DNA of 64,000 nt from Coffea arabica (Eukaryota; Streptophyta; Magnoliopsida; Gentianales; Rubiaceae). Positions within the stretch are counted from its first letter, which is position 1. Every line of letters begins with the position of its first letter. The notes below the pieces were generated by a model. The model had not been told where the DNA came from and did not search any database. It saw nothing but the letters and a program-made list of their open reading frames with translations. Shown here piece after piece: positions 1-64,000 of this stretch. The position numbers and the translations under genes are program-made. Location of the stretch: NCBI RefSeq assembly GCF_036785885.1, contig NC_092312.1, positions 20,912,001-20,976,000 on the forward strand, written 5' to 3'.

Positions 1-780
1 TAAAATTTGAAAGTCAAGTAGACTATCAATGACACTATGCTATAACATTAAGCTTCCCCAAACATCAATTCATCGCAGCGTCTTACATCAGGCTTACGAA
101 AAACATCTTCAATTCAAACAATTCTCAACTTTTGGCACTTTCCTTCAAACCAATACATAACTACCCACTATACTTACCACAATTTATCATCAATTTGCAT
201 AAAGATGCACTTATTTCAAGCAAACAAATGCAAATTATACACGAAAATAAGAAATTGCAAACAAAAGTCTAGTGTGCTTTCATGAGAAAAATTATAAAAT
301 TTGTCACCATATTAACAAATTTCTCAAATCTAAGCTAACAACCATAACTAAATGTATATATTATCACAATGTAACACAATTGTATCAAGAAATTTCAACA
401 TATAAGCTTTTATCACAATTACTCAAAAACTAAAAAAATTATGCAAAAATAGGAATTATAAAATCTCAAAAGAAATTGCAAATTGTTACCTCAAATGTAA
501 AGGAGGATGCTGGAGGATGATAATGATGAAAAATGAGGGAGACACAAGTCCAATTTTACCCACAAATAAAACAAATTCCGTGCGGCCCAAAATTGCCTTT
601 TTAATATCAAAATCCACTTTTGATGATGTTTTGTGGTGAAATAGCTTACGGTTTATGATCATACAAGGGTTAGGGAGGTGTTTATGGTGAAGGATTGGAG
701 ATTTGATAGACTAAATAGAAGATTGGAGAAAAGGGGGTAGGGTTTCGGTGAGAAGAGGGAAGAAATATTTGAAAAGTGCA

Positions 781-1010
781 GAAACGAACCCTCGTTTCTG
801 CTTTATCCGCGAACAAATCCGAGGTCGTATCTGTTCTTGTAGTCCTCGGATCCTACATGGCTCGGATCCACAACTGTTGAAGTTTATCCGAGGTCTCGGA
901 TCCAACTGGAACTTGAATGATCCGAGCTCGGATCTCCTGTTTTAATTTTTTGCGCTTCAAACGATCCGCGGTCGGATCCTTCTGGGTTTTATAGGATACG
1001 AGCTCGGATC
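781..1010. repeat. Cluster of GATCCGAG-type palindromes
   Basis: At least five inverted repeats share the half-site ATCCGAG/CTCGGAT. They lie at 817-830 (imperfect), 886-901 (ATCCGAGGTCTCGGAT), 919-934 (GATCCGAGCTCGGATC, perfect), 963-978 (one mismatch) and 995-1010 (one mismatch). A different palindrome with GAAACGA arms sits at 781-798. The last four are spaced about 32-44 bp apart. No coding function is apparent. Confidence 0.6.
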
Positions 1011-1318
1011 ATCACAATTCTGCACTAATTACACCAACTGCAATTTTCCAAACATTTTCTCCCTTTTCCGACTAATTCCAAATAAGCTACAAAACTCACC
1101 AATTTTTTGAATCCACCAATCGCTATTTTAAATGCAAAAAATGATTATTGTTAGTCTCACTGTTGTCGAGTGAAATGAAATTCACACAACTTTACAGCCA
1201 AGAAATCATAACTGTGACATATTTAGTGGTAGTGACTTTTAAATATTTACTAAAGTTAAGAAGTCCAAATACGTATTAATCAAACGTCAAAAAGAATTAA
1301 GGAAATGAGTGGTTGTAG

Positions 1319-1509
1319 ACCTCGCATTTAGGAAATGCGAGGTCTATATGACCTCGCATTTAGCAAATGCGAGGTACGCATGACCTCGCATTTACTAAAT
1401 GCGAGGTACGCTTCTTTTTTTTTTTTTTTAATTTCGGTTGGCTCAAAATTCATGTCAACTTCGCATTTAGCAAATGCGAGCTCAAGGAGCTCGCATTTAC
1501 TAAATGCGA
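1319..1509. repeat. Array of five TCGCATTT hairpins
   Basis: Five near-identical hairpins have arms TCGCATTT/AAATGCGA and a 3-nt loop: 1319-1343, 1351-1375, 1383-1407, 1461-1479 and 1491-1509. The first three have longer 11-bp arms (ACCTCGCATTT). The loops are AGG, AGC, ACT, AGC and ACT. A further palindrome, GAGCTCAAGGAGCTC, joins the last two. A poly-T run of about 14 lies between the third and fourth. The repeat family is not recognised. Confidence 0.75.
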
Positions 1510-3302
1510 AGATCCCCAACATAGAAAACGATACACAAAACGCCCCCTTTGTAGAATTTTTTTAAATTTCATCATATTTTTAGAAATTTCTCGTGAAAAT
1601 GAGTTGCTTGTTTAAGTTACCAACTTGTAGGATAACTTGTGGCACTTGCTTCGGCCTTCGTTGACGTTGTATAAACAAACTAGAGGTATCTCGGCCGTGC
1701 TGTGCGTCAGCCTTGGCCCCCTTCATAACTTAATTGAACATATAACAGCAAAACTTTTTGGTACACAATAGACAAAAACACGAGAAAAATTAAACATCAA
1801 AAGAAATTCCATCTCTGAAGTTAGCTCTTCTAAATCAAGGAAACAATAAACATAGCATCTATTAAATCCATAACTGATCTTGAAGTTAATGAAGGCAAGC
1901 AATGAAACAGGTGCACAGTTGAATACAATTGGGAAGGAAGAAATCTGATTTTTCTGTGCAACTTTTAGAAACAATTTATAAAGAAATAAAAAAAAGAGAC
2001 TTTAATTGATTACATAAAGGAGCTGTTTAAATGTAATAGTTGGTTAGCTACTAGTCAAACATAATTAATTAATATCCAAGGATTAAAAGTTTTTCATTAA
2101 TCTATGAAGCTTGATTCTATAGTCATAAATTAGACAATATATAAAAACAATACAAGTTCTTGTAGTTATGCTAAATGACTTGCAATTGAAATTTTTTGTC
2201 TTATCCTATATGATACATCTTTTGTCTTGATCCATCAAGATAGAAGTAAGGGACATAAAAATGGGAGAAAAATCATAGATTTCTCAAAGGAGAGTTATGT
2301 CATGTGTTCAAGAAATGGGAGTGCTACATTAAATTCTCATGTCTTTTTATATAATATCTAGACAATTAGAACAGAATGAAAATTGATCCAAGGGTTGTAA
2401 TGTAGTATTAGTATATTAAAACTAATCTAATGGTGATGAATTAGACAGGACACTCACTTAATCAAATAATTAAGATTAAAAAAATTCATTGGGCTCAGAA
2501 GGAGAATAAAGGAGCCAGACTTGCTGGGTTTGGCACGAAGAAAGAGCAGAAAAAAAAAAACGATATGCAAGAGGCAAGAAAAACCATGTGCAAGCAAAAC
2601 ATTAGAGTTATGCAACTTGTCAAATTATTAGAAAGCCAAGTGGCAACAAGGGAGGCAAACAACTAAACCTCCTTTCTTCTTATATACAAGGTAGATATAT
2701 CCCGAAATGAGTTGCTTGTTAACATGTTATATGAGTTAGGCCTTTCTTAGCTAGTGATTTTCTTAACGAATTAATTTTATATGTAATCCAATTTTTTCCT
2801 GATCTTTGTTTTCTATTTTTTGATATTAAAATTAATAATAAATAAAAAAATGGCTCAAAACAACTACTAAATTATGATAAATTCACTATTCAAAAAATTC
2901 ATAAACTCCAAATAAATTATTTCAAAATTTTCTTTTCTATCTTATAAATCTAAATCCATAATAAAATATCATCAAAAGTATCTTATCATAGTGATAAAAT
3001 TATTATTATAGTTATTTATCAAATAGTAGATATGGACATGAAAAATTTGACACATTTTCCTTATAATTATATTAGATAATCTTATAATTGTATAGAAAAA
3101 TAAATTAAAACTCATTACACAAGGGGCATTTTTGGGTATTCATTTAAAAAATTGACGAAATCAAATATTATTTTAAGGTTTTGTTACTACAACTATCAAA
3201 TTATGGAATGTAAGTGTAATTTTTCAAATATCAGGGGAGCTCAATGAAATTGTCAAAAACCTCGAGGGAGGTTTCTAAAATTATCCCTTAAAAAAAGGAA
3301 AC

Positions 3303-3311
3303 TATATATAT
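3303..3311 (+). promoter_or_regulatory. Candidate TATA box of the DUF674 gene
   Basis: A TATATATAT stretch lies about 190 bp before a plausible 5' splice site (CAG|GTACTC near 3503). A non-coding first exon at roughly 3,335-3,502, followed by an intron up to about 4,115, would fit the gene that starts at 4203. The assignment rests on position only. Confidence 0.3.
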
Positions 3312-4202
3312 GTCACTGTGTCAGTCAGCTAAACTTCACCATTAAGTCACTCGCCAATATAATCGCGGCCAGACCCCCTTGACTTGGAGTCCTATCTGAT
3401 CGCGTTGCAATTTTTTCAGCTGGAAGCTCACTCATTGATCATCTCTTCATTTGCTACTTCTCTCCTGGAACAGAGGGAAAGAAGAATCATATATCTTGAT
3501 CAGGTACTCTGAACACATTAGTTTTAAATTTTCTCTTTCAAGATTTTTCAAGTAAAGCTAGTGTTCAGAATGGCTCATACTTTCCTTTTAGTACAGACTT
3601 TGATTTCTTGTTCTGATGATAATGTGTTAAGTTTAGTTGTAGAAAACCCTTTAGATACTCCAATGCGTATCCATGATACCAGACAACGATTTTGGGCTAA
3701 AAAAATGGTAGGATATTTGGATTTCACGTCTTTGGACAAATGTACAATCATCTGGAGTAAAGGGACTACATTCATAGAATCGGATTGCTCCTTTCCTCCT
3801 AAAGTACTGATCCTAGCAGCCCTTAAACCCATTTTTCCATTTTTTTTATCGTGAACAATTAGTTGCAATCTATCCTAGAACTTTAGCTTCCTCACATGGT
3901 AAAAATTCTTGACCTGCTTGTGAATTTTTCTAAAGCATTCATGTAGCAAATACAGTGTTTAATGCTTTATAGTTCCTGCTACTTCCATTTATCCTGTGCA
4001 CTGAAAATCAGGTTTACAAAAGAGTTAAATTTATCATTCCTTTTCTAATGTCATCTGTACTGTAGTTTCGAACGTATTCATTTAGTTGTCTGCACTTTGA
4101 AATTTTAATCAACAGAGAAAGCAAGATCCTTTATTGACGGTTGAGTGTCACCTTGAAAATTCGTCGTTATTTTTACTGATCAGCATAATCTTCTATCCAG
4201 CG

Positions 4203-5870
4203 ATGGAGGATGGGCAATCAGATCTTTTAAGCTTAAAGGTCCTGGTGGAAAAGGAGAAAAAAAGAGTTGTTTTTCTGGAGGCGGATAAATACTTTCTTGA
4301 TGTTCTCAGTAGCTTCATGACAATGCCCTTGGCGATGATTATCAAACTGACCCGTGGACATTCACTGAAGGGGGAGATCGGTTGCCTCAGCAGTTTATAT
4401 GAAAGTGTGGAAAATCTTGGTGAGGATCATCTACAAAGCACAGACCACAAGGACATGCTACTGCATCCTCGAAGTGCTGCTGAAATCTATCATAGTGACT
4501 TGTTGAAAGACAATTCGATTGAGAGAACTGCTGCTGATTATTATGCATGTAGCGAAGGAGGCTGCACGTTTCTGAGTTATTATCGATCTACTCATTGCCG
4601 TTGTGGAAGTGCTATAACTCTTCGCTTGGATTTCTCAGATTCTGCGTCTATTCCTCAAGAAAGAGGAGGTTTTGTAAAACCAACTGTGCACTTTATGATT
4701 AGTGACGACTTTCAAGTAATGCCGATGTCCACTAAGACTGGATTAGCTCTGCTCGAACAAGTCAGCAGGTTAGATGGGAGCAGAATAGAAGAGAGGAACA
4801 TAAACATTGGAAGGAATGAGGTAGGCAACAAGTAACAACTAGCTGGGTGTTGGATTCTAATTGGTTCAGATAAACAATATTAAGTGTTCTCTTCTTTTCT
4901 ATCATTCTCTCAGGTTCTGAAGCTGTTGAAGCATTCGCTGGTATCAAGGACTCCTTTTACTGACACCTTGTTGGAGGCACCAATGAGTAAAGGTATCTTC
5001 AGCGTCTGCCATGGAAAATATGGTCCAAGAAGGAAAAGTGACATTCCAGAGACTATAGCTAAAAAAGAGAGGATTATTTTAAAGCTTATTGTATGCAAAT
5101 CCAAGAATAAGGCAATTTATGCAGAGGCAAAGGAAGATTTCGTTAATCTGCTTTGCAGTTTCCTCACATTTCCTCTTGGTTATGTCTTCAGCGAATTTCC
5201 ATCTTTGTCATTCAAGGGGTGCATCAATAACTTTTACCAGACAATCAAAGAGTTTGATAGCAACCAATTCATGTCCGAGGAGATGAAGGAAGCTATAGTC
5301 TATCCAAAGTTGGCTCCAGGTCTTCCTGTTCCTACCAAGTTGATTGCTATTATGGAAGCAGTAGAGCCGTCATATTCCACCTTTCACTCCCTTTTCAACG
5401 TCAACAACAGCAAAGTGGGGCCAAAATCCAATTTTTTTGGGAAAGCTGAGGGATTCATAAAAGGGCCATCCATGTTCATGGTGACAGACAATCTGACTGT
5501 AACACCTTTATCTGCAATATCAGGCTTATCTCTTATCAATAAGCTCAGGATACCCCTCATTGATATTGAAGAGCAGCAAGTGGATGTTGGTGAAGATGAG
5601 GTGAGATAAACCTAGCTATTGCTCGTTAATTATTATAGCCCTAAGCATTCGTAGAGTGTGGCATTGGCCTGACATATAAGTACTGCCCACAATTTGTGCC
5701 ACTGAGATTTTCAAGGTTGATTGCATATGTGACTAATATTCTACTCTTCTGTTAATTGATAATTCATGCAAATCTTTTGGCAGGCTTTGCGCCTCCTTGT
5801 GGCTACTTTGGTGTCCAAATATACCCTAACGGACGCTTTCCTGCACAAGGAAGAAAAACAAGAGTCATAA
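4203..5870 (+). CDS. DUF674 family protein
   Basis: A three-exon gene, join(4203..4820, 4914..5600, 5784..5870), encodes 463 residues. Both introns are GT-AG and phase 0. The protein has two DUF674 modules. Each opens with an LSLKVLVEKEKKRVVFLEA-like strand followed by a block like FVNLLCSFLTFPLGYVFS. Each closes with an acidic VDVGEDE motif followed by a leucine-rich 'LLKHSLVSRTPFTDTLL' segment that begins the next exon. A CxxC pair and CxC-type cysteines occur around residues 120-135. DUF674 is a plant-specific family, often found as tandem copies, with no established biochemical role. The start was taken as the ATG opening MEDGQSDLLSLK; an in-frame upstream extension to 4134 has no family similarity and no ATG advantage. 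The last exon is short (28 residues) and ends with EEKQES. Confidence 0.85.
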
Positions 5871-7358
5871 GGTGAGTAGATATGTATGAACATCTGAATA
5901 CATGAAAAGTAACCATGTGAATTCTAAAGATCAAGTATGCAAGTCATCTTCTCATTTTCATCTAAATCCACTATTGTGATGTTCGTCTTTTTGGTTCTCT
6001 TCCTAGCTAGTCTGTGGTCTATGATGATGAGGATGTACCAGTGAACAAGTGTTCCCTGATGTTATGTACTAGCTTGAGAAAATAATGAAGTTCTAAGTTG
6101 GGTATCTATTAGATAGACAAAAGTAACTTTATGTTGATGACATTTAAAAGAAGATTCAAGCACCAATGTACACAAGTAGGGAAATACTAGCCATCAGGTC
6201 CCTTTCTCTCATATTGAGAGTCATCATTAGGATCTGTCAGACTTTTCTTGATCCTCCCTTGTCATTTACTAGTAATTAGATCTAATCCATTTGCTATTTC
6301 GCATGACAAACAAACTCTTCGTGGCTCTCTTTAGCAGAATTTATTATGCTTTTGTGGCCAGATTTGCCTGGTGATTATCAATGTCAAATGAAACTATTGG
6401 AGGATCGTGTCTGATAGAAGCTGGAATATTTGATCAAAGAAAAACAAAATTGATCAAACACGGTAAAATAGCAGTTGCACTTCAAACTTCACCCACCTAA
6501 TCCATTAATTTTGGGTATAGTTTCTGCTAATCATGAGATCGAAATGCTGATGCTGTACAAACAGAAAAAATTGTTGACATAGTAAACCAAAGATTGAGAA
6601 AAGAAATATAAGCATGAATAGAAACAGGGAAACTGGTTAGAAACAGAGATGCTCGCCCCTCGTGTCATCTGTTACTACTTGGGTTTTATATATATATATA
6701 GCTTATTGTCTGAAAAGTGAAAAGTAGTAGCAGTTGAATAGATTTCAGATGTCAAAAACCGAATGTGCATGCATCATTCTTGGGTCAGCTCAAGGCCTCT
6801 GTCTAAAATCCTATGTTCCTTATCGTACTCGGTTTAATCTAGTCCACCCTACCCTATCTCATATTCCAATCCAAGACCATTTCTACGATTCCTTTGTCAC
6901 AAAGTTCTCCGATGTAATTAAGAAGATTTTCCATGCATATAAAATTACCTCTTCATTGGTCATCAATAACGTGACGCATTGGGAATAAAAAGATTAGTTA
7001 AAAAAAAAATCAGCAATCAGATGAGGCCCGCCCGTGGTGGAAGGTGGGCGTGTTTTTTTTTTTTTTTTTCCTAATGGAGTGGATATCCAGATCAATTCTC
7101 ATGGGATTCGACTAATTTCATTCCGTTACGGAAGGAGAGGCCTCATCTCTCCGAATACAATAATCATAGAACTCGAATCTTTGTCAGTACTGAACACCAA
7201 CTCCTAAAAAAGCTTGTTGAGACCAACCGAGTTGACCACGAAAGCGTGAAAGGTGGGCGTCAAGTACTCCTATTTGGAGATGTCCCGCGGATATGTTGAC
7301 TTCCTTATCGGACAAGAAAGTACTACTAGTCCTAAAAAATTTTTCGAGAACCATTTCG
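5871..7358. other. Spacer between DUF674 and DMP genes
   Basis: The 3' flank of the DUF674 gene runs into the promoter of the DMP gene. Only short ORFs without family resemblance occur, and microsatellites (TA near 6,690; poly-T near 7,050) are present. No RNA gene or transposon end was recognised. Confidence 0.5.
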
Positions 7359-7366
7359 TATAAATA
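7359..7366 (+). promoter_or_regulatory. TATA box of the DMP gene
   Basis: TATAAATA lies 119 bp upstream of the ATG at 7485. A pyrimidine-rich leader (ctcctctccctcaggctcc) follows at a distance expected for a plant transcription start. Confidence 0.6.
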
Positions 7367-7484
7367 AATACTCCTCTCCCTCAGGCTCCTCCCACAGCAC
7401 AAGCATCTTTTCACCCCCCACCATTTTGTTTCAGACATCAAACAACTCTAGTCTTATCAAATTATTCTTTCTTTGATTAAATTA

Positions 7485-8156
7485 ATGTCTCTAAGGGCAA
7501 GGTCGACACCATCCGCCACCGCAACCTCGGTTGCCGCCACCACCGAAGATGCTCCCGACACCCCAAAACCTCAACCACCACAGCGCTCCTCCTCACCTCT
7601 ATCTCAACGCGCACTATCTCAAGCATTAACCAGCACGGCCAACTTGGCTAACCTCCTCCCCACGGGGACCCTTTTAGCTTTCCAGCTGCTAACACCGGTT
7701 TTCACCAACAATGGCTCGTGCGACGCGGCCACACGGCCCATGACCATCATCCTCCTCGCCCTGCTCGCCGTCTCGTGCTTCCTAGCTTCCTTCACCGACA
7801 GCGTTAAATTATCCGATGGGCAGGTTTATTATGGTTTTGCAACTTTTAGAGGAATGTGGCTGTTCGACGCTCGGGGGACTATTGCTTCTGGTTCTGAAGT
7901 TGGCGTTCCTGACTTGAGCAAGTATAGATTGGGATTCATCGACTGGGTTCATTCAGTTCTATCCGTTTTTGTGTTTGCTGCCGTGGCTTTGAGAGATAAA
8001 AATGTGGTGGGGTGTTTGTATCCGAAGCCGGATCATGAAGTTCAAGAGGTTTTGGACATCGTTCCCATTGGAATTGGATGCCTTTGCGGGTTGCTGTTCT
8101 TGGTCTTCCCCACCAGAAGACATGGGATCGGCTACCCTGTCACTCCAGGCAATTAA
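7485..8156 (+). CDS. DMP (DUF679) membrane protein
   Basis: An intronless gene of 223 residues. The N-terminal 45 residues are rich in Ala, Pro, Ser and Thr and look cytosolic and disordered. The DUF679 core follows, beginning around LSQALTSTANLANLLPTGT, a hallmark of DMP proteins. It contains four hydrophobic segments: about residues 60-78 (LLPTGTLLAFQLLTPVF), 90-110 (MTIILLALLAVSCFLASF), 150-170 (WVHSVLSVFVFAAVAL) and 190-210 (IGIGCLCGLLFLVF). Conserved motifs include CDAATRPMT, FTDS and 'YPVTPGN' at the C-terminus. DMP proteins are plant-specific four-pass membrane proteins of the ER, vacuole or plasma membrane. Some act in senescence-related membrane remodelling and DMP8/9 in gamete fusion. 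This member looks more like the DMP1/2 type, but I cannot assign it to an orthologue. The ATG at 7485 opens MSLRARS. Confidence 0.93.
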   Translation: MSLRARSTPSATATSVAATTEDAPDTPKPQPPQRSSSPLSQRALSQALTSTANLANLLPTGTLLAFQLLTPVFTNNGSCDAATRPMTIILLALLAVSCFLASFTDSVKLSDGQVYYGFATFRGMWLFDARGTIASGSEVGVPDLSKYRLGFIDWVHSVLSVFVFAAVALRDKNVVGCLYPKPDHEVQEVLDIVPIGIGCLCGLLFLVFPTRRHGIGYPVTPGN

Positions 8157-9838
8157 TTAGTCACATGTTCTTCTGTCTAATTATTCTTTGATTCTTCACT
8201 CTGTGATCAGTAATAATAGTATACAAATTCTGTTCCCTGATTAACAAAAAAAAAAAAAAATTTGTCATTGTTCTTATTGCGTAGGAACATGAGCAGCTTT
8301 GATTTGTAATGGACTCAATTTAATTAAAACTTGAAAGTTCAAAATATTGAAGTTGAAAAGTAACCAATGGTTGAAATTGTTGGGAAGGTTTCGTGGAATG
8401 GTATTGAAGAAGCAACAAATGGATGGGATTTGGAAATTGAATGGTTCAATCAACAACTGCCGTGCACTCAAATGAGCTCATCCCAAATACTCCAGTTCTT
8501 TCCATAATGGGTTTGCCCGGCCAACGCTGTCCAATTGGACTTTAGGACGTCAAGGTTTTTTTTTTTTTTTTTAATATGAGATGCCTAATATAATTCTCCA
8601 TATATTCTACACAAATTAATAACAAGTTTTCCGTCTTTGTTCGACTAAGAAAAGCCTAATCATGTTTAATGTCTAGTTCTCTATGGTCTGGACAAATTAA
8701 TTCGCGTGTCTGGTGTTTTGTGACTAGCGGATTTTGAGATTAGTCCGGTACTTGCAACAATTCTCCAATCATATGTCTATTACTGTATTTCCTCGTAGTG
8801 ATGCCATTTAGGTCCGCCAGCAAGAAAATAGTCAAAATACTACTTCTGTTTATGCATGTGTATACTATACATATGGACACGTACTTAAAAATTTTATGTA
8901 CATACTAGAATATTTGTTTATTGTTTCAACAAGCCAAAAAAACAAAAACTCGTTTGTTTTTTGTTATTAGGTTCGATTTCGACGGTAAAAGTAGATGAAA
9001 TAAGTGTTTCGAAAGTCATTTCTTCATCTTTTGAGAGCAAAAGTCCAACCATTCGCAGGATCCATTTCAAGGTCTTAGTGGACAAGGAAAAATGAAGTAA
9101 AAGCCATAAAACTTTTCTTTGTTTTCCTTGTCCCCATATTTTCAAAGTTTATAAACGAGTTGAGTCGAATTAATATTTGACCTAATTGAATCGTATCTCA
9201 ACTCAATTTTATCAAATTCGAACTCCAGCTCCCAAACTCTTAATGTTAGCTTCGATCTCGAACTCGACCTCAATTTCGAATCGAACTCGAATTCGAACCT
9301 ACTCAAGGTTAAAAAAATAAAAATAATATGCGTGTGTATGTGTATGCATGTATATATGTATAACTGAGCGGCTCGCGAACTAACGAGTTGAATTTATTAA
9401 TGTACGAACTCAAACTTGATCTCAATTCGAGTTCGAGTCGAGTTTTAATCAAATCGACTCATGAGTGCTCGGGAGTTGCTTGATTCATTTGCAACCCTAT
9501 GAATGACCTACATTTTATGAGGACAAAGCATGAACAAGATAGAAGTGACTTAGGAAGGGTTGGGTTTGGTGATTAAATGGAGAGGGATTGTAAGTAGAAC
9601 GTCTTGAATTCAAAATTACTTATATAGAAGTAATTTGAGCTATTGTTCAAGACTTTAATTATGAGTATTTTGCTAATTCAGCCTAATCTCTAAGTGCGTG
9701 GAATTGTGCGGAAGGTTAAAGTAGTGAACAAATAAGAGAAACGTCGGAGGCTAAAAAAAACTTATATTGCACTTGAAATACCTCTACCAGATGATCTACA
9801 AATAGGGAGCTCGGCCTACTCTTATATATATATATATA
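8157..9838. other. Spacer with TCGA-rich repeat relic
   Basis: No gene is recognised. Between about 9,150 and 9,490 the sequence contains many repeats of the type TTCGAACTCGA/CTCAATTCGAG and ends with 'tttgcaaccct'. This composition resembles a dispersed non-autonomous repeat, and a similar relic lies at about 55,740-56,145. A TA microsatellite (about 9,823-9,837) abuts the Helitron end at 9839. Confidence 0.4.
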
Positions 9839-9867
9839 CTAGGGGGTTGTCCCGCGCGATGCGCGGG
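9839..9867 (-). other. Helitron 3' terminus with hairpin
   Basis: On the minus strand a 7-bp GC stem with an ATC loop is followed by ACAACCCCCTAG and then host T. This matches the hairpin-plus-CTRR terminus used for Helitron 3' end recognition. Confidence 0.93.
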
Positions 9868-9985
9868 CGCTAGGTAAGAGAGTGTAATTGTGCTAAAGTT
9901 TTGTATCTGTATGTTGAATAAAATGGTTTTAAAAAGTTATTTAAGAATGCAATTAGTGATTGTTTGAATAAATATATAGCAAATT

Positions 9986-10114
9986 ACTTAAACACAATTG
10001 ATGCTTTTTTATATTAGAAACCAGAATACATTTTACTTAAACATTTGATAATATAAAATGTGTTTAATTTGATAATATGAACACATTTGATAATATTAAA
10101 CATGTTTTAATATT
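9986..10114 (+). repeat. Helitron internal direct repeat, left copy
   Basis: About 130 bp here is nearly identical, in the same orientation, to 22350-22482 near the other end of the Helitron. Shared blocks include acttaaacacaattgatg and tttgataatattaaaca. The differences are a 4-bp insertion (aaac) in the right-hand copy and scattered substitutions. Confidence 0.8.
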
Positions 10115-10704
10115 TTATCTAAACATTTGATTTAAACGTTTGATTTAATTTAAACACATTAAAGATTTTATTTAATTTGTCGGAAAAGTTGTGGTATGGA
10201 TGAGTTGACAGTTGCAATTCTAATTGAGCAATCCGGTTTTTTTTAATTAAATATTTTTGGACATTTTAGAAATTGAGTTTATTATTAGTGCTGTGCATAT
10301 GTAAATTTATTAAATTATATGTGAATTAGTATTAGTATATAGGTTTATTCAATTATATATAGATTAGTATTATATTTTCTATTTATTAAATTAAATTATA
10401 TTTTAGTATTTATATTTTATATGTTTATAATATGTTTGAGTTATTATATGCTTATTATGTGTTTTATTACCGTACAAAGGCAGCTAGTTGACGGTGTTAG
10501 AATATATCTGGTCTTGACATTTGGATAGCAGCTAGTTGTTTCGGTGTGCAGGTGATATCAGACGTGTAATTTGGAGGATAGGAGGAGGGTAAAAAGTACA
10601 GAAATTCACGGGTGTAGTATTGCTTGTTCCCTACATAGTTGAAGCTAATATAGTGAGAAGTAGTATATATTTGGTACTTGTCTGTAGATAGTTAGTGTGT
10701 GGAA

Positions 10705-11076
10705 ATGGCGAGCGGAAGCGCAAGATTTCCCACTATTCAATTATATTATCCAAAGGTGGACGAAGAGGTTAATCAGCTAGCTGTTGTTCGTGGAGCAGCT
10801 TATCCTATGGGAAATGGCTGTTGGAATCGTCCGGCAGAACCGGTTGCACGAGCTCAAGTGGCAAATGTTTTGCTGAAAAATGAATTGTGTGATTTGTTTA
10901 AAGAGCTTTACAGGCATCATGATTGGGCTTCAGTTTTGGAAGCTGCGCTTAGGACTGGAAGAGGCTATCCTATCTTGGGGTTGATTGCCAACAGAATGAG
11001 GGTGGAAGTGTTAGAAGAAAAGTATTACTTTCCCAGTCCGCCATCTTCTAGTGACATGGGCGGCGAAAGTGATTAA
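10705..11076 (+). CDS. Helitron-borne small ORF A, unknown function
   Basis: An intronless ORF of 123 codons runs opposite to the Helitron's own genes. I do not recognise the family. Residues about 50-110 contain the block NELCDLFKELYRHHDW...VLEAAL...IANRMRVEVLEE, which is clearly related to ORF B at 11792-12166 (about half of 53 aligned positions identical). The N-terminal 45 residues and the Ser/Pro-rich tail (PSPPSSSD) do not align. The core is predicted by eye to be mostly helical, with no signal peptide, membrane segment or zinc-binding motif. Retention of a second related frame, both starting with ATG and of equal length, argues against chance. They could be a captured host gene, a Helitron accessory gene or a relic. 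The first ATG in frame (MASGSARF) was used. Confidence 0.55.
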   Translation: MASGSARFPTIQLYYPKVDEEVNQLAVVRGAAYPMGNGCWNRPAEPVARAQVANVLLKNELCDLFKELYRHHDWASVLEAALRTGRGYPILGLIANRMRVEVLEEKYYFPSPPSSSDMGGESD

Positions 11077-11791
11077 GGAGTTGGAGTTTGGGAAAATGTG
11101 TTTGTTAGTTTGGTGTTTGGCGTATGGTTTTTAAGCATTAAGATGTGTTTGTTAGTTTCTGAAGGATATGATAATCCTGTATTTGCTACATAAAGTAGCG
11201 TCATATGTATTTCTGTCTGTTGTATAAAGTACTCATGTTTTGATTTGTATGAGTGTCTTGTGTTTGCCAAGAATATACAAATGCGGTAAAGCAATAAGCA
11301 AAACTTGTGAATTGAACGTGTTTACAGATTTGTATCTATAAACTGATGAATGTGTATGAAAATTTGCATCTGGATTAAATGCGTAATAAAATGAAGTATA
11401 TTATCTGATGTCTATCTATAAGATTTGGGACTAATGAATGGTGAATAATTGTAGGAGATTGGATTGGATATGATAAAATTGATAGAGGTCTGTGTTTGAA
11501 GATAATATAGAGTACAAAGCTTTTTGTGGATGTTGGGACAATGTAATGGGGCAAGTTGACTATTGATTGGTTTTGTTTTGGTTCGTAGAAAGAGTAGGGG
11601 ATTCACGTGTGTATAGTGCTTTTTTGTCTGGTATATATATATTTGTTATTATTGTTTGGTTCACATGTCTACAGTATATTTTTGTTTTTTGTATTTGTCT
11701 GTTTTTGGTTTATGATGTACTTGTTCTATATAAATTTGTTAGTTTGGTTGGTATATTGTGATTTGTGTTTGTGATTTTTTCTTGGTTTAAG

Positions 11792-12166
11792 ATGAGTTAC
11801 ACTGATAATCGTATTGGAGTATTGCGTGATTTGCATCCAGATATTGAGGTTATGTTCAATCGGTTATCACTAAGTGATGTGCGGGGAAATTTGGCTGGAC
11901 ATACTGAAGATAATGGGATGTTGAGGGGTGCAGATCGAGTTTTAGCAAATAATATTCTACTTAGGAATGAGATATATGATTTGTTCAAATCTTTTTATCG
12001 GCATCCAGACAAAGCTCGTGTGCTGGAAAGTACATTAGGAAATATTGGAGAATTGCCGTTTCTGCAGATCATTGCTGGTCGTATGGAAGTAGAAGTTGAA
12101 GAGCAGAGGAAAGCAATTCAAAGTGCTATGGGTGGATTTTCTGATGCAGCTGGCAGAAATTTCTAG
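11792..12166 (+). CDS. Helitron-borne small ORF B, paralogue of ORF A
   Basis: An intronless ORF of 124 codons lies 715 bp downstream of ORF A on the same strand, and is of nearly identical length. The core NEIYDLFKSFYRHPDKARVLE...LQIIAGRMEVEVEEQ matches ORF A. Shared residues include NE, DLFK, YRH, VLE, IA-RM and VEV. The N-terminus (MSYTDNRIGVLRDLHPDIE) and tail (GGFSDAAGRNF) differ from A. The gap between A and B is T/G-rich non-coding sequence. The function is unknown. The pair looks like an old tandem duplication that has diverged at the protein level while keeping both frames open. Confidence 0.55.
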   Translation: MSYTDNRIGVLRDLHPDIEVMFNRLSLSDVRGNLAGHTEDNGMLRGADRVLANNILLRNEIYDLFKSFYRHPDKARVLESTLGNIGELPFLQIIAGRMEVEVEEQRKAIQSAMGGFSDAAGRNF

Positions 12167-12885
12167 CGAATAGCTATGTATGTTTCTGTGAGTTTTTATA
12201 ATTTGTAGTATGGAAATGTTTGCTGTTGTACTCTAGTGTATTCCGTGTGTAAGTTGGTGTTTAGATACTGTGTTTAGCAACTTTAGTTGGATAATATTTG
12301 TACTTGGTGTATTTGTTTTTGTATTTGGTGAGGTGGTAATCAGTTCCATTGTAGTATGGTGTTTGGCTATTTTGGAAATGAAGGTGCAATGAATAAACGA
12401 TTCTAAATATCGAATCAGCTTTGACTGATAGCAGAAAGCAAAAGAAAGGGAGTGAAGGGAGATTAGTTTCTGTGATGCAAATGTTAATAACTATAAATGA
12501 AATTCTGGTACGTTTGGATTCTAAAAAAGCGCAGGTAACAATGTTTAAATAAGAATGTAGGGAAAGTTGCTAAACTGTACAAAATCTGCTGAAATATTTG
12601 CAAATCACAAACTATACTAACACTTGATGAACCGAACGTTAAAGGATAGAAAGTTGAGTAGCCAAGTTCTACAGATCAAAAGTTATACATGAAACTGTGG
12701 TACGTTTGCACTTTCAAAAAGCTGAGCTAACTATCTTTAAGCAAAAGTGGACAGAAAGCTGAGCAAGTGTACAAAAGCTGGTAAAATATTTGACCATCAC
12801 AAAATACAGGAAAGCTTCAACTATCAAAAGTTAACCCAGCAGAGCTTCAAAAGTATGTAATAGCAGGAACCAGTATATGGCATTT
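12167..12885. other. Non-coding segment inside Helitron
   Basis: This lies between the 3' end of ORF B (+) and the convergent 3' end of the RPA-like gene (-). It contains imperfect repeats of the type 'actgtggtacgtttg'/'attctggtacgtttgga' (about 12,504 and 12,697), each followed by similar sequence (aaaaagc...gctgagc). No ORF of interest was seen. Confidence 0.45.
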
Positions 12886-14948
12886 TCAATCTTGCTTTTG
12901 ATACTTGTCACTGCGTTGCTTTTTAGTTGGGCTCTCACTGATCTTAAGAGTAGACAGACAACTGGAAGTCACATTTGTGTCTTTTGGAGCAGTACTGACC
13001 ACATTTTCATCAATACTGGTGGAAGGCAGTTCTGGATTTGGTTCTGAATAGCCAGTGGTTGAAGGAATCTGTGATATAATCTCTGCTAGAAGGGATTTGT
13101 GCAGAATAATGGCAGAGTATTTTTCAGTACTGCCAGATGCATGGGTGTTTGCCATTTTCTTCACAAAGCATGTTATGATAGTGTTGTTAATGGCCTCTTC
13201 AATAGCTTGATAGTTGAGTTCATGCTGTAGAATTAAAATGAACAGGTTGACATTAGATACAGTATACTTATTTGTGGATGACAATATTCTATATGCATAT
13301 GGAAACAGTATTTCTTACCTTGTTTTCTAACTCTTGCATCTGCGAAAGTGTGAAAGGTAGTAACTGAAGGGGATCATTATCATAAAGATCAAGCGTTAAA
13401 ACTCCAGAATAATCAGCAAGTTCCACAGTTAATCGACATCTTGTCACTATATTCACATGTTTGTTGCATGAGGTGCAAACAATTTTCCAGATAGGCTTTG
13501 CTCTGAATGATTTATGGCATTGTGGACAAGCATTATACCATAATCGCTGGCTTTTGTCTAGCAATTTTGGAGTACCACGCAACCAGTAAGCTTTTTTCTG
13601 TATTGAATTATAGTGAGTAGTTAGAAATCTGAAAATATTATTGTGAATAAATGATGGGATGTAGAATTTACCGTAGGAAATGCCAGGAAGTCTTGAATAG
13701 TGGTCAGCTCATCATCCCTTGGCTGTGATAGAAGCTTAACTCGATTGTGGTATGCTTTTTCTGCTATCAATTTTTTGATTTCTGCTTCATTCTCAATAGC
13801 CCTTGTGATGAACAGAGAAGTTTTATTTGCAATGTTTATAATATGCAGTTAATAGAAAATATTTTCAAATGATGTTTGTTGAGAAGAATTGTCACCAGTG
13901 CTTGAGATCAGCAGCTTGTTGTATTGGAGGATTAAGGAGAATGCTTGATCCAAATTTTGTTGACAGGTTCAGTGCTGCAATATTTACGTCCCGTAATGTA
14001 CATTGTATTATGAGTATGTTCAAAGTCAGAAAATATGTGGAGCATAACGAATTTCTTATGTACTCACTGTGATATGATGATACTTTAATCCGAAGTGCAA
14101 CAATCAGTGGCATTGTGTCAATTATATTTGCAAGTGCTTGGCCTTCATCTGTTTCATGCTCGCCCCATAGTGTTAGGATAACTGGCATCATGCTGTAGTG
14201 TATTTGATTGATAGATGAACATTTGTTAGAAGAGATTATTTGTATCAATGTGTGGTGGTTTAGAACTGATATAGAATAAATGGGTAGTTTTAGTTACCTT
14301 TTATCTATAAGTACCACTTCTCTAGTAGCTGTAGTGGCCCTTTGTATCCGAGGATGAACTTCAGCGACAATGCCTAGAACATCTGATTTTTAATTGTGCT
14401 GAGTTATAACTCTAATGAAAATTGTGTGCAGTAGCAAGTTAGTAGTAAGATTTGTTGGTTACCTATATCTGTGTTGTCATCCATATGTTGGTAGAATCTT
14501 CTATAGGGCGAGAATGTGAATACAGCTGGAATCTGTGGTGACTCGACTTCATTTACTGCTTGAACAACAGTAGAGTTGTCTATGTACCATGTGCACTGAT
14601 TTGGATGAGTCAAATACTCTGATGGTGTGTACTCAACTCTAGCATTGCAGAGAATGTATCGCTTGTAAAGCTGGAAATGATTTCGGAAGAACTCTATGTC
14701 TGATTTATAAATCATTGCTTCAACTGTTGACCCCTGAGAACAGTCATGGTTGTTTTGATGTGAATGTCAAAATTGAGTAATAAAGAACATGACATAAAAT
14801 TGAGAATTTGTATTACCTGCTGATCAATTAATATGAGCTTCTAATATCGGTTTCCTGCCTTTGAGAGTAATGGCTTTTGCTTGTCTAGAACCTGAACTAT
14901 AGTTGTCCAGTTTTGTAGTCCAGAAATTATTTCAGCAAATGAGATCAT
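12886..14948 (-). pseudogene. Helitron RPA70-like gene with an in-frame stop
   Basis: Eight exons on the minus strand: 14948..14817, 14733..14463, 14382..14298, 14192..14068, 13974..13896, 13801..13672, 13597..13319 and 13224..12886. They join in consistent phase to 480 codons including the terminal stop. The product resembles the large subunit of replication protein A. An N-terminal OB fold opens with MISFAEIISGLQNWTTIVQV. A second OB region carries DVLGIVAEVHPRIQ and VILTLWGEH. A C-terminal zinc ribbon, CPQCHKSF...CTSCNKHV, follows. Such single-strand-binding proteins accompany the Rep/helicase in plant Helitrons and presumably protect the displaced strand. Exon 1 has a TAG (14841-14843) after GNRY, where the family continues into KLILID, so the copy is probably disabled. 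Its ATG is 114 bp downstream of the end of the Rep/helicase frame. Confidence 0.8.
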
Positions 14949-15061
14949 ATTTTTTTCCTCCTGCAACTCATAATATAAGTAGCTAAGTGCTGGATGAACG
15001 AAAAGAAAGGTGTAAAATCATGAATATATACAAATAACTGATATACACATGGTTACAGCAG

Positions 15062-18000
15062 TTATTGATAAGCTAAATCTAGTACTTCTGTATATACTAT
15101 ATTTTCAGCAATTGAGTCTTCTTGGTCATCAAATATTGATGGTTTAATCAAAATTTTAATAGAACTACTATTCTTAGCTCTTGACATTGCTACATATAGC
15201 TGTCCATGGGAGAAAACCGGCTCACGCAAATATATGCCGACAAAATCAAGTGTTTGTCCTTGAGCTTTGTTTATTGTCATAGTAAAACAGGGTCGAACAG
15301 GAAACTGAATTCGTTCGAATGATACTGGTGAGTCTGAATTATTCTCTGCTCTAAAACAGATTCTGTGAATGAAGACTTCTTTTCCAGCAAATTCTCCACA
15401 TGTTATGACTGCATGTATAATATTGGAGCTCAAGGATTTGCATATCAGTCTGGTGCCGTTACATAATCCCTGAGGCGGATCGATGTTTCTTAGTAACATG
15501 ATAGGGCAGTATGGTTTGAGAAGCAGCTTATGAGGGGGAAAATCATTTCGAGTCAAACTGTTTAGCAAATCTTCCATGATTGTCTGCTCAGAGCTATCTA
15601 TACACTTGTCTCAGCTGGTATATTCTTGCAATTGTCCTTCGAACTGTACAATGAGCCTCTGATTAATTTGATCCACAAAGTCATTTTTTGTTGTCAGAAT
15701 AGCACGATTAATTGCAGAGAAATTGTCCTGGCAAAAAGCATTCAAATCTGGGAACACTGTGCGGATCAATGTGTTCATTGATTCTTCCTCATTGGTATAT
15801 CTTATCAGCATTGATGCAGGTATCTGGATAGAATTGTTGGAGATAAGTGGCTTTGTTCCATTTTCGATGCGGAGTAGATATTCAGTAAATTCTGCATCAT
15901 ATCTTGCTCTCATATTTTGAGTCAGATGCAACTTATGTAGCTGTGGCCATATGTATGAGTTCACTATACTTGCATCGATAAATTCAGATTTTGATCCTTT
16001 TGTTACTACTGGCAAGACTTGACGAAAATCACCTCCAAAAACAATGACCTTTGATCCAAACAAATTGTTGCAGTCCATTATGTCTCTGAGAATTTTGTCA
16101 ACACTCTCAATCGAAATCTTGTGTGTCATTGGAGCTTCATCCCAGATAATCAGAATTGCAGATTGCGGCAGTTTTGCTAATGAGCTCTGTTTACTAATTC
16201 TGCATTGCTTATCTCGTGTTCCACTAATTGGTATCTTGAATCTCGAATGAGCTGTCCTTCCACCTGGAAGAATCGAAGCCGCAACTCCACAGGATGCTGT
16301 AGCCAGAGCTATGTGTCCTTTTGACCTGATTTCTGCTAGTAGTGCTCGATAAAGGAATGTTTTTCCTGTTCCACCTGGTCCATCAATGAAAAAGGCTCCT
16401 TTTTTTTCAACAAAAACTGCATTTATAATAATATCAAAAACTTTTTTCTGATCAGCATTTAATTGCTCAATTGCTAATAAGTCCTGCTCTGGTACAGAGA
16501 TTCTTGTTTCAGCTATTATATCACGAGTGTTGTTGTTCAAGCTATCAAAATTCATGATATTTGGAACTAAAGCATACTCATTGATATCTTTTCCCATTGA
16601 TTGTAGGAACTGATTTATCTGGTACAGTACCTGGAAATGAATTTGATCAACTGATACTTGTGGAGTTCTGCTGATATCTTTAGATAATGGCTCTTCAAAT
16701 TGTTCCCAAAGATATCTGGGATTTGAAGGAGGAAAATGAACAAGTAGTGTGGCAAATAATCTTCTCAAAGTATATGGCATATGATACATAGCTGCTTCCT
16801 CAAGGCATTGTTGTTGCGACTTATCAGACTCAAAGTAACCCCTGAGAATTGCTGCCTCACGAAAAGTACGTACATATGCTCCATTTATTGTTCTTAAGTC
16901 ATCGAATGAAGTTGGACTTTTGACATTTGTGAGTAGCAATCTAAGAAAGTATCGTTCTCCTTCCATTGGGTTGGCTGTTACTATCCTACCTATAGAGTCT
17001 TTCTGCTTTCTTGGTTCCCATTTCCTTCTTCCTGGATACCAAACAAAGTGCTCAGGAAACTGTTTGTAAGTACATTTGAGATTCTGAGTTAGAGAATCAG
17101 TAGAATTCATGTAGAAAAATTCTGTCAACATGGTTCTCTTAGCAAATCTATTTGCTACTATATCACGTAGGTCTTGGTCTTCTCTGAAATTCAATGGTTG
17201 ACAGTTTTGTAAGTGAATAACAGCAGGATGTATTTGAAACAGCAGGAACCTGTATATTCTCCATATACCTTCCACAGCACAGACCCATCTAGCTGATTGA
17301 TAGTCTTTGATCTCATCGATTGCACAGACATGACCATCAGAATTCAGCTCATTAGAATCCTGTGAATTGAGTACAAAATGAATCTTGTCATGACCTTTGT
17401 AGATATACTTATACATGTACTTTACTTCCTTGACTGTAGAGCAGATTTCCATGTTCAGATGGCAGTTGAATTTTGCAAGAAGGTAAGGATTGTATGGAAC
17501 AACCCATCTGTTATCAAACTCATGTCCACGGACCATCATTTTGTATCCATTGTTTCTTCTTCGATAAGTAGGGTATGTGTTATCTCCATGAAAAGTCTTA
17601 TCGGCAAATGGTTTTGGATAATTATTCCTGCATTTTTTTTTATGTTCTCCTCGCATACAAACATTGGTTGGATTTCTTTTTCCACAAGGGCCATGAATCA
17701 TGTGTCTGCGAACCATGTTGAAAAGATGTGGATTTTTGCTTTGATCTGGAATCTCTGCACTAACTATTCTGTCATAAGAATCTGTAGAGTAAAGTTTTGA
17801 ACATGGCTTCAGAATTATGAGGAAATGAGCATGAGGTAAACCGCGTTTCTGGAACTCTATGACATATGTGTAAGCAGCAACAGATCCAAATATTTCTTTC
17901 TTGAATAACTCTTGTTTCAAAACATCAAGCTTTGCGTGAAAGATTCGAGTGAGCAGGTCGGGCCTGTTATGTGCTTCATCTGTTGGAAGCATGAGATTCT

Positions 18001-21000
18001 TTATTTCTGGCCATGAAGGATTGCAAGTCATTGTAATGAATAAATCTGGTTTGCCAAATTTCTGGACCAAAGCCATAGCATCAACATATCTCCTTTTCAT
18101 GTCTCGAGGGCCTCCTATGAATGAAGCTGGAAGGACTACTCGTTGCCCTACTTTTAAACCTTGGCATTGACCTGTTATAACACTATCCATTACGCCTTGC
18201 AGCTGCTCTCTCCTTATGAATTCTTGTTTGCTTTTATAGTAATCCAATATCTGACTTTCAATTTTGATGTACATATCCACAACATATTGCTGAAGTAATC
18301 TACCAGTGTTAAGTATGTTTGGAGAATATTTGTCTCTGATCTGCAATTTATAAGCATAATATTCTCGCATTGACACAAATTCACCATTGTTTTCAGGATC
18401 ATTGGAAACTGAAAGTTACAAAAATAAGGTATAAGTAACTGGTTTCACCATATGAAGTTGCATACATTGATAAGATATTGGATCATCTGAGATTAATCGA
18501 AGATAATGCGAGTAATATGTTCTCAAAACAAGCAGTTCGGGATCAGTAATTATGTAAGCAAGATGTGAGCAATGCACATAAGTAATGTATAAGACATTTG
18601 CATATAGATAATGTGTTAGTTATTCATGTTAGGAATACCTTCTTCTTCAGCAGATATCATGTCTTCAGCAGATTTGAAATTGGTGAGGAGAGCAGTAGGT
18701 TTGTTTCTCTGAACAGATCTTTTTCTCTTTTTGCCATTTTCTCTGACAAATCTTCTAATTCCAGGATGCCAGCCTGTTTCACCAAGTGCAAATAATAGTG
18801 GATATTGCAGAGGATCGTAACAACCATAATAGTACTGGACGAGGTGATCCCTTCCTTCTTTTGTATAAATTTTAATGTGTCTAACATAACTTGTTCCTGA
18901 ACTCTCTGTTTCTGTCCAAAGAGCTGCAACCTGAGAAGCTGTTGGATGATTGAATACTCGTTGATCATTCTGTGAATGTGATTTCAAGACTATCTGATAT
19001 GAATCCAGATTTGGAACGTTTCTTAGACTGCGGAGAAAACATGCGTATGGATTAGACTTCATGACTTCCATGATCTTCATTACTATACTCTCTATTAATC
19101 TTTCTGAAACTGCCATTCTGTTTTGAAGCTCATGATCTGTATCATGAAAATAGAATTGCAGATATAATCCAGATCCTCCATGTGGAATAAGGTCTTTGAT
19201 AAAGTGATAGCTTTGTCCTTGAACTTTGAAGGTATAAATGCCATTTGTTCTCTTGCAAAGCGATTTATCATAGTGTACACCAAAGGAAGTGAAGGCAAAC
19301 ATATTATTGTATGTTCTGACATATGTACGAAAGGATAAAGTTTCATCAGAATGACCAGTGAACAATTCTACAAGAATATCTGGCAATTTATTCTCATGGA
19401 GAACTACTTGTCCGTCTGAGCAACAGAAATTGGGTGTCTCAGAGTGCATTTTTTTTCCTCCACAGTAGTGACAATCAGCTTTTGCAGGTAATCTATCTGC
19501 CTGATGATTAATAAATTCCAGTGCATGAACTCCATCAACAGCCTGATTACCTATAGATTTACCAATTAGTTCAGCTAAACTAAAGGTTGGAACTGAACAT
19601 AAGGAGGTAAAAGAGGAACAATCAGTGATTTGTAATCTATACCTCTGTTTTTTTTTCTTTTTGTTATTAATAGCTTTCACTTGTTTCGCTGATGAATGGC
19701 TTTTGCCTGAATGATTCAAGTATGTATAATTAGAAGCAGAAGCCATAACCTTTATACATGTAGTGGTAGCAATATGATCAAGGTATTTGTATGAATAGAA
19801 GTGGTTTGAGGTTACATAATGCATACTGAAGTTTTCTGATCAACATCAGAAGTAATTAAACAGTTTAATATATTTTAATGAGATGGTTATTTGATGGATT
19901 TTTTATGCCAAATTAGTTTACAACAATAGTGAGAAATAAGAAACTTGATAGTACACAAGAAATTTGAGAATAAAATGACAACCTCATGAGAATTGTCAAC
20001 CAGCTCATATGGTAATTTGAGTTTTTCTATATACAAGATAGTAAATTCAGATCAAAGCTAGTAACCTGCAACTCTTCTTGTTTTAGCAGAACAATTATCA
20101 GGGACTTGATACAGCTGGTGTATTGGGAGGATAGCTGACAAATCTGTTCAGGGTAAAGTTCATGCAATTGTTAGACACAATCGCATCACGAATTTTTTTA
20201 AAAAGCTGAAAGAACATTTGACCTGAAGTTTGTTCAGCTATTTCTGTCAAGAATTTGTAGCAGTTCATGCATATGAATGATTTATCTGAAAAGTAAACAA
20301 GAATACTAATATAGCTGATCATGATAATGTTGATGGTTATATATAAGAAGCAATAATCAATGATTAATTTCGAAGCTTAAATGACCTGCATTGTGTACCA
20401 TGTCAGTAGCTACACATGTATGTTGTGTACCAGAGTTAGAAGCAGATCCTACGTATAAAAATTAGAGATGGAGTATTGTATGAATAGAATACTGTTTATG
20501 ATTTGAGTAGGAAAGATATATTAAAAACAAAGTACACCATGTACCTTTCTCATAGCTTGAGAAGCAAGAAATCTGTTCCTTTAATTTTCTACCCAACTGA
20601 GCAGAAGGTAGTTCATCACTGTTATTTGGAGAGGGAGAAATCCGAATACCAGGTTTTGGAGCACCTATTACAATAGATAGAGTTCAAATTGGTTGCATGA
20701 ATATTATAAAAAAAATTGAAATTGAGATAGGATAACAAACAATGGACAGTCTAATTCACTACAATATAGCAAGAAACACGAATACATATACAACTAAGTT
20801 TAGATGAATTCATTGATTTAAAGTAGATAGAAATGGTACCTGTAAAGTTTTGTGTAAAGTAAGAGCGTGAGAATTCACTACGTGAATCACCTGAAGGTGA
20901 GGTAGAAAAATTTGCAACCAATAATTCCATCTTAGAAAAGTTGGTAAAGAAAAATAAATTGTATGACTAACCTTGATTACAACCAATAATTCCATGAACA

Positions 21001-21425
21001 TTCTCATTGAGTTTGGAAGTTTGACAACCAATAGCTTGGATAACTTTATCATTCAAAGCTAGTCATCAACAAAATAAGGGAAATAGACAGGTTATGATAA
21101 ATATGCTATGCACATACAGATTATGAGAATATAATAAGAGTTTTTGAATCACTATGTACCATGAGAACATTGTTGAGCAGAAAGGCTACGCATAACAGAT
21201 GCAGAAACTGGTGGTTGAGAGGCTTCTTGAAATTGTTGTGGCAAGGACTTGGAAAGTATTTTCTCCAATTTTTTTCTGTGATAAGCTTCTCTGTTTTTTT
21301 TGCGCTGAGCCTGTTTCTCTTCGACAGATAGAGCAGCAAATTTGTCTCTTTTTTTACGATTTCGCTTATCCTTTTTCTCACGAAGTTTATCAGGATCATC
21401 CGTTATGGATAGCTTGGAGCAGCTC
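15062..21425 (-). pseudogene. Helitron Rep/helicase gene with an in-frame TGA
   Basis: The main exons are 18408..15062 and 19835..18639. The upstream exons are about 21425..21160, 21058..20972, 20890..20840, 20664..20545, 20448..20386, 20285..20223 and (less certain) 20104..20066. Every intron proposed is phase 1. The first exon encodes a basic stretch (EEKQAQRKKNREAYHRKK). The 18.6-19.8 kb exon holds a CHYCGGKK zinc-finger-like motif and the GVHYDKSL/FYFHDTDHELQNRM block of the Helitron-like N domain. The last exon has the HUH Rep motifs (FITMTCNPSWPEI; GLPHAHFLIIL; YKYIYKGHDK with the tyrosine pair). It also has a PIF1-type SF1 helicase: GPGGTGKT, IIWDEAPM, VFGGDFRQVLPV, and after the stop TINKAQGQT and YVAMSRAK. 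An in-frame TGA at 15613-15611 separates helicase motifs IV and V; the same frame continues intact to 15062. The true start codon was not found. Confidence 0.88.
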
Positions 21426-22349
21426 CTTTAAGGAACAAACAAAGATAGACAGAGGAAAATCTAGGCGCAAGGAACAAACTATTCAGCTAAAAAGGATGAA
21501 GACTATCAGTACAGATGGAATGAGCTATCAACTAAATATATTAAAAAACAATAAAAAAACCAACTGAACGAAGCAAAGAGAGTAGAAAACCTCCATGGAG
21601 ACAGCAAACGAAGCTTATCAAAGTACCTCTGCTACTGCGTATTATAAGAAATTGGACCACCTCAGTACAGATTGGGATAAAAGAAATTTCCAGTTGCATG
21701 GAACAGCTGAAGGGCTCATGTGAAGTAAGTTTGGATTAGCATAAGAAAATACCTGATTCGAAGCAAGCTGTATGAAGCAAGTTGTAAGATGCAAGATGCC
21801 CTGTAATTTGCATGTAAACTGGTTTTCTGAACGTAGGAAACTGTTTGCATGAAATCTCTGGTGCCTATGTATTCATCGCTGATCAGTAAAAAACAAGAAA
21901 TATGCAAAACCGAGACAAAGAATCTGGAAATGACAAATATAGCCAACCTTAGGAAGGAACTGGTCCACAAAATAAGCATCAGAATGACTAAAACAGTAAA
22001 AAATAGATGGTAGTGGGAGACAAGTGATTTAACCCCTATGACACGTGATTGAACTCTTTGGTCAAAATTGAAGAATAAAGTATATCTCATGTTTATCACA
22101 TATGCATATAAAAAAAATATATCTAAATGCATATATTATCACTTATCACTTAATAAATATACATGATTATATCTATAATATAAATATACATGATTATATA
22201 TATGAATATATAAAAAATTTATCTAGTGGTTCTCTTATATCCACCATAATTGTGGATATTTTTTAATGGCTATTACCTTTATCAATTTATCAATTTTTTA
22301 AAATAAAAATATACATGGTTATCCTTATATTAGAAACCCAATGAATGGA

Positions 22350-22482
22350 ACTTAAACACAATTGATGGTTTTTTATATTAAAAAGCGGAATACATTTTAC
22401 TTAAACAATTGATAATATAAACAAAATGTGTTTAATTTGATAATATAAACACATTTGATAATATTAAACACGTTTTAATATT
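22350..22482 (+). repeat. Helitron internal direct repeat, right copy
   Basis: The partner of 9986-10114, same orientation and about 90 percent identical by eye. The two copies lie about 150 bp and about 610 bp inside the two Helitron ends. Confidence 0.8.
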
Positions 22483-22832
22483 AAACTTGTCAGACAAAGT
22501 TCAATTCATGGTTTAAGTTCAATTCTAAACATTGATTATGATTTAAGTGAAATTACTTTAAACTTTATAACACATGATCAAAGCGATTTGAAATTTTTTG
22601 GGATTGGTGAAATTTTTTCGACATCCACACAATTGTGGAGTAGAACAGAAAATTTTAGATTGTAAACATTGATTATGTATGGTTTATAATAAATTTTAGA
22701 TTCTAAAATTTGAAGAGAAAAAGCCTTTTTTCCTTCTCCATCCACACAGCTGTGAAGTACAACAGAAGCTATGAAAGCCAGCTGCACAGCCACCAGTCGG
22801 ATGTTCAAATCACTGCAAAAGCTGAAGCAGCA

Positions 22833-23026
22833 GTGGGACCAGTCAATGTACAAACCACCATGCAAAGTACAACACCATGAAGCAGGCGCATTCAGCCCAG
22901 CAAGAGTCGGACCAACAACCTACAAACCAGCAACACTCACATCAAGTGCTTGGCTCCAATTTAGCAGGAGCGGTCCCACCATTCAACGTACAAATCAGCA
23001 GCCCAAGGTACAACAGCTTAAAGCAA
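22833..23026. repeat. Degenerate tandem repeats near Helitron 5' end
   Basis: Three degenerate units begin near 22833, 22906 and 22971. Each has the pattern GTSGGACCA or GGTCCCACC, then CAAnnTACAAACCAGCA, and, in the first and third, nnAAGTACAACA. They lie within about 260 bp of the minus-strand TC terminus. Confidence 0.5.
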
Positions 23027-23095
23027 GCGGATGCACTCGAAATCCCACCAACAGTAGAAACACAAAGTGCTTCTTATATATAGTAATAGTATAGA

Positions 23096-25441
23096 TAGAT
23101 AGATATACACCTCAAGTGTGAAAGTTTGCTCCCGAGCATGATCCAAACTTGCTATGATGGTAGACGACCAGGCCAACAGGCTGGTTCACACAACCCGATC
23201 CACCAAATAAAAAAGTAATAATAATAAGAGGAGAAGGAAAATGTTTATGTACACCATCATTATCATCATCGTCATTAACATATTATTATTATTTAGTTTT
23301 AGAGAGACCCCAAACAATGAAACAATTATATTACTGCACCACTATATTTAGAAGAAATAATAAAAGAGCAGCATCGGTCAGACGTAAATCCAAAATTGAA
23401 ATGTGGAAGCCCAAGGCCTACTAAACGCTTTGCAAGTAGGCCCAACGGGCTTCGCCGACGAAGCGTTACGCTTTTCTACAATTATGTAATTAGCCGCGCC
23501 AAACTGTTGCGTAGGCGGAGGCAGATGAAAGTAAATGCCGCAAAAACTTTTTGCCACGTAACCCAACCCATGCTCCCCGCCTCACTCTCTGCTCCCCATT
23601 TTGGAGGTGGGAGTGGAAGCTGGGAAGCAGTAGTAAAATACTCTTCTACTACTAGTCTACTGCCACTCCTCAAAACCCACCCATTTCCCACCGCTCGGCT
23701 CTGTACTCTCTCACTCTATCGAAAGAAGAAAGAAAGGTTCAATCAATCAATTTTCTTCCATTTCTGGCTCCATCCTTTTTTGTGCTAATATTTCTCGATT
23801 TCCCGCTCTATTTCATAATTTGGTCGCTAATTTATCTTACTTGATCGTCGCAATTTTTTTTTAAAATTTTTTTTGGTTTCAACATTCATTTCAGTTTTTT
23901 TTTTTTAGTAAAGATAGTAGAGGATCAAATTCCTCTTTAATTTAACAGTTCAATTTTGATATTGTTTGCTGGAATTGTGATCTGATGATTGTACACTCTC
24001 TGATTTTTCATTCCTGACATTTTTGAGCCCACCAACTCCATTTAGGGCTCTTGCATGTGAGGTTTTTTGGTTTATTTGTTCATTATAGGGGTTTCTAACT
24101 TTTAGCTTTTACCAAAAAAAATTCTGAAATCTGTTTCTTTCTTTCTTTTTCTTTTTTCTTTTCAAAATTGTAGCTTTTGATTTGTTAAATTGGTCGTTTG
24201 ATCATTTTGCATTTTATATTTTTCATGCAAAATGTTTTTGTTTTATTTTTATATTTGTGTTGGAGACTCTCTTTAAGTGAGTCTGCATGCAGATTTTGTC
24301 TTTGCGGACTTGCAGCATCTCGGTAGACCCTTGAGTAAGCTCTAAAAGAAACATTAATTGTTCCGGGTAATTCTTAGCTAAACTTAATTTTAATTTAATT
24401 TCTTTTTTGTCATGTAATGCTGCTGCCTAATCACGGTTTTTCTGATAATACATTCTAAGGTTCGTGCATGTAGGTTCTTTGTCGGTGACTCTTTTGCATG
24501 GCTTCGTAATTTATGGCTTCTAATTATACCATATGATATCTCCTCTTCAAATTTTCCTTTTTTTTAAAAGGAAAAAATAAAAAGAAAAGTTGCTTTTCCT
24601 TATCTGCATGATGTTTAGTTTGGTTTTTCAAAAAATGCACTGACGATTGTAATAGAGTCGGATTTCTGTTGATATTTTTGTTTGTTTTCTTGCTGTCTGA
24701 GGAAGTCATCTAACGTTCGTGCATGCAGGTCTTTTGGGGTGCTTACTGGTAGTGGGCCAGCTACAATGACACTTGAAATTTATTTGTCTTTCGTTTGTAT
24801 TCAAACGTATGTGTGTGGTCTTTTTTTTTTTTTTATATATATATTTCAAATCCTTGTTTCTGAGTTCTGGTTGGTCTTGGAAAAGAATTTTGTTCAATAG
24901 AGGTGTATTATCTTCGTCTGTTATGCCTATATGTTTGTGGATTTAATTGATAATTATCAAGAGCTATAAGAAAGCACATAACTGTTTGTTGATGATGATT
25001 CTGTGAGCTATTTACTTTTCCTTTCAGCTGCAATTGGTGGAATATATTCTCCCATTCTTGATAATTTCGACAAAGTAATCCTTTTTCTCTTGGTTGCAAC
25101 TTACCTTGCAGCAATATTTTGCATGTGTCCATATGCTTACAGAGGATGGTTTGGTTTGAAGTTCTATATAGTATAGAACTCTTATCAGTCCATGTGCTGG
25201 TTCTTACATAATTGTTTGTTCACATCTTACTTGTCACTTTCTCTCTTTTTCTTTAATTTTCAGTTCTCTAGTTTTCTTGCGAGTGGAACATTATACTAAA
25301 GAAAATCTAATACTCAGTAGCCAAATTATGGTCTTTTTGACTGCAGTAACAAGTAACTTAGAATCTCAAGTCAACTGGTTATAATTCATTGCTGCAGGAA
25401 GCCCGTGCATTTAAGACTTTCAGGTTCAAAAGAAGGGAAAG
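23096..25441 (+). promoter_or_regulatory. Promoter and 5' leader of bromodomain gene 1
   Basis: From 23096 to about 23690 is host spacer with GAT/ATT microsatellites and a CT-rich stretch (about 23,690-23,720) that could be the start of transcription. From there to 25441 is a long pyrimidine-rich leader, probably with an intron ending at CTGCAG|GAAGCC near 25397-25399, 43 bp before the ATG. The phrase GTTCGTGCATG(T/C)AGGT recurs near 24,462 and 24,716, and a weaker form lies near 24,050. These could be alternative acceptor sites in the leader. Confidence 0.4.
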
Positions 25442-28400
25442 ATGAAGCGCAAGCGTGGATCCGTTAGACGCAAGCCTAAAAAAACACCAGTGCCAGTTGC
25501 TAATAATGCATCTGCAAATTCTTCTTTTTTGAATGCTCAAGGTTATTCTGGGGATCATGATGGATGTGATGGATTTGATCCTACCATGGAGGGTGAAACA
25601 GCACATGCAAATGCCACTTTAAGTTCTTTCCATCAGGGACTAGATGAACCAGCCTTTCCTGGGGAGACAAATGGTGGCAATTCAATACAGAATGGTAATC
25701 TGCTAAAGAGTGTTGCCAGCTTTGCAGCTAAGCTGTCAAGAACTGTTGGTTCATCAATTGCCGAGCCATCTGATAAAGCACTTCCGTTGCAAGGTGAAAA
25801 GTCACAAGGAAAGAAACCAAGACTATTCCATCAGGATCCTCAGAACAATGAGCAAGAGCTAAATGCTGCCCTTGTGGTATGTTCTGCATAGAGTTTTCTG
25901 TGGTAGCTTCAGCAACAAAATTTGAACGGTTTTTTTGGTGATAGCTTGTAGAAGCTTGAGTTAGTTTTTCATGTTAATTCCCTGGATGGTTTTTATTCAC
26001 TTGCAGGTGATTAAGAAGATTATGAAAACAGATGCAGCTAAGCCATTTAATGCTCCTGTGGACCCTGCAGCCTTGGGAATTCCAGTATGTAGTTGGCAGT
26101 TTTGGTTACAACTGCTTCTCATTCCTTTTTTATTTCCTTTTTTAAAGGATATTTTTCCCCTTCAGCCACTGTTGTGAAGTGTCCTTTTTCCTTTGCTAAT
26201 CTTATCGTCAGTGGTAGTGAGGTTTGTTAAAGGCCTTCCATATGCCTTTTTCTGGAGATTCTTTGCCCACTCCTGCATTTTTTGGGTCTTGGATCTTCGA
26301 CTTGTTGATGTATCAAAACATTTTTCATGGGATGGCCAAACTCTTGTGTTTGTTCTGCCATCGTTCTAGTCTTCCTCTTACATACGAACCCTTTCTCTAG
26401 TATTTTATTGCAATTTTTAGATTTGTTCGACTCCTGCACATTGTAATGGCCTTGCTATTTATGTTCTTTCTTATGATTTAAATAGGTCTTTTGGAAGAAT
26501 TTTTACTCTTTTTAGAAACTCTTAACGTTGACTGACTTCTCAAGTCAAGATTTTTTTTTTCAAATATTCTCTTGATATTAATTGGGCTGGGGTTGTACAC
26601 AGGATTATTTTGATGCTATTGTTTCTCCCATGGACTTTGGTACGATATGCAACAACCTAGAGTTGGGTTTAAAGTACACAGATGCAGCAGATGTCTACAA
26701 GGATGTGCAGTTAATTTGGGATAATTGTTCCAAGTACAATAAGAAAGGTGATTATACCCTGGAGCTCATGAAGCGGGCAAAGAGTAACTTTATAAAGCAC
26801 TGGAATGCAGCTGGTTTATTCAGGCATCCTGAAGAAGCTGATAATGGTACGAGTGTCCCTGGTCTGTTCCTTTCATAGTCATTCTTCTGTTCAGATGTTG
26901 CTCAACGTGATTCGCACCATTGAATTCATTGGTTTAGGCAAAAACCGAATGAGCTTTGCTTATCTTTACTTTCAGTAGTTGGTTTAGAAAGTGGGCCCAC
27001 TTTACCCTTTAATGAGGCTCTGTCATGTCTATATTGTTTACAAGCTCATTTCTATTGGTGGGGATTGGAGATAACATTAGTAGGACCTGTGTGTTTAACT
27101 TCAAAGCATACATATGTAGAAAATCATAAACACTTTCAGTTTGATTGCAACTCATTATAAGATTCAATACTTGTAATTTGCAACACATATTCCTCTCCTT
27201 CATCAAATTGTAATAGATAGATAAGGACGGGAAAGGAAATAGTGGAGGTTAAGTCTAAGAACTAGCTGTTATTACATGTTCTCTAGTACAATTATAGCCA
27301 TTCAATTCCTTGTCTTTCTAATTACTGATTCAATTGTCTTGTTTATCAAGTACATTTAGAAGCAGATCCACAGGATATTAATGGCTGTTTCACAAGGCAC
27401 AACAAAGAAGGGCATATGTTTCCAGCAGGTTCCATGATCAACAACTCCATCCATCATGAAAGACCTGATTTGGTTGGTCTTTACCAGGTGCAGAGACATG
27501 AATGTTCACCTTGCTTCAGCCACATGCACTCCCAGCATATATGCTCCCAGTGCCAGTGTGAGTGCCAATCTTCAGAGTTTCAGTCCTTCCAGCGCCATCG
27601 TAGCAGACGTCGTCCTACTGCAGGTAACCTCTCTACTACCTGTAAAGGAGATGCTTCTCATTGTTGTATGATTTGCCTAAGTTATTAGACTTCTTAACCA
27701 TTGCTGACATTGTGGTCCTTGGTTTCTTGATGTGTACTTTTTAAATGGTTCAACAGCTTATGCCAGAAGTAGTAGTCTTCCTTGTCATATTTGGTGTCTT
27801 CACTGACATATTTTTTCTGTTTATCATTGAAGAAATAGAAGAGTTTTTTTTTTTTTTTAATTCTAGTGTTGCTAGGGAAGTTTCTGAAACCCTTATTGTC
27901 TAGTTGAGCTTTGGACCCAACTTTTTTGTCTAATATGGTAATGAAGCTCTTATCTATCTGGTCAACTCAATTGTCTTCTTGCACATTTGGTTTTCACATC
28001 CTGGTGTATCTTGCACTTTTTTCTGCTCTCTTGTGTTTTGCTCTTGACTGCTTGCTTGAGTTAGAGTCATAAAATTGGTATATGGTGTATCATTTATTCA
28101 TTATCATGTTGAATTTCCCTCCCTCCATCCCAAAAGCAGCAGTAGTCTGGAGAATTACGAAATATTACGTACTTGCTTAATTGGATCTTCTTAGGTTCAC
28201 AGTTTTTATGTTTAAAATCACTTGTGTCATCTTTATGGCTCTACTGGCTTAATACATCCTGATTGCAGCTGCAAATGTTTTTTAGCTTAGCTAGAGCCAT
28301 GGACTAGGAGCTTCATCATGTTGAATTTCCTTCTAGTTGCTAGACATACAAGATTTCTTCTATTGACCTCTTCTGTATTTCAATTTTTGACATTTTTCAC

Positions 28401-31400
28401 ATTGTGAAAGCTGCTCTAATTCGTCATCTATATGTTGTTATCAAGTCCTGAAATTTAATTGGTGATTAGTTGTTACTTCTGCTGCTGTCAGTAAAAGAAG
28501 AGAGCATGCAAACTTTAACAAAGTCTAGTAACGGATGCCATGTAGGTAGGCATATGTGTTCCAGTGGACCAATTAGTGGAGAGCACTACAGCCAGCGGCA
28601 GGATGAGATTAGGCCCTTCCAAAAACTCTCGTGTCAATCCTCACCTAGTTGTGGCACTCAAAGCCATTCCTGTGAGAGACCCTACAAGTATCAATCGAAC
28701 TCTAGCCATCTCCAACCTTCTAGCCTACTGTCTGGCAGAGATACTCAAACTGCAGGTGTGCCTACCATTTACTCTACTCAGAGAAATAAATTCATATGTG
28801 AGAATGCAGTTGTCTATTATAGAATTTTCGTAGGTTCTTTCACAATATTAGTTGTGCAAGCATGTTGGGGACGTTTCACATGCTGCTTTTATTTTCATTG
28901 GAGCAGTTATAAATAACATGATGTTCCTAATTTTGTCACTCTTCTGAGTGAGCATTAATGGAATCTATTGGGAACCAAAGTTTGCAACTTCAATTCTGAA
29001 GAGAACTAAAATAAAGCTGAAGAAAGACTTATGTTTGTTTGAGTTGTTGCATTTTGTGATGCTACTAGGGTTCTATGGAAAAGGAAGGTAAACACAAACA
29101 GCTTTGTGCTACAGTAGGGAAAGCAAATAAGAATGAAGTATGAGAAATTGTTGATAGAAGTAATGGAAAGGTGCTTACAAAATAAATTGTCATCTTTAAT
29201 TTGTGACATGTAAAATTAAACATTTATAAATCTGCAAGTTTTTTGGTATCCTAATGAAATGTGAAACATGAAGTCTTGAAGTGTTGATGAATCATAGTTA
29301 TGTAGACTTCAAGTCTTTTACAAGATCTCATATGTAATGGCAATGATCCAGTATGCTTAATGGTGCTGTTGCTTAAGTACTGATTTTGAATCGTTTCACA
29401 TGAAGGCCATGTGCATTTACCAATTCATGGAGTCTCTTTTTCCTCGACATGCAACATATGTGAGCATGCTTGCAGTTCAGTTCCAATGGGTTATAATTCC
29501 AACCACCACAAGCACTATCAGATGTGCTCCTGTCCCATTCATGAGCATCAATCTTTGCTGAGGTGTTGTGATCAATATCAGCAACATCAGAATTCTTGTC
29601 AGCATTACTCACACTCAAGTCAGATGCGGAATACGGAGCCTGATGTTAGAGATGCTGGAAATGCAGGTATCCACATCTGTTTTCAATAGGATTCATTTCA
29701 TGTGTGTGATCTGGCCCTCTCTTTTCGTGGGTGCAATCTATATAGCTTTCTCGCTTTGGCCACATTCACATTTCTAGTTGAATTCTTCACTGGATCTTAG
29801 TGTCCAAGTACAGGAGTTTGTCATTAATTCTATTTGTTAATCTTGTAATCATCAATTTTGGGCGATCAATCAAATGGAGAAATCAAAGAACCTGTCTTTT
29901 CCCTTGATACTGGCTCCACTTGTCTCAAGCAGTGGTAGTGATCATTCTATTAGGGTTCTTTATTCCATAACTTGTGTTACTAATTAAAGCTACTTAAATC
30001 TTAGCCATCCTGAAGATTTGGGATACATGCTTGTTGGCTCGTCAACCTTGTTGTATCAGATATTCACAATTTTAAGAAAGTTGAATTCTATAGAAATGCT
30101 TATTGCACAAAATTCACATTTATCAATTTGTCGTTTGGTCATTTGCATATGCACTCTGCAGTTGAATCTACTGTCAGACATACCGAAGGCAGACTCAGAT
30201 ATCCAATGGCCCCAGTTACTGATGGTAGCAGCCACCAGCAGCAGTGTCAGATGGGTCCAAGCCAAGTGCCATCATCCCCAACGATGCATAGCAACTCATG
30301 TCAGCCTCAGGGAAAGAGGTATCAGTGCCAGTTAGACTTTGGTCATTCAGAAAGACCCCTGCCAGAAGACAGGCCAAATATTGGTGGAGCAGGTATGCTC
30401 GTTATCATTTTCGGGGTTTGATGCTTAGCCTATTCCTGTTATCAAACCTTCATACTTTATAGTGATATGATGGTATTTTATGTGGATCCACTTTGAGTGC
30501 TGTAGATGTGGAATGCATCTTTGGTCCCATGTATGGAGATCATTCAATTGGTTTATATATGCCCTGTTACTGCATTGGTGTTGTATGTAATCTGTGCAGT
30601 GGCTAACGATTCAGTACCTTGTCATTTTCCTTCTATCTAATTAATATATACTGTTTTCTCTGGTGAAGAACATTCAAATATCCCACCACATGCAGAATCT
30701 ACCATTAGACATGAGACTGACTATTCGGGTAGCCCAGATGATAATGATGATAGCAGCGATGAGCAGGAATTTCAGCTAGGCCCCAATGAGTTACAGTCAC
30801 CCTTATTGGGCCAGTCAGATGAGCCAAAGGAAGATGGCCCCCAATTTCAACCAAGCTCAAGCCAACCAGAACCTCCCATGCCGCAGAGTGGGGCTAATAT
30901 GACAAATGCAGGTGAGCTGTTCACTATGCTACAATCAGGAAAAGTTCTCTTTCGATATTTGTGCCATCAGATGTTTCATTTGCTGTTTTTGTCCATTAGA
31001 CCACGCTGGTTTGGAGAGAAAAACTCGAGGGCGAGGACCCACACGGTGCCTTAAGTTGTTGGCAGAAGGGATGCGGATATCAGTCACCACAAATGAACTG
31101 GGGCAACCCGTTGGCCCTGAGGCTTCAAAATTGGTTAGCTTTCTGGGCACTCTTGCAAGGAATGGAAATTTGGCACCTCTTACATACGTTGACTGGAGGG
31201 CTGTGCCTGAAGAGAGCAAGGAGAATATGTGGGAGGAAGTTCAGGTAACAGGAACTGTTTCTCTCTTCCTTTGCTCTTTCAAAAACATTAACTGTTCTCA
31301 ATCATATGATGCAGAAGAAGTTTGAAATTGACCCAAATAGTAAAAGTTGGGTTATTAAATCCCTTGGCAAAAAGTGGAAAGACTGGAAATCCAAGTTGAA

Positions 31401-32715
31401 GACGGCACATTACATCACTCATGCAACTGATGAGGAGAGGCTAGCTGACCGTGATGAGAGAGTCCTTCCAGAACAATGGGCCTACCTTGTTTCACATTGG
31501 AGTTCCGAGGAAGCAGAGGTATCTAGCTAGCATGATTTCATGTGATTTTTATCTTGTGGAAGTCACCGTGGGCTGTTCTTTTTTCCTTCTCATAACTCAT
31601 CGACTTCACATTGTGGATATCTGAAATTTGTCTCTCATGATAGAAACGGAGTGCTACAAATAGGGCTAATCGTGCACAGCAGAAGTTTGGGCACGTTACA
31701 GGAACCAAGAGCTTTGCACGGATACGTGAAGAGCAGGTAAATACGCTCTCTTTGATACTAAATTGCGGAAAGTTTGGCCCATGGTGTTTCATTGGAGTCA
31801 ATAGGAAATGGTCACAAGAATGATCCTAACGACTGGTGTCTGGAAAAACAGCGTGTTAAGAGATCTGATGGGAAGGCTCCATCTCGGGCAGAGCTATTCA
31901 TCTTGACTCGCACGCGCAAAGATGGAAAGCCTGTAAATGAAGCATCCTCTGCTGTAATTGTATGGCTGAGCACAAGCAATTTAATAGTTTCTTCAAGTTT
32001 TGCCAAGAGTATACAGAAGTATCCCTTTGGATTTGTTTTTAATTGTTCAAGCACTTGATTTTCTTTACAGACCCAGCTTCGTGAAATTGGAAGTCAACGA
32101 CAGAATGCCTTCCAGAACAACAATGCTGGAGGTGACGTCTTCTCTCAGGTTGTGGGTCGAGATAGACATGGTCGTGTGCGTTGTCTTGGATTGGGTCCAT
32201 CTCCTTCTGATTTTGTGGGACAAAAACCTACGCAGGCTGAGGCCATGAAAATGGTGACAGAGGCGAATGATGAGGTACGCCAGATGAAAGAGCGGTTGGT
32301 GGCCATGGAGCAGACTTGTACGCAGATGGCACAACAGATGGCTACTATGATGTCGATGATGTCATCCATGCAGAAAAACTCGACAGCTGACAATGTGCCT
32401 GATGTAGTAAGTTCACAATTCCAGCTCAGTGTTTCAGATTTCTTGTACTCTCATCACAGCAGGAGGTTTAAAGTGGAATGTGTAGGTTCAAACACACCCA
32501 AGAGAAGCTGTAGGTTCAGCATTTTAGCTATTTGCTCTAAGCAGCACAAACATGCATATGGCAGAGAATAGAAACTGGATGGCACTTGGGATGTACTAAT
32601 TTTGATGCTCTTGTCGTGATAGGTTGTTAATGGCTCAGGCAATTCCGAAGGTTCACCAGATCAGCAAGTACAATCCTTGCCATTAAGACGCTCAAGTAGA
32701 AAAGGCAAATTTTAG
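25442..32715 (+). CDS. Bromodomain protein fused to a Transposase_24-like domain
   Basis: Fourteen coding exons give 1,050 residues: 25442..25876, 26007..26084, 26603..26846, 27360..27623, 28492..28755, 29406..29666, 30162..30392, 30669..30911, 31000..31244, 31315..31518, 31644..31736, 31798..31959, 32071..32406 and 32623..32715. Residues 1-145 are basic and disordered (MKRKRGSVRRKPKK). A bromodomain covers about 150-245 (FDAIVSPMDFGTI; IWDNCSKYN with the acetyl-lysine-binding Asn). Exons 4-8 (about 253-673) are Cys/His/Gln/Ser-rich and end acidic. Exons 9-11 (about 674-854) match the plant Ptta/En/Spm transposase domain: VDWRAVPEESKENMW, KKWKDWKSKL, QWAYLVSHW, SATNRANR and GTKSFARI. A coiled coil (VRQMKERLVAMEQTC) precedes a basic RRSSRKGKF tail. 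It is probably a nuclear chromatin-binding protein. The acceptor of exon 12 is the least certain. Exons 1-3 are paralogous to the gene at 35442. Confidence 0.82.
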
Positions 32716-33700
32716 GCGTGCAGCTGCTAAAGGAGCTTTAGTCCCCTCTTCAGGAAATGCAAAATACTATATTATGTCTGTCACACTAATTTAATTAGAT
32801 CCAATCCAGTCTTTTATTGGGGCTTTAAATTATACATATATACTTAGATGGGCTGAAGTTTCTTAAAGAATTTCTTTTTCAGCAAATTTCTCGGTAGCAT
32901 TAAGAGTTTGGTGAATTCTCAGCACCCGTTTGGTTCGGACTCCGGAACAGCAGCAGCAATGAGTATAAAATGATCCTCTAGCTTAGCTCCCATGGTTGAC
33001 ATATGCTGGAGGAGGGCCGATGTGTTGGCAGAGTGTGTATGCCATGCCATGAGGCACAACAATAAAGGGGGAGATGGAGCATGGGTGTCGTCGTGCAAAC
33101 GAGTGGAAGAATTTCTTTCTTCTTTTTTTTGTTGTGGTTTGGTGAGTGATCAAGGCAAAAGTGCCCCCCAATCTATGATTCAAGACTTTTTGGTATAGAT
33201 TCATTATCGTCATTGAAGAAGAGTATCAAACACTAAATTTATCGGAACAACGCTAATAAAATTTTTAAAAAAAATTCCTTGCAGAGCAAAGTTGATTCTG
33301 CTTGCTCTAAGAATGAATGATAGCCCATTAACTAGTTCTAATAGTAATAAATCAATAAACACGAACGTTTTAATTAGTGTAACAGAATTTTGTCAAACTT
33401 TTGTAAAATCTTACGAAAGGACCATCTAAATGCACATTGCACGAAGACAAATTTGTTCCTTTTTGGCTAAAATCTATATATATAACAGAACATGAGAGAT
33501 GAGATGGTTTTAGAGTTAAATTTTTTTGGCACTTTTTAAAAAAAAAAAATTTATTTCTATCCTGATGTACGCAATGATCAATGCCGTAAGTAATTTTAAT
33601 AACTTCTAATATTTCTTTTTTAATAACTTTTTAGTAGTACATTCGGCTATATACTTCAGGAGAAGGAAGTGAAACTTACCTTTCCAGGGCACGAGGCCCA
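32716..33700. other. 3' flank and spacer between bromodomain genes
   Basis: This holds the 3' untranslated region of bromodomain gene 1 and then AT-rich spacer. An 'acccgtttggttcggact' motif near 32,924 resembles the edge of a miniature element, but no partner end was found. No other gene was seen. Confidence 0.4.
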
Positions 33701-35441
33701 TGCCCATCTGTTATAAGCCCACCCTATTCTACGCGCAAAGTGGAGAATAGGGAAAAATAAATAAATAAGGGAAAAAAGCAGGAAATCAAAACCAAAGAAT
33801 TTTTTTTGAAAAAAAAAATCAAAAATTAAGTATTGCATCTTTGGAAGCGCGAGCTCCCGCTCAATCTCTGGTAATCAAGTTTTCAATTCCAAGTCTTAGG
33901 AGCTCCGAAATCGAACCGCAACCCGCTAAAAAGAGGTTCAGTTCGAAGCGCAACGCAAACCCCCAGAAAAGAGGTCCGAAGCGTAACCCAGTTCGTGCTT
34001 TCTCTCTTCCTTTCGTGCTCTAATTTTCTGGTCTTTAAGTTTTTTTTTTTTTTGTTTTTACTGTTGTACCATTGTTATATGACTCAGCTTAGATGAACAG
34101 AATGCTGTTTTTGAAATTCTGCTATTGCTCGATTGGAATTCTTTTGAACAAATTTTTTTGACAGTATTAGTTGTTTAAATTGGAATTGAAGCAAAAGAAC
34201 TCATTTTGTATCTTCAGTAACTGGGAAACCCTTTTTTCCCAGCTTCAGTTGAGGTGTTTAGGGTTTTTCTGTATATTTCCTATTGTCGTGGTGGATTTTT
34301 TCAATTAAACCAACTGGTTGTTGAACTCTTTTTTTTTTTTTTTTTTTCTTGGGTTTTTTTGTGGATGTATTCTGTTGAAACTGCAAATGTAAACAAAATT
34401 TTGCATCTGACTCCTTGATTTATTCGTTGACATACACATTATTACCTTTTAGTGAGTATTTGTATGCATTTTTCCTGGGAAGCCTATCATGGTAAAAACT
34501 TGTAAGCGTCACTGGGTTAATTAGGGAATCAAGGTAGAAGAGTTACTTGTTCATTGGCCACTTGTATAGCAGTAGTGGTTCGTTGTCCTTTTTAATTGGA
34601 ATGTAGCAAATTATGATTGCAAATTGCTGTCTCTATGGGTTAAGACTAGAAAGCTGTGAGTATTGGGAAACTCGTAGGCTTAGGAGCTGTTCTATCTAGT
34701 GTGGTGGAAGGGAAAGCTTTTAGAACTAAAAGGGAGCATGGAGAGTTATTAATGTCTAACTAGAAAAAACCAAGTTAAAGAAAAAGTTGGGTTTTTGAAG
34801 TAAAACTCATTTGATTTTAATAAATTGTGCAAAGATGAGTTTTTTTTTTTTGCTGTTATTTTAATGTGGGAAGTTTGGGGCAGGATCACTTTTGTGATGG
34901 TATGGTGGTTAAGGTTTTAGAAGAGAGTTTGGTTTATGAATCAGATGGACCACCTCTTGGACACATGAACTTGTGGTCCTTTGTACCTTTGGAATTACTT
35001 TCCAAGGACTACATGTCAATGCAGTTGGAATTTACTTGTCATGGACATGCCCCAGGCTCACTGGAATGTTAATCATACTATTCCCTGAGCTGAGGTTGTG
35101 GTAGGGGTTCAGGTTGTGCCAATCACTGTCTTTGTTGGACAGAAGAGTCACATAACATCAGCATCGGTGTTATGTTCTTCTTTCAGCTGGCCATGCTGAT
35201 GCTCTGGAACAATTCAATATGTGGTCTGACAGTTTTGCTTATTCATTTAATGTATTGTTAATATCTAGAGATGTTTGCATTGCTAATACCTGCAGTGATC
35301 ATTGCAGAATGGAATATATCTCCCCTTGTTGTGCACTTTAATTGATGTGGCTCTAAACAAAGTAGATTGTTGCCTAGTGTGTCTGGGACTTTTATTATAA
35401 GCTTGGAAATTCATCAGTCGAAAGTTAGCTAGTTGGGGGGA
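33701..35441 (+). promoter_or_regulatory. Promoter and 5' leader of bromodomain gene 2
   Basis: A GC-richer island at about 33,840-34,020, with CT-rich and AGGT-like sites, looks like a non-coding first exon. It is followed by a long pyrimidine-rich intron with poly-T runs (about 34,040, 34,330 and 34,840). The 68-codon ORF at 34866-35072 has no ATG-initiated family resemblance and is treated as intronic. The coding start is at 35442. Confidence 0.35.
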
Positions 35442-38400
35442 ATGAAGCGCAGACGTAAGGGTGGTAAGAAAGGCAAAGCAAAGAAACCGAGAACACTTAG
35501 TACAAATGAGGTGGCACAAAGTTTGGTTACCTCAAATACAGAAGACAACCCTGTGATGAATGAATTGGACAATGATGAATTTGACTCTGGACCGGAGGCC
35601 GAGTCTCCATCTTCAACTGGAGCTGATCTGCCTGAGAAACCACCAATTGTAGATGAAAAACCAAAAACTCTTAATCCTGGCCATCCAAATGATGATACAA
35701 AGCCAAAATTAGTTTATGGACGTGTTAAAGTGAAGATCAAAGCTTCAAAAGCATTAGACTTGCAGCTCACTTCTTCAGATGCACCCACACACAGTGATAC
35801 TGAGAAGAGTGGACAGCAAGTGGAGGTAGAAAACCAGGGAGCTCCCAGTGAAAAGATGGAAGACAGTGCTAACTCATTGCCTGAATCTAACATAGGCAAT
35901 TCTGGGAATTCATCTAAAAGATCTGGCAGCATAAAATTAAAGTCATCAAGGGGATTTAGTTCATCAAGTATGAGCCCATGTAGTAATGTTGAAATGATGA
36001 AGGGAGAGAGTACACAGCAGAAAGAACCTGGGGTGCTCCGCCCGAATCCTCAACATGACAAGCAAGAGTTAGATGCTTCTTTGGAGGTACATATGAATGA
36101 TCTGTTCGTTTTTTGATGTCACGTGTTTCAGAGATACTTCTCGTGAATGAGCTGTTCGTTTTTTGGAGGTACATGCAAATGATCTGTTCATTTTTTGATG
36201 TCACGTGTTTTTTGGTGTCACCTGTGTAGGTAATAAAGAAAGTTATGAAGATGGAAGCAGCTGAGCCCTTTAATGTACCAGTGAATCCTGTTGCTCTTGG
36301 AGTACCAGTAAGCATTTGTTGCTTTGCAAAGTTTTTGTTGCCATCTTATGCTAATGTTGGATGCAGAACAAATGGGGCCTTAAAGACTGTAATTTGCTAT
36401 ACAGTATGCTGATAGTTGTATTTGAGAAACTTCACAGAAAATGTTGCTCTAATCTTTTACCCTATATGGTACAACTTGTTTTAAATACTTGGAAGTTTTG
36501 AACATAGTACTGTTGTATTTGGTGAAAATGTTGCGTGAATGCTTAAGTTGGAACGTGTTACTAATTTCAGCTAGATGTCTTTCATGATTTTCATTTTATT
36601 TCTTTGTTTATCTTTCACATAAAGTTTTTAACATCAATTTATTGCCAAATGGGGCTGAACCAGGACTATTTTGATGTCATTGATACGCCTATGGATTTTG
36701 GCACCATATGCAGTAATCTCGAAAGTGGTATCAAGTACATGAACTCTGAGGATGTCTACAGAGATGTGCAGTATATATGGGATAATTGCTACAAGTACAA
36801 TAATAAAGGTGATTACATTTTGGAGCTCATGAAACGGGTGAAGAAGAACTTCATGAAACATTGGACTGCAGCTGGCTTATACAGCGATCATGCAGAGGGA
36901 ACCAATGGTAAGATTTATTTTATCTAAGGGGCCGTTTGGTTTAAGGATATTGGAATCAAGATTTGAAATAATGCCGATTTTCAGTGTTTGGATATAGGTA
37001 TGGGTTTGAGATTTTGGAATGAATTCCAAAAATCGGGCAACTCTCCATTTCTGACCAAATTGAGAGGTTTTGTGAATTCCCTTTATTTAATTCCAAAGCA
37101 GATTTATTAAACATTTTCCACATTCACACTTGAACGACCCAATCGCTAGCACTCTTTGCTTTCCTCCCCCACCACTGACAACCCTTCTCCTTCCACTTCC
37201 CAATCTACTAGGCCCGTTGCTCTTTGTCATTCCAGCCCCACTCCTCCATCCCTTTCCACCACCATAGCCCGCAAGGCCCTAGGAATATGGGAGAAACTTC
37301 TATTTCACAAAAGTATTTCATCCTGATTGGCTTTGGCATGTGATGAACTTTTTCTGTTTTCTGGTTATTAGTCTCCCTAGGACCGTTGTTGATTTTTTAG
37401 ACTGAAGTGGTAGCGCTAACGGACATGTAACTGGTGGAGTGATTGCTGCAACCTCCCTCTTTCACTTCTCTCCCATGGTGAAATCCCTTCAGCTATTTTT
37501 ATTTTTGTTTTTTTCTGTTGAATCCTATTCGTCTTTGCTATAAATCAGGTCTGTTGATTTTGAAGTTTCATGAAAATTGATCAATTGTCCAAGTGATTTT
37601 GAGTTCCAAGAAAATTCATCAATGGTCAATGGGTTAAGTGCTGCAATAATGTGTAAAAGAGGAACGAAGAAGAAAAGTTAAAAATATAAAAGAAATTAAA
37701 AGTACAATTAAATAATAGACAATTTAATGTAATACCCATTCCTTGTTAATATTTACCAAACATATGTTGTTGTAATGATACCTTTGACCAAAACCCATAC
37801 TAATTTTTGAGATATTATTCCAATTACAATTCCAATTCCAACCAAACGCCGAGTAAGCATTTTATTTTTTGACTTCGTTGTGAAAGAATACTATGTGTCT
37901 TATTTCTTGATTATATCTCATCTCTATGCTTGTGTATTGGGGTTCAGCTGTCTATTGACAATATTAGAGAACCTTTAGATGTGCTTCTGTTTATTGACAA
38001 GGAACATACTGCTGTTGGTATTGCTGATATGGTTCAGTTCTTTGATACACAAATCGGACCCTTCAGTTTCTTCCGTATGATTGTTTTGTATTCTGTTTGC
38101 TTAGTTCTTACACTGAATGGTTCTACATATTATAGTTTGTTTCAGTATTGGTAATTGCTGTTAGAATTGTGCAAGTACAAAAGTGAATCATAGGTTGTTT
38201 CCGGTTGAAAGTAATGGTAATGCTTAAAAAGATTATACATAAAGGTTTGAGCATAGCTCAGAAATCATTTGTTCAGTCTGTTCTTACCTACTTGCTGCAA
38301 ACAAATTCAAAATATACTTTTTAATACCTTTCTTCTTGCAGGCAGTGATACAATTCAAGCAATGGATGTGACTCCTTCCATTCACGGAAAGATGCCTGTA

Positions 38401-41267
38401 AAAAATGGTGCCTTGAACGCTGCATCAAAGAAGCGCCATGGGTATGTTTCTGCAGGTTATCTTGTATGAATTTGAACTACATTTTGGTTTCTGTTGACCC
38501 CTACATGATTAAATAACTGACATATCAAAATAGGAACCTGAGAGCTTATTGGCCTGTTTGTTCTGAAACTAAATGGTTGATGATCATTTTGAGTGTTTTT
38601 GCTAATTGTCTGCAGATATGCTAGTATTAAACCATTTAGCATGGACTGATATCACTATTTGAAGAGAGACACATAGTTCAATGTGTTATTGGTTCTTCTG
38701 TCTCTCCCTTTCTCTCTGTCAATTTATGATTATTTTGGTTTATCTAGATTGACATGTCCCTTGATTCTGCTGCACTATATTGTTTGATGAGATTTTTGTT
38801 CTTCACTTACTATTAACAAGCAATGAATTCCTTGTGCCCTTTCTTTGTTCGTTGTTATTTTGGAATAAAACTATGAATATAGACAAGTATTATAGAAAGG
38901 ACTAAGAAGTGCAAAAATGCTGGAAACTGGTTTAGAAGTCTCAAATTAAAATAAAATGATAAAGACAGAGTAGAACACAGAGACAACTAGGTAGAATTAA
39001 TTATAAATTGGGGAGTGAAGTCTTTATTACTCATTGTGCATAGGTATTATACAGGAAAGAAAAGGTTCTCTTGCTTATTGATGCAATTTTTTGTTAGTTT
39101 CAATTTCATTAACCACTTTGAATTTGAAGTACAAGATTTTTTTCAGGCATTACTAGCTTAGTCACTCGTCGGTGGTGAGCTTCGCTTGTAATCCTTTTGT
39201 AGCTATTTTGAGTTGATGTGATTTTACAACGTATTCCAGTCTTAAAAAGCACAAGGACGGTTGTCTTTGTGCTATCTGTGTAATGATGCGGCGCAGACAG
39301 GAGCGCGAGGAGACTTCTCGAACGTTGGATGATCAGTTTGATGCTGGTGATGGTTATATGGATGAAGAGTTTAAGCCAGAGGTATATTTATTCATCGCCT
39401 TTGTTCAGTGCTTTTTGGTTAAATGTTTAGAAAGTCATAACTAGACCACCTCTGTGTCGGATTTTTGAAAAACAGCTTCTTCTTTTTTTTTTCTATGACC
39501 TGAGTTTTAGGAACTGCTGGTAGCTAAAGCTCTATATTGACTTTAGCAAGCACCACAGTTCACTCTATCTTGAACAATGTTCTTGCTTAAGCGATCTGCT
39601 GTTAGACGTATGTTTGATTCTCCATCCTTTGTTAATGTTTGCTCTACTTGTTTGTGGCCATAGCTTCGTCAGTTTCCTTTTGCTCATGCTAAGTGGTGTC
39701 TCCACAGGTCTTCTTTGAACATCTTTGCTTAGGCTTCTTTCACCTTTTTTCAGTTGATGCTACTGATACTTTTGTATTCTAAATCAGTAGAGACATCAGA
39801 CATGAAAGCATGCACTATTTGTCCAAATAAATTGGATGACCAGTAGCTAAGTGTAGAGTTCTTGGTGGTTGTCCCTGGTCTATTGTGGAGATGGGTGGAT
39901 GGGTGAGGTTATGGGGCTTTGAATTGTGTTCCGCTGAACTTGTGGGACAAGCTAACTATTTGGCTTTACAGGGGATTTTGGTTGAAATTTCTGATAGTAA
40001 TCAAATGTCGTATCTGTTAGTTTACAGTCTGCTGAGCTTATCTGTTTTATGAGTCGTGGTCCCTAGGGGAGGTCACAGCAACTGTGTAGAACACATAAGA
40101 ACCATCAGGAGCATTATTCTGTATCTTATACCATGTCATAATTATGTTATCTTCTGGTTTGAAGGAAGCTTCACCTACAGGAAGTCCTGGTGGAGATTAT
40201 TCTTTAGCAAATATGGACAATTCACAAGAACAGGTTGCCGATGCTGACCTTGAAGAGAAAGGAGATGAAATGAAGTTGCAGGATACTGAAAATATATCAC
40301 AACAGCAAGAGGACAAGCCTGAGGATGACAAGGAGAATTTATTGACAGATGAAGGAAAAGAAGAAGGTGAAATTTGTGAGCAGTTGGATCAGAGATCTAA
40401 AGACGAGCATGATGCACAAAACCATCCACCAAATCTGGAGTCAGGTGATGACTTGTCAAATAAAGCCAGCAGGGAGAAAACACCTCTACAGCATGAAGAT
40501 AATACTGCAGCAATTGAGCAACGGAAGACTAAGGTGAGAAATTGACTATATCTGCTCGATAGGCTCAATACTAAGAGGTTGGTTATTAATCTTTAAAATG
40601 TAGTCAATTGAATATTGTAAGAGAAGCAAAATAGAAAAATGAAAGAAAAGGCATTTGTAGCTCCTATTGCATACTTAAACAAAACATTTAAGTTGAAATT
40701 CCGTACATTTGGTCACCACTAAAGAAAACTATGAGCTACACAGATCTCTGTTTACTTTGTCAACTTATATTCAGTCAATGTATTTAAAGACTCTTTACAA
40801 GCATAGAGGACAATACCTTTTGTTTGCCTTGTAGATATGAACAACACACTTGTTCTGTCCAGGTATATGGCTAGCAGAATTGTTTCATGACCCATTGTTG
40901 TCGCTAATGGTTTTTGGCTTGAAAACTGATATGCTTTAAAATTTCCAGCACACTTTTGTCGCTCAATATGTCACCAAAAAATGACACGATTATTAAATTT
41001 TGCGCCTCACTCCTTGGTAAATTGGAGATTATTCTAACTCTGGGATATGGCGCTTATTGTTCACAGGAGTTGCTGGACAAGAATCAAAGAGCTAAAATGT
41101 ATGAGAGACTCCGTTATTTGGAAAATCCCATGCTTTTTGAGTTATGCGGCACCCTTTTTGATGATAAGAATAAATCTGTTTGGACGGGACCGCATTCTCT
41201 TGTTCATCAGGAGCGTTTTCCTCGCAAGAGCTCCATTCTTGCAGCTATTACTTCATTTATGAAGTAG
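35442..41267 (+). CDS. Bromodomain protein, tandem paralogue 2
   Basis: Seven coding exons, 35442..36086, 36230..36307, 36664..36907, 38342..38441, 39240..39381, 40165..40533 and 41067..41267, give 592 residues. Residues 1-215 are charged and disordered (MKRRRKGGKKGKAKK; a VYGRVKVKIKASK strand). The bromodomain (about 222-315) contains DYFDVIDTPMDFGTI and IWDNCYKYNNKGDY. Exon 5 carries KKHKDGCLCAICVMMRRRQ, a cysteine-containing basic motif typical of this plant bromodomain group. Exon 6 is highly acidic (EDKPEDDKENLL). The last exon has NQRAKMYERLRYLENPML...LCGTLF...SVWTGPHSLV...SSILAAI. It probably reads acetylated histones in the nucleus. Exons 2 and 3 are exactly as long (78 and 244 bp) and in the same phase as those of the gene at 25442, with most residues identical, so the two are tandem duplicates. 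A miniature element sits in intron 3. Confidence 0.88.
36928..37853. mobile_element. Tourist/Harbinger-like element in intron 3
   Basis: A 926-bp insertion is bounded by TAA (36925-36927) and TAA (37854-37856). Its terminal inverted repeats are GGGGCCGTTTGGTT at the left and, reversed, CTCGGCGTTTGGTT at the right. Inner parts also pair (GGATATTGGAAT / ATTCCAATTCCAA). The TAA target and the GTTTGG-type terminus fit the PIF/Harbinger (Tourist) group. There is no transposase ORF, so it is non-autonomous. Confidence 0.7.
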
Positions 41268-42098
41268 CAAGTAGCTGCGGACATCGTTTCAGCAATTCAA
41301 GGAGCAAATCAAAACTATGAGTGCGTCTTTTCTTGGCTTTCAAATTTACACCAGGACCAAGGAGTTAATGGTTGCTTGAGGAATCTTTGATGTTTCATGA
41401 CATGTTGAACGGCGAAGTGCTTTTATGTGATTTATTCCATCGCAGTACCCCCACTCCTTGCCTCCGAACTGTCTTCTACTCTTTGTTCCTCTTTGGATGG
41501 TGAAAAGATGTTTGGAAAATCGAATGCAGTCAGTCACCTGATCACCTCTGCGGTTTGAATTGATGGTGCGTTAGCCCTAGCATCAACAGGCAACAGAGCT
41601 GCAGAAGTTTTATCTCATTTTAATCAACTAAGTTCTGGCTACATAAAGGTCCTCAGGCACGACATAGTGAGCATGTTTGGTAACAACCAGAGAATATCGC
41701 TACTACTAATATAAATGAAAAAGGACAAAATCTATGCATCTTGCATGAGCTAACAAAATTAATAGAGTAATTTGCGGCTCCTTTCACAATTTAAATCAAG
41801 ACACAAAAGATGCTATTCTTGTTTGCTTCATAAAGTCGGACAACTCTCAATACCCCTTCTCAGTCTATCCTAAGAGAGACACAAAATGAGTGTTGTATAC
41901 CCAGGAAGCAGAACTCTTCACGGCTTCTGGTAAAACATGAAGTTAGTGGCTGCCACTTAATGAGTATATCAAACACACAATGCAATGTCATCTAAGCAGC
42001 AGCATGAGAATTGAAACAATCGGGTGTTATGCAAGCAAATGATGAATTGGTGCAGAAAAATCATCATGAAACAGAGTCCTTCCTTGGAGATGACCAAT
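41268..42098. other. Convergent 3' flanks
   Basis: The 3' untranslated regions of bromodomain gene 2 (+) and the pseudouridine synthase gene (-) face each other here. No other ORF or RNA gene is recognised. Confidence 0.5.
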
Positions 42099-45000
42099 TC
42101 ACATATCTGAAGCCAGATCGAACTTAACATGTCCAAGGTAGAGTCCACATGCTGGGGCCATCGGACTTGCTGCAGCTACTGTCTTTGCTTTCAGAATGCG
42201 TTCCACTGAAATGAAGCATGGCATGACAAATAAATCCAGAAAATTTACTAAATAAACATAGACAATACCGTCATTTACTGTTAATACCGTCATTTACTGT
42301 TAAGTTTCCCGTTCCAACAGATTTGAGAACACCAACCAGCAACCTAACCTGTTCAAAAGCTTTAACTTCAGAACACTGGGGCGTTTGAATTGTCACTAGT
42401 AGTAGACACATATTATTGATGAGAGACCGACACAAACTGGGATTGAATACAGTAAGAATGGTGACCCCAACCTGGTGGTACAGGAAAGAACGTGCTCGTG
42501 CAGTTACCACAAAGCAACGATGCTGTTTTCTCATGCCAAATGTTGGAATAGGCTCAACTTGAGAGGTGATTGTTGAAGAAACATGTGAAACCTCAGATTC
42601 TGATTTCAGGGAGGTTGCAAAAGAATCTTCTACTAAATAATTGCTCTGTTCTCTCTCTTTGATAGAAGGGAAAGATAGAGGTGAAACAACCTCAGTAACA
42701 TTCAATTCATCCAAAGATCTGATTGGCGACTTTGCCTGACAAACAACCAACATCATAAAAACAAGATAAAAGGCACCTTGCAGATAAGTTTTGTATCATG
42801 GATGATTCTGAATGTCTTAAACCTACAGTTCCTGCTTTTCTCGAGCCATGCTGTCGGAAACTTTCAAGAGTGCTTTCTAAGTAAGTTTCCAATCCAAACC
42901 AAATTTTGTCAGAAGCTTCCAAGAATGCTTTGTAAGTAAATTTCCAAACCAGACCAAAAAAGATAATTTTTTTATCCATTTCAAAGGCATTTCAACTTTT
43001 TTTTTGGCATCTGAACCATGAGCTTTAGAACTAGAAACTGATCAAGTATTACACGGAACTTTGTAAAATAACATAACTGAGCAGTCAGACGATATAATCT
43101 GAGGTGCCATATGGTTAACCTCGTAGATGAAGGCCAGAGGCATCATATGGCCAGAGACACTGCAAAATGTAAAGTGATGATAGCTATCTAGGATATAAAC
43201 AACAAACCTGACATGCAGCAGCCCTGAAAGAACTGAAATCATGACGTCCAACTAAAACTTGGCATGCCTTCTGAATTAAGATCAAAGTGAAACAATCTTT
43301 AGCCATCAAGGTATACAGCAAAAATCAAACTCAGAAAAAAAAATCATCAAAAAAATCAGGTCCAACCTGCATAGATAGAAGGTCTAGTTCGTCCGCAACA
43401 TGCCAAGCACGGTCTTTTTCAAATGTTGACAAAGGTTCGGGACCAGACAGTAATCGATAGAAGTACCTAATGAAGATTTCGAGACAATTTAAAACTCACT
43501 ACAAACTAAATACAAGCTTTGCTTGTCTCCAAACATTAAGTCCAAATGTTGGCAACCAATGCTAAAGTAGGTAGGAATGTAAGAGGAAATAGCGAGAGTA
43601 CATAGTCAAATATTCCAGTACACTATTCACACTATAAGCATTAAGTGTTAAATCTGACTGCCAAAATCATGAGAAATGTTAACATAGCATACATAATTTT
43701 AGTCGCAATCTTTGTGAATAAATACAAAGCACATAGCTATATTTTGATTATCATTTGCAGCATAGTCTATAACAGTTCAAAACACACAAGAATCCTCTCT
43801 GCTTCCAAGGTACGCATATTCTAGAGCATTTGGACTAGCTACACCTTCATATTTTAACTGAATCCTATTCAACGCAGAGATTCAGAACTCTATGAATTGC
43901 TGATTCATACATGAAAGATCATGCATACAGTTCCCACAATCCATGTAAAGAAGAATTCTTATACCATATATAGCAGCATCAATATCAAAGTTTGGAACTG
44001 TTGATACCTACGTGCGTTCTTGAGCTTTGTATCTAGAATGAAAATCAGATGGAACACTCTGAACATCAATGACCATGATATCACCCTCATTCTTCTGGAG
44101 CAAAGCAAAGAGCAAAATATGTCATCATTTCCTTCAATTAAGGGCATTGGACATGATGCGTGAAGAACTAAATTACAGCCCTAACTTCCACTGCAACACG
44201 GGACAATGAAGATCCATTTTCAAGATTAGTTCCAGAAAAGCTAAGATGCTCAAGCACCAGTAAACAGAAAATTATGCAAATTTGACACTGTAAATAGCAG
44301 CATTTCTCAACCAAAGCAATTATACAAGGGGCTTGTGCAAAAGTTTTCTGCCAGCTATATCAAAATAGAGGCTGAAATTCTTCATTGTCTTTATACAGTA
44401 GTTGACACCATGATCCTTTCAGAGCTCGAAAGAGTCACAAGGGGACAGCAGTTTTCATGCATAGCTAAAATGGCTGCACACAGAACTGATAGGGAAGGGG
44501 AATAAAAGGAGTATTAAGGGTTTAATCTCATTTGACAATATATTTTTACCCGGGGCATCAGGAATGATGTGTAAGTTACCAAGGGATGATTTTCATCAGA
44601 AAAACAATTTGCAGCACTAAGCACAAGGAATCCTACCGACTATTTGTACAGCTTATTGTAAATTAAACATAAACTAGAAAAATCAAAGGTAACTGCAAGC
44701 GGACAAGTATAAGAGGGAAATTCTGAAATGAGGAGTTTTGCATAGAACATAAGTTTACCTGTAAGAAATGGTTGACAGCTTTCTTGACCACTGCAGGTTC
44801 ATGGGGAGGTAACTGCATGCAAAGAGAGAGTTACAGGAAAAAAATTGTGTTCTAAGAAGGCATTGATGAGCTACCCAGCCTAAGCTTAATCGACTCTAGA
44901 CTTGAAAACAAAAAAAAAAAAAGGCAACAACAGTTATCAATGCAAGAAAAAAAATCAGAAAGATTTTGAATTCTACAAGAATTTACCGTTTCACCAGGTT

Positions 45001-45862
45001 TCCTTTTGCTTATCCTTTCAACATCTACATGGCAAACATTTGATAAGGCATGAACTCCTGCATCCTAGAAATCCATATAAGAATGTTAGAGCTGATATGG
45101 TACATGAAAGACACTGATTTTGTTGGCGATGGATTGTTCACAAATGCAAGAAGAAACACCAGTATTGGACCAAGACAATAACGGTAAAAGACTTAAAAAC
45201 ACGAATACATATAGGAAAGCATGCATGGAACACCTCTATTGGAAGCAATTCACTGGACAAGTCACAAAATGCATAAATTTTAACCAAAATAAATAATGGA
45301 AGACAATTCAAGTACCACATCTTCTGCAGTCTCTCAATAGTCATTGGCCATGCACCTCAACACAAAATTTACATAGCCCCATTACTAAAGGGTAAACCAT
45401 TCTGCAAAAAGGAATCCCCTTAGAGAGAGAAGCACAACTTACCGTTCGGCTAGAGCAAAATATTGAAACAGGCTGTCCAATGAATTTGTGAAAAGCCTCC
45501 TGAAAACACCAAAAATGAAACATAAACTACAAATAGTGATAAACACTTCAGCAGTTTCCGACATTAATGGTAGAAACAATTTAAATCATTACCTCCAGAA
45601 CGCCGACGACGGTGCGGCAATTGGATTGCTGCTGAGCTCCGGCGAAGCGGGTCCCAATATACTCGATTGCAATCAAATAGCGCTGAACTCTAGGGTTCGG
45701 ATTCATTTTAGTTTCGGTAACTATCGGGCCTTTTCGCTGATTCTCTTCTTCTTCGCAGCCGGATTCTCCAATGGGGTTGACTCTGGCGATTTTCTGAGGA
45801 CGTTCGGGGGAATGATTTCCCGGGCGTCGATTGAGGGACTGCCTTGATTGATCGGCGCTCAT
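42099..45862 (-). CDS. TruA-type tRNA pseudouridine synthase
   Basis: Ten exons on the minus strand: 45862..45593, 45499..45443, 45064..44987, 44812..44759, 44094..44012, 43466..43367, 43270..43208, 42735..42472, 42348..42288 and 42205..42099. All phases agree and give 378 residues. The product isomerises uridines (positions 38-40 in bacterial TruA) of the tRNA anticodon arm. The N-terminal 60 residues are basic and Pro/Arg-rich and might act as an organelle targeting peptide. The core begins RYLIAIEYIGTRFAGAQQQ. The catalytic Asp is D110 in SSRTDAGVHA, encoded across the exon 2-3 junction. Further TruA motifs are DFHSRYKAQERTYFYRLL, VGRHDFSSFRAA and FLYHQVRLLVGVL. Exon 8 inserts about 50 non-conserved residues (SFPSIKEREQSN...) between core blocks. 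The family's ATG was taken as MSADQS. Exon 9 ends in a 19-bp tandem duplication that doubles its splice donor. Confidence 0.93.
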
Positions 45863-47137
45863 TGGTGGCCGTCGGTTGGGAGCTTTCAGGCAGGGTGTAT
45901 TCGTAATTCCCAGGGGTTTAAGTTTTGGCGGTTGGAAATGACTAATGAGGACAAGTGGCGTCTCAGGCAGCGGAGACAAACACCGCACTTCAGAAAGGCG
46001 CAGAATTAGATCGCCTCTCAGTTCACGCCTATTGTAACCCGCTTTTGGATTGCTTTAAATGGTCTTCTTAACTAGCAAGGCCCCTCTGTATCCTATCCTT
46101 GAAAAGCTTTTAATATTGTAAGAAAACCACGCCTTTTGGGCCATCAGCCTGAAAGCCTAAACTGCAGGCAGGAAAGATTTCACGCCTTCGTTTGCTCATT
46201 ACTCGTATATCTTTGCCGATTTTGGCAGCCAGGAAGGATTAGAAAAGCTGAAGGATTGATGATAAAAAAATAATTCCAAAATAAAAAAAAGAAGCGTGAT
46301 TTTGCATCCCTCTTGTGCTAGTAATAAAAATAGTAGTCTTGTTTTAGATTTTCATAGCCCTCTTGTGCAATGATTATGGAAGTTTCCACAAGACTAGTAG
46401 ATGATTTGAGAAATTTCCTAAGATGTGAGAAAATCAATTAAGACCTTATATTTGATCTCTCAATCAATCTTTCCTTATGTTCTTGAAGAGTAATTAATAT
46501 ATGGTACGTAAAATCACAAACGGGGGGACTGCCTTTTTTTCTTTTGTTTTTTTAGCAAGGTAATATTGCACATACCATATATACATCACCAATCAATTAA
46601 CGTTATATGGACAGTGATACACTTCTTGGAAATTAAGCAACTCCATGATATCTATCTATCTTTCTTATATAAAGGTTGTGAACAACTCCATTCTTTTCCT
46701 AAATCCGGTTAAGGCAAGCCACGCTGAAGAATCAATCAAAGGTAATTTCTTGAGTTAATTATTATACTTTCTACTGTTTTTTTTTTTTTTGGTTCCCTAA
46801 GAAAAATTGCTTTGTGGCCACGATTCAAAGCTAATTTCTTCAACAATTTTTTTCCGCTAAGATAAGAAAACTTATCTTTGTTTGCTGTTTTCCACCATGC
46901 ATGCATGTTGGAGTAATTAATAGCTATGGTCAGGGCATTCATATATTGAAATCATCCCTCCCTAGCTTCCATGGATGAATAAATCTTTATTAATAATGCT
47001 AGTTATAAATCATTAGCAAAAAAGCTCAATAAATGGTTGAATATATAAATCCTAATTCATAATCAATGTCGTTTCTTTCTTTTACTTACTGGTAAGACTT
47101 TAGATTTTCATCCACATATATATATATATAGTGTCAA
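45863..47137. other. Spacer between pseudouridine synthase and MADS genes
   Basis: A short upstream region of the synthase gene (to about 46,020) is followed by AT-rich sequence with a long poly-T run near 46,780. The genes on either side diverge, so both promoters should lie here. No transposon ends or RNA genes were recognised. Confidence 0.5.
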
Positions 47138-47148
47138 TATATAAATAT
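47138..47148 (+). promoter_or_regulatory. TATA box of the MADS gene
   Basis: TATATAAATAT lies about 100 bp before the ATG at 47245. It is followed directly by a (GCTT)n run (cgcttgcttgcttgcttgc) where transcription would start. Confidence 0.5.
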
Positions 47149-47244
47149 CGCTTGCTTGCTTGCTTGCTTTAATAATGTTCCGTTCCGTTTGTTTCACTAC
47201 TTTCTAGTTTCAATTTCTACCACTTGTTGTAGTGATCGATTATC

Positions 47245-48372
47245 ATGGGCCGTGCAAAGTTGAACATGGAACTGATTGGGAAAGAAAAATCACGGCACAT
47301 AACTTTCAAGAAGAGAAAGGAGGGGTTGCTGAGGAAGATTCATGAGTTCGCTACTCTATGCGACGTGGACGCATGCATGATCATCTACGGCCCTAAACAG
47401 GAGAGCGCTTCCATGGAGTCCGGGATTTGGCCGGAAAATTCTGATGAAATCTCGCGCATGATCGACACATACCAAGGCAAGTCTAAGGACAGTGCAACGA
47501 GGGTCTTCGGTTTGCAGGATTTTTTCCAGGATAGGAACAAGAGAGTGGAAGACGAACTCGATAAGGTGCGCAAAAAGGCCGCGGAAATACAGTACCCCAC
47601 TTGGATTGATCCTATGAGCCATCTTTCAGAGATGGAACTGAGAAAATTCGCTGCAGCGGTGAGCGATAAAATTGAAGTTGTGGACTCCAGGATGGAAGCA
47701 ATATGCAGGGGATATGATGATGATGATGATGATGATCATCTCCATCATCATCTTCTCCTTCATAACCACCACCATAACCATTATAGTCAGATTCAAAACA
47801 GGTATTTAATGACGGAAGGATCACAACAGCAGCCAACGATTGATTTCACAGCAGCAGCTACGTCCTACAACAACAATGACAACGCAAGGTTGTCTGGATT
47901 GATCCAGAGAGGAGTTGAATTGGAGCTTATGAATCATCAACAAGTCAGCATTGGCCCTGCTCCGCTGAATCCAGTAGAGATGCACGTACCTATGGCACAC
48001 TACCCTGCTGCGGCTACTATTCACCATCAGATGAATGAAAATGAGCATCATCATCACCATCATCAAGCGCAATTGGGGGGTAGTGCATCTAGTATACAGT
48101 GCGCATCATTCAAGTATTATGGATCGAGTTCCGGAGGCGGCGGCGGCATGGTGGCCGGCAGGGGTGGTGGGGTGCTTGATAATATGGTATATAATCATCC
48201 CAGGCCGTTGGCTCGCTACTATGGTCCAAGCGTGCAACCGGTGGTGGCACCGTACGTGCAATATCCCCATTTGATGCCTAATGTTTCACCCCAAATGCAG
48301 TCTTTGAGGGAGAATGACTACAATGATATGATTCACTATCGGGTGATGGACCAGAAACCACCAAGGCACTAG
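47245..48372 (+). CDS. Type I MADS-box transcription factor
   Basis: An intronless gene of 375 residues. The MADS domain (residues 1-60) reads MGRAKLNMELIGKEKSRHIT...KKRKEGLLRKIHEFATLCDVD and then ACMIIYGP. Lack of introns and of a K-domain marks a type I factor. The following block, IQYPTWIDPMSHLSEMELRK, resembles Arabidopsis Mbeta proteins such as AGL47 more than Mgamma (AGL80), but this is from memory. Type I MADS factors act mostly in the female gametophyte and endosperm. The C-terminal half is low-complexity: seven Asp in a row, then His-rich tracts (HHHLLLHNHHHNHY; EHHHHHHQ), Gln, Ala and Gly runs (GGGGG), and an aromatic end with MAHYP/YVQYPHLMP-type motifs. It is longer than many type I proteins because of these tracts. 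Confidence 0.92.
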   Translation: MGRAKLNMELIGKEKSRHITFKKRKEGLLRKIHEFATLCDVDACMIIYGPKQESASMESGIWPENSDEISRMIDTYQGKSKDSATRVFGLQDFFQDRNKRVEDELDKVRKKAAEIQYPTWIDPMSHLSEMELRKFAAAVSDKIEVVDSRMEAICRGYDDDDDDDHLHHHLLLHNHHHNHYSQIQNRYLMTEGSQQQPTIDFTAAATSYNNNDNARLSGLIQRGVELELMNHQQVSIGPAPLNPVEMHVPMAHYPAAATIHHQMNENEHHHHHHQAQLGGSASSIQCASFKYYGSSSGGGGGMVAGRGGGVLDNMVYNHPRPLARYYGPSVQPVVAPYVQYPHLMPNVSPQMQSLRENDYNDMIHYRVMDQKPPRH

Positions 48373-49762
48373 TTATTGATTATTAATTATTTTACACTAC
48401 TTTGCATTTTAAATTAAACGCTTCGTAATGGTCTTAGTTTTTCTGGAGAATACTATTTATATATATTATTATGACAGCGTGCACTCTTTTGATGTTTGAC
48501 GAGAGTCAGTAGTGGCATGAGGTTTTAATCTAAATCTAATGCATTACGTGTTTTTGCTATGTTGGACTTGGCTACTAATTATTTTACGCTGAGGTTGTTT
48601 CTTTTATTTTGGTAACGGAGAAGATAAATTTTATGGAATGATGCAACAGTTGACAAGATATTCGCGAGTGAGTGACAATTAATATTTTTTTTGTTTTACC
48701 AAGGATGAAAATTCTTTTGCAACGTAACGTGTTCGGGTTCGCGCAAGCTTTTTAAGCTGCTCCGATCGTGCATGATTTTTCACCGCACTAGCTACTAATG
48801 GAGTTCGTTAAATCGAGCTTCACGTTCGGGTCTCATTTGATCTTGTCGAGTAACAGATCCTGATTAATTTTGGTCATGCTTCGTGATAATTTACTCAGCT
48901 CGTTCCCGAAACAATTTACCAAAGCCCAAGGCCCGAATGGAATTGTTCCCAGTTCCCACCCACCTGAATCTTTAATTTACTTTTTTGTAGCTGTTTTTCA
49001 GCCGGTCGCCGAGCGCAAAAGACAGTCACAATCAAAATTATTGCAACCATACCACACAGCCATGATGATGACGATGATGGTACGAACCCCACATTATAGG
49101 ATTATCATGTTGAATTTGGGTTCTGCTTTGCCCTTGACTAAAATCTCTCCTGAACAACAAAAGCTAGGCTAAGGAGGACATGCACCATTTTCCACTCAAT
49201 GCTCAGCCAAATAGGCGCAATCCGCCGTCATCCAGTCTCTCCTCAGAAACGAACTTCCTATATTTCACTACGAAGGCAGGCAAGAAGACATTAGCCAGTT
49301 TGGACGCTAGATTTGCTGATGGAAGAACGGCAGTAAAACAGAGCGAGGCGAAATCATTCCTTAACCTAACCAGGAACCGCATAGCATTGAGAAACCTAGT
49401 CTTCACCGTCAGTAACAGAAACGCAACCCAGAGGGCAACAGATAAACTACCGACAATAAGCAACCAAAAACATTAATCTGATGTCAAAAGACTAAGCAAG
49501 CAAAATGGAGATGAAACATCTCCCTTCGCAAAAATTAAGAGAAAAACATCAATTAAACAAAAAAAAAAAAAAAAAAAAAAAAGCCAACCAGATTTTAAGA
49601 CCCAGCAACATACAAGACATCAAAGCCGCCCCTCTAAACTAGATTCAGGTAGAAAGCAAAAGAAAAATACGTATAGAAAACAATGAAAAACCCCTGTGGT
49701 GCTTTAAAGCTGTTCTGACAACTAAATCGCCTTTTTAAGAGGCGCTTTGTCTTCTATCTAGT
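48373..49762. other. Spacer between MADS and ECT genes
   Basis: This contains the 3' flank of the MADS gene and of the ECT gene, which converge. ORFs at 49180-49476 (+) and 49203-49463 (-) overlap each other. Neither has a family match I recognise, and the minus frame lacks an ATG at its start. A poly-A run lies at 49,559-49,582. Confidence 0.45.
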
Positions 49763-52700
49763 TCACACAGTGCTCTTCAGCGGGAGAGGAGGATTAAGTG
49801 AGAGGTCTTTTGTGAGATTGACTAATGATGGCATCAAATCCGTCCCATTTGTCTTGCAGCCTTCCTTAAGGGGCTTCTGCAAACCAAAATAAGAATTGGT
49901 TGTTAAAATGTATACATTAACAACACCCCCCCCCCAAAAAAAAGGGATAGGGCCATGGGGAAACTAATCTAAACACTAAATTATACATCCATCACTTCAT
50001 TTACAGTTGTCTCGGAGTTAGAACAAGACATTGCTTTCAATTAACAAAAGGGCACACCCCATGGATTGTTGTCCCCCATCAAGCCCCCCATCTTGGATGA
50101 AAATAAATTCAGTTTCAAGCTTCAAAACATGGTCTACAGAAAACATCTAGAAATGATTACACAGAATATTTACTGCAGCAGAGGATGCAGTTAGAGACTC
50201 GGGGGAAATACCAAACTCAATTCATATTACATTAACACCCAGAAATATTGACATGATTCTGTCTATTTTTGGGCACAGAGAGAGAGAGAGAGACTGACTG
50301 GACTATCATCCTCCTTGAGTACATCAGTCTGAAGAGTTGGCTTTGTGCTTCTATGGGCTTTTAGCGACTTCTCCCGACCTCCGTAGAACTTGAAATCATC
50401 TAACAGTGACGTCTTAGCAGAATAACTTTTGAAGATGCTGAGCATTTCTAACCCTTGCTTCAGTCCAATCTGAAATAGAAGCGATATAGAAAAGCAATTT
50501 TATACTCCAAAAGTAAAGGAATAAAGACAAAACACTTTCATCTTTGGACACAATATAATATAACCATACATGTATGCATACAAAAGCACCTACAATATGA
50601 AAGCTTAATTATACAAATGAACTCATAATAAAAAAAAGAACTAAGTGCTACCTCCTGAGTGTCCCTGCTGTAGGTAACAGCCCTGTTATCATTGTTTTCC
50701 AAGATTATGTGCCGCAACAGACTATTGGGGACATCTTTAACTATGTGCCACTTGACAGGGAAGAACCCATTCCACTTGTCAAGCTGCCAAAAGTCCATGT
50801 TTTTGTTAAAGTCGACCTGCCCAACCATCTCAGCTACACCTAGAAACTGTCCACTACCATTCACCTGGAAACGAAGTGTAAACAGATTAGAAAAACCAAT
50901 CATTGCACAATAAACAATAAGACACAAATTATTTGGTAAATGGCACACAAACAAATATACATGCGACAACATTTGAAAGATGTATTTACTCGAACAGATC
51001 CAGTAGATTATGAAATCCAAGAAACATCCTTAAGAAAGTATACACATAAACTCACTGAAAAGAACAGGAAAATTGGACATTTGGTGCCCTTTTCAGTTGC
51101 TTTAAACTCAGCATCACGGAAAGCAGCATCTAGTTTCTTGTTGCCATTTGGAGTGCTAGACCAGACATCATATTTAATGCATTTGTGAATATCATCTTCA
51201 CTGTATGACTTGATGACATAAAATTTTCCATTGTCATACTCGCATTGAAAATCCTCCAAATTGTATTTATCCCTCTGAACAGTCAGCTCTGCTTGTTCAT
51301 CATCAGCTGACAACTTTGAATGCTCACTCTTACCATTCGCCCTAGGACCACGGCTCAGCTCATTTGAAGCTTCATTTTCTCCTTCTCGCCTAAAATTACT
51401 TCTTGACCTAGATCTTTGATAGGTGTTCCAAACTCTACCATTTGGTTGGTAGTTCATTGGACCATAGTGCATATAAAGGCCTCTATTTTGGTTGCTGAAT
51501 GCAGACAACTTCCCAGCAGGGTAAACCCCATTCATATTCTCAATTGACGGGAAACCAGGACCTAACTGGAAGAGGAGACAAATTACAAAGTCGAATTACA
51601 AATTTCATGATGACAGAGTAACATATCATGCATGCAAAAAATGACTAAACAATTTATTGCGGCCTAGGTGACCCAGAAAAATATATTTAAAAAGTCCAAC
51701 TTTTCTCCCAAAGAACAAAAGGGACTAAAATACCACTAAATCAACAAAACCTTGGGCATAATACTAATTTCTGATTTCAAGCCCGCCTAGATGTAACCAC
51801 CAAGCGTGCAACTCATACCATATCTAACCACTTGCAATTACAAAAATCTTGTTGTAACTTGCATGTGAACTAGTCTTTTCAAATACTTAAACACGCATAC
51901 CAACAGATTCTCATAAAGAGCATACCTTGTTCAGTGGTTTGAGAGGTCTAGTGTGAGGGAAGGACTTGCAAAAATCAGATGGCAATGTAAATTTTCGAGC
52001 TTTTGAATTCAAAGGCACAGTTGATGAAGAATTAATTGTTTTTGAAGAGTTAATAACGCTCGAATTGACAGACTCATTCTGGCCAAAGGCAGCTTTTACA
52101 TCGTCAGTTTTGCTAACAACTCTATTCTTGACATCTCCAACATACATCGAATCCCATGTATGAGGTGGCAAGGCTTCAGATCCATATGAGACCGGTTGCT
52201 GAAAATATCCAGATGATACATAGGGGAGCTGTTCCCCATCAGCACCAATAAACCCAGTGTTGTAAGGATTATAGCCAGGCAAATAATAGAGCAGTGAGCT
52301 ATTGTCTGATGGGATACCCTGCAAATAAGCAAAAGTTAGATGTCACAGACTAGTGCTCTGGCATATAAAGTTAAAGAAGAAAAAAATGCACGCTAGAACA
52401 TACTGAGTAACCACCACCCATGGCAAGATAACCTTGATCATCCAATTGATTAAAGGTTCCATTATACCCTGCAAAAACAGAAAAATGAATTGACGAAATG
52501 TAAGACTCAACAAAAAGAAAAGCACCCTACAACATAACCAGATTGCCCTGGATTTGTTACAAAGAAGGCATTAGATACGTGTACCCACAACCTCCCCAGT
52601 ACCAGTTCCTTTCAATTGTCTTGTTCTTGATCTATTCATTTTCCCATTGCATCATATTGATCTGCTAGGAATTCACAAGACCTATGAAGCCACTTAGTTT

Positions 52701-53883
52701 TGAGTTCCATAACGCCCTTGTTCCAATGGATTACTATATACTACATGCATACACTTTTATGACAAAGTCTAACATCCTCATGTGCCATTTCATTAGAAAT
52801 ATGTTTTAATGCATACTGAGTGGGGGTTAATCATATGACAATGTGCAAACCATGAGATACTCTTAACAAGTGCAAATAAATGCAGTACTCACAGCTTATG
52901 TTTAGGAAAAATAGGTCTCAGAAGATAGAACAGCCATATGTCTCATTTTACTCAAAAATAATGTATGACACAATTGAAAATAATTTATGAAGGACAATAC
53001 TGTGCAATTGAAAAAATAATGATGAGCTCAGGTACTGGCATATCCCTTCATATTTGATATACTTGCAAAACAAAGAAAAAAGGTTGAATATTCAGTTTTC
53101 CATCCAAAGAAGGCATCAAAAGACAGGCATATGCTCTGTTCACTCCTTCCATCTTATGACAAGTTAAAAGCATTGTAACAGTTTGAAAACTCAGAGAAGG
53201 GGGAGGGACAACACCCAAATGCTCAAGTCCTGAAATTATCCTAATTCAAAACTAAAAGTTTTTTCCCAACACTGGCTAACCTGAAATCAAAAAGAACCGT
53301 ATTTAGTAACAGAACCCATGCAATATCTGACCTGGGTAGTAATAATTGTAACAGCTAGTGGGTGGATAATAAACACCTTGCTCTGCATCTAAATTTTGAT
53401 TGTCACCCTTGAGGCCAGTTGTAACATCCCCCAAAGTAGGCAAAGGAGAAGCCGTGTCAGAAGCTAATCCATTTTTGTTTGAAGCCTAAGGTGCAGAAGA
53501 AAACAAAAACCAAATATAAGCCAAAGAAATTACTTGGTGGCTTACGCATACACTTCCCTGGTTAAAATTTAATAAATGCATGCAACGTAAAACTACAACA
53601 TGTCGCTAGGATGAGTAAAATTTGCACGAGGAACAATACAACCTTATAACTTTATCAAAAAAAAAAAAAGACAATAGCCAACAGCAAAAGGCAAGATATA
53701 TAAAAATAAACCACTCAAAAAGGATGAGCGAAAAGAAAAGAGGGAAAAAACTATTTCGGACGCGAAGTGAGCAAGGAAAAAATACCAAGCATGCTCAAGT
53801 AAGCAATGGTAGGGGGGCCACAGGCTTACCATATCTTTCTCAGGTTTAACAGCAGCGGAATCAGGCTTCAGACCTTGAACCAT
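49763..53883 (-). CDS. ECT-type YTH-domain m6A reader
   Basis: Eight coding exons on the minus strand: 53883..53830, 53485..53332, 52468..52404, 52318..51926, 51565..51056, 50864..50652, 50469..50299 and 49876..49763. Phases agree and give 557 residues. The protein binds N6-methyladenosine in cytoplasmic mRNA. Residues 1-330 are disordered and rich in Tyr, Pro, Gly, Asn and Ser ([28 protein letters not shown]), as in plant ECT proteins. The YTH domain covers about 335-465: [20 protein letters not shown], the cage Trp in DVWSSTPNG (about W357), FLGVAEMVG, and [20 protein letters not shown] with the other cage tryptophans. The C-terminus [16 protein letters not shown] is characteristic of the family. 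A 5' leader intron (about 55,203 to just before 53,883) precedes the ATG. The ECT number cannot be fixed by eye. Exon 7's donor (CCA|GTCAGT) is the weakest call. Confidence 0.92.
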
Positions 53884-55400
53884 TTGCTCAGCTGTAGAAT
53901 AAAGTTAAAGAGTAACAATACCCTTTTCAGGAAGATAACAGTCAATTGCAAGGAACTTTTAGAGCATAAAAACTTGATTAATTGAAAGAAATTCTGTCAC
54001 TTTTCAATCAAAGCAAACATTAGATGACACATTAAAAGTTCCAAAAATATAAGCAGACTGTGTGATACACTGTAAATTCACCCAATGACTATCCATTAAC
54101 CATAGACAAAGGATACAATTCTCTATGATCCTCTCTCCAGCCATTTGCGATCTTCAAAATCAAAATCCTTGCCTACAACCAAGTACAACTCAGCAGGAAA
54201 GATCACTGGGAATGAAGCAGAGTAACAACAAAGCGGCACAGACACCAAACAAGTAAACTTGTGGCGTTGTTTCCAATCAGATATTTCTTTTCAATAAGGA
54301 AATAATTCTTCTGAAATATCATAAACTGAAAGTCAATCCTCCTCCCAAATTTTTAAAAGCAGAATACTTCTTTTCTTTAAAAAGGGCAGAATAGTTAACA
54401 AAAAGAGAAAGATAACAATTAAACGTAAATAAAAAAGAGCATAAGGAGTATCCATGACAATAGAGATTCTGTCCTACCCTCTTGCAGAAAAGAAAATTAA
54501 AAATTCCTCGCTCCTTTTACTAAACAAATTTGGATATTAATCGGGTCGTGATGGTGCGACAGAAAAGCAGAACATTCCCAAGTAGTAATAAGCCCCACAC
54601 ACTCGAAACATATTTGATAAAGACAACCCGATTACTCCATGCCATAAATCAAAATTAAAAAAAAAAAAAAACTATTTCTAGTTACCCACCAACAAGATTA
54701 TTTCCTAAGAGATCTTTCTTAGTTTTCAAAAACAACGGAAGCCACAAAACCAGCAAGTCAACCATCCAATAAAAATCCCCCAAGATATTAAGACCAAAAT
54801 GGAAAAAAATAAATTTAATCAGTTTTACCTCTTTCAAAAAAAGAAAAAAACACAGAGAGAGAGAGAAGCAAATAACGAACCAACAAAACAAACTTCATCG
54901 TTTCTCCCAGCAGAACAAAGGAAAAACAAAAGAAAATAATTTACTATTTTGCATTTCTAGCAAAATCGTCATTCACTATTAAAAAATAAACTTATTTCAC
55001 AAATCAAATCTAAAAACAATTAAGCATTTCTTACTAAACATTAAAAAAAAAAGCATGCAAAAATCAAAACAGTAGAAACCGCAAAAAAGAACATAAACAA
55101 GTAGTCAACTAGTGCCTCAACTCTGTGCAGTGAAACAAAAAACCTGCGTGATTATGACTAAAAAAGAAATCCTAAGAAAAAAGACAGGTAAAGTAGATCT
55201 AACCTAGCAGAAGGGACCGAAAAGAGTCAACAAAGCAGAACGGCTGATCGGAACCCTAACACCTCAGACTCTGATCCGGAAGGATTTAAGGAGCTGGCGG
55301 TAGTACGGAAAACCGCTTCGGGGGTTTAAAAGCGGTTTCCCGTGGGGAGAGGCAGAGAAGGAAAAGGGGGAGAAAAATGGCAGCGTGGAAGTATATAAGA
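53884..55400 (-). promoter_or_regulatory. 5' leader intron and promoter of the ECT gene
   Basis: A non-coding first exon at about 55,370-55,204 ends in CTAG|GTTAGATC. It is followed by an AT-rich intron up to the acceptor just before the ATG at 53883. A TATATA at 55,392-55,397 could serve as the core promoter. No other gene lies in the intron. Confidence 0.45.
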
Positions 55401-57767
55401 AAGGGAGGCGCGCGGAGAGCGTGATGAGACACTGTGGACTAACCCTTGATGCTCTTCATCTGACGGCTGCTTTTGCTTTCTTAGTTTAGGAGACTAAATG
55501 TGGGCGGTTGGATCACATATAAGATGGTCCTGAACATCGATGACTTTTCTTTCATTTTCTTTTTCCTTTTTTTATTTTTCCCTCCTTTTTTTGTCCTTTT
55601 TTAGTGTTTGAGGGGGAAGGGATTGTAGACTAATTTAATTTCGAATGGGACCATGGTCCATGAAGATGGGCGGGGTTTGGTGGTACGGGCAATGTAACGA
55701 ATCAGGTTCACCTCATTTACATCTTTTCAGCTTGAGGGTCATTATTGTGGTTCAAATTGCAAACTAATCAAGTGGCTCGTGATCAATTTGAATTCGAGTT
55801 CCGTTAACATCAAATTCGAGTTGACTTCGAACTGATCAAGTCAAACTTGATTTTAAAGATATTCATCTCGTTAACTTGCAAGTTGGTTCGATTATATATA
55901 TATATATATATTTTTTATTTTAATAATAAAATTACATATATATATATATTCCTCATATTTTATGAATTGTTAAGAAAATTTATTATTTTATTTATTTTTT
56001 TTAAATAATTATTTTATATTTTTTTAAGTTTGAACTTTGCATTTTGAATTCATCGATCTTGAACTCAAGTTTGAATTTCATAAAACGAAATTGAAACTTG
56101 TCGATTAGGCCAAATCTCGACTAGACTTGTTTGCACCCCTATCGTGGGTTCGATATAGTGATAATAACAAGGTAAAAGGGATTATAAGTAGCATGTTTTA
56201 ATTCAAAACCTTTGAAAAACAAAATGGGTTTCGTACAATACAGATGGAATGGAAGTCCAACAGGAAGAGTGTACGTTCAAATTCTCCATTTTTTTCTTTT
56301 CCCATTGCAAGGTTTAAAGTCTCCTTTAAAAATGCTATATTCATAGTGTTACATCTCAAAACTACTCGTTCCATGATGAATTTTATGCCGACTAATTTTA
56401 GTCCTTGTACAAGATGTAAAATAGTCTTCCTTACAATTTTTTTTTTTAAACTTTCACTTACAGTGGGCTTGGATGGGAAAAAAAAAACTATAGAAAATAA
56501 AGGATTTTGCTAGAAATATTACAAATCATTTATTTGTAAGTCTTTTGAGTGAGAGAAAAGAAAATAATGGAAGGTTTTGTATCATATTTTTTTAATGATC
56601 CACAATCTTTTCCTGAAATGAAAGGAGAGGAAAACTTAAAACACTTGTACAACTGCTTATGAAGTATCATATTTGTCCCTCAAACATTATACATATTAAA
56701 AAAAGGGCATGGATAATTTAGTAAAAGGCTAAAATGAATGATATTTTCCTTTCAAAACTCCCAAACAACACAACGAGAGTTTATATTCCATTCTCTTCTC
56801 TTCCAGCTTTCTCACATTTTTTTTTTCTATCGTAAACTCCCAAACTAGTCATTATCGTCTTTCATCATAATTTCTTTATATTTTTATCAAATTTTTTTTT
56901 AATGTGATAGGCCCGTAAGAATGACTAAAAAAGAAGCATAGAACGAACAAAAATACCGAAAAGTTAATAAATAAAGGCATTCATCAGCCCATCTTTCCAA
57001 GCCCATTCTGTTAACGCCTGACATTCTTTCCTTCTAAGCGTCTTGGGCTCCATTGGTTGACCAATTGAGCCCAAAGTCTAGATTCTAATGCACCCCTTGT
57101 GTTTACCACAAGCCTAATATGAGTGTTTTTCGAGTGAATTAGGGCCCCAAAATAGGGAAATTAATATTTGTCCTCCCTATCATGGAGTATTGGAAGCTAA
57201 TCGAAGAGTGTAAATATCATTCATTTCTCCAAAAACAGCTCGTGGCAATAAAAGAATTAGAGGCATCTGTTTGTTTGGATTGGCCTGATTTCAAATAAAA
57301 AAAATTTACTTCACAAATTTCAATCACCTTTTTATCTCACACACATCACATCACATCACAAAAAGTGCTACAGTAATTATTTCAAATAAATCATTCAAAT
57401 TATTTATAACGCGAACAGTCATTAAACTCAGTAAACACTAATTATTGAAAAATGTCAACGGTGAGGAACACAAACCTCTTTCAATTAATTAAAATGCAAT
57501 ATTTGTATATATATATATATATATATAGTATGTTACAAGGTTGGAATGACATGATGGCCATTTAATTAAGATCACAAAATATCTCTACATGAGGAAACTA
57601 CCCAGTACCTACCTAACAACTGTCGAGATTATTCCCATGTACTCCTATGATCACTAAAAAGAGAAGAACAAACTTGTAACAAAATCAACCCATGTTTAAA
57701 AAAAAAAAAAAAAAAAAACCCTTAAAATAGAGGGGGGACAAAAAAGGTCAGAAGATTTTTCATCAAA
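55401..57767. other. Spacer with repeat relics
   Basis: No gene is recognised. At about 55,740-56,145 a TCGAGTT/CAAGTTTGA-rich segment ends in 'gacttgtttgcacccct' and surrounds a TA microsatellite (55,891-55,910), resembling a dispersed non-autonomous repeat. At about 57,270-57,430 the sequence runs from tttgtttggattggcctg through 'cacatcacatcacaaaaag' to tgctacagtaattatttc, similar to miniature elements common in asterid genomes. A TA repeat lies at 57,507-57,527. Confidence 0.4.
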
Positions 57768-60700
57768 CTAAAGTCTCCTGTCGAAATTTTGGGCAGGTTT
57801 CTCTTTGAGATCAGGATTCTTTTGGCGCTGCGGAAAAGTGATCAGTGAAGAAGAGGAGGAAGAAGAAGAAGATTGAGTGCGATAATCAGGGGGGGTGGAT
57901 GAAAATTGGCGAGGAAATTCTGAGAGCATCTGAACAACTTCTCTCATGGTGGGGCGTTCAACGCTGTTTTCTTGAACGCAGAGCATGGCAATGAAGAACA
58001 AATGCATGGCTTCATCTTTTGGCACCGCGGTTGAGAGTCTCGGATCAACGATGCCGTCGACTTCTTCTCTTCTGCAATTGGTTGCCCTTCTGGCCCATTG
58101 CACAATATCTACGCCTTCGCCAAAATCACCCACCGGACGACGCCCGGTGATCAGCTCAAGCAGCACCACCCCGAAGCTGTACACATCGCTCTTCTCATCC
58201 ACTTTCAGCGTGTATGCATATTCTGCACCAAAATCAATCATGCGATGACCACCTTACGTTTGAAAAAAAAACAACAAACCCACCCTCCCTCCCAACTCTT
58301 TTGATATAGAAGATGAAATCAAATCTTTTAACTTGCTTGAATTTCTTTACGACCCTCTCTCTCTAGCCAATTCACCTCCTAACTAATTGACGTTCATTCG
58401 TGCTAGAAAATGCAGCTTTTCTCAAATAATTTCCTGGCAAATGATGAATGTGTTTGGATAGCAGATATATATATATATATTTTTTTTTTTAAAAAAGACG
58501 CTATAGCACTATTTTTTTTATATGATGTATATAAAATAAAAAGATGATTTAAAAAATATATATTTGTGACATAATTTTAAAAAAAATTTACAAATACTTG
58601 CCACGGTCTCTTACAAACACTTTGATAGGTGTTGGGATGTTACCACTAGCGCCAAAAAAATTAAATAAAAAAATCAGTGTTAGAAGTTGTGGGGACGATA
58701 TGAGGCAGTGATGTACAGGCGTATACTTGGCGCCGGCGGCGAAAAAAGGATGTGCTGCGGATGTAGCTTTCACGGCATACGACGCTGTATTGATCTCTTT
58801 TGGTCAGGCACATCACATTGATTGACCCACTGAATTACGTTACGGATCATCCAAAGCACAAGTAATTGGACCCCACTGACTACCTCCGGCACAGAATTAA
58901 GCGTGGGGGTCCGCATTGGTCTCGTAATCCCAGTCCTCCTGATTCGACCCGATTACCCAAAAAAATCTCTCACAGCCTCACACATAATCTGTCACGGCTG
59001 CCTTTCCACCTCTGCCTTTAGCTAATCAAGTTCGCACGCCATTTCTTAATTTTGACTTATTAGGGAGCACTTGGCTTCTTTAGTTTTTTTTTTTTTTAAA
59101 AAAAAACCCAACAAAAATGGTTTGTTTGGTCAGTGAATTATTAGAAAATATTTATTTACTTGCATAATCGACACATTTTTTAACCATCATTTTATTTTAA
59201 ACTTTAAACGCATCACATCCAAAAAGTTGTTATAATAGTAGAAGCTGGAAGTTTTCCATAGATTACTGGGCACATTTCTTTCCAATAATAATGATTAGTA
59301 ATATTATTTATAAAGGTTTTTTTCTAATGGGTATATATACACATAAAATTTCAGATAATCTACAGTGTATATATACATACTAATAATTATTATTCTATCT
59401 TATATTTATATATATATATATTTTTTAATTAATCTTCTCTTTCCAAAAATCGAACATCTCAATTATATCTTAGCGGGTGCCTATTGATAGGTTGAACCTA
59501 TTTTTGATAGTTAATTTACAAGAAACTTAGACGGATCAAATATGAGCCTAAGCTAGATGCTAATTGAGGCAAATTTCGTTAAGCCATTCTGAGAAAGAAG
59601 GTTATCATGAGATGATCAACTGATGAAGGTTTATGGGGACGTACGTACCTGGGGCAATGTAACCATAGGACCCCGCAATTGCTGACATGCACTCGGAAGC
59701 ACCGCCATCCACCAAGAATTTGGCCAGCCCAAAATCAGCAACATGAGCTTCAAAGCTCGAATTCAACAATATGTTGTTGGATTTCACGTCACGATGAACA
59801 ATCAAAGGGAAGCAATCATGATGAAGATAGCACAGCCCTTTTGCAGCTTCTAGAGCAATTTTGTACCGCAGCTGCCACCCCAAAAACCCGCCTTTTTTAC
59901 CGTGCAATGCTTCTCCCAAGCTTCCATTTCTCATGTACTCGTACACCAGCAGATTTGTTTCCTTGTTTGAGCAAAAGGCAAGGAGTCTTACAATGTACCT
60001 GTGACGAATGTTACCCAAGGTTCGAATTTCGGCCCTAAAGCCGTGATCATGGGTGTTATTGTTCAAGCTGAGAAGCTTCTTAACTGCAATTTCCACCCCA
60101 TTTGGCATTTTGCCATGGTAGACTATGCCGGCACCTCCTCTGCCTATCACATTGCCATCTTTCACACATTCCAGGACGTCGGCAACAGTGAAATCCAGAG
60201 TTTGGAAGGCTGTCATTTTCCATGAATTTGAGCCATTTTTCTTGAATGACTTGGCCTTGATTATGGCTGCGGTTGCGAAGACTAGTGAACACATTAATAA
60301 GCCGAGGGCGAAGATTAGCTTGAATTCGCCATGAGACTTCCCTGTTGGACTTGCTACTGGGGTGGCATTGCAAGGATTGTTCAGTAAGGATCCACAGAGT
60401 TGAGGGTTTCCCGCAAATGAAGAAGCATTGAAGAATGCAAATTGGCCTGATTCGGGCAGCTTTCCAGAAAGATCATTGAAGGAAAAATCTGCAGTGGTGA
60501 GACTTTTCATTGAACCAATTGATTTCGGGATTGCCTCAGTCAGGTGGTTCCTTGATACATTCAAGTAGTTTAAGATTCTAATGCTTGAGATTTGGGCCGG
60601 AATTGAGCCAGACAGGTTGTTCTGGCTCAGGTCTAGATACGTTAGGTGAAGGCAATTACCAATTTCAACTGGGATTTCTCCAGAAAGAGCATTTGCGCTG

Positions 60701-62217
60701 AGGTCAAGCTTCACTACTTCTTGAAGTCCACCTATAGCAGGAGGTACTGGACCAGAAAATTCGTTTCCACCTAATGAAAGGATTTGGAGGGAAGAAAAAC
60801 TGGCAATAGAAAATGGTAACAAACCTGAAAGCTGATTGTTTGCAAGATTCAACTGAGCTAATTTAGTTGGGTTTGATGCATTCTCACCCTTTTCAATTAA
60901 GGTTCCAGACAACAAATTATTTTGCAACTCGAGCAAGTTTAAATCTGGCAAGTAAATGAGGCCATTTGGGATGCTACCATTAAAATAGTTCTGTCCTAAC
61001 CTGACTCTAACAAGGCTCGAACATGTTCCCAAGCCTTCTGGAATTGACCCAAAGAGAAAATTTTTGAAAAGAATCAAGATTCTAAGCTGTTTTGAGGCGC
61101 ACAAGTTTTGGGGGATAATACCAGTTAGCTTGTTTGAGGACAGGTCCAGCTCTTGAAGCCTCCGGTTTTGGCCTAGATTGTCTGGAATAGTGCCGGTAAA
61201 GTTGTTCTTCCAGAGATAAAGAACTTCCAGATTAGGATAGTCAGCAACAAAATCTGGTATCGAGCCATGCAATCTGTTCATGAAAAGATTCAGAAGCCGT
61301 AGCCGCCTGAGGTCAATGAGCTCGTATGGGATCTCCCCAACAAGTGCATTGCGAGAAAGATCAAGGGTGACCAGGCTTGTGAGGTTGCCTAATTGCTTTG
61401 GTATTGGACCAGATAGGGCATTGATGTCCAGAAAGAGAGTTTCAAGAGATTGCAAATTCCCTAACTGAGGAGGAATTGAACCATCCAATTCACAATTTGT
61501 GAGATCCAAAGTGACCAGATTTTGCAGCTTCCCCAACTCTTTAGGAATACCACCCTCAAAGGCATTGAAGTAGCCCAGGTAAAGTTCTTTCAAGTTAGTC
61601 AGATTGCCCAATTCACCAGGAATCCTACCTTGAAGATTATTTCCTGCAAGTTCTAAGTACTCTAATCCAATCATTTCGCCATACCTTGCTGGAATTTCAC
61701 CGGAAAAATAATTTCCACCCAAATCTAAGTGCCTGAGGTTCTTCAAGCTCAGCACTCCAAGAGGAAGAGAAGCAGAGAAATTGTTATTGTAGGTATCGAA
61801 CACTTGTAAATTGGCTAAAGTTGAGTAGTTCCAGTCAAGATGTCCAATGAACTGATTGTTAGATATGTTCAGAGATCGCAGACTGCTCATATTCTCAATT
61901 CTGATTTCACCAGTGAAATTGTTGCCGTCAAGATTGAGCTCCATCAGCTTGTCAAGGCTTGAAATAACAGGGGAAACAGAGCCATAAAGGTTCATGTTGG
62001 ATATATTGAGGGCCACTACTCGTCCATGGAAGCATTTGATTCCTGTCCATGAACATAAAGAGTTCTGGTCAGAAGTGTTCCAAGTGTCAATGGCTGGATT
62101 GGAGAACTCGAATCGTTCTTTGAGAGTGACTAAGGCATGAAAATCAGTAAGAAGAGAAGAAGAAGAAACAGCAGTGCCTACAATAGAGAAGAGTGTCAGG
62201 TATAGGAATGGCACCAT
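57768..62217 (-). CDS. BAM3: BAM3-like LRR receptor-like kinase
   Basis: Two exons on the minus strand, 62217..59649 and 58222..57768 (phase-1 intron of 1,426 bp), give 1,007 residues. It is a plasma-membrane receptor of the CLAVATA1/BAM clade, expected to bind CLE peptides. Features in order: a signal peptide ([20 protein letters not shown]), an LRRNT cap with [10 protein letters not shown], and about 20 leucine-rich repeats (residues about 75-610) containing [20 protein letters not shown], the family's island-like repeat. Then come a C-terminal cap (NPQLCG...PCN), a transmembrane helix about 633-656 ([20 protein letters not shown]) and a kinase from about 690. The kinase has [13 protein letters not shown], an RD-type HRDVKSNN (about 808), DFGLAKF and [11 protein letters not shown] across the intron. 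The tail is Ser-rich (nine Ser). The FRLHG-like order, [17 protein letters not shown] start and single intron before APE match BAM3 better than BAM1/2 or CLV1. The ATG MVPFLYL was chosen over an upstream non-ATG extension because it opens the signal peptide. Confidence 0.92.
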
Positions 62218-62660
62218 AGTTTTGCTGGATAAATTCTTTTCAAGGAAAGTAATGAGTTTGGAAGGACTTGGAGAAGAAACAAAGGATTTTAAGACTGAGG
62301 ATTTTGGAAAAGTACAAATGGAAAGTTGAGGGAATCTGAGAAACCTCAAGTTTATACTGATTGAAAGAATCAAACATCTTGAGAGAAAGAGGCTTCAAAA
62401 TCAAGGAAGAAGCTAAGCCCCCCCACCCCCCCTTTTCTCCTCCTCAGCTTTTGCTTTTCTCTTCCAGTGAAGCGATTAAGATGATCAAAATTGGCAATAA
62501 ATAACAGTATATTTCTTGCAAGTTATGTAGCAAAGCCAAGAGGGGAAAGGAGAAGGAAGAGAAGGTTTTATTGTGAACTAAAGGAAGCGGCCGTTGGGCA
62601 ACAGAAATTTAAAGTTCAGATTATGGGTAAAGTAAAGGTGATTCTCCCAGTGTATTTATA
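62218..62660 (-). promoter_or_regulatory. 5' leader and TATA box of the BAM3-like gene
   Basis: TATAAATA on the minus strand (62660-62653) lies about 440 bp before the ATG and is the only good core promoter nearby. The intervening leader is purine-rich on the minus strand, with a C-run on plus (62,420-62,430). The assignment is positional. Confidence 0.35.
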
Positions 62661-64000
62661 TGACAAGAATACACTTTAGCTTTAATCAAAGGATAGTCTT
62701 TATTTTGAGCAAGAGATGATGGAATTTCACTTTCAAAGTTCCAGTCATGGAGAATGATTAAGTTGGTCTCATACAAGTATTTTTCTGCTTTTCAAAGACC
62801 AACAACAGCAGGCTTTGATATTTCATTTTTTGAAAATAAAACTGAAAACAAAAGTGCAAAAGTGGGCATCGTAATCAATGCGTCATGCCACTACTACAAA
62901 GCTATTTTGTGTCATTTTGACACAAATGTACGACACAGAAGAGATGCGCAGGTGAGAGAGAGCAAGGTTGTTGGAATTTATGGGCAAATATGCATCCCCA
63001 ACCTGTAGCTTCAATTCTACTTCTGCATGCTTGCTTAGTACTTGTGTATCAGCAAAATTATACCATCTTGGCGTCATTTTGGTGTTTGCAGTTTGTTGCG
63101 GCTTTCCAATTTGCGTGTTTACTGAGTACGAAATGCTCTCATCAAATTTGTCATAATAACCAATTCAAGAATCGTCGAATTGATCTTGTACCTTGTTAAT
63201 AGTATATGCTGTTCCGGGAATAAATAGCATAAGGAATCTGGACGTACAAAGCCCCCTAATTATGCTGTTCCTGCATGCCATTGAAATTTGCCTCCCTTCA
63301 AATACTTCTTGTACCTGCAAAAAAATCATACCAAATGCTGGCCTTTCAAGACTGGCTGTACAGCTAGGGATACCAGGATACTTAATAGCTTTAAGTTTCT
63401 AATAAAGAGAATCAGTAAGGGTTTCGTCATGCAAAGATAGTTATTTCATATTTCATCAGGTGCACGATGATTTTGTATATATGTTCAAAAGTTCAGTCCT
63501 TCATCATCAACCACAATTAAAAGAAAGAAAGAAAGAAAAAATAATAATAACGGTAGTAGTATTGCGCACAACTAAGGGATGGCATTGGAGGATGAATCCC
63601 TAATGATCCTCCCCCTGTCTTTGTATCAAATTGTTCGCATGGCACATGTACGGCACTGGATAGGAGCACTCAAGATAAGACTAGATTTGAGGACACAGTT
63701 TTGTGTACTTTGATGTCCGTGTATCTGATCATGTACTATTACACTTACACATGCTTAATTTTCTATTACCGAATGTAATATTTTCTACTGCCTCGAGTAC
63801 AATCAGGAGACAAATGCCTGCAACATTAACAGTAGATGTAAGACGTAAAAGATGATGATAATTAATATATCATTACCATGTTTTTTTGAGGGAATGATCT
63901 GTAAATAATTACTGTGCAGAGAGTACTGTGGTCATGGGGTTGCATGGAAGAAGCAACCAGGAAAGCTTTTCTTCTTCTGCAGCCGCTGCTTTATTCCATT
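62661..64000. other. Spacer at right edge
   Basis: No gene, RNA or transposon end was recognised. Short ORFs on both strands overlap each other and show no family resemblance. An AAAG/AAGAAAG microsatellite lies near 63,520. Confidence 0.45.

Follow-up and report, generated by a model that had tools for sequence, protein, structure and literature searches.

The window (the whole stretch of DNA analysed, 64,000 nucleotides, positions 20912001-20976000 of contig C3) contains two neighbouring genes for bromodomain proteins, and the genome in which their relatives were sought comprises 1.198 Gb on 131 contigs; its intron-rich genes and CACTA-type elements point to a plant. Fourteen GT-AG-spliced exons on the + strand, from 25442 to 32715, join in agreeing phases to give a single frame (a coding sequence of 3108 nucleotides that specifies 1035 amino acids and a stop). 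This join, together with the Pfam matches given below, bears out an earlier note made from the letters of the window, which had claimed one phase-consistent 14-exon frame running from a bromodomain into a Transposase_24 domain. The tandem paralogue of this fusion gene begins 2.7 kb downstream of it. The exons of the two genes are:

25442..25876, +, fusion exon 1: 435 bp, with the ATG, a basic MKRKRG start, and an end portion alignable to paralogue exon 1
26007..26084, +, fusion exon 2: 78 bp, in which the bromodomain begins; paralogue exon 2 is equal in length and phase
26603..26846, +, fusion exon 3: 244 bp, bromodomain including PMDF and YN; donor in phase 1
27351..27623, +, fusion exon 4: phase 1-1, rich in Cys, His and Gln
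28492..28755, +, fusion exon 5: phase 1-1, resembling exon 6 (8 of 1000 shuffles equal)
29406..29666, +, fusion exon 6: phase 1-1, 87 aa with 8 Cys and 12 His
30162..30392, +, fusion exon 7: phase 1-1, resembling exon 8 (0 of 1000 shuffles equal)
30669..30911, +, fusion exon 8: phase 1-1, acidic
31000..31244, +, fusion exon 9: opens the TNPA-type part of CACTA origin (RGPT...DWR); phase-1 acceptor, as in CACTA-type elements
31315..31518, +, fusion exon 10: GKKWKDWK, entering Transposase_24
31644..31736, +, fusion exon 11: Transposase_24
31852..31959, +, fusion exon 12: Transposase_24
32071..32406, +, fusion exon 13: Transposase_24 ends here and is followed, at about residues 950-1000, by a stretch rich in Met and Gln, coiled-coil-like by eye
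32623..32715, +, fusion exon 14: basic C-terminal tail with the stop codon
35442..41267, +, tandem paralogue: encodes 592 aa in 7 exons; a bromodomain, then a different C-terminus with GLKKHKDGCLCAICV
35442-36086, 36230-36307, 36664-36907, 38342-38441, 39240-39381, 40165-40533 and 41067-41267, +, the seven paralogue exons

In the fusion protein, Pfam places a bromodomain (PF00439) at residues 146-225 (E 6.3e-17, 61.8 bits against a cut-off of 21.7) and Transposase_24 (PF03004) at residues 810-938, encoded by exons 10-13 (E 6.2e-36, 124 bits against a cut-off of 28.7); host and transposon exons sit in one frame, as in a host-transposase fusion. The profile check that had been proposed for PF03004 thus gave a strong match, but the residues for which it had been proposed (674-854) are shifted from those that the model covers, and the description of the whole C-terminal half as transposase-type was overstated: the transposon-derived part consists of exons 9-14, 359 of the 1035 amino acids, and residues 253-676 match neither parent. 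Exon 9 (residues 677-758) lies outside the PF03004 model, yet is conserved among transposon proteins. Two motifs, YN and PMDF, characterize bromodomains, and when the fusion bromodomain is aligned to BRD4 structures both have counterparts (NCSKYN and SPMDFGTI). Matches of the fusion protein to Spectrin_SESTD1 and Myb_DNA-bind_5 are weak and fall under their Pfam cut-offs, no NCBIfam family matched residues 1-252, no sequence relative of exons 9-14 was found in the PDB at E up to 1, and none of 85 pattern matches in viral contigs was a relative. A different exon 12, at 31805-31953, was rejected because its stops break the frame, which 31852-31959 restores. The earlier observation holds up, and the chimera probably represents a genuine gene.

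The only Pfam family that the paralogue matches is the bromodomain (E 2.1e-16). Its second and third exons agree with those of the fusion gene in length (78 and 244 bp) and in phase, and the two proteins are 56% identical across 178 aa; the claim that the paralogue shares exons 1-3 therefore holds for the length and phase of exons 2-3 but not for the length of exon 1 (645 versus 435 bp). Over exons 2-3, dN is 0.18 and dS is 1.39, and the duplication is therefore old, with the bromodomain constrained since. Downstream of these exons the C-termini differ, as had been asserted: neither exons 4-8 nor exons 9-14 of the fusion match paralogue exons 4-7 (best E 0.87), and the paralogue-type C-terminus, with its CLCAICV motif, is absent from the fusion. 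An end of paralogue exon 4 at 38455 was discarded because it breaks the frame, which an end at 38441 restores. A genome search with fusion exons 1-8 (37 of 37 candidates scored) gave 33 matches, and those beyond the fusion gene and its neighbour on C3 and on contig C4, where a second copy of the locus lies, are bromodomain pieces only, at 41% identity or less. The paralogue and fusion exons 1-3 are putatively of the type of Arabidopsis BRD5 (AT1G58025). Set against BRD5, which its exons 1-3 may resemble, the fusion has 1035 aa and is without the paralogue C-terminus. Arabidopsis BRD5 is described as having a single bromodomain (PMC9170682, PMC10451976) and a length of 572-582 aa (PMC10030601), and as co-purifying with the CHR12/CHR23 subclass of SWI/SNF complexes (PMC9170682).

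The relatives of the C-terminal part are of another kind. With 113 of 426 candidates scored, a genome search with exons 9-14 found at least 122 places that match, and among the matches listed only the two copies of the fusion exceed 46% identity. Many of the lesser matches are multicopy, with equal scores. Eight transposon loci of 10 kb each were taken, and a domain scan of eight frames from five of them (L036, L037, L038, L041 and L042) found Transposase_21, the catalytic domain of tnpD, in all except L037, and DUF4216 in all except L042. The relatives are therefore CACTA-type elements, and PF03004 belongs to their second, non-catalytic protein. The term transposase-type is thus confirmed in so far as PF03004 is present, but PF03004 is of the accessory TNPA/Ptta type and Transposase_21 is the catalytic part. 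Over exons 9-10 the fusion is 42% identical to L036, 38% to L038, 36% to L041 and 34% to L040, and these four copies are 28-61% identical to each other (four of the eight loci were aligned; stops or shifts interrupt L037 and L043, the match of L039 is confined to exons 10-11, and L042 was omitted as a member of the same family as L041). The fusion keeps 25 of the 28 positions that are invariant in the four transposon copies, and 36 of the 53 that are invariant in the three nearest copies, the other 17 being changed. With 150 of 170 candidates scored, a search of the same genome by the PF03004 profile returned only two places; the gene in the window was not among them, presumably because the domain is split across exons. 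TNPA of Spm/En is described as binding the subterminal repeats of its element and as able to suppress or regulate, and such DNA-binding proteins as varying widely among elements (PMC2613891). The fusion is like TNPA/Ptta of En/Spm in a PF03004 score far above the cut-off and in the places and phases of introns that it shares with CACTA-type copies, and unlike TNPA/Ptta elements in having no tnpD in the window, in occupying one place per haplotype among the matches listed, and in being fused to a bromodomain. The CpG ratio is 0.58 in exons 9-14, 0.23 in exons 4-8, 0.24 in exons 1-3 and 0.40 in the paralogue; in six transposon spans it is 0.35-0.55, and it is not informative as a trace of methylation.

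In L041 the introns equivalent to 9/10, 10/11, 11/12 and 12/13 occupy the same positions, in phase 0 (by eye). Since CACTA-type copies have matching introns, fusion exons 9-13 arrived with theirs, and introns at these places and phases, which CACTA-type elements of the same genome also carry, lose the value as a sign of domestication that the earlier note had given them; its proposal that a transposase-derived half with introns was acquired survives as regards the transposon-derived C-terminus, which is present on both C3 and C4, but the introns were inherited from the element. The exon-9-like acceptor, chosen by eye, is in phase 1 in five of seven loci (L036, L037, L038, and L041 and L042 of one family), L043 being shifted in frame and L040 having no clear acceptor of this kind. 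Because exon 3 has a phase-1 donor and the transposon exon a phase-1 acceptor, the join is explained. A soybean element with a mosaic mRNA, in which part of exon 1 is joined to exon 11, is also on record (PMC2613891).

Exons 4-8 (residues 253-676) are each of phase 1-1 and 231-273 bp long, and Cys, His and Gln are abundant in exons 4-6. They matched no other place in the genome at E 0.001 and none of the eight transposon loci at E 0.05. Exons 7 and 8 are related (none of 1000 shuffles was as good), and exons 5 and 6 probably are (8 of 1000 shuffles were as good); a common origin of all five was rejected, 8 of 10 pairs being indistinguishable from chance. These middle exons bear on the proposal that two adjacent genes have been misread as one, namely a short bromodomain gene whose end lies within exons 3-8 or beyond them and, from about exon 9, a solo TNPA-like gene. 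Such a pair would accommodate the frame of exon 9, which is open upstream to an ATG at 30906 that could serve as a start, and the frame of exon 3, which continues into intron 3 and meets a stop ten codons later. It is nevertheless unlikely: the acceptor phase of exon 9 is that of the transposon gene's own acceptor, so an upstream exon is expected; exon 8 ends in the matching phase 88 bp before exon 9; exons 4-8, all of phase 1-1, fit between a donor and an acceptor that are both in phase 1; and the second copy of the gene keeps all donors and acceptors.

That second copy lies on contig C4, which is collinear with window positions 23103-33085 at 98.0% identity and with 33622-44368 at 97.7%. The copy most probably belongs to the homologous chromosome (the other haplotype), less probably to a recent homeologue. 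The fusion gene and the paralogue are both intact on C4, where all 14 fusion exons and every splice site are kept. A Helitron near the gene is present in only one of the two collinear copies, and the fusion in both. Comparison of the fusion on C3 and C4 gives 30 substitutions and no indels in 3108 coding nucleotides, versus 8 indels in 4166 intron nucleotides. The substitutions were tested against neutrality by one-sided binomial p values, with 2 of the 1035 codons, which span borders between parts, omitted from the counts per part. Exons 1-3 have 4 nonsynonymous and 3 synonymous changes (p 0.20); exons 4-8 have 11 and 3 (p 0.59, dN/dS 0.98), and constraint was not seen there; exons 9-14 have 3 and 6 (p 0.006, dN/dS 0.145, for nine substitutions in one pair of copies); and the whole fusion has 18 and 12 (p 0.021). 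For the paralogue, p against neutrality is 0.053. These counts from aligned sequence suggest that the transposon part, exons 9-14, is under constraint. If the chimera were an old gene now drifting without function, the dN/dS of 0.98 in exons 4-8 would be expected, but neither copy has a stop or an indel over 3108 nucleotides and exons 9-14 stand at 0.145, which makes such drift improbable.

Autonomous CACTA elements carry tnpD (Transposase_21, DUF4218, DUF4216) alongside the second gene, and none was found in the window: tnpD/DUF4216 queries, consisting of six frames from four loci, gave two matches, neither of them credible (E 0.46 and 0.73), and as a positive control they recovered L042. A loose pattern for CACTA ends matched the window 49 times against a shuffle mean of 40.7, and 9 of 100 shuffles reached 49; no long inverted repeat was seen between 24000 and 36000, and no clear CACTA end around the gene. 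A recent insertion of a functionless CACTA element, or its remnant, beside a bromodomain gene would be in keeping with the abundance in this genome of CACTA-type elements that bear PF03004-like genes. This origin is very improbable, in that the four sampled transposon relatives are only 34-42% identical over exons 9-10, no credible tnpD match lies in the window, loose CACTA ends are hardly commoner than in shuffles, and the fusion occurs in both copies of the locus, the nearby Helitron in one.

The reading preferred here, and considered likely, is that of a chimeric host gene, single-copy per haplotype, whose product is a host-transposase fusion that acts as a tethered chromatin reader. According to this model, a BRD5-type bromodomain gene was duplicated in tandem long ago, and one duplicate would have retained exons 1-3, which encode a predicted acetyl-lysine reader, and would have gained 3' exons from a CACTA TNPA-like gene (exons 9-13, and perhaps 14) downstream of its third intron, which is in phase 1. 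The phase-1 acceptor of the first exon of the TNPA-like gene would permit splicing to a phase-1 exon, with the phase 1-1 exons 4-8 in between, and one transcript is predicted to span the whole gene. The TNPA-type part is expected, from its family, to bind DNA motifs and may self-associate, perhaps via the Met/Gln-rich stretch of exon 13, and the bromodomain part is expected to bind acetylated histones. The protein would thus accumulate where acetylated chromatin lies close to motifs that are CACTA-like or derived from them, or would bring chromatin factors there, and might regulate genes or CACTA elements. Without the paralogue C-terminus, the fusion may no longer enter the SWI/SNF complex of which Arabidopsis BRD5 is a part, and may compete with the paralogue for SWI/SNF or for acetyl-lysine. 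A more specific version is put forward only tentatively: a CACTA DNA-recognition protein may have been wired to a SWI/SNF-related reader of acetylated chromatin, giving a product that would locate motifs of transposon origin and would read or change the acetylation-linked state of neighbouring genes or of the elements themselves, with the phase-1 acceptor as a ready-made module for exon capture. If the fusion is as proposed, it would be a plant host-transposase fusion for which a plausible class of donor, CACTA-type elements, survives in the genome, the host parent is clear in the tandem paralogue and the splicing route is simple (matching phase-1 intron ends), and the steps of its birth are testable.

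No domesticated transposase of the FAR1/FHY3, DAYSLEEPER or MUSTANG type is known to be a bromodomain fusion, and the host-transposase fusions that have been characterized in detail are those of animals. KRABINER, SETMAR and CSB-PGBD3 are described as joining a host domain to a transposon-derived DNA-binding part and as regulating genes (PMC12062965; for CSB-PGBD3 also PMC3459987). The fusion is like them in combining a host domain with a transposon-derived part for which DNA binding is predicted, and unlike these animal fusions in being a plant gene, with a bromodomain, an accessory CACTA TNPA-type protein and unrelated middle exons. FAR1/FHY3, DAYSLEEPER and MUSTANG are presented as transposon-derived host genes that are generally single-copy and without element ends, and that derive from MULE or hAT elements (PMC2528002), whereas the transposon part of the fusion described here is of CACTA type. 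A plant fusion of another kind joins ankyrin repeats with DUF4219 (PMC12062965). In the open-access literature no report of a plant bromodomain with Transposase_24, or of a bromodomain with a Ptta transposase, was found; most subscription journals lie outside this search, and the layout may be described there. Joint mentions of bromodomain, transposase, plant and fusion occurred in a survey of NLR proteins, where both domains appear as entries in a domain list, and in a paper on the Tetrahymena genome.

Upstream of the gene that fuses a bromodomain to CACTA TNPA-type exons lies a Helitron-like element of ~13 kb on the minus strand (about 9839-23095), the ends of which were judged by eye:

9839, minus strand: end of the Helitron-like element, CTAG plus a GC hairpin
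about 23095, minus strand: opposite end of the element, TCTATACTATTAC

A 934-aa frame inside the element (15611-18415) scores E 2e-55 against Helitron_like_N and E 2e-72 against PIF1 helicase. Comparison of the window with contig C4 showed that the collinear copy of the region there lacks window positions 9837-23102, which take in the element. Two adjoining short frames on the plus strand (10696-12166; 126 and 134 aa), judged by eye to be alike in sequence, are apparently a tandem pair of small predicted proteins.

Exons 4-8 of the fusion gene (27351-30911), each of which is phase 1-1, are Cys/His/Gln-rich in part; a genome-wide search returned no match to them at other places, and no constraint on them was seen between the window and C4 copies.

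Within intron 3 of the tandem bromodomain paralogue, one stretch looks by eye like a MITE:

36928-37855: MITE-like stretch, starting GGGGCCGTTTGGTTT and finishing CCAACCAAACGCC

Also noted by eye was a MADS-box type gene on the plus strand (47236-48372), a single 378-aa frame whose long tail is rich in His and Gly.
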